Source: Cephalotus follicularis (taxonomy: Eukaryota > Streptophyta > Magnoliopsida > Oxalidales > Cephalotaceae). Taken from it: DNA of 64,000 nucleotides. Below the pieces are notes generated by a model. The model searched no databases. It was not told the origin of the DNA and saw only the letters and a program-made list of their open reading frames with translations. The translations under genes and the position numbers were made by a program. Positions within the stretch are counted from its first letter, which is position 1, and each line of letters opens with the position of its first letter. Below are positions 1-64,000 of the stretch, one piece after another. The DNA lies in NCBI GenBank assembly GCA_001972305.1, contig BDDD01000997.1:95677-159676 (forward strand), given 5' to 3'.

Positions 1-297
1 AGGCTGGCCCTGATCCATTTCACTTGCTAGGTCAATCTCCAAATATTTTGCCAAGGCAAGGTGGTTTGCCTTCTGTTTCCCACTCCTGTTAGCAGATCCT
101 TTAACCACTCCTGAAGCGTGTTGAAGAAGGTCCTTGTACTTGTAGTCTTGTTTCTTCTTCCCAGCACAGAAGGGGCATCTTAAGGTGCCATTAATCTTGA
201 CTTTGAGCTTTCCAGCCTGCAGCTGTTCATAAGGTTTGTCTTTGTACTCATCCAGCTCAGAATCACCGAAATCTGACTCTTCAGAGATGTAGACCAT
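1..297 (-). CDS. Left copy of FDM/IDN2-like gene, N-terminal part (cut by window edge)
   Basis: This is the 5' end of a gene of the FACTOR OF DNA METHYLATION / IDN2 family, which binds double-stranded RNA with AGO-associated partners in RNA-directed DNA methylation. The frame is open from the ATG at 297 to the window edge (99 codons). It contains an acidic N-terminus and the start of a zf-XS domain (CPFC, then KKKQDYKYKDLLQH). It is nearly identical to 27900-28196 of the complete copy. Most amino-acid changes sit in the first dozen residues (MVYISEESDFGD here, MDYSSEESDISE there), plus one Gly to Val in the zf-XS region. The splice acceptor just upstream reads ATAGAG where the other copy has ACAG, so splicing may shift by two bases or weaken. 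Whether the rest of the gene is intact lies outside the window. Confidence 0.85.
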   Translation of the reverse strand, partial: MVYISEESDFGDSELDEYKDKPYEQLQAGKLKVKINGTLRCPFCAGKKKQDYKYKDLLQHASGVVKGSANRSGKQKANHLALAKYLEIDLASEMDQGQP

Positions 298-2472
298 TTG
301 TCCTCTATGTAAACACTGACAAGAGAATATTATCAGCATCTTAAGAAAAATGACATAAATATATGTAAGGATGAAAATGAATAACACATAATATCATTCA
401 GATATAAATAGTTGCAAGCCAAATTATATTTCAGTTGAAAATGTGAGGGAGAAGTAATGAATCTCCAACCAAAGAACAGAATCGACAAAAGAAAAGAATG
501 AGCAAAGAGTTGCAGCAAACTATCTACACCACGGCATACTTTGTGTGCTACACGGCTGCCCAAGGTACTTGAAACCAACAAACATGTAACAGACATCATG
601 AAAAAGAATAACATGTGTATTTTATACTTTACCAGGATTTACAAACCGAAATTTCAAAAATAAAGAAAAGGAACTGCATTTCTTGACCGAACTAATGGAC
701 CTAACAAAGCAAAACCAAAATACCAGGGCCATTATAGTTCTTCACTGCTTGTGTTTACAGAATTTTTTTAATCATTCTAGCTAATATGAATACGAGATAG
801 ATACCAAGCGAAGAATGTTCAGCACTTTAAAGCAAACAATCCTCTCTATATATTCAACGTATTATAATATCTATTTTCTTATAAACTAAAAACTTCAAAA
901 CACTTGCAACACATTATTGAACAACTGGGTCAATTACAATAATTCATTTCCAAAATACGCATGCTTCCAGCACTTGCACAGGCAGTATTTCCTCAAAATA
1001 TCCTAATCAAACATACTATATTATCCAACTTCATTTCCAAACAAAAACAAAATTTCAAAAGATTTTATCGCCTTCATCACTCTACTAAATTTTTTTTCTT
1101 GCTCCCCTAAGAACACTGCATAAATCCCTTACTCACGCTTCTGTCATCAACTCCTGCTCCTTTACAAAAAAGTGTATACACAAGCAATAAAAAAAGGTTA
1201 AAATGTGATTTCTACAAATATTAATTAGCAATATAAATTTGCAAATCATTATCTAGTTTTGTTTCTAAACCACATAACGATACTACAAAAATCATAATTT
1301 AAACAACCGCAATTTTTCCCCCGGGAATCTTAATATTTGCACAAAAACCCTAGATTATAGTAATAATCATCTTAATTCTCTACTTAAACCTCCATCATAC
1401 AGCAAACAGACTATTAAAAAAATAATAATAAAATAAATAAAATAGTACCTTCATCTTCTAACTACATTTCTTGTATAACCATAACATTCCTAACCCACGC
1501 TAAAACTGTGATGCAAATCCATTTCCTTGGTAGACCAAGGTTCAAATCCAAGTGATTTAATCCCCTTTCTCCCCTTGCGTGAGTCCCCCTCCCCCATCCA
1601 AGGATTTAATACCCTTTAACCCCTTGGGTGGATAAAAAAAAATCCATTAACAAACCAAAAAAAAAAAAGGCGAAACAAGCAACATCGAAACTAGTTTTAT
1701 AACTCTATATACAAAGGAACCACAAATTAAAGCTGCATTCTCGAGGTGGTTACATAAATAGCAATTTTAGAAAGAGAGAGATAGACAGAGAGGCTTACAT
1801 GCAATTTGAAGAGAGAGAGAGAGAGACAGAGAGAGAGGATGACGGAGATTTCGGGATTGAGAGGTTATGGTTTTGAATTTTGACTACTATTAGAAATGCA
1901 AGAGATTAGGGATTTAGATTTTTAGAGTGTGAAGTAGGTGTAGTCTTACTAGCACAGAAACCAAATAGCAAAGAAACCAAAGTCTAATAACTAAAACGAA
2001 AAGAAAAGTAAAACCATGTCGTTTTAATTTTTTGGCCTTTAACATTAACCGAAGTTTAATAGCAGAGAAACCAAAATTATGAATAAAAATTGTCTAAAAA
2101 GTTAAAACGATACTAAATAATTGATTTAACCCCAAGTGTCTTTTTTTTTTTTTTTGGCATTTGAAGATTCTGCAATCAAAATTCAAAGCAAAGTTCAATT
2201 CTTAATAAAATAAAATAAAAATGATGCAGTTTACTGTTTAAGACAAATATTTTTAATGGATCAAATAATAATTCGACAGATAAATTAGGACAAAGCTTAT
2301 GCAGCATCAATAATTTTGTATGCATGGCAGTTTATGGAAATCCACCATATGATATATGTAATAATATGATAATAATAAGATTATGAAATATAATATTGTA
2401 TTTATAATCTATTGCTTTTTTAGTAATTAAATCAATTTTTTCTAATACAATTTGAATGTTTACGAAGTTTAC
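298..2472 (-). other. Duplicated 5' UTR intron, 5' UTR exon and promoter region of the left FDM copy
   Basis: This stretch aligns almost end to end with 28197-30267 upstream of the complete FDM gene. A GTAAG donor (minus strand) after base 1799 matches the donor after 29640, so 5' UTR exon 1 probably lies just above 1799 in a GA-rich stretch and the 5' UTR intron covers roughly 303-1798. Similarity stops at about 2472, which marks one breakpoint of the segmental duplication. The main structural difference between the copies is a SINE-like insertion at 1524-1639. No coding region is supported here. Confidence 0.7.
1524..1639 (+). mobile_element. tRNA-derived SINE-like insertion, short or 5'-truncated
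   Basis: About 116 bp, absent from the paralogous site near 29495. It contains GGTTCAAATCC, which matches the internal B box of tRNA promoters, and it ends in an A-rich tail. It is flanked by direct repeats AAATCCATT at 1515-1523 and 1640-1648, and the other FDM copy has a single AAATCCATT there. Seen directly: tail, repeats and B box. Inferred: a short or 5'-truncated tRNA-type SINE moved by LINE machinery. No clear A box is visible. Confidence 0.6.
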
Positions 2473-4653
2473 AGTCTTTTAGTATATGAATTTCGTTCCT
2501 TATCATCTCTCTTTGATATTTTGTATAAATAAATCAATTAAATTTTAACTGTTAAAATATTTGATTTTGTTTAATCTTCTGTATATGTAAATACATTTTC
2601 ATAATAAATTAATTGATTTTTTAATAACCATATATGTGATAAAATAGATTTGTTTGATTTGATAAATTCACCGTGATTTTGACAAACAATTATAATATTG
2701 ATAAATAGTGAATTTGATTAGAATCCTTTTTGTTTGAATTGATTCTAAAAAAAATCAATGATTTAAAAGTTTTTAACATAATAAGATATAACCAGAAACA
2801 TGACACCATCAATAACGGTAAAATTAATCCACAACGTCTTCATTTATATCCTTTGTATTGTCATATGATTTATCTGTTTAGGAATTGGTCGTTCGCCGTA
2901 GACGTCGTTCCGTTATCAACAAATACCCTTTAAACCTTTCATCATCAAAGGGGTCGCATGTATCCAACGGAGGTATCCACCAAAATCGGGTACTCACACT
3001 GCTAGCAAGTATTAGATCATGTCAAAGTCTACATTATAGAACTATCCAAGACCTACGGGCTACATAAACAAACATCAATCTAATAATGTCAAGATCAAAT
3101 ATCTAATACAAAATCTTACTAACGTATCCACTTCTGAGTCACTGAAATACCAAGAGGAATGCAACATGCCTTAACAAAGCAAGACAAACAATCACTTTAC
3201 AGCAACAACCACGGCAGATCAAACAAAAATGGGTGATTAGCAACAAACTTGGGTGATTAGTAGCAAACTTGGAAAGAAGACTCCCATCGATCAATATGAG
3301 ATTAGGAGAAATCAACTGATCAAACAATTTTCGTGAATAGACAAAGTACCAAAAATATAAAAATTATATAAACCAAAATAAATATATCTTAATGATACAA
3401 GATAGAGAGCCTGAATGAAAATCAAACAAGATTGAATTGCAATAGTTATTAATTAACAACATTATCACCAACCAATGTTTCTCCAACAAACAAGACCAGA
3501 TCATGATTGTTAACACAGATAAGCTTTGGCAGTGGTTGGATTAATGGTTCATTAACTTGTAAGCATAATATATAATTTTTAATGACAAAATAACAACACG
3601 AGTTTTAAATAAGAAAAAAAAAAGTACCATAAATGATTTACATGTTAATCCTACCCATACATTCTCAAATTGCAATTTACTTATTAATTTTTAAATAATA
3701 CTTTTCTTACTTACACAAAAAATGCCATTCCAGTTTTAAATTTGCAACAATCTCTAACAGACGAAGAAGAAGAAAAGAACCAACGTCAAGAAGAGATGAG
3801 AGCCAAATTATCGAATCTTATCCAACAAGACTGGATCCAAAAATTCAAAATTGACAAGCGTCTCAAATCTCCACAAACTCCCGCTAACCATCCCCTAACA
3901 AATCCACATCGGTCAGATGCAAATCGTCCTCCTCCTCGTCGTACTGTAATCCCACGAGCGTTTTCTCCGCACCAGCGTATGTGGATGTGGTGGATTGCCA
4001 CATAGATGTATAACCATATCATATATATGAAGGTTGCCTAAAATCGAATCATAATAATTTGGGGTTTAGAAAACTTGATTAGACCAATATGACAAAGCAC
4101 TTAATCCTTCTGGAGGCTTCTCATCTTTTGTTTAGCACACCCCAAAAAATTTGGAACTAAAATTAAAAAAAGCTAACCATAATAATTAATTATTCATATT
4201 TAACACTAGTCAATTAGTATGTAGTTTATTGATTATTATTGCTTATGAAACAAAGAGTTCCTGATTGTGTCCATCGGCTGTATAAATAAGAGAAAAGACA
4301 AAAGGATAACAAAACAAGATGAATTGCCAAAATAAATATATACCTTTAGTACGAAGTCCACAGTTTTGGCATCTCCTTCAAATATGCTTTTGGTGGGTGC
4401 CTGGGTGATTTTTTTTTTTTTTATCACTGTAAAACTTGTTATGGTATTCTTTTACCTCATACATGCGTGGAGCAAAGTTCCCATAGCTGCAAATAAACCA
4501 AAATATCCCAACCAAAAATCCGCGTTCCATATATGGTGAGTTTTGTAAGACACACCCTAAGAAAATTTGCCACATCCATGGCACTAAACTACTATCCAAC
4601 ATCTCATTGACAGTCTAAATAAATAAATTCCAGTACCCCCAAAGGGTCAAATT
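2473..4653. other. AT-rich intergenic DNA, no supported gene
   Basis: This is low-complexity, AT-rich sequence between the end of the FDM-duplicated segment and the DAD1-like gene. The short open frames (for example around 2730-3070 and 3740-4020) have no recognisable motif, overlap on both strands and look like chance. The part just below 4654 (about 4240-4653) may be 3' UTR of the DAD1-like gene. I see no RNA gene or transposon ends here. Confidence 0.5.
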
Positions 4654-6176
4654 TTAACCAAGGAAATTCATAATCACCAAATGGAGCACCAAGTTGCAGA
4701 GAACAAAATCTGCGAAGGCACGCTCCGCTGCTAAATCCTTAAACTCCTTGTTTTCTTTGTTCACTTGAATACGGAGACATACAGCAAGGATTGCTGTCCC
4801 AATACAAGAAAGTATTCCTGAAAGAAAAGAGTTGAATGGGAAGATCCAACAATAGCCATGTAAGCTACCTGATTATCAGGAAAAATAAATAATACCCTGT
4901 GAGGGCTGGACAAGGGAAATAGTGAGAATTTCTGCATAGAAAAGATAGTAGAAAAACGAAGAAACAACATTTAACAGAACCAAGAAGATTGAAAGAGAGA
5001 GAAGATTATACAGGGATCATATGTGTTCAGTCATCCAATTAGCAACCCGAGGGCACAAATGATTTCTGCTCATCTTGAAGGAGTATAGTTCAAATTTCAC
5101 CAAACAATATTAATTATATAAGCCATACCTTTCAACTACCATGCTTCGAGCAGAAACCAGTGAAATAAATTTTGCCTTTATTCCATTATTGAGTCTTTTT
5201 ATTCCGGTTTACTATTGTCTAGTCCTAGAGAAAGCAGTTGAACTTACATGGTTCACCAAAATTAACCCCACATCTAACTACATTGATAGGTTTCAATGCT
5301 AAAATTGATCTCCTAAATCCAAGATCTTGTGAAATTAGCAAAAGATTAAAAGGAGCAGCATCTGCCAGATATTTCAAGGGATAATAAAATAAACGATCAA
5401 TCATTCATCAGCGATCATAACATCCAAAGCTCTATAAAAAAGTCTACAAATATAAATAATAAATCTCAGTTTCTGAATATCGAGCTGAAATCACCAGAAT
5501 GGTATTGCAGGAAGCAAAATAACTCTATCAAAGCAAAACAACTCTATCAAAGGGAAATTTTAGTCACCTAGGAGGCAAATGCATAAAGACATGATCTAAT
5601 GGAAGAAGACTACAAAGCTTGAACCTAGAAAGCAAAGTGGGGGATTTGAAAAAAGTAGGCAAAAAAATTAAGAAACTCCAGATAGCTGATGTATATAACT
5701 AGAAAAAACCCTCAGTCAATATAAGAAATTTCGAAGAGGTGGATCTACCGAATAGAATTTTCATAAAGAATGAATTAAATCAACCCAATTTTGACAGATA
5801 GGGTTCAGGCGAAGAGTACCAGATGATCTAGTAACATTTTATTTATAAAGAAGGCAAAACTTTATTTGTTCAATATTGCCTAATATAAAACGTATCATCA
5901 CCAAAAACGATAACCATCTTAACAAAATAAGCATGTATACATAGTTATAGTTTTTTTTTTTTTTCATTGTGAATAACCCAGTACAAGAACGTCAACAGCA
6001 AATGTATGAAACAAACCAACGCTACACAAATGAAACTTGAATACCTGAGTGAGGGCAGTGAAAACGGAAAAACCCACATACAGATCGATAATCTTGAGAT
6101 TGGTGGGAGTAGCGGGGTAAGCAGAGCGGAGAGCGTGGAAAAGGGCATGAGCGTCCTTGCCAGTGGATCTCGCCAT
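4654..6176 (-). pseudogene. DAD1: DAD1-like oligosaccharyltransferase subunit gene with a one-base frameshift
   Basis: DAD1 (Defender Against Death 1 / Ost2-like) is a small multi-pass subunit of the ER oligosaccharyltransferase that N-glycosylates proteins. Exon 1 (6176-6045) encodes 44 residues starting MARSTGKDAHALFHALRSAY and ending FTALTQ before a GT donor. Exon 2 (4868-4654) starts after a CAG acceptor with VAYMAIVGS and ends with [10 protein letters not shown] and a TAA, the typical DAD1 C-terminus. The two exons join in phase and would give the usual ~115 aa. One base is missing near 4844, in the GGATCTTCCC stretch (minus strand), which shifts the frame after VGS. All other family residues remain readable in the shifted frame. 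The 1,176-bp intron (6044-4869) holds nothing I recognise. It is either a young pseudogene or a sequencing/assembly error in a working gene; the otherwise clean sequence makes both plausible. Confidence 0.88.
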
Positions 6177-6495
6177 TTTTGCTCTGCTTCCTTCCTTGGT
6201 TTGCCTTTTGGGAGTCTTGCTTCTCTATAGAAACTGAACCCAAAACCCAAAAATACAGGTTAAAGGGATTAGAGGTAAATTTTCATGTCACAAAGAACCC
6301 TACGAGAAGACTCATCAAAATTTGCTAATTAAACTCTCCATTTTATCCTCAAAAATTGAATAACGAAGCGTTGTTTCTAGATCCATTCCCAATTTATAGT
6401 TAATTAATCCGCGTCACTTCACTCGGTTGTTAAGAAGTGACTAAACCATTCGATTCATAATCAACCAAAGTGACTAATCATTTCAATAAAATTGG

Positions 6496-6497
<2 letters not shown>

Positions 6498-6541
<44 letters not shown>
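6498..6541. repeat. (TA)n microsatellite at the 5' edge of element A
   Basis: This is a run of about 22 TA units. It occupies the place where the first ~20 bp of the element A LTR (TGATATGGGGGAAA in the 3' LTR) should be. The 3' LTR is followed by ATATATAT, so the target was probably a TA-rich site. Confidence 0.9.
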
Positions 6542-6544
<3 letters not shown>

Positions 6545-7069
6545 TATTTAAAGCATATTGCCACGTGTCGTCACGAGAGGAATACAAATATTTTTTCCAA
6601 GCCTGGGCACGTGGTCTGACGTTATAATTTGAAAGGCGTTAATGCGCCACGATCTCAGGGCGTCGTCAGCCCACGATCAGAGACGTACACGACACCACAT
6701 CATAAAGGGAAAGTACCACCAAATCCGGCAGAGTGCTTGGGATCCTCGGGCATTTTCCTTATGGGCAACCGTCAACTCCGAATTCCACGTTCTACAATTA
6801 CATCAAATGCCTATAAATACTAAAACCAACGACTTTATACAGGTCAGCCATTTTTACTCAAAAAAGAACCCAGTATTCTCTGTGCATTGTCTAACTTGAG
6901 CGTCAGAGTGTCCCCGAAAGAACAACCTCCTGGACGTTCAACCTTTTTGCTCTATTTGTACAGGGATCATCAACCGAATCACTTTCTCGGACATAGATTT
7001 TAGCGTTTCCATTTACAAATCAAAGTCCTCCACGTAGGACACTGTTGAAGGAAGGTTTCTGCATCAACA
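6542..7069 (+). mobile_element. Element A 5' LTR
   Basis: It pairs with the LTR at 20010-20561. It has a G-box-like GGCACGTGG in U3, a TATA box (CTATAAATAC, about 6812), and the conserved R/U5 stretch containing CTAACTTGAGCGTC. It ends in GCATCAACA directly before the primer-binding site. The first ~20 bp are missing and replaced by (TA)n. The two LTRs differ by many substitutions and small indels, so this is the oldest of the three large elements. Confidence 0.88.
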
Positions 7070-7070
7070 G

Positions 7071-7088
7071 TTGGCGCCGTGTGTAGGA
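7071..7088 (+). other. Primer-binding site of element A (degraded)
   Basis: TGGCGCCGTGTGTAGG starts two bases after the LTR. The same site reads TGGCGCCGTCTGTGGG in elements B and C, so A has two changes. It pairs with a tRNA 3' end during first-strand synthesis; I cannot assign the tRNA with certainty. Confidence 0.8.
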
Positions 7089-7112
7089 AACATAGCAAAA
7101 AGCCATCAAGAA

Positions 7113-8632
7113 TCATGCATCCGAGAATGAACGTCAACAACCAGTCTGGAGCCATCGGCATCCGACAACAGGATATCGCGCCTCCTCCTCCAGAAGCAGG
7201 TCAAATTGTGGCTCATGAGCAAGCTCCCGTCATTGGGGAGCAACTCAATCAGCTCCTCCAGGGAATGGAGCGACTGACAAATTTGTTAGCAACCAACCTA
7301 GCCAACCAGGGCTAGGTCGGACCTGCCCAAGCAAACAGCCGAGGACAAAGTGGTCCTGCCAAGCCAGTGGTGGAGATAGGGCACCCCTGAGGTGCCAAAC
7401 GAAACCCGCAGAGGGGAGAGAGACTCCCTCCGAGGCGGTCGGGAAATAATATTCCCTTGGGGAGGAGACCTGAGATCAATACATCTCAGAGGGCAGAGTC
7501 CTCAACTGCCCTGAATCAGCCCAACGATCCAAAAAAAGTGCGTTTCGAGCACCAGGTAATGGAGGTGGACCCCCAAGGGGAAGCCAGGGGTGCAGAGGAG
7601 GCACGAGTGCGATCTAATGCCTCGCGCAGGACAGGAACAGTGACGAGGAGTAGGATAGACCGCCCAGCCACACTGGTCGGGGGGTCACATGTTTCTAGCA
7701 GGGCTAGAAACATTGAGGATGTGGAGCAAGCAATGAACAGAAGGCTTGTCGAGGTGGAGAGAAGGCTCCAAGAAGCCGAGAAGCCGAGAAGCCAAGGGGA
7801 TATATGTCAGAAGTACGCAAAGCGCTCACCCCTTCACATCTGAGGTCGTGACGGAACGTATCCCCAATGGATTCAGGCTCCCAAGTCTCAAAAAATATGA
7901 TGGGTCCACGGATCCCATCCAACATGTACGCACTTATATTCAAACCATGTTGGTGCACCAAGCCTCAGACGCCACATTTTGCCGAGGATTCCCGGAAACA
8001 TTGACTGGTGCGGCCCGGTCATGGTTTTCTACTCTGGCTCAGAGATTGGTGAAGAATTTTGACCAGCTTACAGAGCTGTTAGTCACCAAGTTCCTCAACC
8101 GCACTACGCAGAGGAGGAACTCTACCCATTTTATCAATGTAGTGCAGGGGATAGATGAATCACTGAGGGACTACCTCACCAAGTTCAATAGGGAGTCTCT
8201 CACAGTGAAAGACTTAAAGCCTTCCTTTGCCCTGACCGCGTTGAATAGCGGATTGAGAAACAACTCATCATTCACTTTCTCCCTCTTGAAGAAACCCGCA
8301 CTGGACATGGCAGACCTGCTGAGGAGAAAGGTGAGCATTCACGAAATGCTCCCGGCAAGAAAGAAAAAAGAAAGGAGAGGTCTGAGCTGTCCAAGGAAGA
8401 CCTCAGGCACAAACTCTTAAGGAGAGAAGATTCAACCAGGGGAGGGGCACCAATCCCGGCCTACAACAACTTTGCCCCATTCTGGATACACACACCAGAA
8501 TACTTACTGTGGAGAAGGACATGGTCCCCATCCAATGGCCTGTACCATTGAGGCCCCCAGCAGAGAAGAGGGACACATAAATATTGCCGGTATCATCGTG
8601 ACCACGGGCATGATACCGAGGAGTGCAGGCAA
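7113..8632 (+). pseudogene. Element A gag (decayed)
   Basis: Gag forms the retrotransposon's cytoplasmic particle and packages its RNA. The ATG at 7113 starts MHPRMNVNNQSGA, followed by a Pro/Gln-rich leader. The reading frame then breaks several times: stop at 7313 and frame changes near 7316-7457, 7800 and 8410. The capsid-like retrotransposon gag core is readable at 7860-8320 (YDGSTDPIQHVRTY, CRGFPETLTGAA, FVTKF-type motifs). A zinc-knuckle variant C-X2-H-X4-H-X4-C lies near 8585-8625. The same protein is much better preserved in element C. It cannot be expressed as one protein. Confidence 0.85.
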
Positions 8633-9077
8633 TTGAAGAATCAAATTGAGGACCTGATTCGGGAGGGGCACATGCACAAGTATGTGGACAGAAATGCTCC
8701 CCAGGGAAGAAGGGAGCTAAGGAGAGAAGAGGCTCCTCGACAACAAGAGGAGCAACAGCTACAGCAACACAGAGGTGTTATCCACACCATCTTTGGGGGG
8801 GTTGTGTCTGGTGGTGACCACAAGAATGCCAAAAAAGCCTATGGGAGGCAATCCCTTGCTGTGCAACAGATTCATCATAGCAAAAGGCTAAGAACATGTG
8901 GAGATGAGGAGGTGATATCCTTCTCGGAGGTGGAATATGAGGGAGTACGTCTTCCTCACGATGATCCAGTGGTGGTAACTCTTCTGGTGGAGCTTTTCAC
9001 TATGAAGAGGATTCTCATCGATAGCGGGAGCTTGGTCGATATCCTTTACAAACACGCATTTGATCAGCTGAGAATAC
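8633..9077 (+). pseudogene. Element A protease, N-terminal part (split by solo LTR)
   Basis: This continues gag-pol after the zinc knuckle. It ends with the aspartic protease active site ILIDSGS (about 9010-9032) and YKHAFDQLRI. At 9078 the frame enters an inserted solo LTR, and the protease resumes at 12014. The protease would process the Gag-Pol polyprotein. Confidence 0.85.
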
Positions 9078-10353
9078 TGATAAGCATAAAAATGTGTGAT
9101 TTTAATGATTTATTTATTATATTTTTATGCTTGGAATAGACTACTGTGGTGGTATTTATTTGATTTTCAGGTATTATTTGATTATTGCGGAATAAGAAAA
9201 AATGAAGTTAAAACGCTACTTTTCGAGTTAAAGTGGTTTGAAGTCAAAAATTGGTTAAAGAGTGAACCCACTTAAACGAGACAAGTCAAGATTTAAGGCT
9301 CGGAAGATATTAAATATTGGGCTCATTTTGTTCATAAAATTATTTGGAGCACTTTTAGTTCTTGGGCCGACTCATTTTGAAGCTTCGATGAAGAGATATG
9401 GTAAGAAAACAAAAGTTGAAACATGTGGAGCCCAATGATTACCTAATCATGACGTCACTTCCAATTCTACAATCTTTTGACATATAAATGCAACCAATTC
9501 GCCAGAGTCTTCATTTCATGCAAAGCTATTCATGCTTGCGCACCATCCATGCAATGCATCCAGCCCATGCGTCCATACCCATTAAAAGCCATCAGCGCCT
9601 CATACACGCCAAAGCCCATGGATTCCTACATCTTCTGCATCAACCCATGAAGTCATGCATGAAATTAACGAATCAGCAGCCCATGCGCCACACGTTATTT
9701 TTAATTGCTTTAGGTTAAGTTGGCCACACATGTATATATATGCGGAGAGCCACAACGAAATTAAAAAGGGTGTTGCAACGCAGACAATTAAAGAACGGCA
9801 ACGCAGAGTAGAGACGCAGTAGAGAGACGGCGCACGGCAATGGAGGCAGTGAATTTATTGAAGATTATTGTTGCCTCTATCATCATGTCCGGCTAAGTAT
9901 TTTAATCCCTAGATGTAGATGAACCCATGTTATATATATATTTTAATTTTGGTTTCAAGTTTAATTGCATATTTGTGAGACAATTTTTCTTGTTAATGTA
10001 GTGACAACGTTGATGAGAATAATTTTTAATATATAAAATCTGTGTTAATGACATGCAATATATTTATTTTTTTTTATATGATTGAACCAATGACAGCCTT
10101 TAACCAATCAACATTTTGAGAGTATCAAGGTGTGACAGGATAGGTTGTACCTAGGCAAAATCACTAGTTTGCTTGTATTAATCAAAGACAGTCTTTAACC
10201 AATCAACCTTTTGAGAGTATCAGGGTTTGACAGGATAGGTTGTACCTAGGCAAAATCACTAGTTTGCTTGTATTAATCAAAGACAGTCTTTAACCAATCA
10301 ACCTTTTGAGAGTATCAAGGTTTGACAGGATAGATTGTACCTAGGTTAATTCA
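9078..10353 (+). repeat. Tandem duplication, unit 1 (1,276 bp)
   Basis: This unit appears identical to 10354-11629 by reading the two side by side, including its 76-codon chance frame and microsatellite lengths. It runs from the LTR start to the sequence GGTTAATTCA. Confidence 0.9.
10085..10345 (+). repeat. Minisatellite, about 93-bp unit, nearly three copies (repeated at 11361-11621)
   Basis: Each unit contains GACAG(T/C)CTTTAACCAATCAAC, TTTTGAGAGTATCA, a TGACAGGATAGGTTGTACCTAGG core and, except in the last unit, AAAATCACTAGTTTGCTTG. Units differ at only a few bases. The array lies near the end of each 1,276-bp unit, so the window has two copies of it. Confidence 0.8.
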
Positions 10354-11629
10354 TGATAAGCATAAAAATGTGTGATTTTAATGATTTATTTATTATATTT
10401 TTATGCTTGGAATAGACTACTGTGGTGGTATTTATTTGATTTTCAGGTATTATTTGATTATTGCGGAATAAGAAAAAATGAAGTTAAAACGCTACTTTTC
10501 GAGTTAAAGTGGTTTGAAGTCAAAAATTGGTTAAAGAGTGAACCCACTTAAACGAGACAAGTCAAGATTTAAGGCTCGGAAGATATTAAATATTGGGCTC
10601 ATTTTGTTCATAAAATTATTTGGAGCACTTTTAGTTCTTGGGCCGACTCATTTTGAAGCTTCGATGAAGAGATATGGTAAGAAAACAAAAGTTGAAACAT
10701 GTGGAGCCCAATGATTACCTAATCATGACGTCACTTCCAATTCTACAATCTTTTGACATATAAATGCAACCAATTCGCCAGAGTCTTCATTTCATGCAAA
10801 GCTATTCATGCTTGCGCACCATCCATGCAATGCATCCAGCCCATGCGTCCATACCCATTAAAAGCCATCAGCGCCTCATACACGCCAAAGCCCATGGATT
10901 CCTACATCTTCTGCATCAACCCATGAAGTCATGCATGAAATTAACGAATCAGCAGCCCATGCGCCACACGTTATTTTTAATTGCTTTAGGTTAAGTTGGC
11001 CACACATGTATATATATGCGGAGAGCCACAACGAAATTAAAAAGGGTGTTGCAACGCAGACAATTAAAGAACGGCAACGCAGAGTAGAGACGCAGTAGAG
11101 AGACGGCGCACGGCAATGGAGGCAGTGAATTTATTGAAGATTATTGTTGCCTCTATCATCATGTCCGGCTAAGTATTTTAATCCCTAGATGTAGATGAAC
11201 CCATGTTATATATATATTTTAATTTTGGTTTCAAGTTTAATTGCATATTTGTGAGACAATTTTTCTTGTTAATGTAGTGACAACGTTGATGAGAATAATT
11301 TTTAATATATAAAATCTGTGTTAATGACATGCAATATATTTATTTTTTTTTATATGATTGAACCAATGACAGCCTTTAACCAATCAACATTTTGAGAGTA
11401 TCAAGGTGTGACAGGATAGGTTGTACCTAGGCAAAATCACTAGTTTGCTTGTATTAATCAAAGACAGTCTTTAACCAATCAACCTTTTGAGAGTATCAGG
11501 GTTTGACAGGATAGGTTGTACCTAGGCAAAATCACTAGTTTGCTTGTATTAATCAAAGACAGTCTTTAACCAATCAACCTTTTGAGAGTATCAAGGTTTG
11601 ACAGGATAGATTGTACCTAGGTTAATTCA
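10354..11629 (+). repeat. Tandem duplication, unit 2 (1,276 bp)
   Basis: Second, apparently identical copy of 9078-10353. Identity over this length means either a very recent unequal exchange or replication slip, or an assembly duplication. Confidence 0.9.
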
Positions 11630-12013
11630 GTAAATTTCTGCGCTAAACTGAAACTTGTGCCATGAATTTGAATATATATATACATGCGGGGATTCTCACA
11701 TCTACGGGATTGCTGTTTCATATTATTATTATTTTTATTTATTTATTTTGTTAGTTTACGTTAGATATTTAATTTGAATTGTTTTGTTTTTTTCATTAAA
11801 TTAGTTTAATTCAAAATCAATCATCTTTTCAATTTATTTATTTGTATTGCTAGCTTAGATTAATTTAAATTAGTATTTGTTATTTTTGTTTAGTGGCATC
11901 CTAGGTTTATTTTTATAGCATTTCCTTTCAGCTCTTCGTGGGAACGATCCCTACTTCCACTTGCTAAATTGTTAGATTAGGGTAATTTTGATTCGGTCTA
12001 ACGACACCCATCA

Positions 12014-14418
12014 GATACCGACCGACCAACTAAAGCCCGTGAATACCCCACTGGTTGGATTTACAGGGGAGATGGCCCATCCTCTGGGATCCATCAACCT
12101 GTCCGTGGTTGCAGGCACGGCCCCATACCAGACCAATGTAGAAATGACGTTCCTGGTAGTGGACACACCAAGCCCATACAATGCCATAATTGGGCGACCA
12201 GGAATGAACCTGATGGAGGGGATAGTGTCCACGAGACACTTATTGATGAAGTTCCCAATAAGGTTTGGCATAGAGGAAGCCAGAGGAGACCAACAGGTGG
12301 CAAGGCAGTGCTACAAGACTGCCATACTATAGAAAGGGAAGGAAAATGTACTTCATATTGCCTGTGTGAAGCTCAGAGGGAGCGTGGAACCTAAGCGTCC
12401 ACAGCCTGTTGAGGATTTGATCCAAGTGCCCCTGGAAGAGGGCAACACTAAAAGAATGTTCCAAGTTGGCTCACAGCTTGTAGAGGTGAAGAAGGGGGAA
12501 TTAATAACATTCCTCTAGAACAACAGAGATGTTTTTGCATGGTCGGTAGAGGAGGTCCCTGGGATCAGCCTAAATGTAATGGTACACCCTAAGTGTGGAT
12601 CCAATGAAGCCTTCGATCAGGCAAAAGAAGCAAAACTTTGCTCCTGAGAGGCAGCAGGTAATAGACGAGGAGGTAAGCAAGCTATTGCAGGCAGGGTTCA
12701 TAAGGGAAGTGCATTACTCAGACTGGTTGGGGAACCCAGTCCCAGTAAAAAAAGCAAATGGTAAGTGGAGGATGTGCATCGACTTCACAGACCTCAACAA
12801 GGCTTGTCCCAAGGATCACTTCTCTCTCACCAAGATTGATCAGTTGGTGGATACAATTTCGGGGTACAGAATGTTGAGCTTCTTGGATGCATACTCGAGA
12901 TACAATCAAATTCCTATGTACGGGCCCTACGAGAACAAGACAGAGTTCATCACGGACCGGGGGATGTATTGTTACAAGGTCATGCCCTTTGGATTGAAGA
13001 ATGCAGGGGCCACTTACCAACAACTGGTCAACAAAATCTTTGAGCCTCAGATTGGAAGAAACATGGAGGTCTACATCGACGACATGCTCATCAAGACCCC
13101 ATCCAGAAGCCCCTACATCAAAGACTTGAAGGAAATATTTGAGGTACTAAGAAGATACAAAATGAAACTCAATCCTTCCAAGTGAATTTTTGGGGTCACC
13201 TCTGGTAAGTTCCACGGGTTCATGGTCTCAAGCAAAGGAATAGAGACTAACCTAGCGAAGATCTCAACAGTTCAGAGCATGAGGCCTCCCCAAACCATCA
13301 GGGATGTTCAAAAGCTGAATGGAAAAATAGCAGCTCTAAGTAGGTTTGTTTCGAAATCAGCAGTGAAGTGCCTCCCATTCTTTAAGGTGCTCAGGGATCC
13401 CAAGGGATTTTCCTAGTCAAACGAGTGTCAAGCAGCCTTCGACAATTTGAAGGAATACCTGGCTTCCCCTTCTCTGATCTCAAAACCTAAGGACGGGGAA
13501 GACTTGTGTTTGTACCTTGCGGCCACCTTGGGCGCAGTGAGTGCAGTGCTAATCAGGGAGGAGGAGAAAGTTCAAAGGTCGGTGTATTATGTGAGCAATG
13601 CTTTGAATGATGCTGAGGGGAGGTACCCAGAGGTAGAGAAGTTTGCCTATGCTCTGATCATAGCGGCCAGAAAATTAAGGCCATATTTTCAAGCCCATGT
13701 AATCAAGGTTCTGACTGACAATCCACTCAAACAAGTTCTTGAGAAGCCTGACACCTCGGGAAGATTAATCAAGTGGTTAGTCGAACTAGGCGAGTATGAT
13801 GTGAAGTTCGAAGCCAGGCCAGCAATCAAGTCACAGATATTGGCTGACTTTGTTGGAGATAATACACCTACAGAGTGTATGGAGGAGAACCCCTCCAAGA
13901 ACGAGAGGGGGTTGTGGAAGTTATCCGTGGATGGCTCATCCTACGTCACTGGCAGTGGAGCAGGGCTGGTATTAATAAGTCCAGATGGTTGGACGTTGGA
14001 GTATGCTCTGAGGTTCAGTTTCAAATCTACAAACAACGAAGCAGAGTGGGAAGCTCTGATAGCCGGGCTGATAATTGCAAAGGACTTGGAGGTGCAAAAG
14101 ATAGAAGCCTCCAGTGATTCTCAGCTAGTAGTTAGCTTGACAAGTGGAGAATACAAAGCTCGAGAAGACTCGATGGCCAAGTACTTATCACACTTCCAGA
14201 GTCTGAAGTTAGCCTTCGAAGTTCTAAGAGTTTTGAAAGTACCCAGAGCAAAAAACGCCCGAGCAGACCAGTTATCAAAACTAGTCACGGCAGAGGAACT
14301 GGAGAAAAATCATACCGTGCTAGTAGACTACCTGGACAGGCCAACCATCTCTGAAGTAGATGTGATGGATATAGACATACCACAAGATCCAAAATGGATG
14401 ACCCGTTTCATCAACTGA
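12014..14418 (+). pseudogene. Element A pol: protease end, reverse transcriptase, RNase H and second RNase H (decayed)
   Basis: In order: protease C-terminal half (12014-12332, ending in a stop); RT fingers and palm (12595-13185) with WRMCIDFTDLN and the catalytic VYIDDM; RT thumb/connection (13190-13416); the retroelement RNase H (13447-13830); and a second RNase H (about 13910-14300) with VDGSS, NNEAEWEAL, SDSQLV and ADQLSKL, carrying the D-E-D-D residues. A second RNase H of this kind marks the Tat lineage of plant Ty3/Gypsy elements. In-frame stops include UGG-to-UAG at 13414 and others near 12332, 12520 and 13183, so the polyprotein cannot be made. Confidence 0.9.
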
Positions 14419-14429
14419 CTGAGGAACGG

Positions 14430-15631
14430 GATTCTACCCGAGGACCCCCGCAGAGGCAAGAAAACTGGTGTATAGATCAAACAAGTTTCAGCTCCGAGAT
14501 AGGATCCTCTACAAAAGGTCTTTCTCTTTTCCTTGGCTGAGATGCTTGACTCCCTTAGAGGCCGATTATGCTCTAAGGGAAGTCCATGAAGGAGTTTTTG
14601 GCAACCGTACAGGGGGCAGAACCTTGTCCCACAAACTATTAAGGAAGGGCTACCACTAGCCGACCTTGTACCAAGATGCCATAGACTTGGTAAGAAAATG
14701 TGACAAGTGTCAGAGGAACGCAAACATAAGCAGAAGACCTTCTCAACCTCTGACCTCCATCATGGCCCTTTGGACCTTTGCACAATGGGGGATGGACTTC
14801 GTCAGACCACTACCCATGGCGACAGGCCAGAGGAAGTTTCTTATTGTAGCAGTGGATTATTTTACCAAGTGGGTAGAAGCAGAACCTCTGGCCACAATCA
14901 CATAAAAGAACACGGAGAGTTTTGTATGAAAGTCTATTATCTGTAGATTCGGAGTCCCGAGGACAATAGTCTCAGATAATGTAAAATAGTTTGAGTGTCA
15001 GGCATTCTGTGGATTTTCCAAAGAGTGGAGAATAGAGCATAGGCTTGCCTCAGTAGCCTACCCCTAGAGCAATGGTCAAGCCGAGGTGATCAACAGAGAA
15101 ATCATCTCAGGCTTAAAGAAGCGCCTTAAAGATAGGAAAGGAAGATGGACAGAGGAGCTACAAAGTGTACTATGGGCATACAGAACCACTCCTCAGACCA
15201 CAACTGATGCGTCCTCATACAGCCTTTGTTTTGGAGCTGAAACTATGATACAGGTGAAAATTGGTGTACAATCACCAAGGGTTGTGCACTTTACTGAAGA
15301 GAACAATGAAGAAGGACTTAGGTGCCTCCTTGATTCAGTAGAAGAGCTCAGAGACAAGGCAGCCATCAGAGTTGCTGCTTACCAACAAAGGGTGAGCCGT
15401 TACTATAACAAAATAGTCAGCCCCCGACCACTAAGGCAAAAAGATCTAGTCCTACGCAACTCAGCTAGTGCAGATCCAACCAGTACCAGAGGAAAACTAG
15501 CCCCTACTTGGGAAGGACCATACAAGATCAAGAGAGTGCTCCGCCCAGGAACATTCAAACTTGAAACTCTTGGGGGGAGGGAGATTTCCAGAGCTTGGAA
15601 TACTGAGCATTTGAGAAAATACTATCAATGA
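14430..15631 (+). pseudogene. Element A integrase (decayed)
   Basis: Integrase inserts the cDNA into the chromosome. The HHCC zinc domain (about 14560-14730, VHEGVFGN, CDKCQRN), the core with WGMDFV and a TDNG-like segment (14780-15100) and the C-terminal region (15086-15631) are all recognisable. The frame is broken by UAG for Trp (14657), UAA for Glu (14904), UAG for Gln (15066) and other changes. There is no chromodomain after the core, which fits Tat rather than chromovirus elements. Confidence 0.88.
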
Positions 15632-16585
15632 TTTTGTGTAAGATGTACTAAATTCTGAACGGCAATAAAGTTGAATTTTTTTCAAAAATTGTGTTCAAGA
15701 TCATTGTTCCAAGTTTGCAAGGGACCGGAGGCCCAATGTCATGTCCTTAAACCTCTGAACAGCTGCCGATCAACTCTCTCAACTCACCAAAAGCCTCCTC
15801 CAGGGGAGCACTCAACAAAGCCTTTTCCAGGGGAGCATTTAAAGCCTCCCTGCCAGGGGAGCGACCAGAGCCTCCCCTCCGGGGGAACAAACAAAGACTC
15901 CCCAAAAAAGACCCCCCAGAGGGGCAATTCAAAAAATACTTTCAATGAAGCAATAAGACTTCTCAGGGAGCAAACACTGGTCGGAAACACCATGGGAACT
16001 TGTTTGACCATACCTAAAAGCGTGTCTTGAAAGACGAATCCATGGGAACTCGCAACGATCAAGTTCATTGGACTGAGCACTTTGAAACAAGTGTCCCTAA
16101 GTGGACTGCAAGCTCAGATGACCTGGTCTAGACTATAATAGACCAGACGAGACACTGCTTGGCAAACCCATAGGAACTTGCCCAAGCAGGCCTAGAACTT
16201 TTTCTACGAACACATCAAAACTCGTAAAGACTAAGCCTTTTTGCCTAAGCGCCTTTGAAATAAGGTATCCTAAAAGGACTATAAAGTTTAGGTAACCACA
16301 CCTGACAATTGTAAGGCCGTACTACAAAGTCTATAAGTTAGACGAAGTTGAATTTCCTAAGGAAATTGTTCGTGCCCGGGAAGAGCTCGAGCCTACCATA
16401 TAATGCATTGATAGGAAAATAAGCTCGGGGAGAAAAAACTTAGTGCTTTGTTGGTACCTTATAATATTTCAAAGCAGAAAAGTAAAGCATACAAAGGAGA
16501 GATGCCAAACACTTCATTTTTATTGATTAATAGAAGATTACATTGCAAAAGAAAAGAAAAATACAAGGCAAAGTAAAAATCTATC
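15632..16585 (+). other. Element A spacer between pol and the antisense gene, with short palindromic repeats
   Basis: This is non-coding element sequence. At 15780-15920 there are several roughly 30-bp repeats built on a (T)CC(A/T/C)GGGGAGC core (CCAGGGGAGCA). Homologous spacers occur in B (34763-35951) and C (61673-62757), where the core reads TTCCGAGGAGC. The stretch 15960-16480 keeps blocks shared with those spacers, such as CATGGGAACT and GATCAAG. Confidence 0.65.
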
Positions 16586-19400
16586 CTAATTCTTGTCCCC
16601 GGAAGGGACTTCATACACGATTGGAGGAGGAGGAGGATTTTCTGGAGTCGGGTCAGTTGGCAAAGGTGGAGGATCTTCAGCTAAATTCTCGAGAAGATGA
16701 TCCACGACCACGAGCCCAGGAGAAGGATCCACAACCAGGGGATCAGGACCAGTATCCTCAGCAAGAAGTGTGGAGAGGGGTTCCACATCCGAGGGCTCAG
16801 CATCAAGCTCCCCGGTAGCACCAAGGAACATGACCACGTCGCGCCCCTCAGGCGTCCACTCAGGATCCCAAGCTTGATCCTGATCCTCGTCCAAGGCTTG
16901 GAAGGCCCTCTCTTCGGCATCCTCAACCCCGTCAGGGATGAAGTCATATTCATTCACCTGAGGCCCTCAAATGATGGACTCCAGTGGAAGTTTAGGATGA
17001 AACTCAACCATGTTTCGACGGCAAAAAAAGACTGAAGACTTCTTGAAGACCTCTTTGTTGAAATCCTCTTAAGCCCTAAAGTTCTCCACAGCCCTGGCCA
17101 TGGCATCTTGAAACTCCATGGAAGTCTTGTAATTCTCCACGGCCCTGTCCTGAGCCTCCTGAAACTCCGAGGAAGCCTTGAAGTCAAGAACGACCCTCGC
17201 CACGGCAGCTTTGTTCCGGACCCCCTCAAGGTCTTTATACTCTACAAGCCTGTCGCCGTAGGCCTTCACCTTTTCCTCAAGAAGAGCGATCTTCTCAACG
17301 GCAGCCTGCCTTATCCTCTTCTCCCTCTGTAAATCTTGGAGGGCTTTATCCTTCTCGGTATTGAGGCCCTCCTGGACCCTGGTCACATCTTCGAGCTGGG
17401 CCCTTAGCACATCCTCCTTCCTCTTGAACTCAGCGTTCTCAGCCCCAATTTGTTCAAGCAGGGCACTCTCCTGCTCAGCCCTCTCCTTTTCAATCTGGGC
17501 ATCGTTCATAAGCTAAGAAAAGGAAGGCATTGTCAAAAGAAAGTTGGGGATCCACAGATTTCAAAAGGTTAGAAAAAGTTTACTAACCCTAAAGTATCTT
17601 TGGAAGAGGTGAGTCCATAGGTGGGGAATGTCCCAATCCTCTCTCAACTCCACTTCGTGGGGGAAGAGACCAACCTTTCCGAGCTCAATGACTACCCCCG
17701 ACTTCTTCAAGTTCACCCTAGACTTGCCGAGTCTGGTGAGGATCTTGCTAATTTGCTCCATCTCCTTGGCAGGATATATGAGGGCAGGGTCCTCGGAGCC
17801 CTCCTCAACGGGTTCGACCCTAGGTGCATCCCCCTCTTCCGTCCTCTGCCCCCTCGACGGATGGTCAATGTCGTCGATAGCAGCTTGCTTGTCCTAGGCA
17901 ATCTCAGCCCTCCTCTCCTCAGTTTGGCAACCACATCCACATTGGTCTCGGCCACCTCAGCAACCCTGACCTGGGTACCAACGACCCCCTCGGCCCTGGC
18001 CTCCTTGGGCGCCTCAGCCCTGGCCCTTGCCTCCTCAACACTTTTGTGAGCCCTCTCCTCGAATCTAGCCCTTGCCTCATCGGCATTCTTCTGGGCACGC
18101 TCCTCAGCTTTGGCCTTATCATTGGGCACCTTTGAGGCTCCTTTTCCTGCCCCGACAGTGGTTTTCCTCCTTATGAGGGCCTTTTTCTTCGCAGCAGCCT
18201 CTCGCCACCACTCCTTAGGGTCCTGCACCCTGACCTGCTCCTGGGAAAACCTGACGGCTTCCAGAGCTGATTCTTGATTCGTCATCACTGTACAAAAGTG
18301 TAGAAGGAAGGTTAGAAAAGCCCCAAGAGCAAAGAATGAAGGAAAATGAAAAATAATCCAAGGGAAAGCATAGTACGGCTCTCTCCTTGGCCGGTTGCAT
18401 TGGACTCAGGTCCATCTCGGGCATCCATGCTCCTTCCCCTCTCAATCCCCACAGCTGCGGAGCAGGGTCTATCTCGGGCGCCCGAACTCCCTTCAATCCT
18501 AATCCCCATGGGGACCTCCTTAGCCAGGTCCGGGCTAGCCCTACGGCCAAGAGACATGCTGAGCCAATGGAGTTGTAAGCTGATCTCGGAGGCCACCACT
18601 AGCACCTCCTCAGAGGCAAGCGTCAGAAGCTTGCCCATGCCAACCTTCTCCACCCTGCTCAAAGACACCCTTTGGCTAAGGGCCACGGTGTCCAGGGTAT
18701 CACTCCACGGGCTTGGCGTGAAGTAAGGAAGGTTCTTGATCATGAAGTACTTCTCCCTCCAATTTTTGACCGTCCTGGTGTTCTCCGCCAGCAGTTTGTG
18801 ATGACCCACGCGTGACTTGAAGTAGAAGTCGCGCTTCTTTGGGGAGGAGGTTTTGGTATGGAATTCCTTAAACAGTCCTACAGTGGCTGTCACCCCCGCC
18901 TCTAGGCACCTAACCAGGAAGCATATAATGAACCCCCATGACTGGTCCTGGAGCATCGAGGGGTGAACCTGGTAGTGTTCGAGGATGGTGACGATGAAGG
19001 GAGGCAGAGGGAACCTCAGTCCATGTTTCAGAGCATCTTGGAACACCACGAAGCAGCCCGACCTGCTCTCCACGATAATCCTGGGATTAGCAGGGATCTC
19101 AAAATCAATACTTCCAGGGATGTAGTACTCCTAGACCAGCTCAGCCAACTTTTGGGTGCCTATCTTAGTCTGTTTAAAGAAGGGCTCAGCAACTTGGACC
19201 CCAGCCTCTCTGGCCGCCTCGTTGGGATTCCTGGCAGCGGAAGCCCCCATCTCCACCTCCATGTCTCGGGGGTGCTCAGCAATGGTGACCCCCATGGACA
19301 CTCGGGCTACCACTTCAGGGCGTCTGACCAGCCTCCTAGTTTGTTTGGTCTTGGCCATGGTATTTTCAGAGAGAGAGGAAGACGAAGACAAAGTGGACAT
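16586..19400 (-). pseudogene. Element A antisense gene (aORF): H3-tail-like start, Transposase_28-like domain, coiled coil
   Basis: The gene lies on the strand opposite to gag-pol, as described for extra ORFs of some Tat elements. The ATG at 19358 starts MAKTKQTRRLVRRPE; an in-frame ATG 14 codons upstream (19400) gives MSTLSSSSSLSENT before it. A stop interrupts at 19131. The next block (19073 to about 18400; LRFPLPPF, FLVRCLEAGVTATVGLFKEFH, YFMIKN) resembles the plant 'putative gypsy-type transposon' domain (Pfam Transposase_28), judged from memory. Likely introns: donor near 18384 to acceptor near 18291, and donor near 17588 to acceptor near 17512. Downstream come a charged Ala/Glu/Arg-rich stretch (18288-17900), a coiled coil (17509-17069, MNDAQIEKERAEQE) and an acidic Pro-rich C-terminus (16957-16586). 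Function is unknown; this copy is broken by at least one stop and one or two frame changes. Confidence 0.78.
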
Positions 19401-19580
19401 GGGAAATCTTTATCAAGCAAAAGGTAAACAGAAATTGAGGGAAGCTATTCACCTGGAGATCTAAGTAAAGAAGAAAGCGAAGTTACTGAGTTTGAAGATT
19501 GAAAGAGCAAGGGATTCAAGAAATCTAGTGCTTTTAGGGATTACGAATGCGCAAAGAGGATACCCAAATTGGGAGAGGAG

Positions 19581-19588
19581 TATTTAAA
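19581..19588 (-). promoter_or_regulatory. TATA-like box of the element A antisense gene
   Basis: TTTAAATA on the minus strand in the context GGTCTTTAAATACTCC, 230 bp upstream of the MAKTKQT ATG. The same block occurs in fragment D (TTTAAATA at 43625-43632, 222 bp before its ATG). Element B has TATAAAAG at a similar distance. Confidence 0.5.
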
Positions 19589-19992
19589 GACCCTGGTAAC
19601 GCATCCAGACTATAGATCTTAATTGATCTTAACGGTGGAGATCCCCTTATCAAATCAGGAGCGGTAAACGAAGGGTTTGAGGGCTGGCACCGAAGCGTCA
19701 GGCGTTCAAAATTCATAAATTACGGCGCAATGATGAGAATTAATTGAAGGGGTATGGCGCAAAATGGCATCTATCATGTCATATCTCATCAACAAGTGAT
19801 TTGGGCTATAAGGATTGAACTCACTTAAGGAATGAGTTTGTCTTATCAGCTAAGGGCTAATCTCTACTCGAGGCCACGCACGTCTAATTTTTACCCCTTC
19901 CCTGGCCAGTTTGACTTCAGCCCTGCAAGAGAGCTCTGCCCGGGTAATAACTCTTAACTCTGCTCTTTCTCCTCTTCCATGGCCAGAGAAGA

Positions 19993-20009
19993 AGGACCAG
20001 GGGGGCATA
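19993..20009 (+). other. Polypurine tract of element A
   Basis: GGACCAGGGGGGCATA directly precedes the TGATATGG start of the 3' LTR. It would prime second-strand synthesis. Element C has the equivalent GGATCAGGGGGGCATA. Confidence 0.75.
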
Positions 20010-20561
20010 TGATATGGGGGAAATTCTATTTAAAACATAGTGTCACGTGCCCTCAGGAGAGGAAGACAGATGTCTTTTCTTGGCATGGGCACGTGGCCGG
20101 GCGTTATAATTTTAAAGGCGTTAATGCTCCACGATCCTAGGGCGTTACCAGCCCACAACCAGAAACGTACACGGCACCACATCCTAAAGGGAAAGTACAC
20201 CAAATTCGACGGAGATCGGGGGAAATGCCCGGGATCCTCAGGCATTTTCCTTAGGGGCAACCGTCAACTCTGAATTCCATGCTCTACTTTACATCCAAGG
20301 CCTATAAATACGAAAACCAACGACTTTATACAGGTCAGTCATTTTTACTCTCACAAGAACCAAGTATTCTCTGTGCATTGTCTAACTTGAGCGTCGGAGT
20401 GTCCCCGGGAGAACAGCCTCCTGGACCTTCAACCTTTTTGCTCTATTTGTGTAGAGATTATCAACCGAATCACTTTCTCGGACATAGATTCTAGCGTTTC
20501 CATTTACAAATCAAAGTCCTCCACGTAGGACACTGTTGAAGAAAGGATTTATGCATCAACA
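20010..20561 (+). mobile_element. Element A 3' LTR
   Basis: 552 bp, TGATATGG...GCATCAACA. It carries GGGCACGTGG in U3, a TATAAATAC box near 20303 and the conserved R/U5 block with TGAGCGTCGGAGTGTCCCCGG. It is followed by ATATATAT, which matches the TA-rich 5' flank of the element. Confidence 0.92.
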
Positions 20562-20635
20562 ATATATATTACAGATAGCTAAAAGTCAATCAACTGAATC
20601 TCATAAAGGACAAGCAATTAGAGTTTTTTTTTTCC

Positions 20636-21920
20636 AAATACCACTTTTTCGAAACTTATTCCCAATCTAACATATTTTCCAAACTATTTCCCACCTTACC
20701 ACTCCAAACCTTGCTTTAACTCCAAGCCTGCAGTCTTTTTTTTCTCTCTCATTTTTCTCTCTCTCATGCGTCCTCTCACTCACTCTCTCTCTCTCTCTCT
20801 CTCCCGCAATTTCTCTCTCTCCCTCAATTTCTCTCTCTCTCACGTCTCTGTATCTTTTTTTTCTCCCATTTTATTCTCTCTCCTGCGTCTCTCTCCCTCA
20901 ATTTCTCTAGACCTACTGGGAAATAGAATTTAAGGAATGCTTGCATATCCTGTATTTGCCGTAGTGAACACTTGCATCTGAGCTTCATGGCGTGCGTCAT
21001 GCGCATGCCTTCCAACGCATCTGAACCTGTTGCGGTATGCGCCGAGCATACCATGCGTGGCCGAGCTCTCCAAGCATACGTTCCAATCATGCCATGAGTC
21101 GAGGATGCTACTCTATGCCTTGTATTCATGCATGCTGAGCTAGGTACCCGAACAAGCCTAGCGTGTGCGTCCCGTGTACCCGAGCATGTCGTGCAACGTC
21201 ATACACCCGAGCTTTCGCAAGCATGCATCCTAAGCATGCAATGGAGCCGAGCTCTCTGCTGTGAGCGTCCTGAGCATGCAACGGCGCCGAGCTTTCCACT
21301 GCATGCATGCCGAGCATGCAAGGCTCCGACCACTGTCCAGCATGCATCCCGAGCATGCAAGGTGCCGACCACCGTCCAACATGCATCCCCAACATGCAAG
21401 GCGTCGACCACCGTCCAGCATGCATCCCGAGCATGCAAGGCGCCGACCACTGTCCCGCATACATCCGAGCTCTCCACCGTATGCGTCCAGTGCTTGCCTT
21501 CCGAGCATGCATGGTATGTGTCGAGCCCTCCATTGATGCGCACCCGAGCTCTCCAATGGCGTGCGTACCGAGCTCTCCAATGCTAAGCGCTCGAGCAGTA
21601 CATCCTAGCCTGCAATGCCATGTGTCCCAAGCATGGCATAACGCCCGAGCTTCCTAACGCCATGCGTCCCGACCATGGTATAGTGCCTGAGCTCCGGGTT
21701 GCGTGCGTCTTGGCACTCGATACACCTAGCATGCCGAGCAGTGTCGTGCACCCGAGCTTGGGAAAAAGCTATGTGAGATGCTCTATCTCTCTGAGCTCAG
21801 CAACAATGGTGGAGAGATAAGAGAAGGAGAAGGTGGCGGGCTTAAAATAAAAGAAAACGAGAGAGATATGGAAAAAGGAGAGAGACGCGGGAGAGATTAT
21901 GGAATAGAATAGAGAGACGC

Positions 21921-21969
<49 letters not shown>

Positions 21970-22553
21970 AGGGAGAGAGACGCAGGAGAGAGAATAAAAT
22001 GGGAGGAAAAAAAAGAGAGAGACGCATGAGAGAGAGAAAGTAAGGGAGAGAGACGCAGGAGAGAGAATAAAATGGGAGAAAAAAAAGAGATAGAGATGCA
22101 GGAGAGAGAGAAATTAAGGGAGAGAGAGAAAAATGGGAGAAAAAAAAAGAGAGAGACGCGAGAGAGAGAGAAATTGAGGGAGAGGGACGCATGAGAGAGA
22201 ATAAAATGGGAGTAAAAAAAAGAGAGAGCCGCGGGAGAGAGACGCAGGAGAGAGAATAAAATGGGAGAAAAAAAAAAGAGATGCCGGAGAGAGAAATTGA
22301 GGGGAGAGAGACGCAGGAGAGAGAATAAAATGGGAGAAAAAAAAGAATGGAACGGGAGAGAAGGAAAAAGAGGGAGAGAGAGAAATTGCAAGAGAGAGAG
22401 TAAGTGAGAGGATGCAGGAGAGAGAGAAAAATGAGAGAAAAAAAAAAGACTACAGGTTCGGAGTTAAAGTGAGGTTTGGAGTGGTAATGTGGGAAATAGT
22501 TTTAGAAATATGTTAGATTGGGAATAAATTTTAAAAAAAAAAAAGTGGTATTT
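20636..22553. mobile_element. Foldback-like element with long inverted arms
   Basis: The ends are inverted repeats of about 190 bp. The left end reads AAATACCACTTTTT then CTTATTCCCAATCTAACATA; the right end (22553 backwards) reads the same with few changes, including CTATTTCCCA and ACCACTCCAAACC. Inside each arm is a CT/GA-rich block. The left arm has about one copy of a unit with CTCCCATTTTATTCTCTCTC. The right arm has about six tandem copies of its complement (GAGAGAGACGCAGGAGAGAG then AATAAAATGGGA), so the right arm has expanded. No transposase frame and no clear target duplication are visible. It fits a foldback or MULE-derived non-autonomous element; the class is unproven. Confidence 0.65.
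21300..21470 (+). repeat. 39-bp minisatellite rich in GCATGC in the core of the foldback element
   Basis: Four to five tandem units of about 39 bp built from CCGAGCATGCAAGG, CGCCGACCACCGTCC and AGCATGCATCC. Looser relatives of the motif (GAGCATGC, CGAGCTCTCC) run through 20990-21760. The overlapping open frames on both strands here are products of the repeat. Confidence 0.8.
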
Positions 22554-24853
22554 ATATTTGTAAAACAACATATCTTGGTATACTTGCAAAACCACTCAAC
22601 GATTGTAAAATAATTCTAGCAACAAAATATTTAATTCCACCATATAAAATTATCCTTCTCTGCTACTCAACCAATTTCATTACCTATATTTGTTTTTTTG
22701 TTTTTATATATTTTACGGAGACTGTACATTTGTTTGTAAAATAACTGTTTATGATTACTTATAGTATTTATATTTGTTTGAATTTTAAAATAAATATTGA
22801 ATATCACTTATTATTTATATAATTGATTGATTTTTTGGATAAAAATATCCTTATGCGTATTTATACATTGTATTATTTAATTAATTTTATTATCGGATAA
22901 ATAGTTAAAAATGATAACAAATAGAAATATGAAAAAAAATAACTTAGGATCATAAATAATATTATTATGTTTAAATTTGATATTTATATTACATTAGTAA
23001 TTAACATAAATATAATAATACTTTTATATTAAAACAAAAAAAAATCAAGATTTATAATTTATTCTATTTTTTATAAAACAAAAAAAAATGTCAAAATAGG
23101 AAATTATACATATTTTTCAATCAACACATTAATTACTATTCTTAACTAATCATTATCCATCATCAATCATATATTTATTCAGATTCAATCACTTATCTCT
23201 TAATGTAAATAATTACACCCTAAACAAGTAAACTTTAGCCTTAATAGGTCACACATGGTATAGTGTTAAAAAAACGAATAACCAATCAGTTCGGTTAGAT
23301 TTTTTTATTTCTCGGTTTGAAAAGTTTTCCAAATCAAAGTTTTCGGGTTGGTTTAGATTTTCACACTTAAAAAACTGATCCAAATTGAAAACGTATACAT
23401 TCAATAATCACATAAATAAATTCATAAAGTATCTTTATGTTATAGTAACATCAAAATTACATCATTATATTTATACAATATATATTTTACATAGAAATAA
23501 TATAATAAATTATATTATATAAAAAATAAATAATGATCATAAATGAAAAACAGGAACAGAAACAAATCAAACCGAATTTACGGACTGATTTGGTTTAGTT
23601 TTTGTTAGGGAAATTTCCGATTGGGTTTGAACTGTTTTCAACTAAACCAAACCGAGTAACGAACATTATTTCCTACTAGTGGACTGGAGGAGCTGTTTGT
23701 TTGAATTGTTTATTGTTATGATGCATCATATGTATTACTAAATGTTTATTGAGTCGTCGCATGATGAGAGACTTTGCTATGTTAGGCTTTCACTGAGAAA
23801 ATTGAGAATAAGAATTCAACCAAGAGTCTCTGTAAGCAGGGAACATGTTTATATGGTTTTAATCCATTGCTATTTATCTATATAGATGATTGCAATGGCC
23901 AAGAAAACCATACGATCCTTCGTAATCCTTTAACTGTACATTGGAATGACATGAGCAGATAAAAGTCATAGTTTTGAGAAAGTCTAAGTGCAGCAGATAC
24001 AGGATGAATCAAACGATACTGCTGGCCAAAGTCTATTTGGGCATATACAACAACAGGACACCATCCTTCGAATAAAATTAAACAAAGATTCCAAGTACAA
24101 AGGCTGAAGATTGGAATTAGTAGGGATATCATCCTACCAAGTACAGAACACAATTAAACTGATAAATTTGATCCAGTTTCAACTTCTTCTGTACCCACTA
24201 TTGAAACGGATCACCTTGAGGCAGAAGATAAAGCTCCAAATAAATAGGCTCCCTCAGTTGTGGGTCACAGCTGATCTTGCATTCTTCATCCTTGAACTTT
24301 TGTCTTCCACTTCTACCTGCATAGCCTAGAATTGAGCAATTCATAAATTGACATTGTTCTTCAAGCTATAACCTAAGTGTGTGGTTGTGAATGCATGTCA
24401 TGTAGTACTTTAAATTTTAATTCCAATGCTACCAGTATAGCTTTGAATTTAATGATGCATCGTTTCACCTATTTAGTTTAACAGCAGTAGAACCAAAATT
24501 ATCTAACAAAAAAATGATGATGCTGACGACGTCTGAGAAACATAACAAATTGGTTCAAAAAACCAAATGGTCAGTTTGGCAAAAGATAAAACCAGTTAGA
24601 AACAATATAGCACTCGCCCAAAATGATAAAAAGGATTAGCATTTAGCCTGCACCTCGTTTGGCAAATATATGAAAGACTAAATCAATGATAGTAAAAACT
24701 TACCATAATGATGTGAATCCATATCCCCTACCCATATAAAGACACAATTTACAGAGGCCTAGATTTGGCAATACACATGCGATACTTATCAAGGTGACTC
24801 AAAGATGCAAAATTTCAGTACTTGAAATAAATTACAGTATACAAACCTCAGTC
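22554..24853. other. AT-rich intergenic DNA; possible degenerate MITE; FDM 3' flank
   Basis: No gene is supported. Bases 23256-23690 are AT-rich but edged by GGTT-type motifs: AACGAATAACCAATCAG on the left and ACCAAACCGAGTAACGAAC on the right, with imperfect inverted similarity. This could be an old hAT-like MITE (weak). The part nearest 24854 is presumably 3' UTR and downstream sequence of the FDM gene. An 11-kDa antisense frame at 23878-24153 shows no known motif. Confidence 0.4.
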
Positions 24854-27800
24854 TCATGTTCTTTTACGCTTAAGCGTCTTGATACTCTTCATGATATAGC
24901 TGATGACCTCCTTTAGCGTAGCTTTCCTATCTGTTTTGAAGTTCCACAGCTCAGGGACGACATACCTCCCACTAGGATTATATTCATTCAAATCTTTTAT
25001 GGCCCCCACAACAGCATTGTATATTTCATTCCCCCACTCCACCTTGAGACTTCGTAGCTTCTCATCTTCTTCATTTACTATTTCCTGCATGACGCATCAT
25101 CATCACACATGGTTGAAACCATTCGTAAAGTCCAAGTGAGAGGATAGAATGTTTAGCTTAATATGGAATAAAAAAAAGTCAAGAACATGAACAATCTCCA
25201 ATTCCAGTAAACAAGAAATTATCTTTTCTCATCTACTTTTTTTTTTACTAGTAAAATAACGTCAAAAGGATGATGAAAGTTAATACCTAAAATTAAAGTC
25301 CAGAGTCAGGGGATTATGGGATGGTGAGGCCAACATCATGTAAGATAGAAATAATCAACAACAAAAAAAAACTCCAGCCCATCATGAAAAAAGTTTGCAG
25401 GAAGTGATCATGTCATAAACATCAAGCTAGGCCCAAGATAAATGTCAAGAAGCATATTAATTAACTTTAGAGATCACCAAGAGAATCGGAAAGTATAGAA
25501 CATAACTACGAGCATAGCTTTAGAAGTTAAAACAGTTGCAAAAAGCATACCACTGTTTTCCCTTCAATATATACAATTTTGAAGGGATGCCACTCTGGAT
25601 TCTTTAAATTATCCTGCCACAAGGAACAAAGAGTGAGGGCCTGCATCTGCGCTTCCTCATGTAAATATCTTTGCTTGCATGTTTCTAGAAATGGCTTCTG
25701 ATCAATTTCACCCATCCTTTTTATTCCAATATTTGCGCGATTTCCCACCATCTCACTTAAACCCTGTAGAACAAGAACATGCAATTGAAACAATAGTGTA
25801 AAGACCTGACATTTAGACATCAATTGAAACATGCACATATAGCTCTCCCCAAAATAAAAGAATACCGCAATTAGTTCTTTTCGTGCTTTTTGTAGCTCAT
25901 CATTGCTCTCGCGCTCTTTGACTACAAGAGTCTGATTCAGGGACTCCAGATTTTCCAGATCCTCTATCTTCTCCTCCAATTCATTAGTCATTTCCTGCAT
26001 CTTAGCCTGAACAGCATTATCATCATCATCTCCTAGATGCTTCATCACCTGCAGCTTCCCTTTCAACTCTTCAATTTCCATTTCTAACTTTTGCTTAGCA
26101 TCCAGCTGCTTTTCTAATTGAAGGATCTTATTTAGGGCATCCTCTTTCTCCCTCTGAAAATTTATTGGTCCCAAATTAATAAATGCTACAGGAATTGTAA
26201 TGCATCCTATGCTACAATTAATACAAGCAATATTAAAGTGCCACACCTTTTGCTCTTCAACCAGTCTCAAGACATTTTCATCAGCCTTTCTCTGCTCCAT
26301 GGAAGCCAACTGAAGCGAATTGTTCCTCACATCATTCTAGAAGAAAATGATACAATGTCAGCGCTAATGCGTAATCTTGATTCATTCAAACTAAGAAGTT
26401 GATGTACAAGGGGCAGTAAGATAAGAGTTACGTATCATAAGTTCCTTACGACAAAGGACTGCTAGAAATTTTGATTGCTGAGATCATTCAAGAAAAAATA
26501 GCCACATGGTGGGAAGTATAAATGAGAGAAGTTGACTCAGATGAATGGCCATTGAGTAAAGAGAATGGTGGCCAGGAAAATGAAGATATACAGCATGAAA
26601 ATTAGTAATTAATTGAATAGTTAAAAAAGTTCTGAAGTACAAAAATGGGATGGTATAATGTGACAGAAATTACCTTTTTCCTCTCATCATCAAGTTTTTG
26701 TTTTTCACGCTCAGTCAGCGCCTCTCGCTTGTTCAATTCTTTGCTCCAGATGTCAAGTTTTCGTTTCTTAGTCTCCAGTTCATAACTAAGTTTTTCCTGC
26801 TCTTCCAAGATCCTTTGAACATTATGACGTGCATGCCGCTGCAAGTTTCTTGTCTCTGTGAATAGTAAACCATTCAAGTAATATTAACTAGAAATCAGAT
26901 AAATAGTATAATTAATATGAACTATATGTTTGAAAGAATGGCGAACTCTGGTATTGTAACACCCTCTATGACTCACTGAAACTACAAACACATTTCAAAC
27001 TGAAACAGCAAGATTGACCAACTCACGTTGGTATATAAGGATAGGGTGTAGAAACCATTCAAAAAGATATTGTAAGAAAACATCAATGCCTTCAAAAAAC
27101 TACAGACACCATCGTCTGGGTAAATTATTCAAGGGTGGAGAACAGCCATTCCTATTCTAATTCAGTCTATCATACCACAGACACTATAATGCACATAGAA
27201 GCTTTGGTAACCATAAAAATTTGTGTGTTTGTCGAGTCACACATGTACATTCTGTGAATGTAAACACAAAGAAAAAGAGGCCCATAATTGCACAAAATGA
27301 GATGGGAACAAACCTTCAACAAATATAGAATGCAATCTGTCTTTCTCTTCAAGCATCCTTGTCAAAGACATCGTCTTCTCATTATATTTGTACTGCAATT
27401 GGTCCAGGTTTTCATTTGTCATATCTATCTTAATGGCCAAGTTTGCCACAACACTATTTCTATCCTGCGACACTTCTTGGACAATGCCAGAAATAGTGCG
27501 CAACTTTCCTTGCATCCGAAGGAACTCCCCTATTGCCCCCACAGAAGCATAATCATCAGCACGTGCACACCATCCGTATATACTTGTGCCAGGATGCAAT
27601 TTCTGTGCACTCCAATCCTTCTTCCCATGATGCTCAGTCTCAAAGGCCTTCTCAAATTCAGTAGCATTCACAAACCCATTCCAATCATTGTTGAATGTCA
27701 CAATTGCTTCAGATACAACGTCTTCTTCATTCAAAAAAGTATGAACCTCTAATGGTTTATACCGAGAGAATTTCTTCAAAAAATGATCACCATGAAGCAA

Positions 27801-28196
27801 AGCAGCTTCCTCAGCCACAAGATTGACTATGATCCCCATCCAGGGCCACACATACATGTCTTCTTGCTCCTCAGTTGGAATGACAGGTGTCACAACAAGA
27901 GGCTGGCCCTGATCCATTTCACTTGCTAGGTCAATCTCCAAATATTTTGCCAAGGCAAGGTGGTTTGCCTTCTGTTTCCCACTCCTGTTAGCAGATCCTT
28001 TACCCACTCCTGAAGCGTGTTGAAGAAGGTCCTTGTACTTGTAGTCTTGTTTCTTCTTCCCAGCACAGAAGGGGCATCTTAAGGTGCCATTAATCTTGAC
28101 TTTGAGCTTTCCAGCCTGCAGCTGTTCATAAGGTTTGTCTTTGTACTCATCCAGCTCAGATTCACTGATATCTGACTCTTCAGAGCTGTAGTCCAT
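24854..28196 (-). CDS. FDM/IDN2-family factor of RNA-directed DNA methylation (six coding exons)
   Basis: This is a nuclear dsRNA-binding cofactor of the Pol V branch of RNA-directed DNA methylation. Coding exons: 28196-27314, 26855-26674, 26336-26247, 26153-25866, 25763-25551, 25084-24854. All introns are GT-AG and all junctions keep frame, giving 1,887 nt or 628 aa, the usual FDM1-like length. Domains: acidic N-terminus (1-20); zf-XS from Cys41/Cys44 (CPFC) to about 90; XS domain (about 115-225, MYVWPWMGIIVN, GWCARADDYAS); long coiled coil (about 240-480, REKEDALNKILQLEKQ); and XH domain (about 490-628, ALTLCSLWQDNLKNPEWHPF, YNPSGRYVVPELWNF). The 5' UTR is split: acceptor before 28201, donor after 29640. 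It looks intact. It is closer to the FDM1 group than to IDN2 by general layout, but I cannot rank orthologues without a tree. Confidence 0.95.
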
Positions 28197-30267
28197 TTGT
28201 CCTGTATGTAAACACTGACAAGAGAATATTATTAGGCATCTATGTCGCAAAAGCAGCATCTTAAGAAAAATGACATAAATATATGTAAGGATGAAAATGA
28301 ATAACACATAATATCATTCAGATATAGATAGTTGCAAGCCAAATTATATTTCAGTTGAAAATGTGAGTGAGAAGTAATGAATCTCCGACCAAAGAACAGA
28401 ATCAATAAAAGAAAAGAATGTGCAAAAAGTTGCAGCAAACTATCTACACCATGAGGTATTTTGTGTGCTACACGGCAGCCTGAGGTACTTGAAACCAACA
28501 AACATGTAACACACAGCATGAAAAAGAATAAAATGTGTATTTTATACTTTACCAGGATTTACAAACTGAAATTTCAAAAATAAAGAAGGGGAATAATTGC
28601 ATTTCTTGACCAAACTAATGGACCTAACGAAGCAAAACTAAAATACCAGGGTCATTATAGTTCTTCACTGCTTGTGTTTACAGAATAATTTCTAATCATT
28701 CTAGCTAATATGAATACGAGATTGATAGCAAACAAAGAATGTTCAGCACTTTAAAGCAAACAATCCTCTCTATATATTCAACATATTATAATATCTATTT
28801 TATTTTAAACTAAAAACTTCAAAACACTTACAACACATTATTGAACAACTGGATCGATTACAATAATTCATTTCCAAAATACGCATGCTTCGAGCACTCG
28901 CACGGGCAGTATTTCCTCAACGTATCCTAATCAAACATACAATATTATCCAACTTCGTTCCCAAACAAAAACAAATTTTCAAAAGAATCTATCGCCTTCA
29001 TCACACTAATAAATTTTTTATCTTGCTCCCCTAAGAACACATCATAAATCCCTTAATCACACATCTGTCATCAACTTCTGCTCCTTTAAAAAAAATATAT
29101 ACACAAGCAATAAAAAAAGAAGCTTAAAATGTGATTTCTACAAATATTAAATAGCAATATAAATACGCAAATCATACTAATCATTATCTAGTTTTGTTTC
29201 TAAGCCAGAAAACGATACTACAAAAATCATAATTTAAACAACCACAAATTTTCCCCCGGGAATCTTAAAATTTGCACAAAAAGCCTAGATTATAGTAATA
29301 ATCATCTTAATTCTGTACTTACACCTCCATCATACAACAAACAAACTATTAAAACAAAAATGATAAAATAAATAAAATAGCACCTTCATCTTCTAACTAC
29401 ATTTCTTGTATAACCATAAGATCCCTAACCCACGCTAAAACTGTGTAACCAAACAAAGACCATTTTAACTTTCCATTACATGAAAATCCATTAACAAACC
29501 ACACAAAAAAACGTGAAACAAGCAACATCGAAACTAGTTTTATAACTCTATACACAAAGAAACCACAAATTAAAGCTGCATTCTCGAGATGGTCACATAA
29601 ATAGCAATTTTAGAAAGAGCGAGAGATAGAGAGTCTTACATGCAATTTGTAGAGAGAGAAAGAGATAGAGAGATCCGATGAGGGAGATTTATTTGGGGAT
29701 TGAGAGGTTAGGGTCTTGAATTTTGACAACTATTAGAAATGCAAGAGACTAGGGGTTTGGATTTTAGAGTGTGAAGTAAGTGTAGTCTTACTAGTAGAGA
29801 AAATAACTAAAACAAAAAGAAAAGTAAAACCATGTCGTTTTAATTTTTTGGCCTTTAATATTAACCGAAGTTTAGTAGCAGAGAAACCAAAACTATGAAT
29901 AAAATTTGTCAAAAAAGTTAAAACGATATCTAAATAATTGATTTAACCCAAGTGTAATTTTTTTTTTTTGGCATTTAAAGAATTTTGCAATCAAAATTCA
30001 AAGGAAAGTTCAATTCTTAATAAAATAAAATGGAAATGATGCAGTTTACTGTTTACGACAAATATTTTTAATAGATCAAATAATAATTCGACAGATTAAT
30101 TAGGACAAAACTTATGTGGCATCAATAATTTTGTATACATGCAGTTTATGGAAATCCTCCATATGATAATAATAAGATTATAAAACATAATGTTGTGTTT
30201 ATAATCTATTGCTTTTTTAGAAATTACATCAATTTTTTTAATACATTTTGAATGTTTACAAAGTTTA
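28197..30267 (-). promoter_or_regulatory. 5' UTR intron, first exon and promoter of the FDM gene (duplicated segment)
   Basis: The 5' UTR intron spans 28202-29639 (GTAAG donor, ACAG acceptor, minus strand). The non-coding first exon lies just above 29640 in a GA-rich stretch (GAGAGAGAAAGAG). The whole block is paralogous to 298-2472 without the SINE, and homology ends at about 30267. I see no distinct TATA box. Confidence 0.65.
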
Positions 30268-30382
30268 TCCTCGGGTGAAGACGAAACTAGATTTTTATCA
30301 AATTGCATTTTCCTCTAAATATTTACAATTGTTAAAGGTTAATTACTTAATTTGTTTGTTTTTGGAAATTAAAATTCAGAAC

Positions 30383-31255
30383 TGATATGGGAAAAAAGTG
30401 AATTATACCAAGAACAACACGTGTCCTCCGCAGACATAACCAAGTGCCCAAGGGTCTCGAAGTTTATATGGATGCTAGTCAGAGGAGGCTTATCAAGCCA
30501 TGGAAGGAGAAGCAGATGGAGATATCCTCCTCGGCATCAGTGCCGAGGAACTCCCCATTAGTGGAGTTGTAGAATCCACCCTCCTCGGCATAAGTGCCGA
30601 GGACCTCTTTTCCAACACTGGTGCCGAGGACCCAGCCAAAGGTATTCCTCATCAACTGCAATATATCAGTTACCTTCCTCAGCAGTTTGGCAGAGGACCT
30701 ACCACTTCAGGCGTCAGCCCAAAAAGAAGCCATGGAACTTGAACACCTTAAAGAAGATAAATGACCAGAAGTATTTTTCTCCTCGTCCTCGGCAGGACGA
30801 AACCATAAAACCAGCCTACTTTTCAGGGATTTAACTTTCCTAAATATGGAAGATAAGATAAAATTAACTATCCATAAAGAAAGTAGCGACAAATCAGGTG
30901 GAGATAAGGGAAATCCCGAGATCCTCGGCATTTCCTTAGGGGACAGCTATCACCTCCACATTTCACGCTCAGACAGTTACAAACCAGCCATATAAATACA
31001 AGAATCAAACACATATCTCGGGTCAGCCATTTTTACTCTCAAATAACCTTGTTTTTACTGTGCATAGGTATAACTTGAGCGTCGGAGTGTCCCTGGGAGA
31101 ACAACCTCCTGGACCTTCAACGTCTTTGCTCCTCTGTGCAGGAAAAACACTTACAACCTTCCACCTTCACCTCGGAGCATTAAAGTAGCGTTTCCCTAAA
31201 CAAATCAAGCCCTTACACGCGGGGTACTGTTGTGGGAAGGATTTTTGCATCAACA
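30383..31255 (+). mobile_element. Element B LTR, left, now in inverted orientation
   Basis: 873 bp, TGATATGGG...GCATCAACA, the same length as the right LTR at 41131-42003 and about 95 percent identical by eye, but on the opposite strand. It is followed by AAATC (31256-31260), the reverse complement of the GATTT that follows the right LTR. It has a TATAAATAC box (about 30992) and the conserved R/U5 block. As a simple solo LTR it would lack a matching target duplication (AGAAC before, AAATC after), so an inversion of the original 3' LTR of B plus its flank explains it better. Confidence 0.9.
30529..30602. repeat. Paired perfect hairpins in LTR U3
   Basis: CCTCGGCATCAGTGCCGAGG (30529-30548) and CCTCGGCATAAGTGCCGAGG (30583-30602) are perfect eight-base inverted repeats around four-base loops. 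A third, AACTCC...GGAGTT, lies between them. They sit in U3, upstream of the LTR TATA box. The right LTR has the same array with a few changes. Confidence 0.8.
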
Positions 31256-32178
31256 AAATCTATCTTTTATTTGCAAACTAATCATGTTTTTTTTAATAGA
31301 CAATAACAGTGGCCTCTCTCTTTTAAGTGAAAGAAATCTACATATAAAGTATCGTTAGATACGTTGTTAACCTCATTTTTTCTTACCCATCAATGTATCA
31401 AAAGTCTTGTTTGTTTTTCAATTATAACGAACTATCTGTCAAATATTAAATAATTAATTGTTGTAATTAATTCTTAATTTAAAAATAGTTATGATTCATA
31501 ATTGGAAGGATATATATTTTTTAAAAGCACATAGTTAGTATAAAATGAATTGGAAATTATATCATTTGTTACAACTAAGTTATATGCAAAACAATAAAAA
31601 TCTAACTAGATTTTTGGTTCACGAAAGTAATTCCACATGGTTCACTCAAGCTCCATGTTTGCCCAATGCAAAGAAATAAGTTATTAACAAACAAAGAATT
31701 GAGTTTTAATTTGGACTCGTTAACACTTTGCCCATTCTGTTTTCAAATATTATATATACCCCATTAATTTACAATTTATGTTTATAACACAGGGGTTAAT
31801 AGTTAAATTGACTCAAACCTGAGGGGGTTAATCGTTAACGGACTCAAACCTGAAGGGTTTAATGGTTAAACGGACTCAAACCTGATGGAGTTTTTGTAAT
31901 ATTTGAAAACATAGGGGTAAAGTGTTAATGACTCCAAATCTTATAGGGTTTTTGTATTTTACCCTATAAAAAACCAATCTATTGCTCTCTCTTAAAAAAA
32001 ATTGTAATCACGAGCCCAAATCATTTGCATTTAAGTAGCGTATTGAACACGACTTACACGTGGCATAAACAGAGCGTTTCCCGCCTCTGTCTCTTCATCT
32101 CCCACGTCTGATTTGACGGTTCACTCCTCAACCGTTGGATTTGTGTGAGGTGGAGGGCCAGGATCCAAGCTATGGGCC
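31256..32178. other. Flanking DNA inside the inverted segment, then upstream region of the B antisense gene
   Basis: 31256 to about 31985 is AT-rich host-like DNA containing a MITE; it is the inferred former left flank of element B, now inverted. From about 31990 the sequence becomes less AT-rich and leads into the antisense-gene promoter. No polypurine tract or LTR of element B is present between here and the antisense gene, although A has about 650 bp of such sequence. Confidence 0.5.
31711..31937. mobile_element. MITE with about 40-bp inverted repeats and a triplicated core
   Basis: The left end TTGGACTCGTTAACACTTTG and the right end (reverse) TTGGAGTCATTAACACTTTA match over about 40 bp, continuing through TGTTTTCAAATATTA. 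The centre holds three 30-32-bp units with the form GGTTAATNGTTAAN and GACTCAAACCTGA. No transposase is present. The superfamily is not clear from the ends. Confidence 0.6.
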
Positions 32179-32186
32179 TATAAAAG
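32179..32186 (+). promoter_or_regulatory. TATA box of the element B antisense gene
   Basis: TATAAAAG in GGGCCTATAAAAGGAC, 206 bp upstream of the MARTKQTAR ATG. This spacing is close to that in A (230) and D (222). Confidence 0.6.
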
Positions 32187-32384
32187 GACATCTACTTCAC
32201 TAAGCAAACCTTTTACTTCTTCAAACTCTCTTCCTTGCATCGCCGTTGTGAGCTCCTGAGATTTACAGTGCCCTCAACCTTCATTCCCCTGCCATTCTTT
32301 CATCACAGTCTTTGGTAAGCTGCCAGTTTTTTTGTTGTCACTCTAAGTGGGACTTCTTTGGCTTCTTCTTTTCTGTCCGAATAG

Positions 32385-34762
32385 ATGGCTAGAACCAAAC
32401 AGACTGCTAGGCCTTCTCTTCCCTTAGAAGTCGAACCCCTGGCCATTGTGGTTCCCAACGCCGAAAGTCTCATTTCCTCTGAAGGTAGCCTGGGGGCTGC
32501 GATCGGTAACCCGGCTATTCCTGTCACCGAGGCTGACACCCTTGCCCCAGATTGCTTTGGTGTCAGTACAATTTCTCGCGAGGAGGTGATAGAGCTTTCT
32601 CGTAAATATACTGCTGGGTTGAGATTTAGTCTCCCCTCGGATCCTCGGATGGTCACCGAGAGTAGGGAGGGCCTCTTCGCTGTCTTTGAGGGCGCACTCT
32701 CTCATGGTTTAAGGGTCCTTGTGCCCTCTTTTGCTCTCTCGGTCTTGCAGACATTTCATCTCCACCCTTCTCTTCTCCAACCTCAATCTGGAGCTTCATC
32801 TTGGGCTTCTTAGTTAGGTGCCTAGAGTCCGAGGTGACTGCAACAGTAGGACTATTCAAAGAATTCCACATCATCTCGTCCTCACCAGGAAAGCATGGCT
32901 ATTTCTTCAAGTCCCGCCCTGGTGTGAAGAAAATTCTTTTGAATCCCACTAAATCCATCAAAAACTGAAGGATGAGATACTTCCTCATAAAAAATTTCGA
33001 GGGGTTCACCTCCCCTGTCTGGTGTGACTCCATGGAAACTACACGCCTTAACAGGAGATCTCCTCTGACAACGGCAGAGAACATGGACCTTGATAAGCTC
33101 TTGCGTTTGGAGCCCGAGAAGGTGAACTCTACAGTGGTTGAGGATCGTCTGCTCTGAGCCGGGCTGAGTGTAGTTCCCATCCGAGAATCATGCCCAGCAG
33201 ACGTCGAGGACACCTCAGGGGGTGGGGGATCCCCAGATAAATTCATGCCCCAAGAGATGGGGGGAAACTGTATAAAGCCTTTGTCTCCTCCGGTTTCTTG
33301 TCTTCGTATTTCTTCTGTTGTCTTACTATCTGTTGTCATGTTCTTGACTTTCTTACTTCTTTTTTGTGTAGCAATGTCTTCTCGGCGAGGATTTGATGCT
33401 CTCTTCGGCGCTGCCAAGATCACCAAAACCTCCTCTGCTGAAGCAAACAAGCGGAAGGCTGCCGCGGAGGCAGCCAAGCAAAAGGAAAAAGAAGCTGCCG
33501 AGGGGGCCAGGCGGAGGGCGAAGGCCGCTGCCGAGGGGGCCAAGGAGATGAAGAAGGCTGCAGTGGCAGCCAAGGAGAAGGGAGCCAAGCGTCCTGCTGG
33601 GGGGCGTTCCTCTGGTGCTCCTCCTCATCCCCAAGCAAAAAGGGGAAGTATGTGTCCGAGGCCGAGGTGGAGTCTGCTCTCGGCAAGACCTCTAACAACC
33701 CCATCATTTTGCCTCCTCCCGGGGATGTGGAGAGAATGATCGAAGAGTTGGAGGGGGTTGTAAATGAGTCCTCCAGCTTGGATACCCTCGGGGTGCCATT
33801 CGCCCTTAGCTCTCTGTGCCTCTTCCCTGACAAGCTGAAGGAGAGGAATGACTGGTCCAACAAGGACTTAATCTATAACTCCCTGCGGAGCCATTTAGAG
33901 GTAAAGGGGGATCCTCTTCTTGTGTGTTTTACATTCTTATGTCCTTTCGATTCTCATTCCTGTGTCTTCTTTGCAGGCTCTAAATGATCATCACCTCTTG
34001 GTCGAGAATTTCTCCATCATCATGGAGAGGTATGACAAAGCAAGGGAGGAGCTGATGATTGAGATGGAAACCTCTCTCATGGCCAAGGCTCAGCTAGAGG
34101 AGGTCCTTAAGGCTCAAGAGTCGGCCGTGGAGAAGAGGAACAAAGCCCTCATGGAGAGGGACCACATGATGAAGGGCCTCAACAAGATCGGAGACCAGCA
34201 CCAGGCGATGCAAAACAAGCATGAGGAGTTCGTCAAGAAACAAGAGGAGTTGCAGGCCAAGGCAGTGGTAGACACCCTGACAGAGTTCCAGTCCTCGGAC
34301 GAATTCCAAAGCTTGACGGAAGCCTCCGTGGAGGATTACAAAGCTTCAGAAGCCTTTGGCGATGAAGTCTTCAAGGAATCCGCCGAGTACTATCGTCGGG
34401 GGTTCTACACTTGTAGGAACTGGGTCAAACCTTTGCATCCCGAGGTTCCCTTAGACGAGGTCTCCTACTGCTCAGCTGCCAAGGCTTTCGACTACTATCC
34501 TGATGGGTATGAAGCCGATGAGGTGAGGACCGAGAAAGCCTTGGAAGGAAGAGCTGGCCTAGGGGCCGTGGAAGAGGAAGGGGAAATCCTGCCTGCTCCT
34601 GAAGCTGTACTCGGCCAAGGAAGTGAGGCTGAAGGAGATGGGTCAACCGTGGTGACCATTCCTCTGTCGGATCCTGCGATGACCTCATCTTCATTGGATT
34701 CCACCTCGGTCCTTGTCACTCCTCAACCTCCTCCAAGTAGACCTTTTGTTCCTCCTCCTTAG
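32385..34762 (+). pseudogene. Element B antisense gene (aORF) beginning MARTKQTAR
   Basis: This gene is antisense to the gag-pol of element B. It starts at 32385, with an in-frame TAG immediately before the ATG; that TAG could itself be the end of a 5' UTR intron running from the GTAAGC at about 32313. Residues 2-9 are ARTKQTAR, identical to the N-terminus of histone H3. Then follow an acidic linker; a Transposase_28-like domain (about 32650-33120, LRVLVPSF, RCLESEVTATVGLFKEFH, RYFLIKNF); an Ala/Lys/Glu-rich stretch (33410-33600); a likely intron at 33270-33371 and another at 33901-33976 (GTAAAG...TTGCAG); a coiled coil (33977-34300); and an acidic Pro-rich end (VTPQPPPSRPF). It is damaged by a frame change near 32785, a UGA for Trp near 32967 and a frame change near 33640. 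The biochemical role is unknown. Confidence 0.82.
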
Positions 34763-35951
34763 AGGATGAACCTTCTCTTGATGCTCCTCCCGTAGCTTAG
34801 TTTTTGTAGGCTAGCTTTTTTTTTTCTTCTTTTTGCCTTGTAATAATTTTCCTTTTCTTGTATTCGTAATCTTCAGTTTATGAATAAATAAAGACCTTTC
34901 TGCATTCTCTGACTTTGTCTTTGATTTTTTACATTGTGTGCTTGAGCTTTGCATGTATGAATGTGTTAAGAATTCCCTTAGGAATTCTAGCTTTGCCCAA
35001 GTTACTGACTCCTCTAAAGAACCGTACACTTAAGCTTAACGATCCTTGTTGGACACTGTTTTGATAGCACTTATGTAATTTATCAAAGATATTAATAAAA
35101 GACCTTTTGTATTCTCAGGTCGTATCTTTGGTTGGTTTCTTGCATTGTGTTTGAGCTTTGCATACACATACATGTGTTGATAGTTCCCTTAGGAATTTTA
35201 GCTTAGCCCAAATCTTTAAATCTTCGTAGATGAGATCACTTAAGCTTGGCAGTCCTCGTAGGACACTTCACTTCCAATGCGCTTAAGTAATTGTAACTTA
35301 ATCTTCAAGAATTTTGCTGTACTCATTGATTAAGTTTTTGGTCTACTCGGACAAGTTCCTATGGGTTTGCCGAGGAGAGTGTCATCTGACCTATTAGGTT
35401 TTAGGACAGGTCAGCTCAGCTTTCAGTCCACATAGGGACACTTGTATTAAAGTGCTTAGTCCAACGAGCTTGATCGTTGCGAGTTCCCATGGATTCGCCT
35501 TTCAAGTCACGACTTCAGGTCTGGTTGCACAAGTTCCCATGGTATTGCCAAACACTGTGTGCTCCCTGGGGAGTCTTAGTGTTTCCTTGGAAGTCTTTGG
35601 GCGGTCCTCGGAAGGAGTCTTTCGACGTGCTCCTCAGAAGGAGGCTTTTAGCTTGCTTTGCATCCTTGAGTGTTTTCTCGGATGTCTGTTACCTCGGCCT
35701 GTTCGAGACCTCGGCATGTGTTGGTTTCCCTTTGAGAGTTAGTCTTTGTAAGACTTGGAAAGCCTTGGATCTCTAAATGCCCCCTTGGGGGCATGATCCG
35801 AGATGCTTAGAGTAAATATTGAGGGAGTTGATCGGTGGCTGTTCAGAGGTTTGAGGACATGAACATTGGACCTCCGGTCCCTTGCAAACTTGGAACTATG
35901 ATATTGAACGCAAATTTTGAAAAATTCAACTTCATTCAGTACATCTTACAA
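34763..35951 (-). other. Element B spacer between pol and antisense gene
   Basis: Non-coding; homologous to the spacers of A and C on the other strand (shared CTTGATCGTTGCGAGTTCC-type block, palindromic CTCCTCAGAAGGAG unit near 35625). Two polyadenylation-like AATAAA signals (34885, 35093) lie downstream of the antisense gene on the plus strand, which suits termination of its transcript. Confidence 0.6.
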
Positions 35952-38850
35952 TCATTGATAGTACTTCCTCAGATGCTCGGCATTCCAAGCTCTGGCAATC
36001 TCCCTACCCCCCAAAGTTTCAAGTTTGAATGTTCCTGGGTGGAGGACCTTTTTGATTTTGTATGGCCCTTCCCAGGCATGGGCTAGTTTTCCTCTGGTAC
36101 CGGCTGGATCTGCAATGGCTGAGTTGCGTAAGACTAGATCTCCTTGTCTTAGTGGCCTAGGGCTTACCCTTTTGTTATAGTAGCGACTCACCCTCTGTTG
36201 GTAGGCTGCAACTCTGATCGCAGCCTTATCTCTTAGTTCTTCCACTAGTTCGAGGATGCATCTGAGGCCTTCTTCATTATTGTCTTCAGTAAAATGTACA
36301 ACTCTTGGTGATTGTACTCCGATCTCCACCGGTATCATAACCTCTGCCCCAAAGCATAGACTGTATGGGGATTCACCAGTTGTAGTCCGAGGGGTTGTTC
36401 TGTATTCCCATAGCACGCTTGGTAGCTCCTCCGTCCATCTTCCTTTGATATCTTCTAAGCGCTTCTTGAGGCCCGAGATGATTTCTCTGTTGATCACCTC
36501 GGCTTGACCATTGCTTTGGGGTTAGGCTACTGAGGCAAGCCTATGTTCTATCCTCCACTCTTTGCAAAAGTCACGGAAGGCTTGGCAATCAAACTGTTTA
36601 CCATTATCTGTGACAATTGTCCTCGGGACTCCGAATCTGCAGATGATTGACTTCCATACGAAGCTCTCCGTGTTCTTCTCTGTAATTGTGGCCAGAGGTT
36701 CTGCTTCCACCCATTTAGTGAAGTAATCCACTGCTACAATGAGGAACTTCCTCTGGCCTGTCGCCATAGGTAATGGTCTGACAAAGTCCATTCCCCATTG
36801 TGCAAAGGGTCATGGGGCCGTGATAGATGTCAGAGGTTGAGAAGGTCTTCTGCTTATGTTCGCGTTCCTCTGACACTTGTCACACTTTCTTACCAGGTCT
36901 ATAGCATCTTGATGCATAATTGGCCAGTAGTAGCCTTGCCTCAACAGCTTGTGAGACAATGTCCTGCCCCCAGTGTGGTTGCCACAAATTCCTTCATGGA
37001 CCTCCCTTAGAGCGTAATCGGCCTCTGGGGGGTTCAAGCACCTCAGTCAAGGGAAAGAGAAAGATCTTTTGTAGAGGATCCCATCTCGGAATTGGAATCT
37101 GTTTGCTCTGTAGACTAGCTTCCTCGCCTCCACGGGGTTCTCAGGCAGGATCCCGTTCCTCAGCCAATTGATAAAGGGAGTCATCCAGTTTGGCTCCTGT
37201 GGTACATCTATGTCCATTACATCTACTTCAGAGATGGTTGGTCTGTCCAGGTAGTTTACTAGCACGGTTTGATTCTTCTCCAACTCCTCTGTCGTTGCTT
37301 GTTTTGATAACAGGTCTGCTCGGACGTTCTCTGCCCTAGGTACTTTCACAATCCTTAAAACTTTGAATGCTGACTTCATGCCCTAAAAATGGGACAAGTA
37401 TTTTATCATAGGGTCTTCTCTGGCCTCATACTCCCCATTTGTCAAACCAACCACTAGTTGGGAATCACTGGAGGCTTGAATCTTTTGCACCTCCAAGTGC
37501 TTTGCGATCGTCAGTCCAGCTATCAGAGCTTCCCACTCAGCTTCGTTATTTGTAGCTTTAAACTTAAACCTCAGAGCATACTCCAACGTCCAACCATCTG
37601 GACTCGTCAATACTAACCCTGCTCCACTGCCAGTGATGCAGGATGAACCGTCCATGGATAACTTCCAAATTCCCCTCTCGCTCTCGGAGGGGTCCTCCTC
37701 CATACACTCCGTAGGTGTATTATCTTCAACAAAGTTGGCCAGTACCTGTGATTTGATTGCTGGTCTAGCTTCGAACTTCACATCATACTCGCCTAGCTCG
37801 ACTGACCACTTGATTAATTTGCCTGAGGTGTCAGGCTTGGCAAGAACTTGTTTGAGTGGTTTGTCAGTTAGAACCTTGATTGTATGGGCTTGGAAATATG
37901 GCCTCAATTTTCTGGCCGAGATGATCAATGCATAAGCAAACTTCTCCACCTATGGGTACCTCCCCTCGGCATCGTTCAGAGCCTTGCTCACGTAATATAC
38001 TGGCTTTTGAACTTTTTCCTCTTCTCTGACTAGCACTGCACTCACAGCGCCCGAGGAGACCACAAGGTACAAATACAAGTCTTCCTCATCCTTGGGCTTC
38101 GAAATCAGAGGGGGGAAGCCAGGTATTCCTTCACCTTGTCGAAGGCTGTTTGACAGTCGTTAGACCAAGAAAATCCCTTGGGATCTCTAAGTATTTTGAA
38201 GAAGGGGAGGCACTTCTCGGCTGATTTCGACACAAACCTGCTCAGGGCTGCAATCTTCCCATTTAATCTCTGGAGTCGATGCACATCCTCCACTTGCCAT
38301 TTGGTTTTTTGACTAGCACTGGATTCGCCAGCCAGTCTGAGTAGTGCACTTCCCTTATGAACCCTGCCTGCAATAGCTTGCTCACCTCCTCGGCTATTGC
38401 TTGCTGCCTCTCTGGGGCAAAGTTCCTCTTCTTTTGTCTGGTCGGGGGCCTGGCTGGGTCCACGCTTAGTTTGTGAACCATTACGTATGGGTTGATCCAA
38501 GGGACCTCCTCTGCTGACCAGGCGAAAACATCTTTATTATTTCGGAGGAATGTTATTAATTCCCCATTCTCCGCCTCTCCAAGTTGTGAGCCAACTTGGA
38601 ACACTTTCTCATTGTCACCCTCTTCCATGGGCACTTGGAGCACATCCTCAACAGGCTGTGGGCACTCAGGTTCCACATCTCCTCTGAGCTCCACGTTCGC
38701 TATGGGAAGTATCTTGTCCTTTCCACCGTCCGAGATGGCTGTTCTGTAGCACTGTCTTGCTGCCTGTTGGTCTCCTCTGACCTCCCCCACGCCAAACCTT
38801 GTTGGAAACTTCATCAATAAGTGTCTCGTAGACACTATGGCCTCCATTAA
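35952..38850 (-). pseudogene. Element B pol: RT remnant, RNase H, second RNase H and integrase (decayed, RT core deleted)
   Basis: Read on the minus strand: the protease end and RT N-terminus (38850-38275) run to WRMCID, then jump at about 38274 directly to the thumb/connection segment (RLNGKIAALSRFV). Compared with element C about 523 bp are missing, including the YIDD catalytic site, and the frame is lost. RNase H (about 38130-37760), second RNase H (37700-37300, VDGSS-like MDGSS, NNEAEWEAL, SDSQLV), integrase HHCC (37037-36830), DDE core (36791-36520) and C-terminal region (36497-35952) follow. There are further stops: near 37950, 37381, 37040 and a UAA in the integrase at 36522. This element could not reverse-transcribe itself. 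Confidence 0.88.
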
Positions 38851-41085
38851 GTTCAGACCTGGTCACCCCACTATAGCATTGTAAGGGCTGGGTGTGTCCA
38901 CCACCAGGAATGTCATCTCTACCTGAGTCTGGCGTGGGGCCGTGCCTGTAACCACGGACAGGTTGATGGATCCTAGAGGATGGATCGTCTCGCCTGCAAA
39001 GCCAACCAGTGGGGTCTTTACGGGCTTTAGCTGGTCTACCGGTATCCTCAGCTGATCAAATGCGTGTTTATATAGGATATCAGCCGAGCTGCCACTGTCA
39101 ATAAGAATTCTCTTCATGGTGAAGAGTTCCACCAGAAGAGTTACCACCACTGGAACATCGTGAGGGAGACGTACTCCCTCATAGTCCACCTCCGAGAAGG
39201 TTATCACCTCCTCGTCTCCACCAGTTTTGAGCCTTTTGCTGTGATGGACTTTTTGCACAATAAGAGACTGTCTCCCGTAGGCCTTTCTAGCATTTTTATG
39301 GTCGCCACCAGATGCGACCCCCCCAGAGATTGTATGGATGACACCTCTGGGTTGCTGCTGCTGTTGCTGCTCCTCTTGTTGCCGAGGAGCCTCTTCTCTT
39401 CTCTGCTCCCTTCTTCCTTATGGAGCATCTCTGTCTACGTATTTGCGCAGATTTCCCTTTCTGATCAGATCCTCAATCTGATTCTTCAGCTGCCTGCACT
39501 CCTCGGTATCATGCCCATGGTCACGCTGGTACCGATATTATTTCTCCACGTCCCTATTCTCGGCCGGGGACCTCAACTTCCCAGGCCACTGGAAAGGGAC
39601 TTTATCTTGCTCCACAACAAGTATTCTGGTGCGTGTGTCCAGGAGGGGGGAAAAGTTGTTGTAAGATGGGATTGGTACTCCTCCCCTGGATGAACCATCA
39701 CGTCTGGAGAGTTTATGTCTAAGGTCTTCCTTGGTCAACTCCGACCTTTCCTTCCTCTTCTCTTTCCTCTTGGGAGCATTTGATGAATGCTCCCGTTTCT
39801 CCTCCTGATGGCCAGACCAGGGTGTCTTTTGTTTCCTGGCTGCCATCTCTTCCTCGGCATTGACATGTTTCTCCGCTCTCCTTAGCAGCTCTGCCCTGTC
39901 CATCGCGAGTCTCTTTAGAAGAGAGAAGGTGAAGGACGAGTTGCTCCTCAGCCCGCTGTTCAAAGCTGTCAGTGCAAATGATGGCCCCAAATCTTTCACT
40001 GTGAGAGATTCCCTGTTGAATCTGATGAGGTAATCCCTCAGTGACTCATCTTTACCCTGCACCACATTGATCAAGTGGGTGGAGTTCCTCCTCTGTGTGG
40101 TGCTGCTGAGAAACTTGGTTACGAACAGTTCCGTAAACTGATCGAAGTTCTCCACCGAATCCTTCTCCAATGTGAAATACCATGACTGGGCAACTCCAGT
40201 CAAGGTCGCTGGGAACCCTCGGCAAAGCATAGCGTCCGAGGCCTGGTACATCCACATAGCTTGAATGTAAGAGCGTACATGCTGGATGGGGTCCGTGGAC
40301 CCATCATATTTATCAAGGCTTGGGTATCAAAACCCGCTGGGGACTTGCTCTGCCATTATCTCGGACATGAAAGGGTGGGCACTAATGTTTCGTACCTCTG
40401 ATAGATGCCCCCTATGCTGTTCCGTTCCTCGGAACCTTCTTTCCAACTCGGTAAGCTTTTTATCCACTACTTGCTCCACATCCTCTATGTTCCTAGCCCT
40501 TCTAGAAACACGTGACCCTCCAACTGCTGAGGCTGGGGGGTCAACCCTGCTTCCTCGCGCTATACCAGCTCTGCGCGGAGCATTGGAGCGCACTTGCGCC
40601 TCCTCTGCTCCCCTCGCTTCATGCCGAGGATCCACGTCCATGGCTTGGTGTTGAGGGTGCGCTCTCCTGGGATTGTTGGGTTGATCCCGGGCAGTTGAGG
40701 ACTCTGCCCTCTGAGAGGCATTGATCCCAGGTCTCCTCCCCAAGGGAATGTTGTCCCCTGACCGCCTAAGGGGAAGTTCGTCTCCCCTCGACGGGTTTTG
40801 CCTGGCACCTCGTGGGTGCCGTATCTCCACCTCTGGTCTGTTGGGATCAGAAACTCCTCGGACCACTTGCTGGACAGGCCCGGCTTGCTGCTGTTGGTTG
40901 GCTAAAGTTGTGACCAACATGTCAGTGATACGCTCCATTCCCTAGAGGAGTTGATTGAGCTGCTCCCCTGTGACGGGAGCTTGTTCTTGGACCGCCGCTT
41001 GGACAGCTTCTGGGAGAGGAGCCGTGACCTCCTGTTGTTGACTGCCTGTGGCTCCAAACTGGTTGTTGTTCTTCCTCGGAGGCAT
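38851..41085 (-). pseudogene. Element B gag and protease (decayed)
   Basis: The gag ATG lies near 41085 (MPPRKNNNQFGATGS). A UAG for Gln near 40944 interrupts it, after which it reads on as GMERITDMLVTTLANQQ through 40327. There is a frame change near 40260-40330, then the gag core (40257-39700), the Arg/Lys-rich region, the zinc knuckle near 39530 and the protease with ILIDSGSSADILY (about 39118-39080). A UGA replaces an Arg codon at 38861 (CGA to UGA). Overall order and length match element C. Confidence 0.87.
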
Positions 41086-41110
41086 GATTGCTAATGACTT
41101 CTTGCTACGT

Positions 41111-41128
41111 TTCCCACAGACGGCGCCA
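41111..41128 (-). other. Primer-binding site of element B
   Basis: On the minus strand TGGCGCCGTCTGTGGGAA, two bases inside the LTR end. This fixes the right LTR as the 5' LTR and the body orientation as minus. Confidence 0.85.
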
Positions 41129-41130
41129 AC

Positions 41131-42003
41131 TGTTGATGCAAAAATCCTTCCCACAACAGTACCCCGCATGTAAGGGCTTGATTTGTTTAGGGAAACGCTA
41201 CTTTAATGCTCCGAGGTGAAAGTGGAAGGTTGTAAGTGTTTTTCCTGCACAGAGGAGCAAATACGTTGAAGGTCCAAGAGGTTGTTCTCCCGGGGATACT
41301 CCGACGCTCAAGTTAGACCTATGCACAGTGAAAACAAGGTTATTTGAGAGTAAAAATGGCTGACCCGAGATATGTGTTTGATTCTTGTATTTATAGGGCT
41401 GGTTTGTAACTGTCTGAGCGTGAAATGCGGAGGTGATAGCTGTCCCCTAAGGAAATGCTGAGGATATCGGGATTTCCCTTATCTCCACCTGATTTGTCGC
41501 TACTTTCCTTGTGGGTAGTTAATTTTATCTTATCTTCCATATTTAGGAAAGTTAAATCCCTGGAAAGTAGGCTGGTTTTATGGTCTCGTCCTGCCGAGGA
41601 CGAGGAGAAAAAGACTTCTGGTCATTTATCTTCTTTAAGGTCTTCAAGTTCCATGGCTTCTTTTTGGGTTGGCGCCTGAAGTGGTAGGTCCTCTGCCAAA
41701 CTGCTGAGGAAGGTAACTGATATAGTGCAGTTGAGGAGGAAGACCTTTGGCTGGGTCCTCAGCACCAGTGTTGGAAAAGAGGTTCTCAGCACTTATGCCG
41801 AGGAGGGTGGATTCTACAACTCCACTAATGGGGAGTTCCTCGGCACTGATGCTGAGGAGGATATCTCTATCTGCTTCTCCTCCCAGGGCTTGATAAGCCT
41901 CCTCTGACTAGCATTCATATAAACTTCGAGACCCCTAGGCACTTGGTTATGTCTGCGGAGGACAAGTGTTGTTCTTGGTATAATTCACTTTTTCCCCATA
42001 TCA
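41131..42003 (-). mobile_element. Element B 5' LTR (right end)
   Basis: 873 bp; its complement reads TGATATGG...GCATCAACA. It is followed on the right by GATTT (42004-42008), the element's target duplication. TATA box TATAAATAC near 41393 (minus). It is nearly identical to 30383-31255, but here in the orientation expected for the minus-strand body. Confidence 0.93.
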
Positions 42004-42331
42004 GATTTCACTAAAATATTAATACTTTAATAACTTTTATATCATTGATAAATTGTTAGGATGTGACTGTTTTCATTATAAATAAAGCATGAGATATAAA
42101 ACATATTTATAAATATAAAATTTATTATTTATAAAGAATAATGTTATTGATCACAAATGAGATCATAAGTGAGTTATCAATATTTTTTTTTTTAAAAACA
42201 AGACTTTTATTAAAACAATCATCAACTCACTTGTTATTTATTTGTGATGCTACACACTTATGATTAATAACATTACTCATTTATAAAATATAAATAACAG
42301 ATTTAACATATAGTGATACATAACACTAATC

Positions 42332-43113
42332 GTATGCTATATGAAATATATTAGATTTACTCATATATATACTTTATATATATTCTATTGTTTTTTAAAA
42401 TAACGGTCCATTTATTAAACGTCTGTTTTCTTTAGTGAAAGTATATTGAAAAAACCTTAGACTCTCTTTTTATCTGTATCAACAAGTCCCCTTTAAACAT
42501 TTCATCAACAATGATCGTGTGCATCTAATTGTGTTACCCACCAATATCACAAAGTGTTGAATCTTGATAGTTTTTTATTTTTTACTTATTGTCTTAATTT
42601 GTATGATACTCTTATAAATAATATTGAGTCATGACAGGAACAAACTTAACTTAACAGATGTCGAATGATTTCCAAATCAGATTTGAGTTTTAAACACTTA
42701 TGCAATTGACTAATATTGTGATTGAAGTTTGGCTATTTTTATGTATATAAATTATGTATTAGTGTTGATTATTGTGTTTTCATTGATCCTAAATATTTTT
42801 AACGAATTATCTATATATTTATTTAAAAAAAACAAGAGTTCATTTACTTTATTGTAAAACTTTATCATGTACCAAAAAAGAAACACAAAAATACATAAAG
42901 GTAAGAGCCTAACTGGACAATTTTGCAGCGTAACTGGTTTTTGAAATACTAAATAATTTTGACAAATTTAACATTCTCTCTGTTTCTCTCTTCATTTTTC
43001 ATGAAGAGGTGAGGGCCCCATCCCAAAGTCCTCTCCCTCTCTCTAGAAAATTCAAAGAAACAAAAAACATCAAACAAAACAAAATTTATGTGCGAACAAA
43101 CAAACAAATAAGA
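42332..43113 (+). repeat. Left copy of a 782-bp direct repeat (CAF1 upstream sequence)
   Basis: From GTATGCTATATG to CAAACAAATAAGA. It is nearly identical to 44469-45249, which lies immediately upstream of the CAF1 first exon. The copies differ by scattered single bases. The 328 bp before it (42004-42331) are AT-rich flank with nothing recognisable. Confidence 0.9.
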
Positions 43114-43497
43114 ATCAAACACAGTGGCGTCCCGGGGGTCAGCTGGAATCTCCAAGTCCAGCCCGCCAGGGATGGCATACTCCTTGGCCAGCTGAGCCAG
43201 TTTTTGTGGGCGCATGGAGGACTCTACGAAATCGGCCCGGAAAACCTGGACCCCGGCCCCAGTGGCCTCAACGTTGGGGTTTCCAGCGGCGGAGGCCCCC
43301 ATCTCCACCTCCATATCTAGGGGCCGGACCGCCACCGTAACCCCCTCAGACGCACGGGCAATCGCTTCAGGGCCTCGGACGAGCCTGCTCGTCTGCTTTG
43401 TTCTCGCCATTAGGTTGCCAGAGAGAGAGGACGAGGAAGATGAGGTGGTCATAGGAAGATTCGAACAGAGGGAAAAGATGAACGGAGATAAGCTCAC
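43114..43497 (-). pseudogene. Fragment D antisense gene, 5' part, with MARTKQTSR
   Basis: This is a truncated relative of the antisense genes of A and B. The ATG at 43410 starts MARTKQTSRLVRGPEA; an in-frame ATG 14 codons upstream (43452) gives MTTSSSSSSLSGNL, closely parallel to element A. The frame continues through DMEVEMGASAAGNPN and YAIPGGLDLEIPADPRD, then leaves the element at about 43114 and enters flanking DNA. The Transposase_28-like and coiled-coil parts are missing. Confidence 0.8.
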
Positions 43498-44468
43498 CTT
43501 GTTTCTTGCGTTTGAGAGAGGATGAAGGTAAGAGTTTTGGGGGGATCTGGAGTTTTTTTTTCTTTCTCTCTAAGGCTTTTAGGGATTAAGAATGCGTAAA
43601 GAGGCTCTTTGGGGAAGAAAGGGGTATTTAAAGGCCCCTAGGGCGAATCTGGGCCGTAGATCCCAGGATCCATCAAGGGTGGAGATCCTCCTGCCAGGTC
43701 AGGGGTGGTTAACGAGGGGACACGCGCAGGTGTCGAAGCGTCACGCCTTAATCTTGAAGGGACGTGCTCGAGGATCGAAGCGTCACGCCTTAAAAGATGG
43801 TGGGATGGCACGCGCGAGTATTGAAACGTCAAACGTTTAAAGTCCCGAAGGGACGTGCACGAAGATCGAAGCGTCGGGCAGATAAAGGAAATTTATGGCG
43901 CAATGATGGATATTAGGTGATGGGGCGTGGCTCGAGGTGACACCTGTTGCACCCTACCACGTCTAAATGATTGAGCTATTTCTCTAGGCATAGACCTAGT
44001 TCACCCAACACAAGAACCTAGGGAGGGGCCTTCGGCCCTGCCTCTACCCTTCACCTGGTCCGCCCAGGCACGCTCAGCGCGTCAGCCCGGGAGGAGCCCG
44101 TGGTCCGGTCCCTGTCCTTCACCTGGTCTGCCCAGGCACGCTCAACGCGTCAGCCCGGGAGGAGCCCGCGGCCCGGTCCCCGTCCTTCACCTGGTCAGCC
44201 CAGGCAGGGGATCATCCCCCGGGGGAGACCAGCCCGACCCCGTTCCCTCGACTATGTTCCCCCTCCTCTGGCACGGCCAGAGAAGCAGGACCAGGGAGTA
44301 CCCCCGGGAGAATAACCTCCTGGACCTTCCTCCCTTTTCTTGCTTGTGCAGGGACTAGCTACCACCCTTACTCATACACCCTTTCTCGGACATATTCGCG
44401 CATTCCCCAAAAACAAATCAAGCTCTTACACGTGGGGTGCTGTTGTGGGAGAGATTTCCGCATCAACA
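43114..44468 (+). mobile_element. Fragment D: 3' end of a fourth Tat-type element
   Basis: It contains the antisense gene's 5' part (minus strand), its TATA-like box (43625-43632), a GC-rich spacer with direct repeats of a 70-bp unit (44050-44200, CTTCACCTGGTC and CGCGTCAGCCCGGGAGGAG), a polypurine-like stretch and the end of an LTR (R/U5, CCGGGAGAATAACCTCCTGG ... GCATCAACA at 44468). Most of U3, all of gag-pol and the 5' LTR are absent. The LTR end is followed at once by GTATG, the first bases of the right 781-bp repeat. Confidence 0.82.
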
Positions 44469-45249
44469 GTATGCTATATGAAATATATTAGATTTACTCA
44501 TATATATACTTTATATATATTCTATTATTTTTTAAAATAACGGTCCATTTATTAAACGTCTGTTTTCTTTAATGAAAGTATATTGAAAAACCCTCAGACT
44601 CTCTTTTTATCTGTATCAACAAGTCCCCTTTAAACATTTCATCAACAACGATCGAGTGCATCTAATTGTGTTACCCACCAATATCACAAAGTGTTAAATC
44701 TTGATAGTTTTTTATTTTTTACTTATCGTCTTAATTTGTACGATACTCTTTAAAAATAATATTGAGTCATGACAGAAACAAACTTAACTTAACAGATGTC
44801 GAATGATTTCCAAATTAGATTTGAGTTTTAAACACTTATGCAATTAACTAATATTGTGATTGTAATTTGGCTATTTTTATGTATATAAATTATGTATTAG
44901 TGTTGATTATTGTGTTTTCATTGATCCTAAATATTTTTAACGAATTATCTATATATTTATTTAAAAAAAACAAGAGTTCATTTACTTTATTGTAAAACTT
45001 TATCATGTACCAAAAAAAAAACACAAAAATACATAAAGGTAAGAGCCTAACTGGACAATTTTGCAGCCTAACTGGTTTTTGAAATACTAAATAATTTCGA
45101 CAAATTTAACATTCTCTCTGTCTCTCTCTTCATTTTTCATGAAGAGGTGAGGGCCCCATCCCAAAGTCCTCTCTCTCTCTAGAAAATTCAAAGAAACAAA
45201 AAACATCAAACAAAACAAAATTTCTGTGCGAACAAGCAAACAAATAAGA
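44469..45249 (+). repeat. Right copy of the 782-bp direct repeat, CAF1 upstream region
   Basis: Pairs with 42332-43113. It is the copy contiguous with the CAF1 gene, so it probably represents the original sequence and may hold promoter elements. Confidence 0.9.
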
Positions 45250-45708
45250 GAAAGAAAAAAAAAATCAAAAAACGAAACAACCGCCCTTACATTTTTGCCT
45301 TTGGGCCTTAAAAACAAAACGAAAACATATTTCTCTTCCCTTTTTTTTAAATATCTCGAAACCGGAAAGAGAGGTAATTCGATTATACCCTCATCTCTCT
45401 CTCTCTAGCTGTTGGTTTCTCTGTCTAGAACTAGAGATCATTCATTTTAAGGTCAGTTCTGTATATACATGTATAAGTATGTTCATTGGTTTTCATTTTT
45501 GTGTTTTTGGCGTAGTTTTGTATGATCTATTTCGAAGATGGTTAACTTTTCGTTTAATTTACCTATTTGTTGCAGATCTGGTGAAAATCGATCGGTTTCC
45601 CAATAGAATCGATTTAGGGTTTCACCAAATTTGTTTGGGTACCTTTCTCTTATCAAATTGTGTCAATTTTTGATAAATCCAAGGAGTTTTAGTGTGCATT
45701 TCCAAGGG
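45250..45708 (+). promoter_or_regulatory. CAF1 proximal promoter, split 5' UTR
   Basis: A CT-rich stretch (45391-45420) precedes a likely non-coding exon ending near 45450 (AAG then GTCAGT). A TTGTTGCAG acceptor at about 45574 begins the second UTR segment leading to the ATG at 45709. CT-rich leaders and 5' UTR introns are common in plant housekeeping genes. Exact transcription start unknown. Confidence 0.5.
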
Positions 45709-46539
45709 ATGTCTCTGTTGTTGCCAAAGAGTGACTCTATTCAGATCCGTGAAGTGTGGAATGACAATCTGGAATCTGAATTTGCATTGATTCGGGAATT
45801 CGTTGATGATTTCCCATATATTGCAATGGATACTGAATTCCCTGGCATTGTGTTACGCCCCGTGGGCAATTTTAAGAACAGCAATGAATATCATTACCAA
45901 ACATTGAAAGACAATGTTGATATGTTGAAGTTGATCCAATTGGGTCTAACATTTTCTGATGAGCAAGGGAACTTGCCCTCATGTGGTACCGATGATAAGT
46001 ATTGCGTTTGGCAGTTCAATTTCCGCGAATTCAATGTCAATGATGACGTGTTTGCTAATGATTCCATTGAGCTTTTGCGCCAATGTGGGATGGATTTTAA
46101 GAAGAATAATGATAAGGGCATTGATGCAGTTAGGTTCGGTGAGCTCTTGATGTCATCGGGGATTGTTTTGAATGACAACGTGCATTGGGTGACTTTTCAT
46201 AGCGGGTATGATTTTGGCTACTTGCTCAAGCTCTTGACGTGCCAGAATTTGCCCGATACTCAAGTGGGATTCTTTACTATGATCAGTATGTACTTCCCGA
46301 CACTCTATGATATCAAGTATTTGATGAAGTTTTGTAATAGTCTTCACGGTGGATTAAACAAGGTCGCAGAGTTGTTGGAAGTGGAGAGAGTTGGCATTTG
46401 TCATCAGGCTGGTTCAGATAGTTTGCTCACATCTTGTACTTTCAGGAAATTGAGAGAGAATTTCTTTAGTGGCTCTATGGAAAAATATGCTGGTGTATTG
46501 TATGGGTTAGGTGTTGAGAATGGACCAAACATTCCTTGA
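45709..46539 (+). CDS. CAF1: CAF1-type poly(A) ribonuclease (CCR4-NOT complex)
   Basis: CAF1 (CNOT7/POP2-like) shortens mRNA poly(A) tails in the CCR4-NOT complex. The frame encodes 276 aa without introns, typical of plant CAF1 genes. DEDD-family residues are all present: Asp41 and Glu43 in MDTEFPG, Asp168 in [13 protein letters not shown], and His232 with Asp237 in [11 protein letters not shown]. The family start [17 protein letters not shown] fixes the ATG at 45709; an earlier in-frame ATG (45631) lies in UTR-like sequence. It looks intact. The upstream region has been duplicated around fragment D, so distal promoter context is altered. Confidence 0.96.
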
Positions 46540-49500
46540 AACTATGAAATTAAAAAAATAAGAAAAAAATTATTGTTAGAGATCTGTTTATTTAACTGTA
46601 TGAGTGTGGCTTTCACCCGCACTCCCATGTACCCTTTTTGCGACAGGTTTCTTAATTTATGAATTTTTTTAAGCTTAGTTTTCTTCTATTTTCCTGTTCA
46701 ATCGTCATTGTTTATGCTGCTGCAGAGCTTATTTCAATGCTTATGTTCTGTCAAATGTCAATTACAGTTGAAACATAACTCAGACTAATGAAATGCCGTC
46801 ATATAGTGTTGATTGGTCTTAAAGGTATAAATACAACATTTTCACTATCTCCATAACATTTTGAACCAACTACGACAGTGCTTTTGCTTTTGGATTGTAT
46901 TTTGATTTTTTGAGTTCACTTTCCCAGGTGGTTGAATTTTAAGATAATTGACTGTTCATTAGTTCATTGTACATTGTTTTGTATTGGTATTGGATATATG
47001 TTGGTGTACCTGTTTAGGCTGTTATCTCATTATGCTTTTTTTAGACTAAGATCTAAGATCTAGCTAGTCCTCTGCTGTGTTCTATTTTGATTCTGGATGT
47101 TTAGGATTGGCAGCTTCTTTGTTTCATATTCAATGATACTTGTTTCTCATTCAATTACAGCCAGTACCATCTGTTCTGCAATTTATTTGCTCGAGTTGAA
47201 GTAGAATCTTTGTTGCCCAGATTCATCACTGGACCTCCCAATGTTGGAATAATTATTACCCTTTCAGGTGATATTTTGGTATCTCAGCACCTCTATACAG
47301 TTGCAGGTTTGTTTAAAATTTTAAATTCTATGCATTGATAGCCTTTATCTTTTTGGTAATGTTTCTATGTACTTGTACCGTGTTTTATCTTCATCAAAAT
47401 TTAATAAATCAAAACAACTGGATTGGTATGGGAAGCAATTTCTTCGAGAGAGACAGGCAGTTGCAATATGTTTCCTGCATCGTTAATTTGTTGAATAATT
47501 GAATCTATGTGCATGTTGCTTTGTTGAATATTTTTGAATAAGTATCTCACATGTTTTCTTAATTTGGATGTATGAAAGATGAATTAAAATGCTTTGAATA
47601 TCAATCTTATTCAAAAGTATAAACAATTTTTTTTTATTAGCTGGCCTAGAGTATATATAGAGAAGAAAGTACAATGCTGGCATTATTATGAATGTATTTG
47701 AATAGTTCTTGATTCAGAAGTTATTTATTGCTGTGGGTTTCCTAAGGCATCATATGACATTAATACATCAAAGTTACATGAGAGTCAAATTTAGATACAA
47801 GCTCATTTGATTTTGTTTAGGGTGGGTCCCTTATCTTACTGTAGGGAAACACTGTATATGGAAAGATGAATGGTTGTGCTTCACTAGCCAAGTCCATGCA
47901 CCTACAGCTTGATCTACTAGCGCTCTCTTCGATCCTTCCAGGTCAAGACCATCACTTCAGGATACAGTGGTTGCAGACAATTTAATGGCACTATGGCTCT
48001 TTTGCGATTTCTCAACCAAGCCATAGAGGCATTGTAATTGGTACCTGCATGCACTTTTTCCCATCAGGTAAATTTGTAGGTGTGTATTTTAGCAAAGAAT
48101 TGATTCATGCCACTTATTTGTAATTTATGTGATGTGTTTTTTCCAAAAAAAAAAAAATGGTTTGGAGCTTCTGCCTACGATCTGAAGATATTGGGTCACA
48201 ATAATACCTTTCGACTGTGGAATATATCCCTTTACCCTGAACGGTTTTGTTGATCTTTCTCATAGGTTTTTCTAAGTCTACAGAGACGAGAGAGAATAAA
48301 CTTGAGAGATTCTATCATTAGAAAAGGAGTCATTCAGGGGAACCCTATCTACCTCATTCTGCTGATTCCGAGATAATTTACTGAATAGTTTGGTATATAT
48401 TTCACAGGGAGAGATTCCATAATGGATCAACTATAATGCATAGATGTGCTTTGACTACAATCCTGGTGTGGTAGATGTGATATCTATGTAGGAATGTAAG
48501 TGAATTTAATTAATTGAGCCTCTTATTTGCATTTAAAATTATTATTTGTATGTATATCAATGTTATCTTGCCATATTATATATAAGCCAATGGCCACATT
48601 ATAATCAAGATGTTGAGTTGAATTGTTTATTATCACTCATTGACCTTTTCTCAAAGGTGAGTGCGGGTGCCTGTGTTTGGTTATACATGATCATGTTTAG
48701 TTTCTAAGATTGCTACGGTGCCTGTGAGAATCAGTTTGAAAATCTTGTTTAGTGTTAATATGATTTGACACCTTTCGTTATAGTAATGCAAGACTCCTGT
48801 ACATATACGCGTTAGAGCCCACCAATTTAGAAAAACGAGTTCAATCAAATGAATGTGATATAAAACAGCTCAGCATTGAAGGGTCTTGAACTTGTTTTAA
48901 AGACCAACTTCCAAATTCTTGCAATCATATGCGCTGCGGGGTGACAAGATGGGAGTATGGAGGAGTCACTTCCAATAATTTCAATGGATGTTGTGGTATT
49001 ATTGGGTAGGGTTTGTTTCTTTGTATATAATGAAAACTTTGAAAATCATAACCATAGAAATTGTTATCGTTAACATTTTCTTTATATTTATTAAAAATAA
49101 GATTCTTTGGATTGGGCCATGTTATATATTTTAAGAGTAAAATTGGGCCATGTTGGTGGGGTTGTTAATTACGTGAAGAGTTAAAGCACACACTACTTTT
49201 CTTTTTGGTGGGCAAAGAAGAGGCAATACCCATTGATTCATATGCACGATGTGGGCTAGAAGCCTGGTGTAATTAGAATTTAATAAAGAAGAAAACAAAA
49301 GTGCTCACGGGTTGTGATGTTGCTTGAAATCGAGTCCTAGCCACTTCACAAATAAATTTATGTTATCTTGTTCCATTGCAATCTTTGATTGTTTGACATC
49401 ATATTGTAGCCAAAATTTATAATCATTCAATGTAGTGCAGAGTGAAAGTTATGATGACCAACAACAGCTCTCTTCATGAGATTTTAAAGTTGATTCAAAA

Positions 49501-51482
49501 GAGCTTATGAATTTGGGGAACTAATTATATTTTTTTGGCATAATAATTTCAATAGATATGAGGAATAACAAGCATAGGGTAACAGTATAATTGATGTCAC
49601 TTTATAAATATTTACGAGAGAAAATTAAGAATAATATTATTAATCACGAATAAGGTGACTTTAAGTCAAAATATTATTAATGATGTTTAAAAAAATATTA
49701 ATGATATTTTAATAATTCATTTGTTATATATCTGTATGTTATTTCATTTATAGTGAATAAAATTTTCAAAAAAATTAAAAATACAAACAACCATTAACTC
49801 ATAACGATGTGTGATGTTATATACTTCTTTGAAAATAAAAAAAGATAATAGATTCCATATTCCATAAATTATCATCCGAGTAAATCGTATAGATTCCGCA
49901 TCAATCAATCATTTTAGATGTTATCTTTAAAACAACTCGCCTCCTCACCTCTTACGTGACTAAGAAAAGTTCAACACTTAGGTATAGCATTAATTGTACT
50001 AATCATAGAGCAACTTGTGTTGATTATTAGTGTTTATAATTATGAATGATATGAACTCATTGCTGATGCAATGTCTAATAAGGAGGACTCATAAGTCATA
50101 AGTCATGTGCATGCATATAATTATATCGTTTAATTATTTTAATTATATATATTTATTGAATGAGAAATGAAGGTACGTAAACACATCATTGATGATATTC
50201 GATTTTTGAGTCAAAACAATAATATTTGAGTACCGGTACTAGGTCATCAAAAATAAAATCTATATTCACTAAAATTCTAACGTAAATGAAAAAAAAAAAG
50301 CATAGAAGGAAAACAAAGGAAACAGGAGAAAAGTAGAAAACTAATGTGAGCAACAATTTATGCATATTCTACAATAAACAGATATATCTTTTTATTGAAA
50401 ATATCTTCTATATATGCGTCAATGGATATTCATAACAATTTATGTACTATATATCCAAAGAATATGATGCTATCAAGAGGGAAATGACAACCAAATTGCA
50501 ACTAAGAGGAAATGAAAAAGATGTCTTAAAAAGAAATGACAAGTCATCTTCCTCGATCCACACATATATCCTTTAATTACATGGTTCTCCTTTCACATCA
50601 GATACCATTTTGTCTAAAAATAGCTAATCATTCTCCTTTTTGGTATATTTTAATCTTGAAATTGATTCGCTATAAACCAATAGAAGCATCAACTTGACCA
50701 GGTGATGCAGACTGGCACCATTCCCTTCCAATTCTATGACCGTGACATGTCTATATAGTTCGTTTTAGGGTATATTTATTAATTAATTCATTTATAATTC
50801 GTGGGGTATATATAACCCAACGTTTAATCCAAAGTCCAAAAATTGGGGTCACGTCAACATATAAAGTTGTCTGTTGGTTCAGTCCCGCAGCACCACTATC
50901 TTTCTTTCGGTTGTCACATAATGACACTATCACTTTCTTTAAATAATAGTGGTAGATTCTCTTGCGCATCTTCAATTTTTCATTGAATAAGAGATATTTT
51001 TTTTAGTGTTATTGTAATAGGTAACGATAAAATATCTCTTTTATATATATCATATATATTTTTAAAAACATATATTATATTTTTTTCATAAAATAACAAT
51101 AAGAGATTAATATGTAAAAAATTATATGCGGAGAGTTAACTACCATTCTATATTAGTATTAAAAGTTTTCTTTTAATAAGAGTGTTTAGTTTAAAAAAAA
51201 TGATTTTTTTAGTGAAGTATCATATTTTGAATTTAATATTCATAAATGAATACGTCAAAAAAAGATTATCTTTATAGTATAATATAATTTATTTAATTTT
51301 TATATTACTCATTTTAATGCGAACATAACCCCCATAAACGAGATTATATTCCTTATAAATAATGAAAATATTTCCTTAAAAAAAGAATTGTATACTTCAG
51401 AAATTACATCACTAAAATTCTCTCTCTCTCTGTATATAATTCATTTTGCAATATAACTATACATGAGCACATCACATCGATC
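46540..51482. other. AT-rich intergenic DNA downstream of CAF1
   Basis: This probably includes the CAF1 3' UTR (to roughly 46700). The rest is AT-rich, with no coding frame longer than about 75 codons and no recognised domain, RNA gene or transposon ends. Weak short frames at 47483-47683 and 50751-50975 look like chance. Confidence 0.5.
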
Positions 51483-52240
51483 TAGACCTGGCAAACGGGT
51501 ACCCACGGATACCCGTAGGTACGGGTGATAACGGGTGTACCCGTTGGGTAACGGGTAAAAATTACCCGTTTTTTAACGGGTACTAAAAGTTATACTCATT
51601 ACCCACCCGCAACGGGTATGGGTACCCGCGGGTACCCGTTTAATTTTTCTATTAAAAATAAAAATTAATTAATAAAATTGATAAAATAACTTAAAAGTAA
51701 TAAATACATACCATAAACCTAAACAAATGTTATATTTAAGTTATACATAATATATGTTTTCAATTACTTTACCAAAAATAAAAGATCAAACTTGTTTCAT
51801 GCACATAAAAAAATCAAACTAAATTATTCTTGTGAAAATGCTCAATTTCTTCTCATAAATGACATGGATGTTGCAGTTGTCATGCTCAATATCTTCTTCA
51901 ATTGATTCAAATTTTTAGGAATAAAATAATATGATACTTTTATTTGGAAAGATGCACGATAATGATAACGGTAACTACCAAAATTAAAAAAGAAAAAATT
52001 AAACACCTAATGTTACACAAGGTATAACGTTTCAATATAAAAATTCATTAAGTTTCAATAAGATTGCTAAAATTGCGGGTACCCGTGAGTACCCGCGGGT
52101 TGGTGACAACGGGTGTACCCGTTGGGTAACGGGTAATAATTACCCGTTTTTTAATGGGTATAAAAACATTAACCCATTATCCGTAAAAATTACGGGTATC
52201 TGCGGGTACCCACGGATTTGGGTAAATTTTGCCAGGTCTA
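51483..52240. mobile_element. hAT-like MITE
   Basis: Terminal inverted repeats TAGACCTGGCAAA / TTTTGCCAGGTCTA are flanked by eight-base duplications CATCGATC (51475-51482) and CGTCGATC (52241-52248), one mismatch. Long subterminal inverted repeats are full of CGGGTACCC and ACGGGTGTACCCGTTGGG units (51496-51640 and 52075-52225). Eight-base duplications and TAG...CTA ends fit the hAT superfamily. No transposase; 758 bp. Confidence 0.85.
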
Positions 52241-52828
52241 CGTCGATCTTATCTAGTCCTCCAACGAAGAAATTAACCAAATTAAGCTTTACGTAAAGTA
52301 ATGATACAAAATTATTCCACGTTGACTCTATTTTCCTATTGGTTCAAAATGGTTGGTCATCATTTGTATACGTTTTCGTGTAAGTAACTAAGTATCACTA
52401 TAACATTTGTATGTTAGTTATTAATAGCTAATACTATTTATAATGATATAATTACTCATTAATAATTTAATGGACAACTATATGGTTGCACCTAAAAATC
52501 TCCTCCACGAGTACTCCTCCGGAATCTTAATCACTATAAAGGCACAAACAGGGCATTATATAATATTTTTATGACATGAAACTTTTGTTAAAGCAGTTAA
52601 AGTTACAATTAATAATCACGATAATATTGCTACTTTTATGTTAATTGCAGATGATCATGTGCTTAAAAAGATTATCAGTGGTGGTTATTGGTTGGCATGA
52701 TAGCTGATTAATTATTTAATCGTTCACCAAGAAATATTCCACGTATCAAATCATATGTTGGTTTAAATATAAACAAAATTTGTCAACATTTAGTAATACC
52801 TTTAAATTTTTTGAAAGAGTGTTTGTTA

Positions 52829-52829
52829 A

Positions 52830-52861
<32 letters not shown>
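52829..52861. repeat. (AAT)n microsatellite
   Basis: About 11 ATA/AAT units in otherwise AT-rich DNA. The surrounding 52249-53512 holds no gene; a short imperfect repeat (GAAGT(A/C)CTGTTTAGGGAA, twice) occurs at 53130-53195. Confidence 0.9.
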
Positions 52862-52862
<1 letters not shown>

Positions 52863-53512
52863 TATATGAGAGAGGGTCTGTAAGTTAACAAAACTAAATT
52901 GATCAACTAACTTATAAAAACAAATGATTGATAATTTCACTATTAATCATCGATAAATTATTTATCTTAGGTAAAACGTAATAGAGCAGTAATTAAGTAA
53001 ATGGCACTGTGAAGTTTATCGTTAACAGTAGGTGAAAAACAGAATAGTGTAGCGCTCATTGTCGTCAAATCATATACAGTAGTATATATTACGTGTGTGT
53101 GCCTTGTTGACAAACCTGACCTACACTCAAAGAAGTACTGTTTAGGGAATTAGGCGAAAAAACACTTGAAAAGAAGTCCTGTTTAGGGAAGTAGATTTTT
53201 CCTACCTGTATTGACTACACCACAGTAACTCTCTAACTCTCTCCTGTATATGTCAAAATATTTGTTATGGATTGATACTAACTTAGATCTAATATCACTA
53301 ATCATTTATTCGTAAATAATAATTTTTAAATTTAATAGTTAGATTTAATATTTTATTAATATAGATTATTTATACAAATTTTTAAATCAATCAAATATTT
53401 ATATATATTATATTAAATATAATAATATTTTAATATTTATAAATAAATTATAAAACAGTTAAATTTTTTATTTTTCATATTATATTGAATATGATAATAT
53501 AATATTATTTAT

Positions 53513-54465
53513 TGATGGGGGAAAAAATCTGTTTATATTAAGAAGGACACGTGTCCACTGCAGACATGACCAGTTGTCCAGAGGGAATTAGGAGCTTGAC
53601 AGGAGGCCGTGCTGAGGAACGCTAACATAGCAGAAGACATCCTCCTCGGACCCAGAGCCGAGGACCACTATTTTTTGAAGAGCACGTACTGAGACATCAA
53701 GTCCGAGGATCCTCTTGGAACTTCGGGTCAGAAGACCTCATCCAGGGTGTCGGGGCCGATGACTTCCTCTGCCCAAGGTACCTATCAGACATGAAACAGG
53801 AGACACACCCTCCACTACACAGAAACTGAGGACCTCCTCCTCGGACATATTCAAAAAGGTTTCGTCCTCGGATTAATGAGGACCTGGCGTCTTAAGCATA
53901 CACCACTGAGGAGCGAAAGGCGATACCAAGAGGCCCATGACCTCGACAGCAGTATCATAATTCATTTCCTCTACAGTCCTGCAGCGGAGGACCTCTACCC
54001 TGACTATGGGATAAGGAAATTAACTCCACCTGATTTCCTGGGATTTGTACTTATCCAAATGAAGAGACAGTATCATAGTGAACTACCAACAAGGAAACAG
54101 CGACATATCTGGCGGAGATCAAGGGGAATGACCGAGATCCTTGGCATTTCCCTAGGGGACAGCTATAACCTCCTATTTTCACGCTCAAACCGTTACAAGA
54201 CAGCACTATAAATACAAGTTCAACAGACTGAACAAAGGTCAGCCATTTTTACATTGTAAAGAACCTTATATCCTCTGCACTTTGTCTAACTTGAGCATCG
54301 GAGTGTCCCCGGGAGAACAACCTCCTGGACTTTCCACAATTTTGTTACCTTGTGCAGGGATCAGAGATCGACGTCTTCCTCCAGGCATCCTTTGCGAGCG
54401 TTTCTCTTAACAAATTAAAGTCCTCCACGTAGGATACTGTTGAGAGAAGGATTTTTGTATCAACA
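53513..54465 (+). mobile_element. Element C 5' LTR
   Basis: 953 bp, TGATGGGGG...GTATCAACA. TATA box CTATAAATAC near 54206 and the conserved R/U5 block. U3 has Glu/Gly-like GCCGAGGA repeats and a CCTCGG...CCGAGG hairpin (about 53643-53663). It is very similar to the 3' LTR at 62758, so insertion is the most recent of the three. Confidence 0.93.
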
Positions 54466-54467
54466 GT

Positions 54468-54485
54468 TGGCGCCGTCTGTGGGAA
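54468..54485 (+). other. Primer-binding site of element C
   Basis: TGGCGCCGTCTGTGGGAA, identical to the site of element B, two bases after the LTR. Confidence 0.88.
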
Positions 54486-54510
54486 ACGCAGCAAAAAGTC
54501 ATCAACAACT

Positions 54511-57500
54511 ATACCACCGAGGAAGAATAACCTGGTTGGAGCCACTGGTAGCCAACAACAGGAGGCCACAGCTCCTCCCCCAGAAGCTGCCCAAGTGGCG
54601 GCCCAAGAACAAGCTCCCATCACAGGGGAGTAGCTCAATCAATTCCTCCAGGGATTGGAGCGTGTCACTGATCTGTTGGTCACAACTTTAGCCAACCAAC
54701 AGCAAGCCGGGCCTGCTCAGCAAGTGGTCCGAGGAGTTTCCGGTCCCCAAAGGCCAGTGGTGGAGATGGGGCACCCCAGAGGTGCCAGGCAAAACCCGTC
54801 AAGGGGAAACGAACCTCTCCTTAGGCGGTCAGGGGACAACATTCCCCTGGGAAGGAGGCCTGAGATCAATGCATCTCAGAGGGCAGAGTCCTCGACTGCT
54901 CGGGATCACCCCAACGATCCCAGGAGAGTGCATCCTCAACACCAGGCCATGGACGTGGATCCTCGACAGGAGGCCAGGGGAGCAGAGGAGGCACAAGTGC
55001 GCTCCAACGCTCCGCGCAAAGCTGGCACGGCCCGAGGAAGCAGGGTCGATCCCCCAGCCTCAGTGGCTGGGGGGTCACATGTTTCTAGCAGAGCTAGGAA
55101 CATAGAAGAGGTGGAGCAAGAAGTGGATAGAAGGCTTGCAGACCTGGAAAGGAGGTTTCGAGGAGTGGAGCAGCACAGGGGGCATCTATCCGAGGTGCGA
55201 AATATCAACGCCCACCCCTTCACGGCCGAGATCATGTCAGAGTAAGTCCCTAGCGGGTTCCAAAATCCAAGTCTTGATAAGTACGATGGGTCCACGGACC
55301 CCATCCAACATGTGTGCACCTACATTCAGGCCATGTGGATGTATCAGGCCTTGGACGCCATGCTTTGCCGAGGATTCCCAGTGACCTTGATTGGAGCCGC
55401 CCAGTCATGGTATTTCACCTTGGCGAGGAATTCAGTGAAGATCTTCGATCAGTTTACGGAACTGTTCGTGACCAAGTTCCTCAACAGCACCACGCAGAGG
55501 AGAAACTTTACCCACCTCATCAACGTGGTGCAGGGTAAAGATGAGTCACTGAGAGATTACCTCACCAGGTTCAACAAGGAATCACTCACAGTGAAAGACC
55601 TGGAGCCGTCCTTTGCTCTGGCAGCCTTGAACAATGGTCTGAGGAGCAACTCGTCGTTTACCTTCTCTCTACTGAAGAAACCGGCCAAGGACATGGCAGA
55701 CCTGCAGAAAAGGGCGAAGAGGTACGTCAACGTCGAGGAAGAGATGGTGGTCAGGAAACAAAAGACACCCTGGCCTGGCCATCAGGAGGAGAGAAGGGAG
55801 CATTCACGAAATGCTCCCGAGAGGAGAGAGAAGAGGAAGGAGAGGTCAGACTTGTCCAAGGAAGACCTCAGACATAAGCTCTCCAGACGAGAGGGCACAT
55901 CCAGGGGTGGGGCACCCATACCATCTTACAACACCTTTGCCCCCCTCCTGGACACACGAACCAGGATACTTGCTGTGGAGCAAGATAAAGTCCCTTTCCA
56001 GTGGCCTGAGAAGCTGAGGACCCCGACAGAGAACAGGAATGTGGAGAAGTACTGCCGGTATCATCGTGACCACGGCCACGATACAGAGGAGTGCAGGCAA
56101 CTGAAGAATCAGATTGAGGACCTGATTAGAAAGGGACATTTGCGCAAATATGTGGATAGGGATGCCCCTCAAGGAAGGAGAGAGCAGAGAAGAGAAGAGG
56201 CTCCTCGGCAGCAAGGGGAGCAACAACAACAGCAGCCCAGAGGTGTCATCCACACCATCTCTGGGGGGGTCTTGTCCGGGGGCGACCACTCAAATGCCAG
56301 AAAAGCTTATGGGAGACAGTCCCTTGCTGTGCAACAAGTCCCTCACAGCAAAAGGCTCAGAACCGGTGGAGACGAGGAGGTGATAACCTTCTCAGAGGCG
56401 GACTATGAGGGAGTACGTCTTCCTCACGATAATCCAGTGGTGGTAACTCTTCTGGTGGAACTCTTTACCATGAAGAGGATCCTCATAGATAGTGGCAGCT
56501 CGGCCGATATCCTGTACAAACACGCATTTGATCAGCTGAGGATACCGGCCGACCAACTAAAGCCCGTCAAAACCCCACTGGTTGGCTTCACAGGTGACAC
56601 GATCCATCCTCTAGGATCTATCAACCTGTCCGTGGTTGCAGGTACGGCCCCGCACCAGACTCAGGTAGAGATGACATTTCTGGTAGTGGACACACCCAGT
56701 CCTTACAACGCTATAGTGGGGCGACCAGGTCTGAACTTGTTGGAGGCCATAGTGTCTACAAGACACTTATTAATGAAGTTTCCCACAAGGTTTGGCGTGG
56801 GGGAGGTCAGAGGAGACCAAGAGGTGGCAAGGCGATGCTACAAAACTGCCATCTCAGACAAGGGGAAGGCCAAGGTCCTCCCCATAGCAAACGTGGAGCT
56901 CAGAGGTGACGTAGAATCAGAGCATCCACAGCCTGTTGAGGATGTCCTCCAAGTGCCCATGGAAGAGGGCAACACTGAGAGAGTATTCCAAGTTGGCTCA
57001 CAACTTGAAGAGGCGGAGAAGGGGGAATTAATAACATTCCTCCGAGATAACAAAGATGTTTTTGCATGGTCGGCAGAGGAGGTCCCTGGCATCAGCCCAG
57101 ATATAATGGTCCATAAATTAAGCGTGGACCTAGCTAGGCCCCCGACTAGACAAAAGAAGAGGAACTTTGCCCCTGAGAGGCAGCAGGCAATAGCCGAGGA
57201 GGTGAGCAAGCTGTTGCAGGCAGGTTTTATAAGAGAAGTGCACTACTCGGACTGGTTAGCAAATCCGGTGTTGGTCAAAAAAGCCAATGGAAAATGGAGG
57301 ATGTGCATAGACTTCACAGATCTCAAAAAAGCCTACCCAAAATATCACTTCCCTCTCCCAAAGATAGACCAGTTGGTAGACGCAACCTCGGGTTACAGAA
57401 TATTAAGCTTCTTGGACGCTTACTCGGGATATAATCAAATCCCCATGTACAAGCCTGATGAGGACAAGACAACGTTCATAACAGACCGAAGAATGTACTG

Positions 57501-57560
57501 CTACAAGGTTATGCCCTTTGGCTTGAAGAATGCAGGGGCCACCTACCAGCGCCTGGTCAA
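54511..57560 (+). pseudogene. Element C gag-protease-RT (one frame, start lost, two nonsense codons, split by solo LTR)
   Basis: One frame runs from 54511 to the solo LTR. The start codon aligned with the ATG of A and B reads ATA (54511). Stops are UAG at 54631 and UAA at 55243, both for Gln. Otherwise the frame is open for about 770 codons from 55246. Domains: Pro/Gln-rich leader; gag core (about 55260-55720, YDGSTDPIQHV, CRGFPVTLIGAA); basic region; zinc knuckle C-X2-H-X4-H-X4-C (about 56053-56095); protease ILIDSGSSADILY (about 56476-56514); RT from about 57120, with WRMCIDFTDL, to YQRLVN at 57560. Only a few base changes separate it from a working polyprotein frame. Confidence 0.92.
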
Positions 57561-59068
57561 TGTTCACGTAAAAAGAATGTTTTAAAATTTATAGCCGCAA
57601 GTGCACGGATCATGCAGTAACGGGTCGAACACAGGGAAACGTTAAACTAGTTACAAATTATTCAACCTAGGCGAAGTATACCAAATTTGAGATAAACTAC
57701 CAAAAACTACTAATTATGCAAAAATAATAAAACAATTGAAAACAGACAAGAAATAAATAAAATAAAATAACAGACTAAAATAATTGAAAATACAAAAAAA
57801 ATAACACGTGCAAATTAAAACCAATTAAAGCAATAAATAAAACTAAAGAAAATATATAATGAAAATTGGTTTTTGGGAATAGAAACTCACCATAGATTGT
57901 ATTGAACAATTCACTTTAATTAAACGATCATACCTTGATAACCAACAACAGATAGGTCGATACGGAGTGCGACTGTGATGACAAGACGTATGAGTAGATA
58001 TGCTAGGTCTATACGAAGTGTGCTCGTTGTGACAAATCGTATGAGTAGACTCCGTTGATTGAATTAAGCACCATTTATTTATCAACTTTCAGCTTCACCG
58101 ACAAGATGTTTGTGGATTTTAATCAGACAGACAAAGTGTGTGCGAAGGCAGAAAAATTGAAGAATAAATAAAATATTCAATAATTTTTATTGATGGAATT
58201 AAAACAATAACAATCTAGGCTTTGTTCTAACCCAAAAACCTTAAAGAACTAGCTACAAAACATATTGAAAACTACACTGAAAATTGAAAGAAAAATACGA
58301 AGGAGATGATGCCTTCTTCCATGTTTGTGTGTGCTCTATGCCATATATATATACATATGTAACCGACCAACAATTTATTATTTAATGCTGAGGTTGGTGA
58401 ATTGCGTGGGTTGTTGGCGTTGAAGCTTGAAAAACGTGGGCTGCTGCATGTAGAATAATGCGCATGGATGCAGGCTGCTTTTGACGTGAAGTACATGGGA
58501 TGCTGAAGCTTCTCACAATTGCGGCTTGGGCTTCTGTTGAAGACACATGGCAGCTGCTGATTGGCTTACATTGGGATGTTGTATGGCGCATGTTGACTAG
58601 AAGAATGCATGGGCATGGGCTGGATGGAATTGTGGAGACGAATGCATGGATTGGTTGCATGTTGAATTGCTTGGCGTAAGAATGCATACAATTTGCATTT
58701 TGCATTGATGTAATAGTAATGGCATAATGGTAATATGTCATATAATTCAAATGTGTCTTTTAGCTATATCTCTTCGCTTGGATCTCGGAATATGTCGACC
58801 CAAGAATTAAAAGTGCACCAAATAATTTTATGAACGCAATGAGTCCAATATTTAATATGTTTCGGTAACTTCCAAATGTGACATAATTACCATTATGCCA
58901 TTATCTCTTATTTTGACTCCAAAATTAGCTTCTTAGCTCCGTTTATTTCTCTTTCATTGAAATAAACCAAAAACCTGAAAATACAACAAAACATACCCGA
59001 GTAATCTGATCCAAGCATAAAAATATAACAAATAGATCATTAAAAATAACACATTTTTATGCTAAACA
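57561..59068 (-). mobile_element. Solo LTR (family S) inside element C RT
   Basis: 1,508 bp, TGTTCACG...GCTAAACA on the plus strand, flanked by exact five-base repeats GTCAA (57556-57560 and 59069-59073). On the minus strand it begins TGTTTAGCATAAAAATGTG, matching the start of the solo LTR in element A (TGATAAGCATAAAAATGTG), with further similarity through TATATTTTTATGCTTGG. The remainder has diverged. It splits RT just before the YIDD motif. Confidence 0.85.
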
Positions 59069-61672
59069 GTCAACAAAATATTTGAGCCTCAGATTGGGAA
59101 GAATATAGAGGTGTACATAGACGATATGCGCTTCAAAACCCCCGCCAGGAGCCCCCACGTAAAAGATTTGGAGGAGACTTTTGAAGTACTGAGGAGGTAT
59201 AATATGAAGCTCAACCCGTCCAAGTGCACATTTGGGGTCACCTCGGGAAAGTTCCTCAGATTCATGGTCTCAAGCAGAGGAATTGAGGCCAACCCGGAGA
59301 AGATCTCGGCAATTCAAAGCATGAGGCCACCTCAAACCATCAGGGATGTCCAGAGATTAAATGGGAAGATTGCGGCCCTGAGTAGGTTTGTGTCCCAGTT
59401 AGCAGAGAAGTTCCTTCCATTCTTTAAAATACTTAGAGATCCCAAGGGATTCTTGTGGTCCGACGACTGTCAAGCAGCCTTCGACAAGTTGAAGGAATAC
59501 CTGGCTTCTCCTCCTCTGATCTCAAAACCTAAGGATGGAGAAGACCTCTATTTGTACCTCGCAGCCACCTCGGGCGCAGTGAGTGCAATGTTAGTCAGAG
59601 AAGAGGAAAAAGTTCAAAGGCCAGTGTATTACTTGAGCAAGGCTTTGAACAATGTCGAGGGAAGGTACCCAGAGGTGGAGAAGTTTGCTTATGCTTTGAT
59701 CATCTCGGCCAGAAAGTTGAGGCCGTATTTCCAAGCCCATACAATCAAGGTTCTGACTGACAAACCACTCAAACAGGTTCTTGCCAAGCCTGACACCTCG
59801 GGCAGGCTAGTTAAGTGGTCAGTCGAACTAGGCGAGTATGATGTGAAATTCGAGGCCAGACCAGCAATCAAATCACAGGTACTGGCCGACTTCGTTGGAG
59901 ATAATACACCTACAGAGTGTATTGAGGAGAACCCTTCCGAGACCGAGAAGGGGATATGGAAGTTGTCAGTGGATGGATCCTCATGCCTCACTGGCAGTGG
60001 GGCAGGGTTAGTACTGACGAGTCCAGATGGTTGGACGTTGGAATATGCTCTGAGGTTTAAGTTCAAAGCTACAAATAATGAAGCTGAGTGGGAAGCTCTG
60101 ATAGCCGGACTGACGATCCCAAAGCACTTGGAGGTGCAGAGGATTGAAGCCTCCAGTGATTCTCAGCTAGTGGTTGGTTTGGCGAATGGGGAGTATGAGG
60201 CCAGAGAAGACCTTATGATGAAATACTTATCCCATTTTCAGGGCATGAAGTCAGCCTTCGAAGTTTTGAGAATTGTGAAAGTGCCCAGAGCAGAGAACAT
60301 CAGAGTAGACCAATTATCAAAGCTAGCAACGACAGAGGAGTTGGAGAAAAATCAAACAGTGCTAGTTGACTACCTGAATCGTCTGACCATCTCTGAAGCA
60401 GAGGTAATGGACATAGATGTTCCACAGGAGCCAAATTGGATGACTCCCTTTATTAATTGGCTAAGGGACGGGATCCTGCCCGAGGACCCCGTGGAGGCGA
60501 GGAAGTTAGTTTACAGAGCAAACAGATTCCAATTCCGAGATGGGATCCTCTACAAAAGGTCTTTATCATTTCCTTGGCTGAGGTGCTTGAACCCCTCAGA
60601 GGCTGACTACGCCCTAAGGGAGGTCCATGAAGGAATCTGTGGCAACCATACTGGAGGCAGGACTTTGTCTCACAAGCTATTAAGGCAAGGTTATTACTGG
60701 CCGACCATGCATCAAGATGCTATAAACTTAGTGAGGAAGTGTGACAAATGTCAGAGGAACGCCAATATAAGCAGAAGGCCTTCTCAACCTCTGACATCAA
60801 TTACGGCCCCGTGGCCCTTCGCACAGTGGGGAATGGACTTCGTCGGACCATTACCTATGGCAACAGGCCAGAGGAAGTTTCTCATTGTAGCGGTTGATTA
60901 CTTCACTAAGTGGGTGGAGGCAGAACCTTTGGCCACAATTACAGAGAAGAACACAGAGAGCTTTGTATGGAAGTCAATCATCTGCAGATTCGGAGTCCCG
61001 AGGACAATTATCACCGATAATGGTAAGCAGTTTGATTGCCAAGCCTTCCAGGACTTTTGCAGAGAATGGAGGATAGAGCATAGGCTTGCCTCAGTAGCCT
61101 ACCCTCAAAGTAATGGCCAAGCCGAGGTGATCAACAGAGAAATCATCTCGGGCTTGAAAAAGCGCCTGGAAGACAGCAAAGAAAGGTGGACCGAGGAGTT
61201 ACCAAGTGTATTATGGGCATATAGAACCACTCCTCGGACTACAACAGGAGAATCCCCATACAGTTTATGTTTCGGAGTAGAGGCTATGATACCAGTGGAG
61301 GTTGGAATACAATCACCAAGAGTTGTGCACTTTACTGAAGACAACAACGAAGAAAGACTGAGGTGCCTCCTCAACCTAGTGGAAGAACTCAGAGACAAGG
61401 CTGCAATCAGAGTTGTAGCCTATCAGCAGAGGGTAAGCCGTTACTACAACAAAAGAGTAAGCCCAAGACCACTAAGGCAAGGAGATCTAGTTCTACGCAA
61501 CTCAGCCATTGCAGACCCTACCAGTACCAGAGGAAAGCTAGCCCCTGCCTGGGAAGGGTCGTACAAGATCAAAAGGGTCCTCCGTCCAGGAACATTCAAA
61601 CTTGAAACTTTGGGGGGTAGGGAGATTGCCAGAGCTTGGAATGCCGAGCATCTGAGGAAGTATTATCAATAA
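59069..61672 (+). pseudogene. Element C RT end, RNase H, second RNase H and integrase (open frame, 5' end cut by solo LTR)
   Basis: This is the continuation of the polyprotein, without a stop until 61670. Domains: RT palm with MYIDDM (about 59111-59128); thumb/connection; RNase H (about 59500-59790, with YLAATSGAV and TDKPLKQVL); second RNase H (about 59950-60330) with Asp in VDGSS, Glu in NNEAEWEAL, Asp in SDSQLV and Asp in VDQLSKL; integrase HHCC (60620-60760); DDE core with MDFVGPLP, TDNGKQF and NGQAEVINRE; C-terminal region to EHLRKYYQ. All catalytic residues I can check are present. No chromodomain. This part is the best reference for the family in the window. Confidence 0.93.
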
Positions 61673-62757
61673 TTGTAATATATTTTCAATGAAGTTTGAA
61701 ATTTTTCAAGATTTGTGTTCCAAGTTTGCAAGGGACCGGAGGTCCAATGTTCATGTCCTCAAACCTCTGAATAGCCACCGATCAGCTCCCCCAGTTTTAT
61801 GTTAAGCATCTCGGCCCATGCTCCCAAGGGGGCATCTAGGGATCTAAAGTTCCCTAAGCCTTACGGAGGCTAATTCTCAAAAAGAAAACCAACACAAGCC
61901 GAGGTCTCAGATAGACCAGAGAAACAGGCATTCAAGATAGCATCCAAGGATGCACCTACCAAAGCCTCCTTCCGAGGAGCAAACCGAAACCTCCTTCCGA
62001 GGAGCATGCTAAAAATTCCTTCCGAGGAACTCCCTTATATTCATCAGCAAAGACTCCTTCCGAGGAGCACGCCTAAAGACTTCCAAGGAAGCACTAAGAC
62101 TCCTAAGGGAGCAAACACTGGTCGACAATACCATAGGAACTTGTCCAACTAGACCTAAAGTCATGACTTGAAAGGCGAATCCATGGGAACTAGCAACGAT
62201 CAAGCTCGTCGGACTGAGCACTTTAATACAAGTGTCTCCAAGTGGACTGAAAGCTCAGCCGACCTGTCCTAAATCCTCTTAGGTCAGACGACACTCTCCT
62301 CGGCAAACCCGTAGGAACTTGTCCGAGCAGACCAAGAACCCAACCTGTGAGTGCAGAAATTGTCTTGTAATTACTTAAGCATTTTAGAAATAAAGGGTCC
62401 TACGAGGACTGCCAAAACTTGAGTGACCTCGTCCACGGAGAGTTAGTGATTTGGGCTAAGTTAAAAGTCCTAAGGAATTATCAGCACATATATACACTCA
62501 AAGCTCAAACACACAAGGAACCAATTGAAGATAAAGTCCGAGAAGGCAAAGCCTTTTTATTTATATTTCTGATAAGTTACTTAAGTTTTTTTGGAGTCAA
62601 GTGCCCACTTGTGCGAGAAGTCAGAGGCCACCATGAAGACAAAATTCCTAAGGGAATTATTAATAAGTACTGCAGAGGAGTCTTGCCCGGGCCACGGCTC
62701 TCAACTCTGATCCTCCTCCTCTGACCAAGGTCAGAGAACAAGGATCAGGGGGGCATA
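61673..62757 (+). other. Element C spacer and polypurine tract, no antisense gene
   Basis: Homologous to the spacers of A and B, with four TTCCGAGGAGC units about 29 bp apart or more (61970-62070). It ends in the polypurine tract GGATCAGGGGGGCATA (62742-62757). The antisense gene present at the corresponding place in A and B is missing. Confidence 0.75.
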
Positions 62758-63509
62758 TGATCGGGGAAAAAATCTGTTTATATTAAGAAGGACACGTGTC
62801 CACTGCAGACATGACCAGTTGTCCAGAGGGAATTAGGAGCTTGAAAGGAGGCCGTGCCGAGGAACGCTAACATAGCAGAAGACATCCTCCTCGGACCCAG
62901 AGCCTCGGACCACTATTTTTTGAAGAGCACGTACTGAAGCATCAAGCCCGAGGATCTTCCTCGGACTTCGGGTCAGAAGACCTCATCCAGGGTGTCGGGG
63001 CCGAGGACTTCCTCTGCCCAAGGTATCTATCAGACATGGAACAGGAGACACACCCTCTACTACACAGAAACTGAGGACCTCCTCCTCGGACATATTCAAA
63101 AAGGTTTCGTCCTCGGATTAATGAGGACATGGCGTCTTAAGCATACACCACTGAGGAGCGAAAGGAGATACCAAGAGGCCCATGACCTCGGCAGCAGTAT
63201 CATAATTCATTTCCTCTACAGTCCTGCAGCGGAGGATCTCTACCCTGACTATGGGATAAGGAAATTAACTCCACCTGATTTCCTGGGATTTGTACTTATC
63301 CAAATGAAGAGACAGTATCATAGTGAACTACCAACAAGGAAACAACGACATATCTGGCGGAGATCAAGGGGAATGACCGAGATCCTCGGCATTTCCCTAG
63401 GGGACAACTATAACCTCATATTTTCACGCTCAAACCGTTACAAGACAGCACTATAAATACAAGTTCAACAGACTGAACAAAGGTCAGCCATTTTTACATT
63501 GCAAAGAAC
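62758..63509 (+). mobile_element. Element C 3' LTR, truncated by assembly gap
   Basis: It starts TGATCGGGG and follows the 5' LTR nearly base for base up to GCAAAGAAC at 63509, where 25 Ns begin. About 200 bp of the LTR (R/U5 end) and the target duplication fall in the gap. Confidence 0.92.
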
Positions 63510-63534
63510 NNNNNNNNNNNNNNNNNNNNNNNNN
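63510..63534. other. Assembly gap (25 N)
   Basis: Placeholder of unknown true size. The left side ends inside an LTR and the right side starts in (TA)n, a typical place for assembly failure. Confidence 0.99.
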
Positions 63535-63611
<77 letters not shown>

Positions 63612-63612
63612 T
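63535..63612. repeat. (TA)n microsatellite
   Basis: About 38 TA units with one CA interruption. The remaining 63613-64000 is AT-rich with no gene seen. Confidence 0.95.
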
Positions 63613-64000
63613 TGTGTAAAAATCAATTACGTTTATTATTATAAACAAGGATTTAAGTGTAGATGTTAACCCAATTGAGTTTTAAAAATTCCTTTTTTAC
63701 TACCAAACTGAACCCAAAATTAGATAAAATTACAAAAATATTTTTATATCAAGTGACTTCTCAAAGTTGGTCTACATAAGCTAGTTTTAAATGTCCAAGG
63801 ACTTTTAGGAGTATACCACAAAGTCTTTGTGTGCCAAATTCAACAAGAAATAAACTGAGATTATTGCAAATTATCTTTGTATGGACATTCTAATAACTTG
63901 TAAAAGACGCATTCAAATCAATAACAAGTAAGGTTTGATTCACAATTACAAGCAAAACTTCATTATATGTAGATTTTTATGAGAAAATATTTAATTTGAA

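Follow-up and report, generated by a model that had tools for sequence, protein, structure and literature searches.

Retand-type elements in the window

The window, the whole 64 kb stretch of Cephalotus follicularis DNA analysed here, contains the remains of Retand-type (Tat, Ty3/gypsy) LTR elements, in which an antisense accessory gene encodes a protein with a Transposase_28 (TRP28) domain. The elements and fragments are called A to D, and their main parts are as follows.

6541..20561, + strand: element A, Retand-type element with antisense gene, LTRs, PBS and PPT
18858..19049, − strand: Transposase_28 domain of A (PF04195; E=6.3e-10, above the curated cut-off)
30382..31255, + strand: LTR to the left of B, 96% like the 5′ LTR of B but inverted to it; does not qualify as a regular 3′ LTR of this element
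32385..32813, + strand: initial coding segment for the antisense TRP28 protein of B; stop after 142 aa, reading frame disrupted near 32789
32685..32789, + strand: partial Transposase_28 domain of B, weak (E=0.04, under the curated cut-off), alignable along the domain of A
33374..33736, + strand: later Lys/Ala-rich stretch of B, 22 K+R in 80 residues, no Pfam match
33920..34762, + strand: later coding stretch of the antisense gene of B, for which A has a distant counterpart (16889-17404)
35069..40938, − strand: gag-pol remains of B (gag, RNase H, additional RNase H), on the strand opposite the antisense gene
41131..42004, − strand: 5′ LTR of B, then the PBS (TGGCGCC at 41128)
43114..44468, + strand: Retand fragment D, with the 5′ end of the antisense gene and the LTR end CATCAACA, between two ~780-base direct repeats
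53513-63509, + strand: element C, whose gag-pol has two long frames, of 757 and 853 aa, and whose LTR stretches are 97% identical

In element A, the 5′ LTR (6541-7069, its first bases replaced by TA repeats) is followed by a PBS at 7072, and a PPT at ~20000 precedes the 3′ LTR (20010-20561). The antisense gene runs from 19400 toward 16.9 kb and is placed between pol and the 3′ LTR, the arrangement that marks Retand elements carrying an antisense TRP28 ORF; B carries the same ORF with its weak but alignable domain. The Pfam domains gag, RNase H and RVT_3 were found in both A and B in a partial test, and the antisense proteins of the two elements have 37% of residues in common across the first 154 aligned positions. 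The 3′ LTR of B is missing or inverted. The 5-base sequence AAATC lies right after the left LTR (30382-31255) and also adjoins the outer end of the right LTR (41131-42004), and together with the opposed orientation of these LTRs it may reflect either an inversion at this place or a solo LTR of separate origin.

Fragment D retains just the first ~110 codons of the antisense gene, too short to show TRP28. Its ~780-base repeats were considered as LTRs and rejected, as their ends are not LTR-like and the Retand LTR end sits just before the right repeat. Element C encodes gag and RT in 55312-57582, and RNase H, RVT_3 and integrase in 59111-61669; an N gap (63510-63534) interrupts its right LTR. This is the Retand order of gag, RT, RNase H, additional RNase H and integrase, which according to a survey is found in both Retand and Ogre elements (PMC6317226). 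The antisense gene was not found in C. The LTR divergence (K2P) is 0.125 for A and 0.034 for C.

Structure prediction of the TRP28 region gave a mean pLDDT of 37.2 and no usable model. A search for relatives of the TRP28 stretch of A returned 2 pattern matches in viral contigs and 104 in prokaryote contigs, none of which was confirmed by tblastn. The Lys/Ala-rich stretch of B may provide nuclear targeting or contact with DNA.

Other features of the window include pieces of a host gene with XH (4e-20), XS (9e-35) and zf-XS (4e-23) domains at 25530-26330(−) and 27240-28307(−), between elements A and B, whose make-up we take to be that of IDN2/FDM/SGS3-type silencing factors. Part of the XS/zf-XS gene region is included in a direct duplication (1-2471 and 27900-30267, 86-92% identical). 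A CAF1-family ribonuclease ORF at 45631-46536(+) (4e-23) is possibly a host gene or a gene copy. Element A contains a perfect 1276-base tandem duplication (9078-11629; 9078-10353 = 10354-11629, 100%), which may be recent or may stem from the assembly. A diverged tandem-repeat array (21859-22553) matches 20636-20908 in inverted orientation.

The N-terminal motif in three copies

In A, B and D alike, the stretch of interest is the 5′ end of the antisense Transposase_28 ORF, an ORF already described in Retand/Tat LTR elements. The original prediction was that the antisense protein of B begins with the tail sequence of histone H3 and that two other copies keep the pattern, and the sequences and coordinates it gave are correct.

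32385..32411, + strand: motif of B, MARTKQTAR, encoded by ATGGCTAGAACCAAACAGACTGCTAGG; identical to H3 residues 1-8 after Met removal
19332..19358, − strand: motif of A, MAKTKQTRR, starting at 19358, from reading and alignment
43384..43410, − strand: motif of D, MARTKQTSR, starting at 43410, from reading and alignment

In register with H3 residue 1, the matches are 8/8 in B, 7/8 in D and 6/8 in A, and the exact eight-residue match is found in one copy of three, that of B. Residue 9 of B is Pro rather than the Lys of H3, as had been noted, and residue 10 is Ser, as in H3; no likeness extends beyond this point. A six-frame search of the 64 kb for A[RK]T[KR][QNHK]T returned just the A, B and D sites, and a search with a degenerate DNA pattern (≤3 mismatches) returned the same three, with none in 100 shuffles. 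When the first 21 residues of B were searched against solved structures (PDB), the sole chain at E≤10 was histone H3 7uqj_G, in a match starting at residue 1 and spanning 12 residues, whose E value of 1.1 is not significant by itself. The start Met is common to the three copies and is always encoded within ATGGC, the third base of the next codon varying, so that Ala follows Met in each.

Capture of a histone H3 gene is rejected as the source of the motif: likeness to H3 stops after residue 10 (B) or residue 8 (A, D), and the 142-residue B query matches no H3 chain at E≤10.

That all three copies are damaged, another point of the original prediction, is borne out by an in-frame stop in A, a frame that breaks after residue ~135 in B, and an end at about residue 108-113 (counted from the upstream ATG) in D.

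Conservation of the motif

Conservation was measured on a codon alignment of A, B and D, taking the eight residues after the start Met as motif columns and 79 gap-free columns as linker. Six of the eight motif columns are invariant in the three copies, compared with 16/79 in the linker (Fisher 0.0029). Between A and D, 7/8 base differences within the motif fall at third positions (binomial 0.0026), which makes conservation at the DNA level, for example of a regulatory site, unlikely. For B and D, dN is 0.12 in the motif, with dS saturated, and 0.84 in the linker. Fisher tests for identical residues give 0.0016 for B-D and 0.016 for A-B, and are not significant for A-D (0.36); tests of synonymous versus non-synonymous codons are not significant for A-D (0.14) or A-B (0.24). 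In neutral simulations on the three-copy tree, at least 6/8 residues survived in 0.015% of runs (≤0.00015) at the lowest divergence tried; at either of the higher divergences the count was 0/60,000. The expectation that MA(R/K)TKQTxR is retained at the amino-acid level, beyond neutral drift in simulation and relative to the linker, is therefore upheld within the window's three copies.

Several results temper these numbers. Column shuffles produce a 6/8 block at the N-terminus itself in 0.28% of cases and in any 8-column window in 11.6% (P ~0.12), and the scan over all windows makes the block less striking because the motif was chosen for looking conserved. For A and B alone, windows of the TRP28 region are as conserved as the motif (6/8). 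The A-D linker is also constrained, with 37/78 differences at third positions (binomial 0.007). The sample consists of two lineages (A/D and B) from one genome, all copies being damaged. With the caveat of the all-window P ~0.12, the conservation of the motif in this alignment appears to exceed chance.

Where translation starts

Whether the motif is N-terminal depends on the choice of ATG, for which the following features are relevant.

32179..32186, + strand: nearest TATA-like box of B, 206 bases before the motif ATG
32315..32384, + strand: possible 5′-leader intron of B (GTAAG...TAG), ending right before the ATG; putative, identified by eye
19398..19400, − strand: upstream in-frame ATG of A, the first ATG after the TATA-like box
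43450..43452, − strand: upstream in-frame ATG of D, aligned with that of A

Counting back from the motif ATG, the first TATA-like box is reached at −206 in B, −222 in D and −230 in A. The promoter of B is a putative one, since six further TATA-like matches occur in AT-rich DNA farther upstream. Between the nearest box and the motif of B there are no ATGs, and a stop codon directly precedes the motif ATG. In A and D, the upstream in-frame ATG that the original prediction had raised as a caveat is present at −42 bases (14 codons), and translation from it would place the start of the motif at residue 16; its context is weaker than that of the motif ATG of A. In the 13 codons between the two ATGs, 7/12 A-D differences are at third positions (binomial 0.066), and the open frame says little because the stretch is C/T-rich. 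The matching stretch of B is not frame-conserved. The ATG-free leaders are weak evidence, given that composition alone predicts a leader free of ATG with probability 0.36 in B; above the −42 ATG the corresponding values are 0.24 in A and 0.75 in D. Judging from the leader sequences, the motif of B is probably N-terminal, and those of A and D are possibly internal owing to the in-frame ATG at −42, except if leaky scanning carries initiation on to the second ATG.

A proposed docking motif and its alternatives

We give a probability of about 0.5 to the reading that the conserved N-terminus is a docking motif of a nuclear accessory protein, which is held on DNA by its TRP28 and Lys-rich part and binds a host nuclear partner. 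It starts from the anatomy of the antisense gene, the conservation of the motif and the TATA-like boxes at −206 to −230, all directly observed, and docking to a partner is the role we infer as most likely. The accessory protein is probably nuclear and DNA-bound. In the proposed mechanism, A-(R/K)-T-K-Q-T-x-R would be a short linear motif that protein-level selection preserves, and the linker between it and TRP28 would evolve faster. The protein would be anchored to DNA in the nucleus through TRP28 and the Lys-rich part, and the exposed N-terminus would bind one host nuclear partner that aids element expression or integration. A reader of the H3 tail is one candidate for this partner, not an established one.

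A docking peptide fits best because the uncharged T, Q and T are kept together with K and R, and because B has few basic residues for import. Against it stand the narrow sample of damaged copies and the frequency with which shuffles yield a 6/8 block somewhere in the alignment, both described above, and the absence of an antisense gene from element C. In addition, Transposase_28 is reported in 23% of Retand elements, and the function of such extra ORFs is doubted in that source (PMC6317226).

A second reading, which we consider unlikely, is that the N-terminus is a basic patch for nuclear import or non-specific DNA/RNA contact, its H3 likeness being incidental. The first 15 residues contain 6 K/R in A, where R-R-L-V-R-R lies within the stretch, and 4 in D, and the Grande relative is reported to be nuclear (PMC7264820). 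B, however, has only 3 K/R and no cluster, and its later Lys-rich stretch could carry out import. The uncharged T, Q and T are kept as well as the charged residues, and an import signal would not need them.

Somewhat less probable still is an artefact of the start region, in which ATGGC persists because it favors initiation, common descent accounts for the next few residues, and the likeness to H3 is a functionless coincidence. The scan-wide P ~0.12 is in keeping with this, as is part of the chance background. Among IMG/VR viral contigs, the degenerate pattern MA(R/S)TKQT matched 115 stretches, all 115 of which were read by script. MARTKQT accounts for 33 matches in 15 rough sequence clusters, 8 with ORFs of at least 45 aa; none of the 33 continues as H3 and none is MARTKQTAR. 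The permuted control MATKRTQ gave 32 matches (13 clusters, 8 with an ORF of at least 45 aa) in the same contigs, and MAQTRTK gave 11 (8 clusters, 2 with such an ORF). With 8 and 2 for the controls against 8, seven-residue starts of such make-up recur without a visible histone link, although the second control is rarer than MARTKQT. The eight-residue form matched 10 stretches in a prokaryote collection of 84,980 species genomes, and all were inspected: 7 are H3-like tails, probably from eukaryotic contamination, 1 has Ser at position 2, and the last 2 lie in ORFs 28 and 19 aa long. Apart from H3-like tails, exact MARTKQTAR is thus absent from ORFs >28 aa in the prokaryote genomes scanned, which argues against the artefact, with the limit that this background is prokaryotic rather than plant. 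The residues are also kept while third bases changed, and neutral drift in the simulations loses them. Whether the identity with H3 in itself exceeds chance is difficult to assess.

Mimicry of H3, in which the N-terminus after Met removal is read as an H3 tail, is improbable in our estimate. In this reading the TRP28-tethered tail would occupy LSD1-like (LDL) demethylases or PHD/SAWADEE readers. Local H3K4 methylation would then be kept up, and SHH1/Pol IV recruitment and RNA-directed DNA methylation (RdDM) would be weakened. The matches in register with H3 residue 1 favor this, as does the motif ATG of B being the first after the nearest TATA box. Against it are the exact match in one copy only, P9 in place of K9, the upstream in-frame ATG in A and D, and viral-contig MARTKQT starts that are as common as one of the two permuted controls. 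R2 of H3 is contacted by many H3 readers, and it is replaced by K in A. N-terminal acetylation of Ala could also block H3 readers, and the abundance of H3 would force any mimic to act locally.

A precedent is offered by GFI1 and SNAI1, whose N-terminal SNAG domain mimics H3 and fills the pocket of LSD1, but SNAG requires its Pro, as binding is abolished by P2A, and H3 peptides compete less well than SNAG (PMC5896174). An H3-identical peptide would accordingly be a weak competitor against abundant nuclear H3. The residue after Met removal is Ala, not Pro, in A, B and D. A plausible plant target is suggested by Arabidopsis, where, at a subset of loci, plants lacking LDL1/LDL2/JMJ14 have more H3K4me2/3, fewer siRNAs and less RdDM, with SHH1 as the proposed link; only a subset of RdDM targets, near genes, is affected in these mutants, however, and the establishment of methylation is not (PMC3820799). 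The broader proposal, that an LTR lineage encodes an antisense, DNA-tethered true H3 tail mimic diverting H3K4 demethylases or readers and countering RNA-directed DNA methylation, has in our view a slightly smaller chance still.

Returning to the docking motif, the function of the TRP28 protein is described as an open question (PMC11963269, PMC7264820), and a conserved N-terminal motif offers a cheap, concrete test of it. Even without mimicry, the motif would remain a likely docking site.

Comparison with known systems

The antisense TRP28 (PF04195) ORFs of Retand/Tat elements, among them gene23 of Grande and the antisense ORFs of RIRE2 and Retand, are likewise antisense to gag-pol and carry TRP28, found here in A. 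Antisense TRP28 ORFs occur in 97% of recently active Retand clusters and are a hallmark of recently active Retand elements; DNA binding is predicted and the function is given as unknown (PMC11963269). The antisense protein of Grande is reported to be nuclear, and a promoter is reported upstream of its gene (PMC7264820), comparable to the TATA-like box upstream of each window copy. The additional RNase H before integrase described for Retand/Tat elements is likewise present in C. An H3-like N-terminal motif is not described in the Retand and Grande papers, in whose main texts, as far as available, "histone" and "N-terminal" occur 0 times (PMC11963269, PMC7264820). The motif strings gave no full-text literature match, and no element-encoded H3 mimic was found in the titles and abstract starts of the plant transposable-element "histone mimic" literature.

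Histone H3 itself has the same first eight residues as B, and the likeness ends within the first ten residues in all three copies. In the animal proteins GFI1 and SNAI1, SNAG is a short N-terminal peptide read as an H3 tail, and the same is proposed for the window motif; SNAG starts with Pro, whereas the window motif starts with Ala as in H3, and belongs to a plant element.

VANDAL elements are DNA transposons. VANC of the Arabidopsis VANDAL elements is an element-encoded accessory anti-silencing protein, the role proposed for the window protein under mimicry; VANC is sequence-specific, its abstract contains no H3 mimic, and the anti-silencing role of the window protein is putative (PMC5735166). 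A true mimic would be an LTR-element counterpart of VANC working by histone mimicry, a new anti-silencing device that would help explain the retention of the antisense gene.
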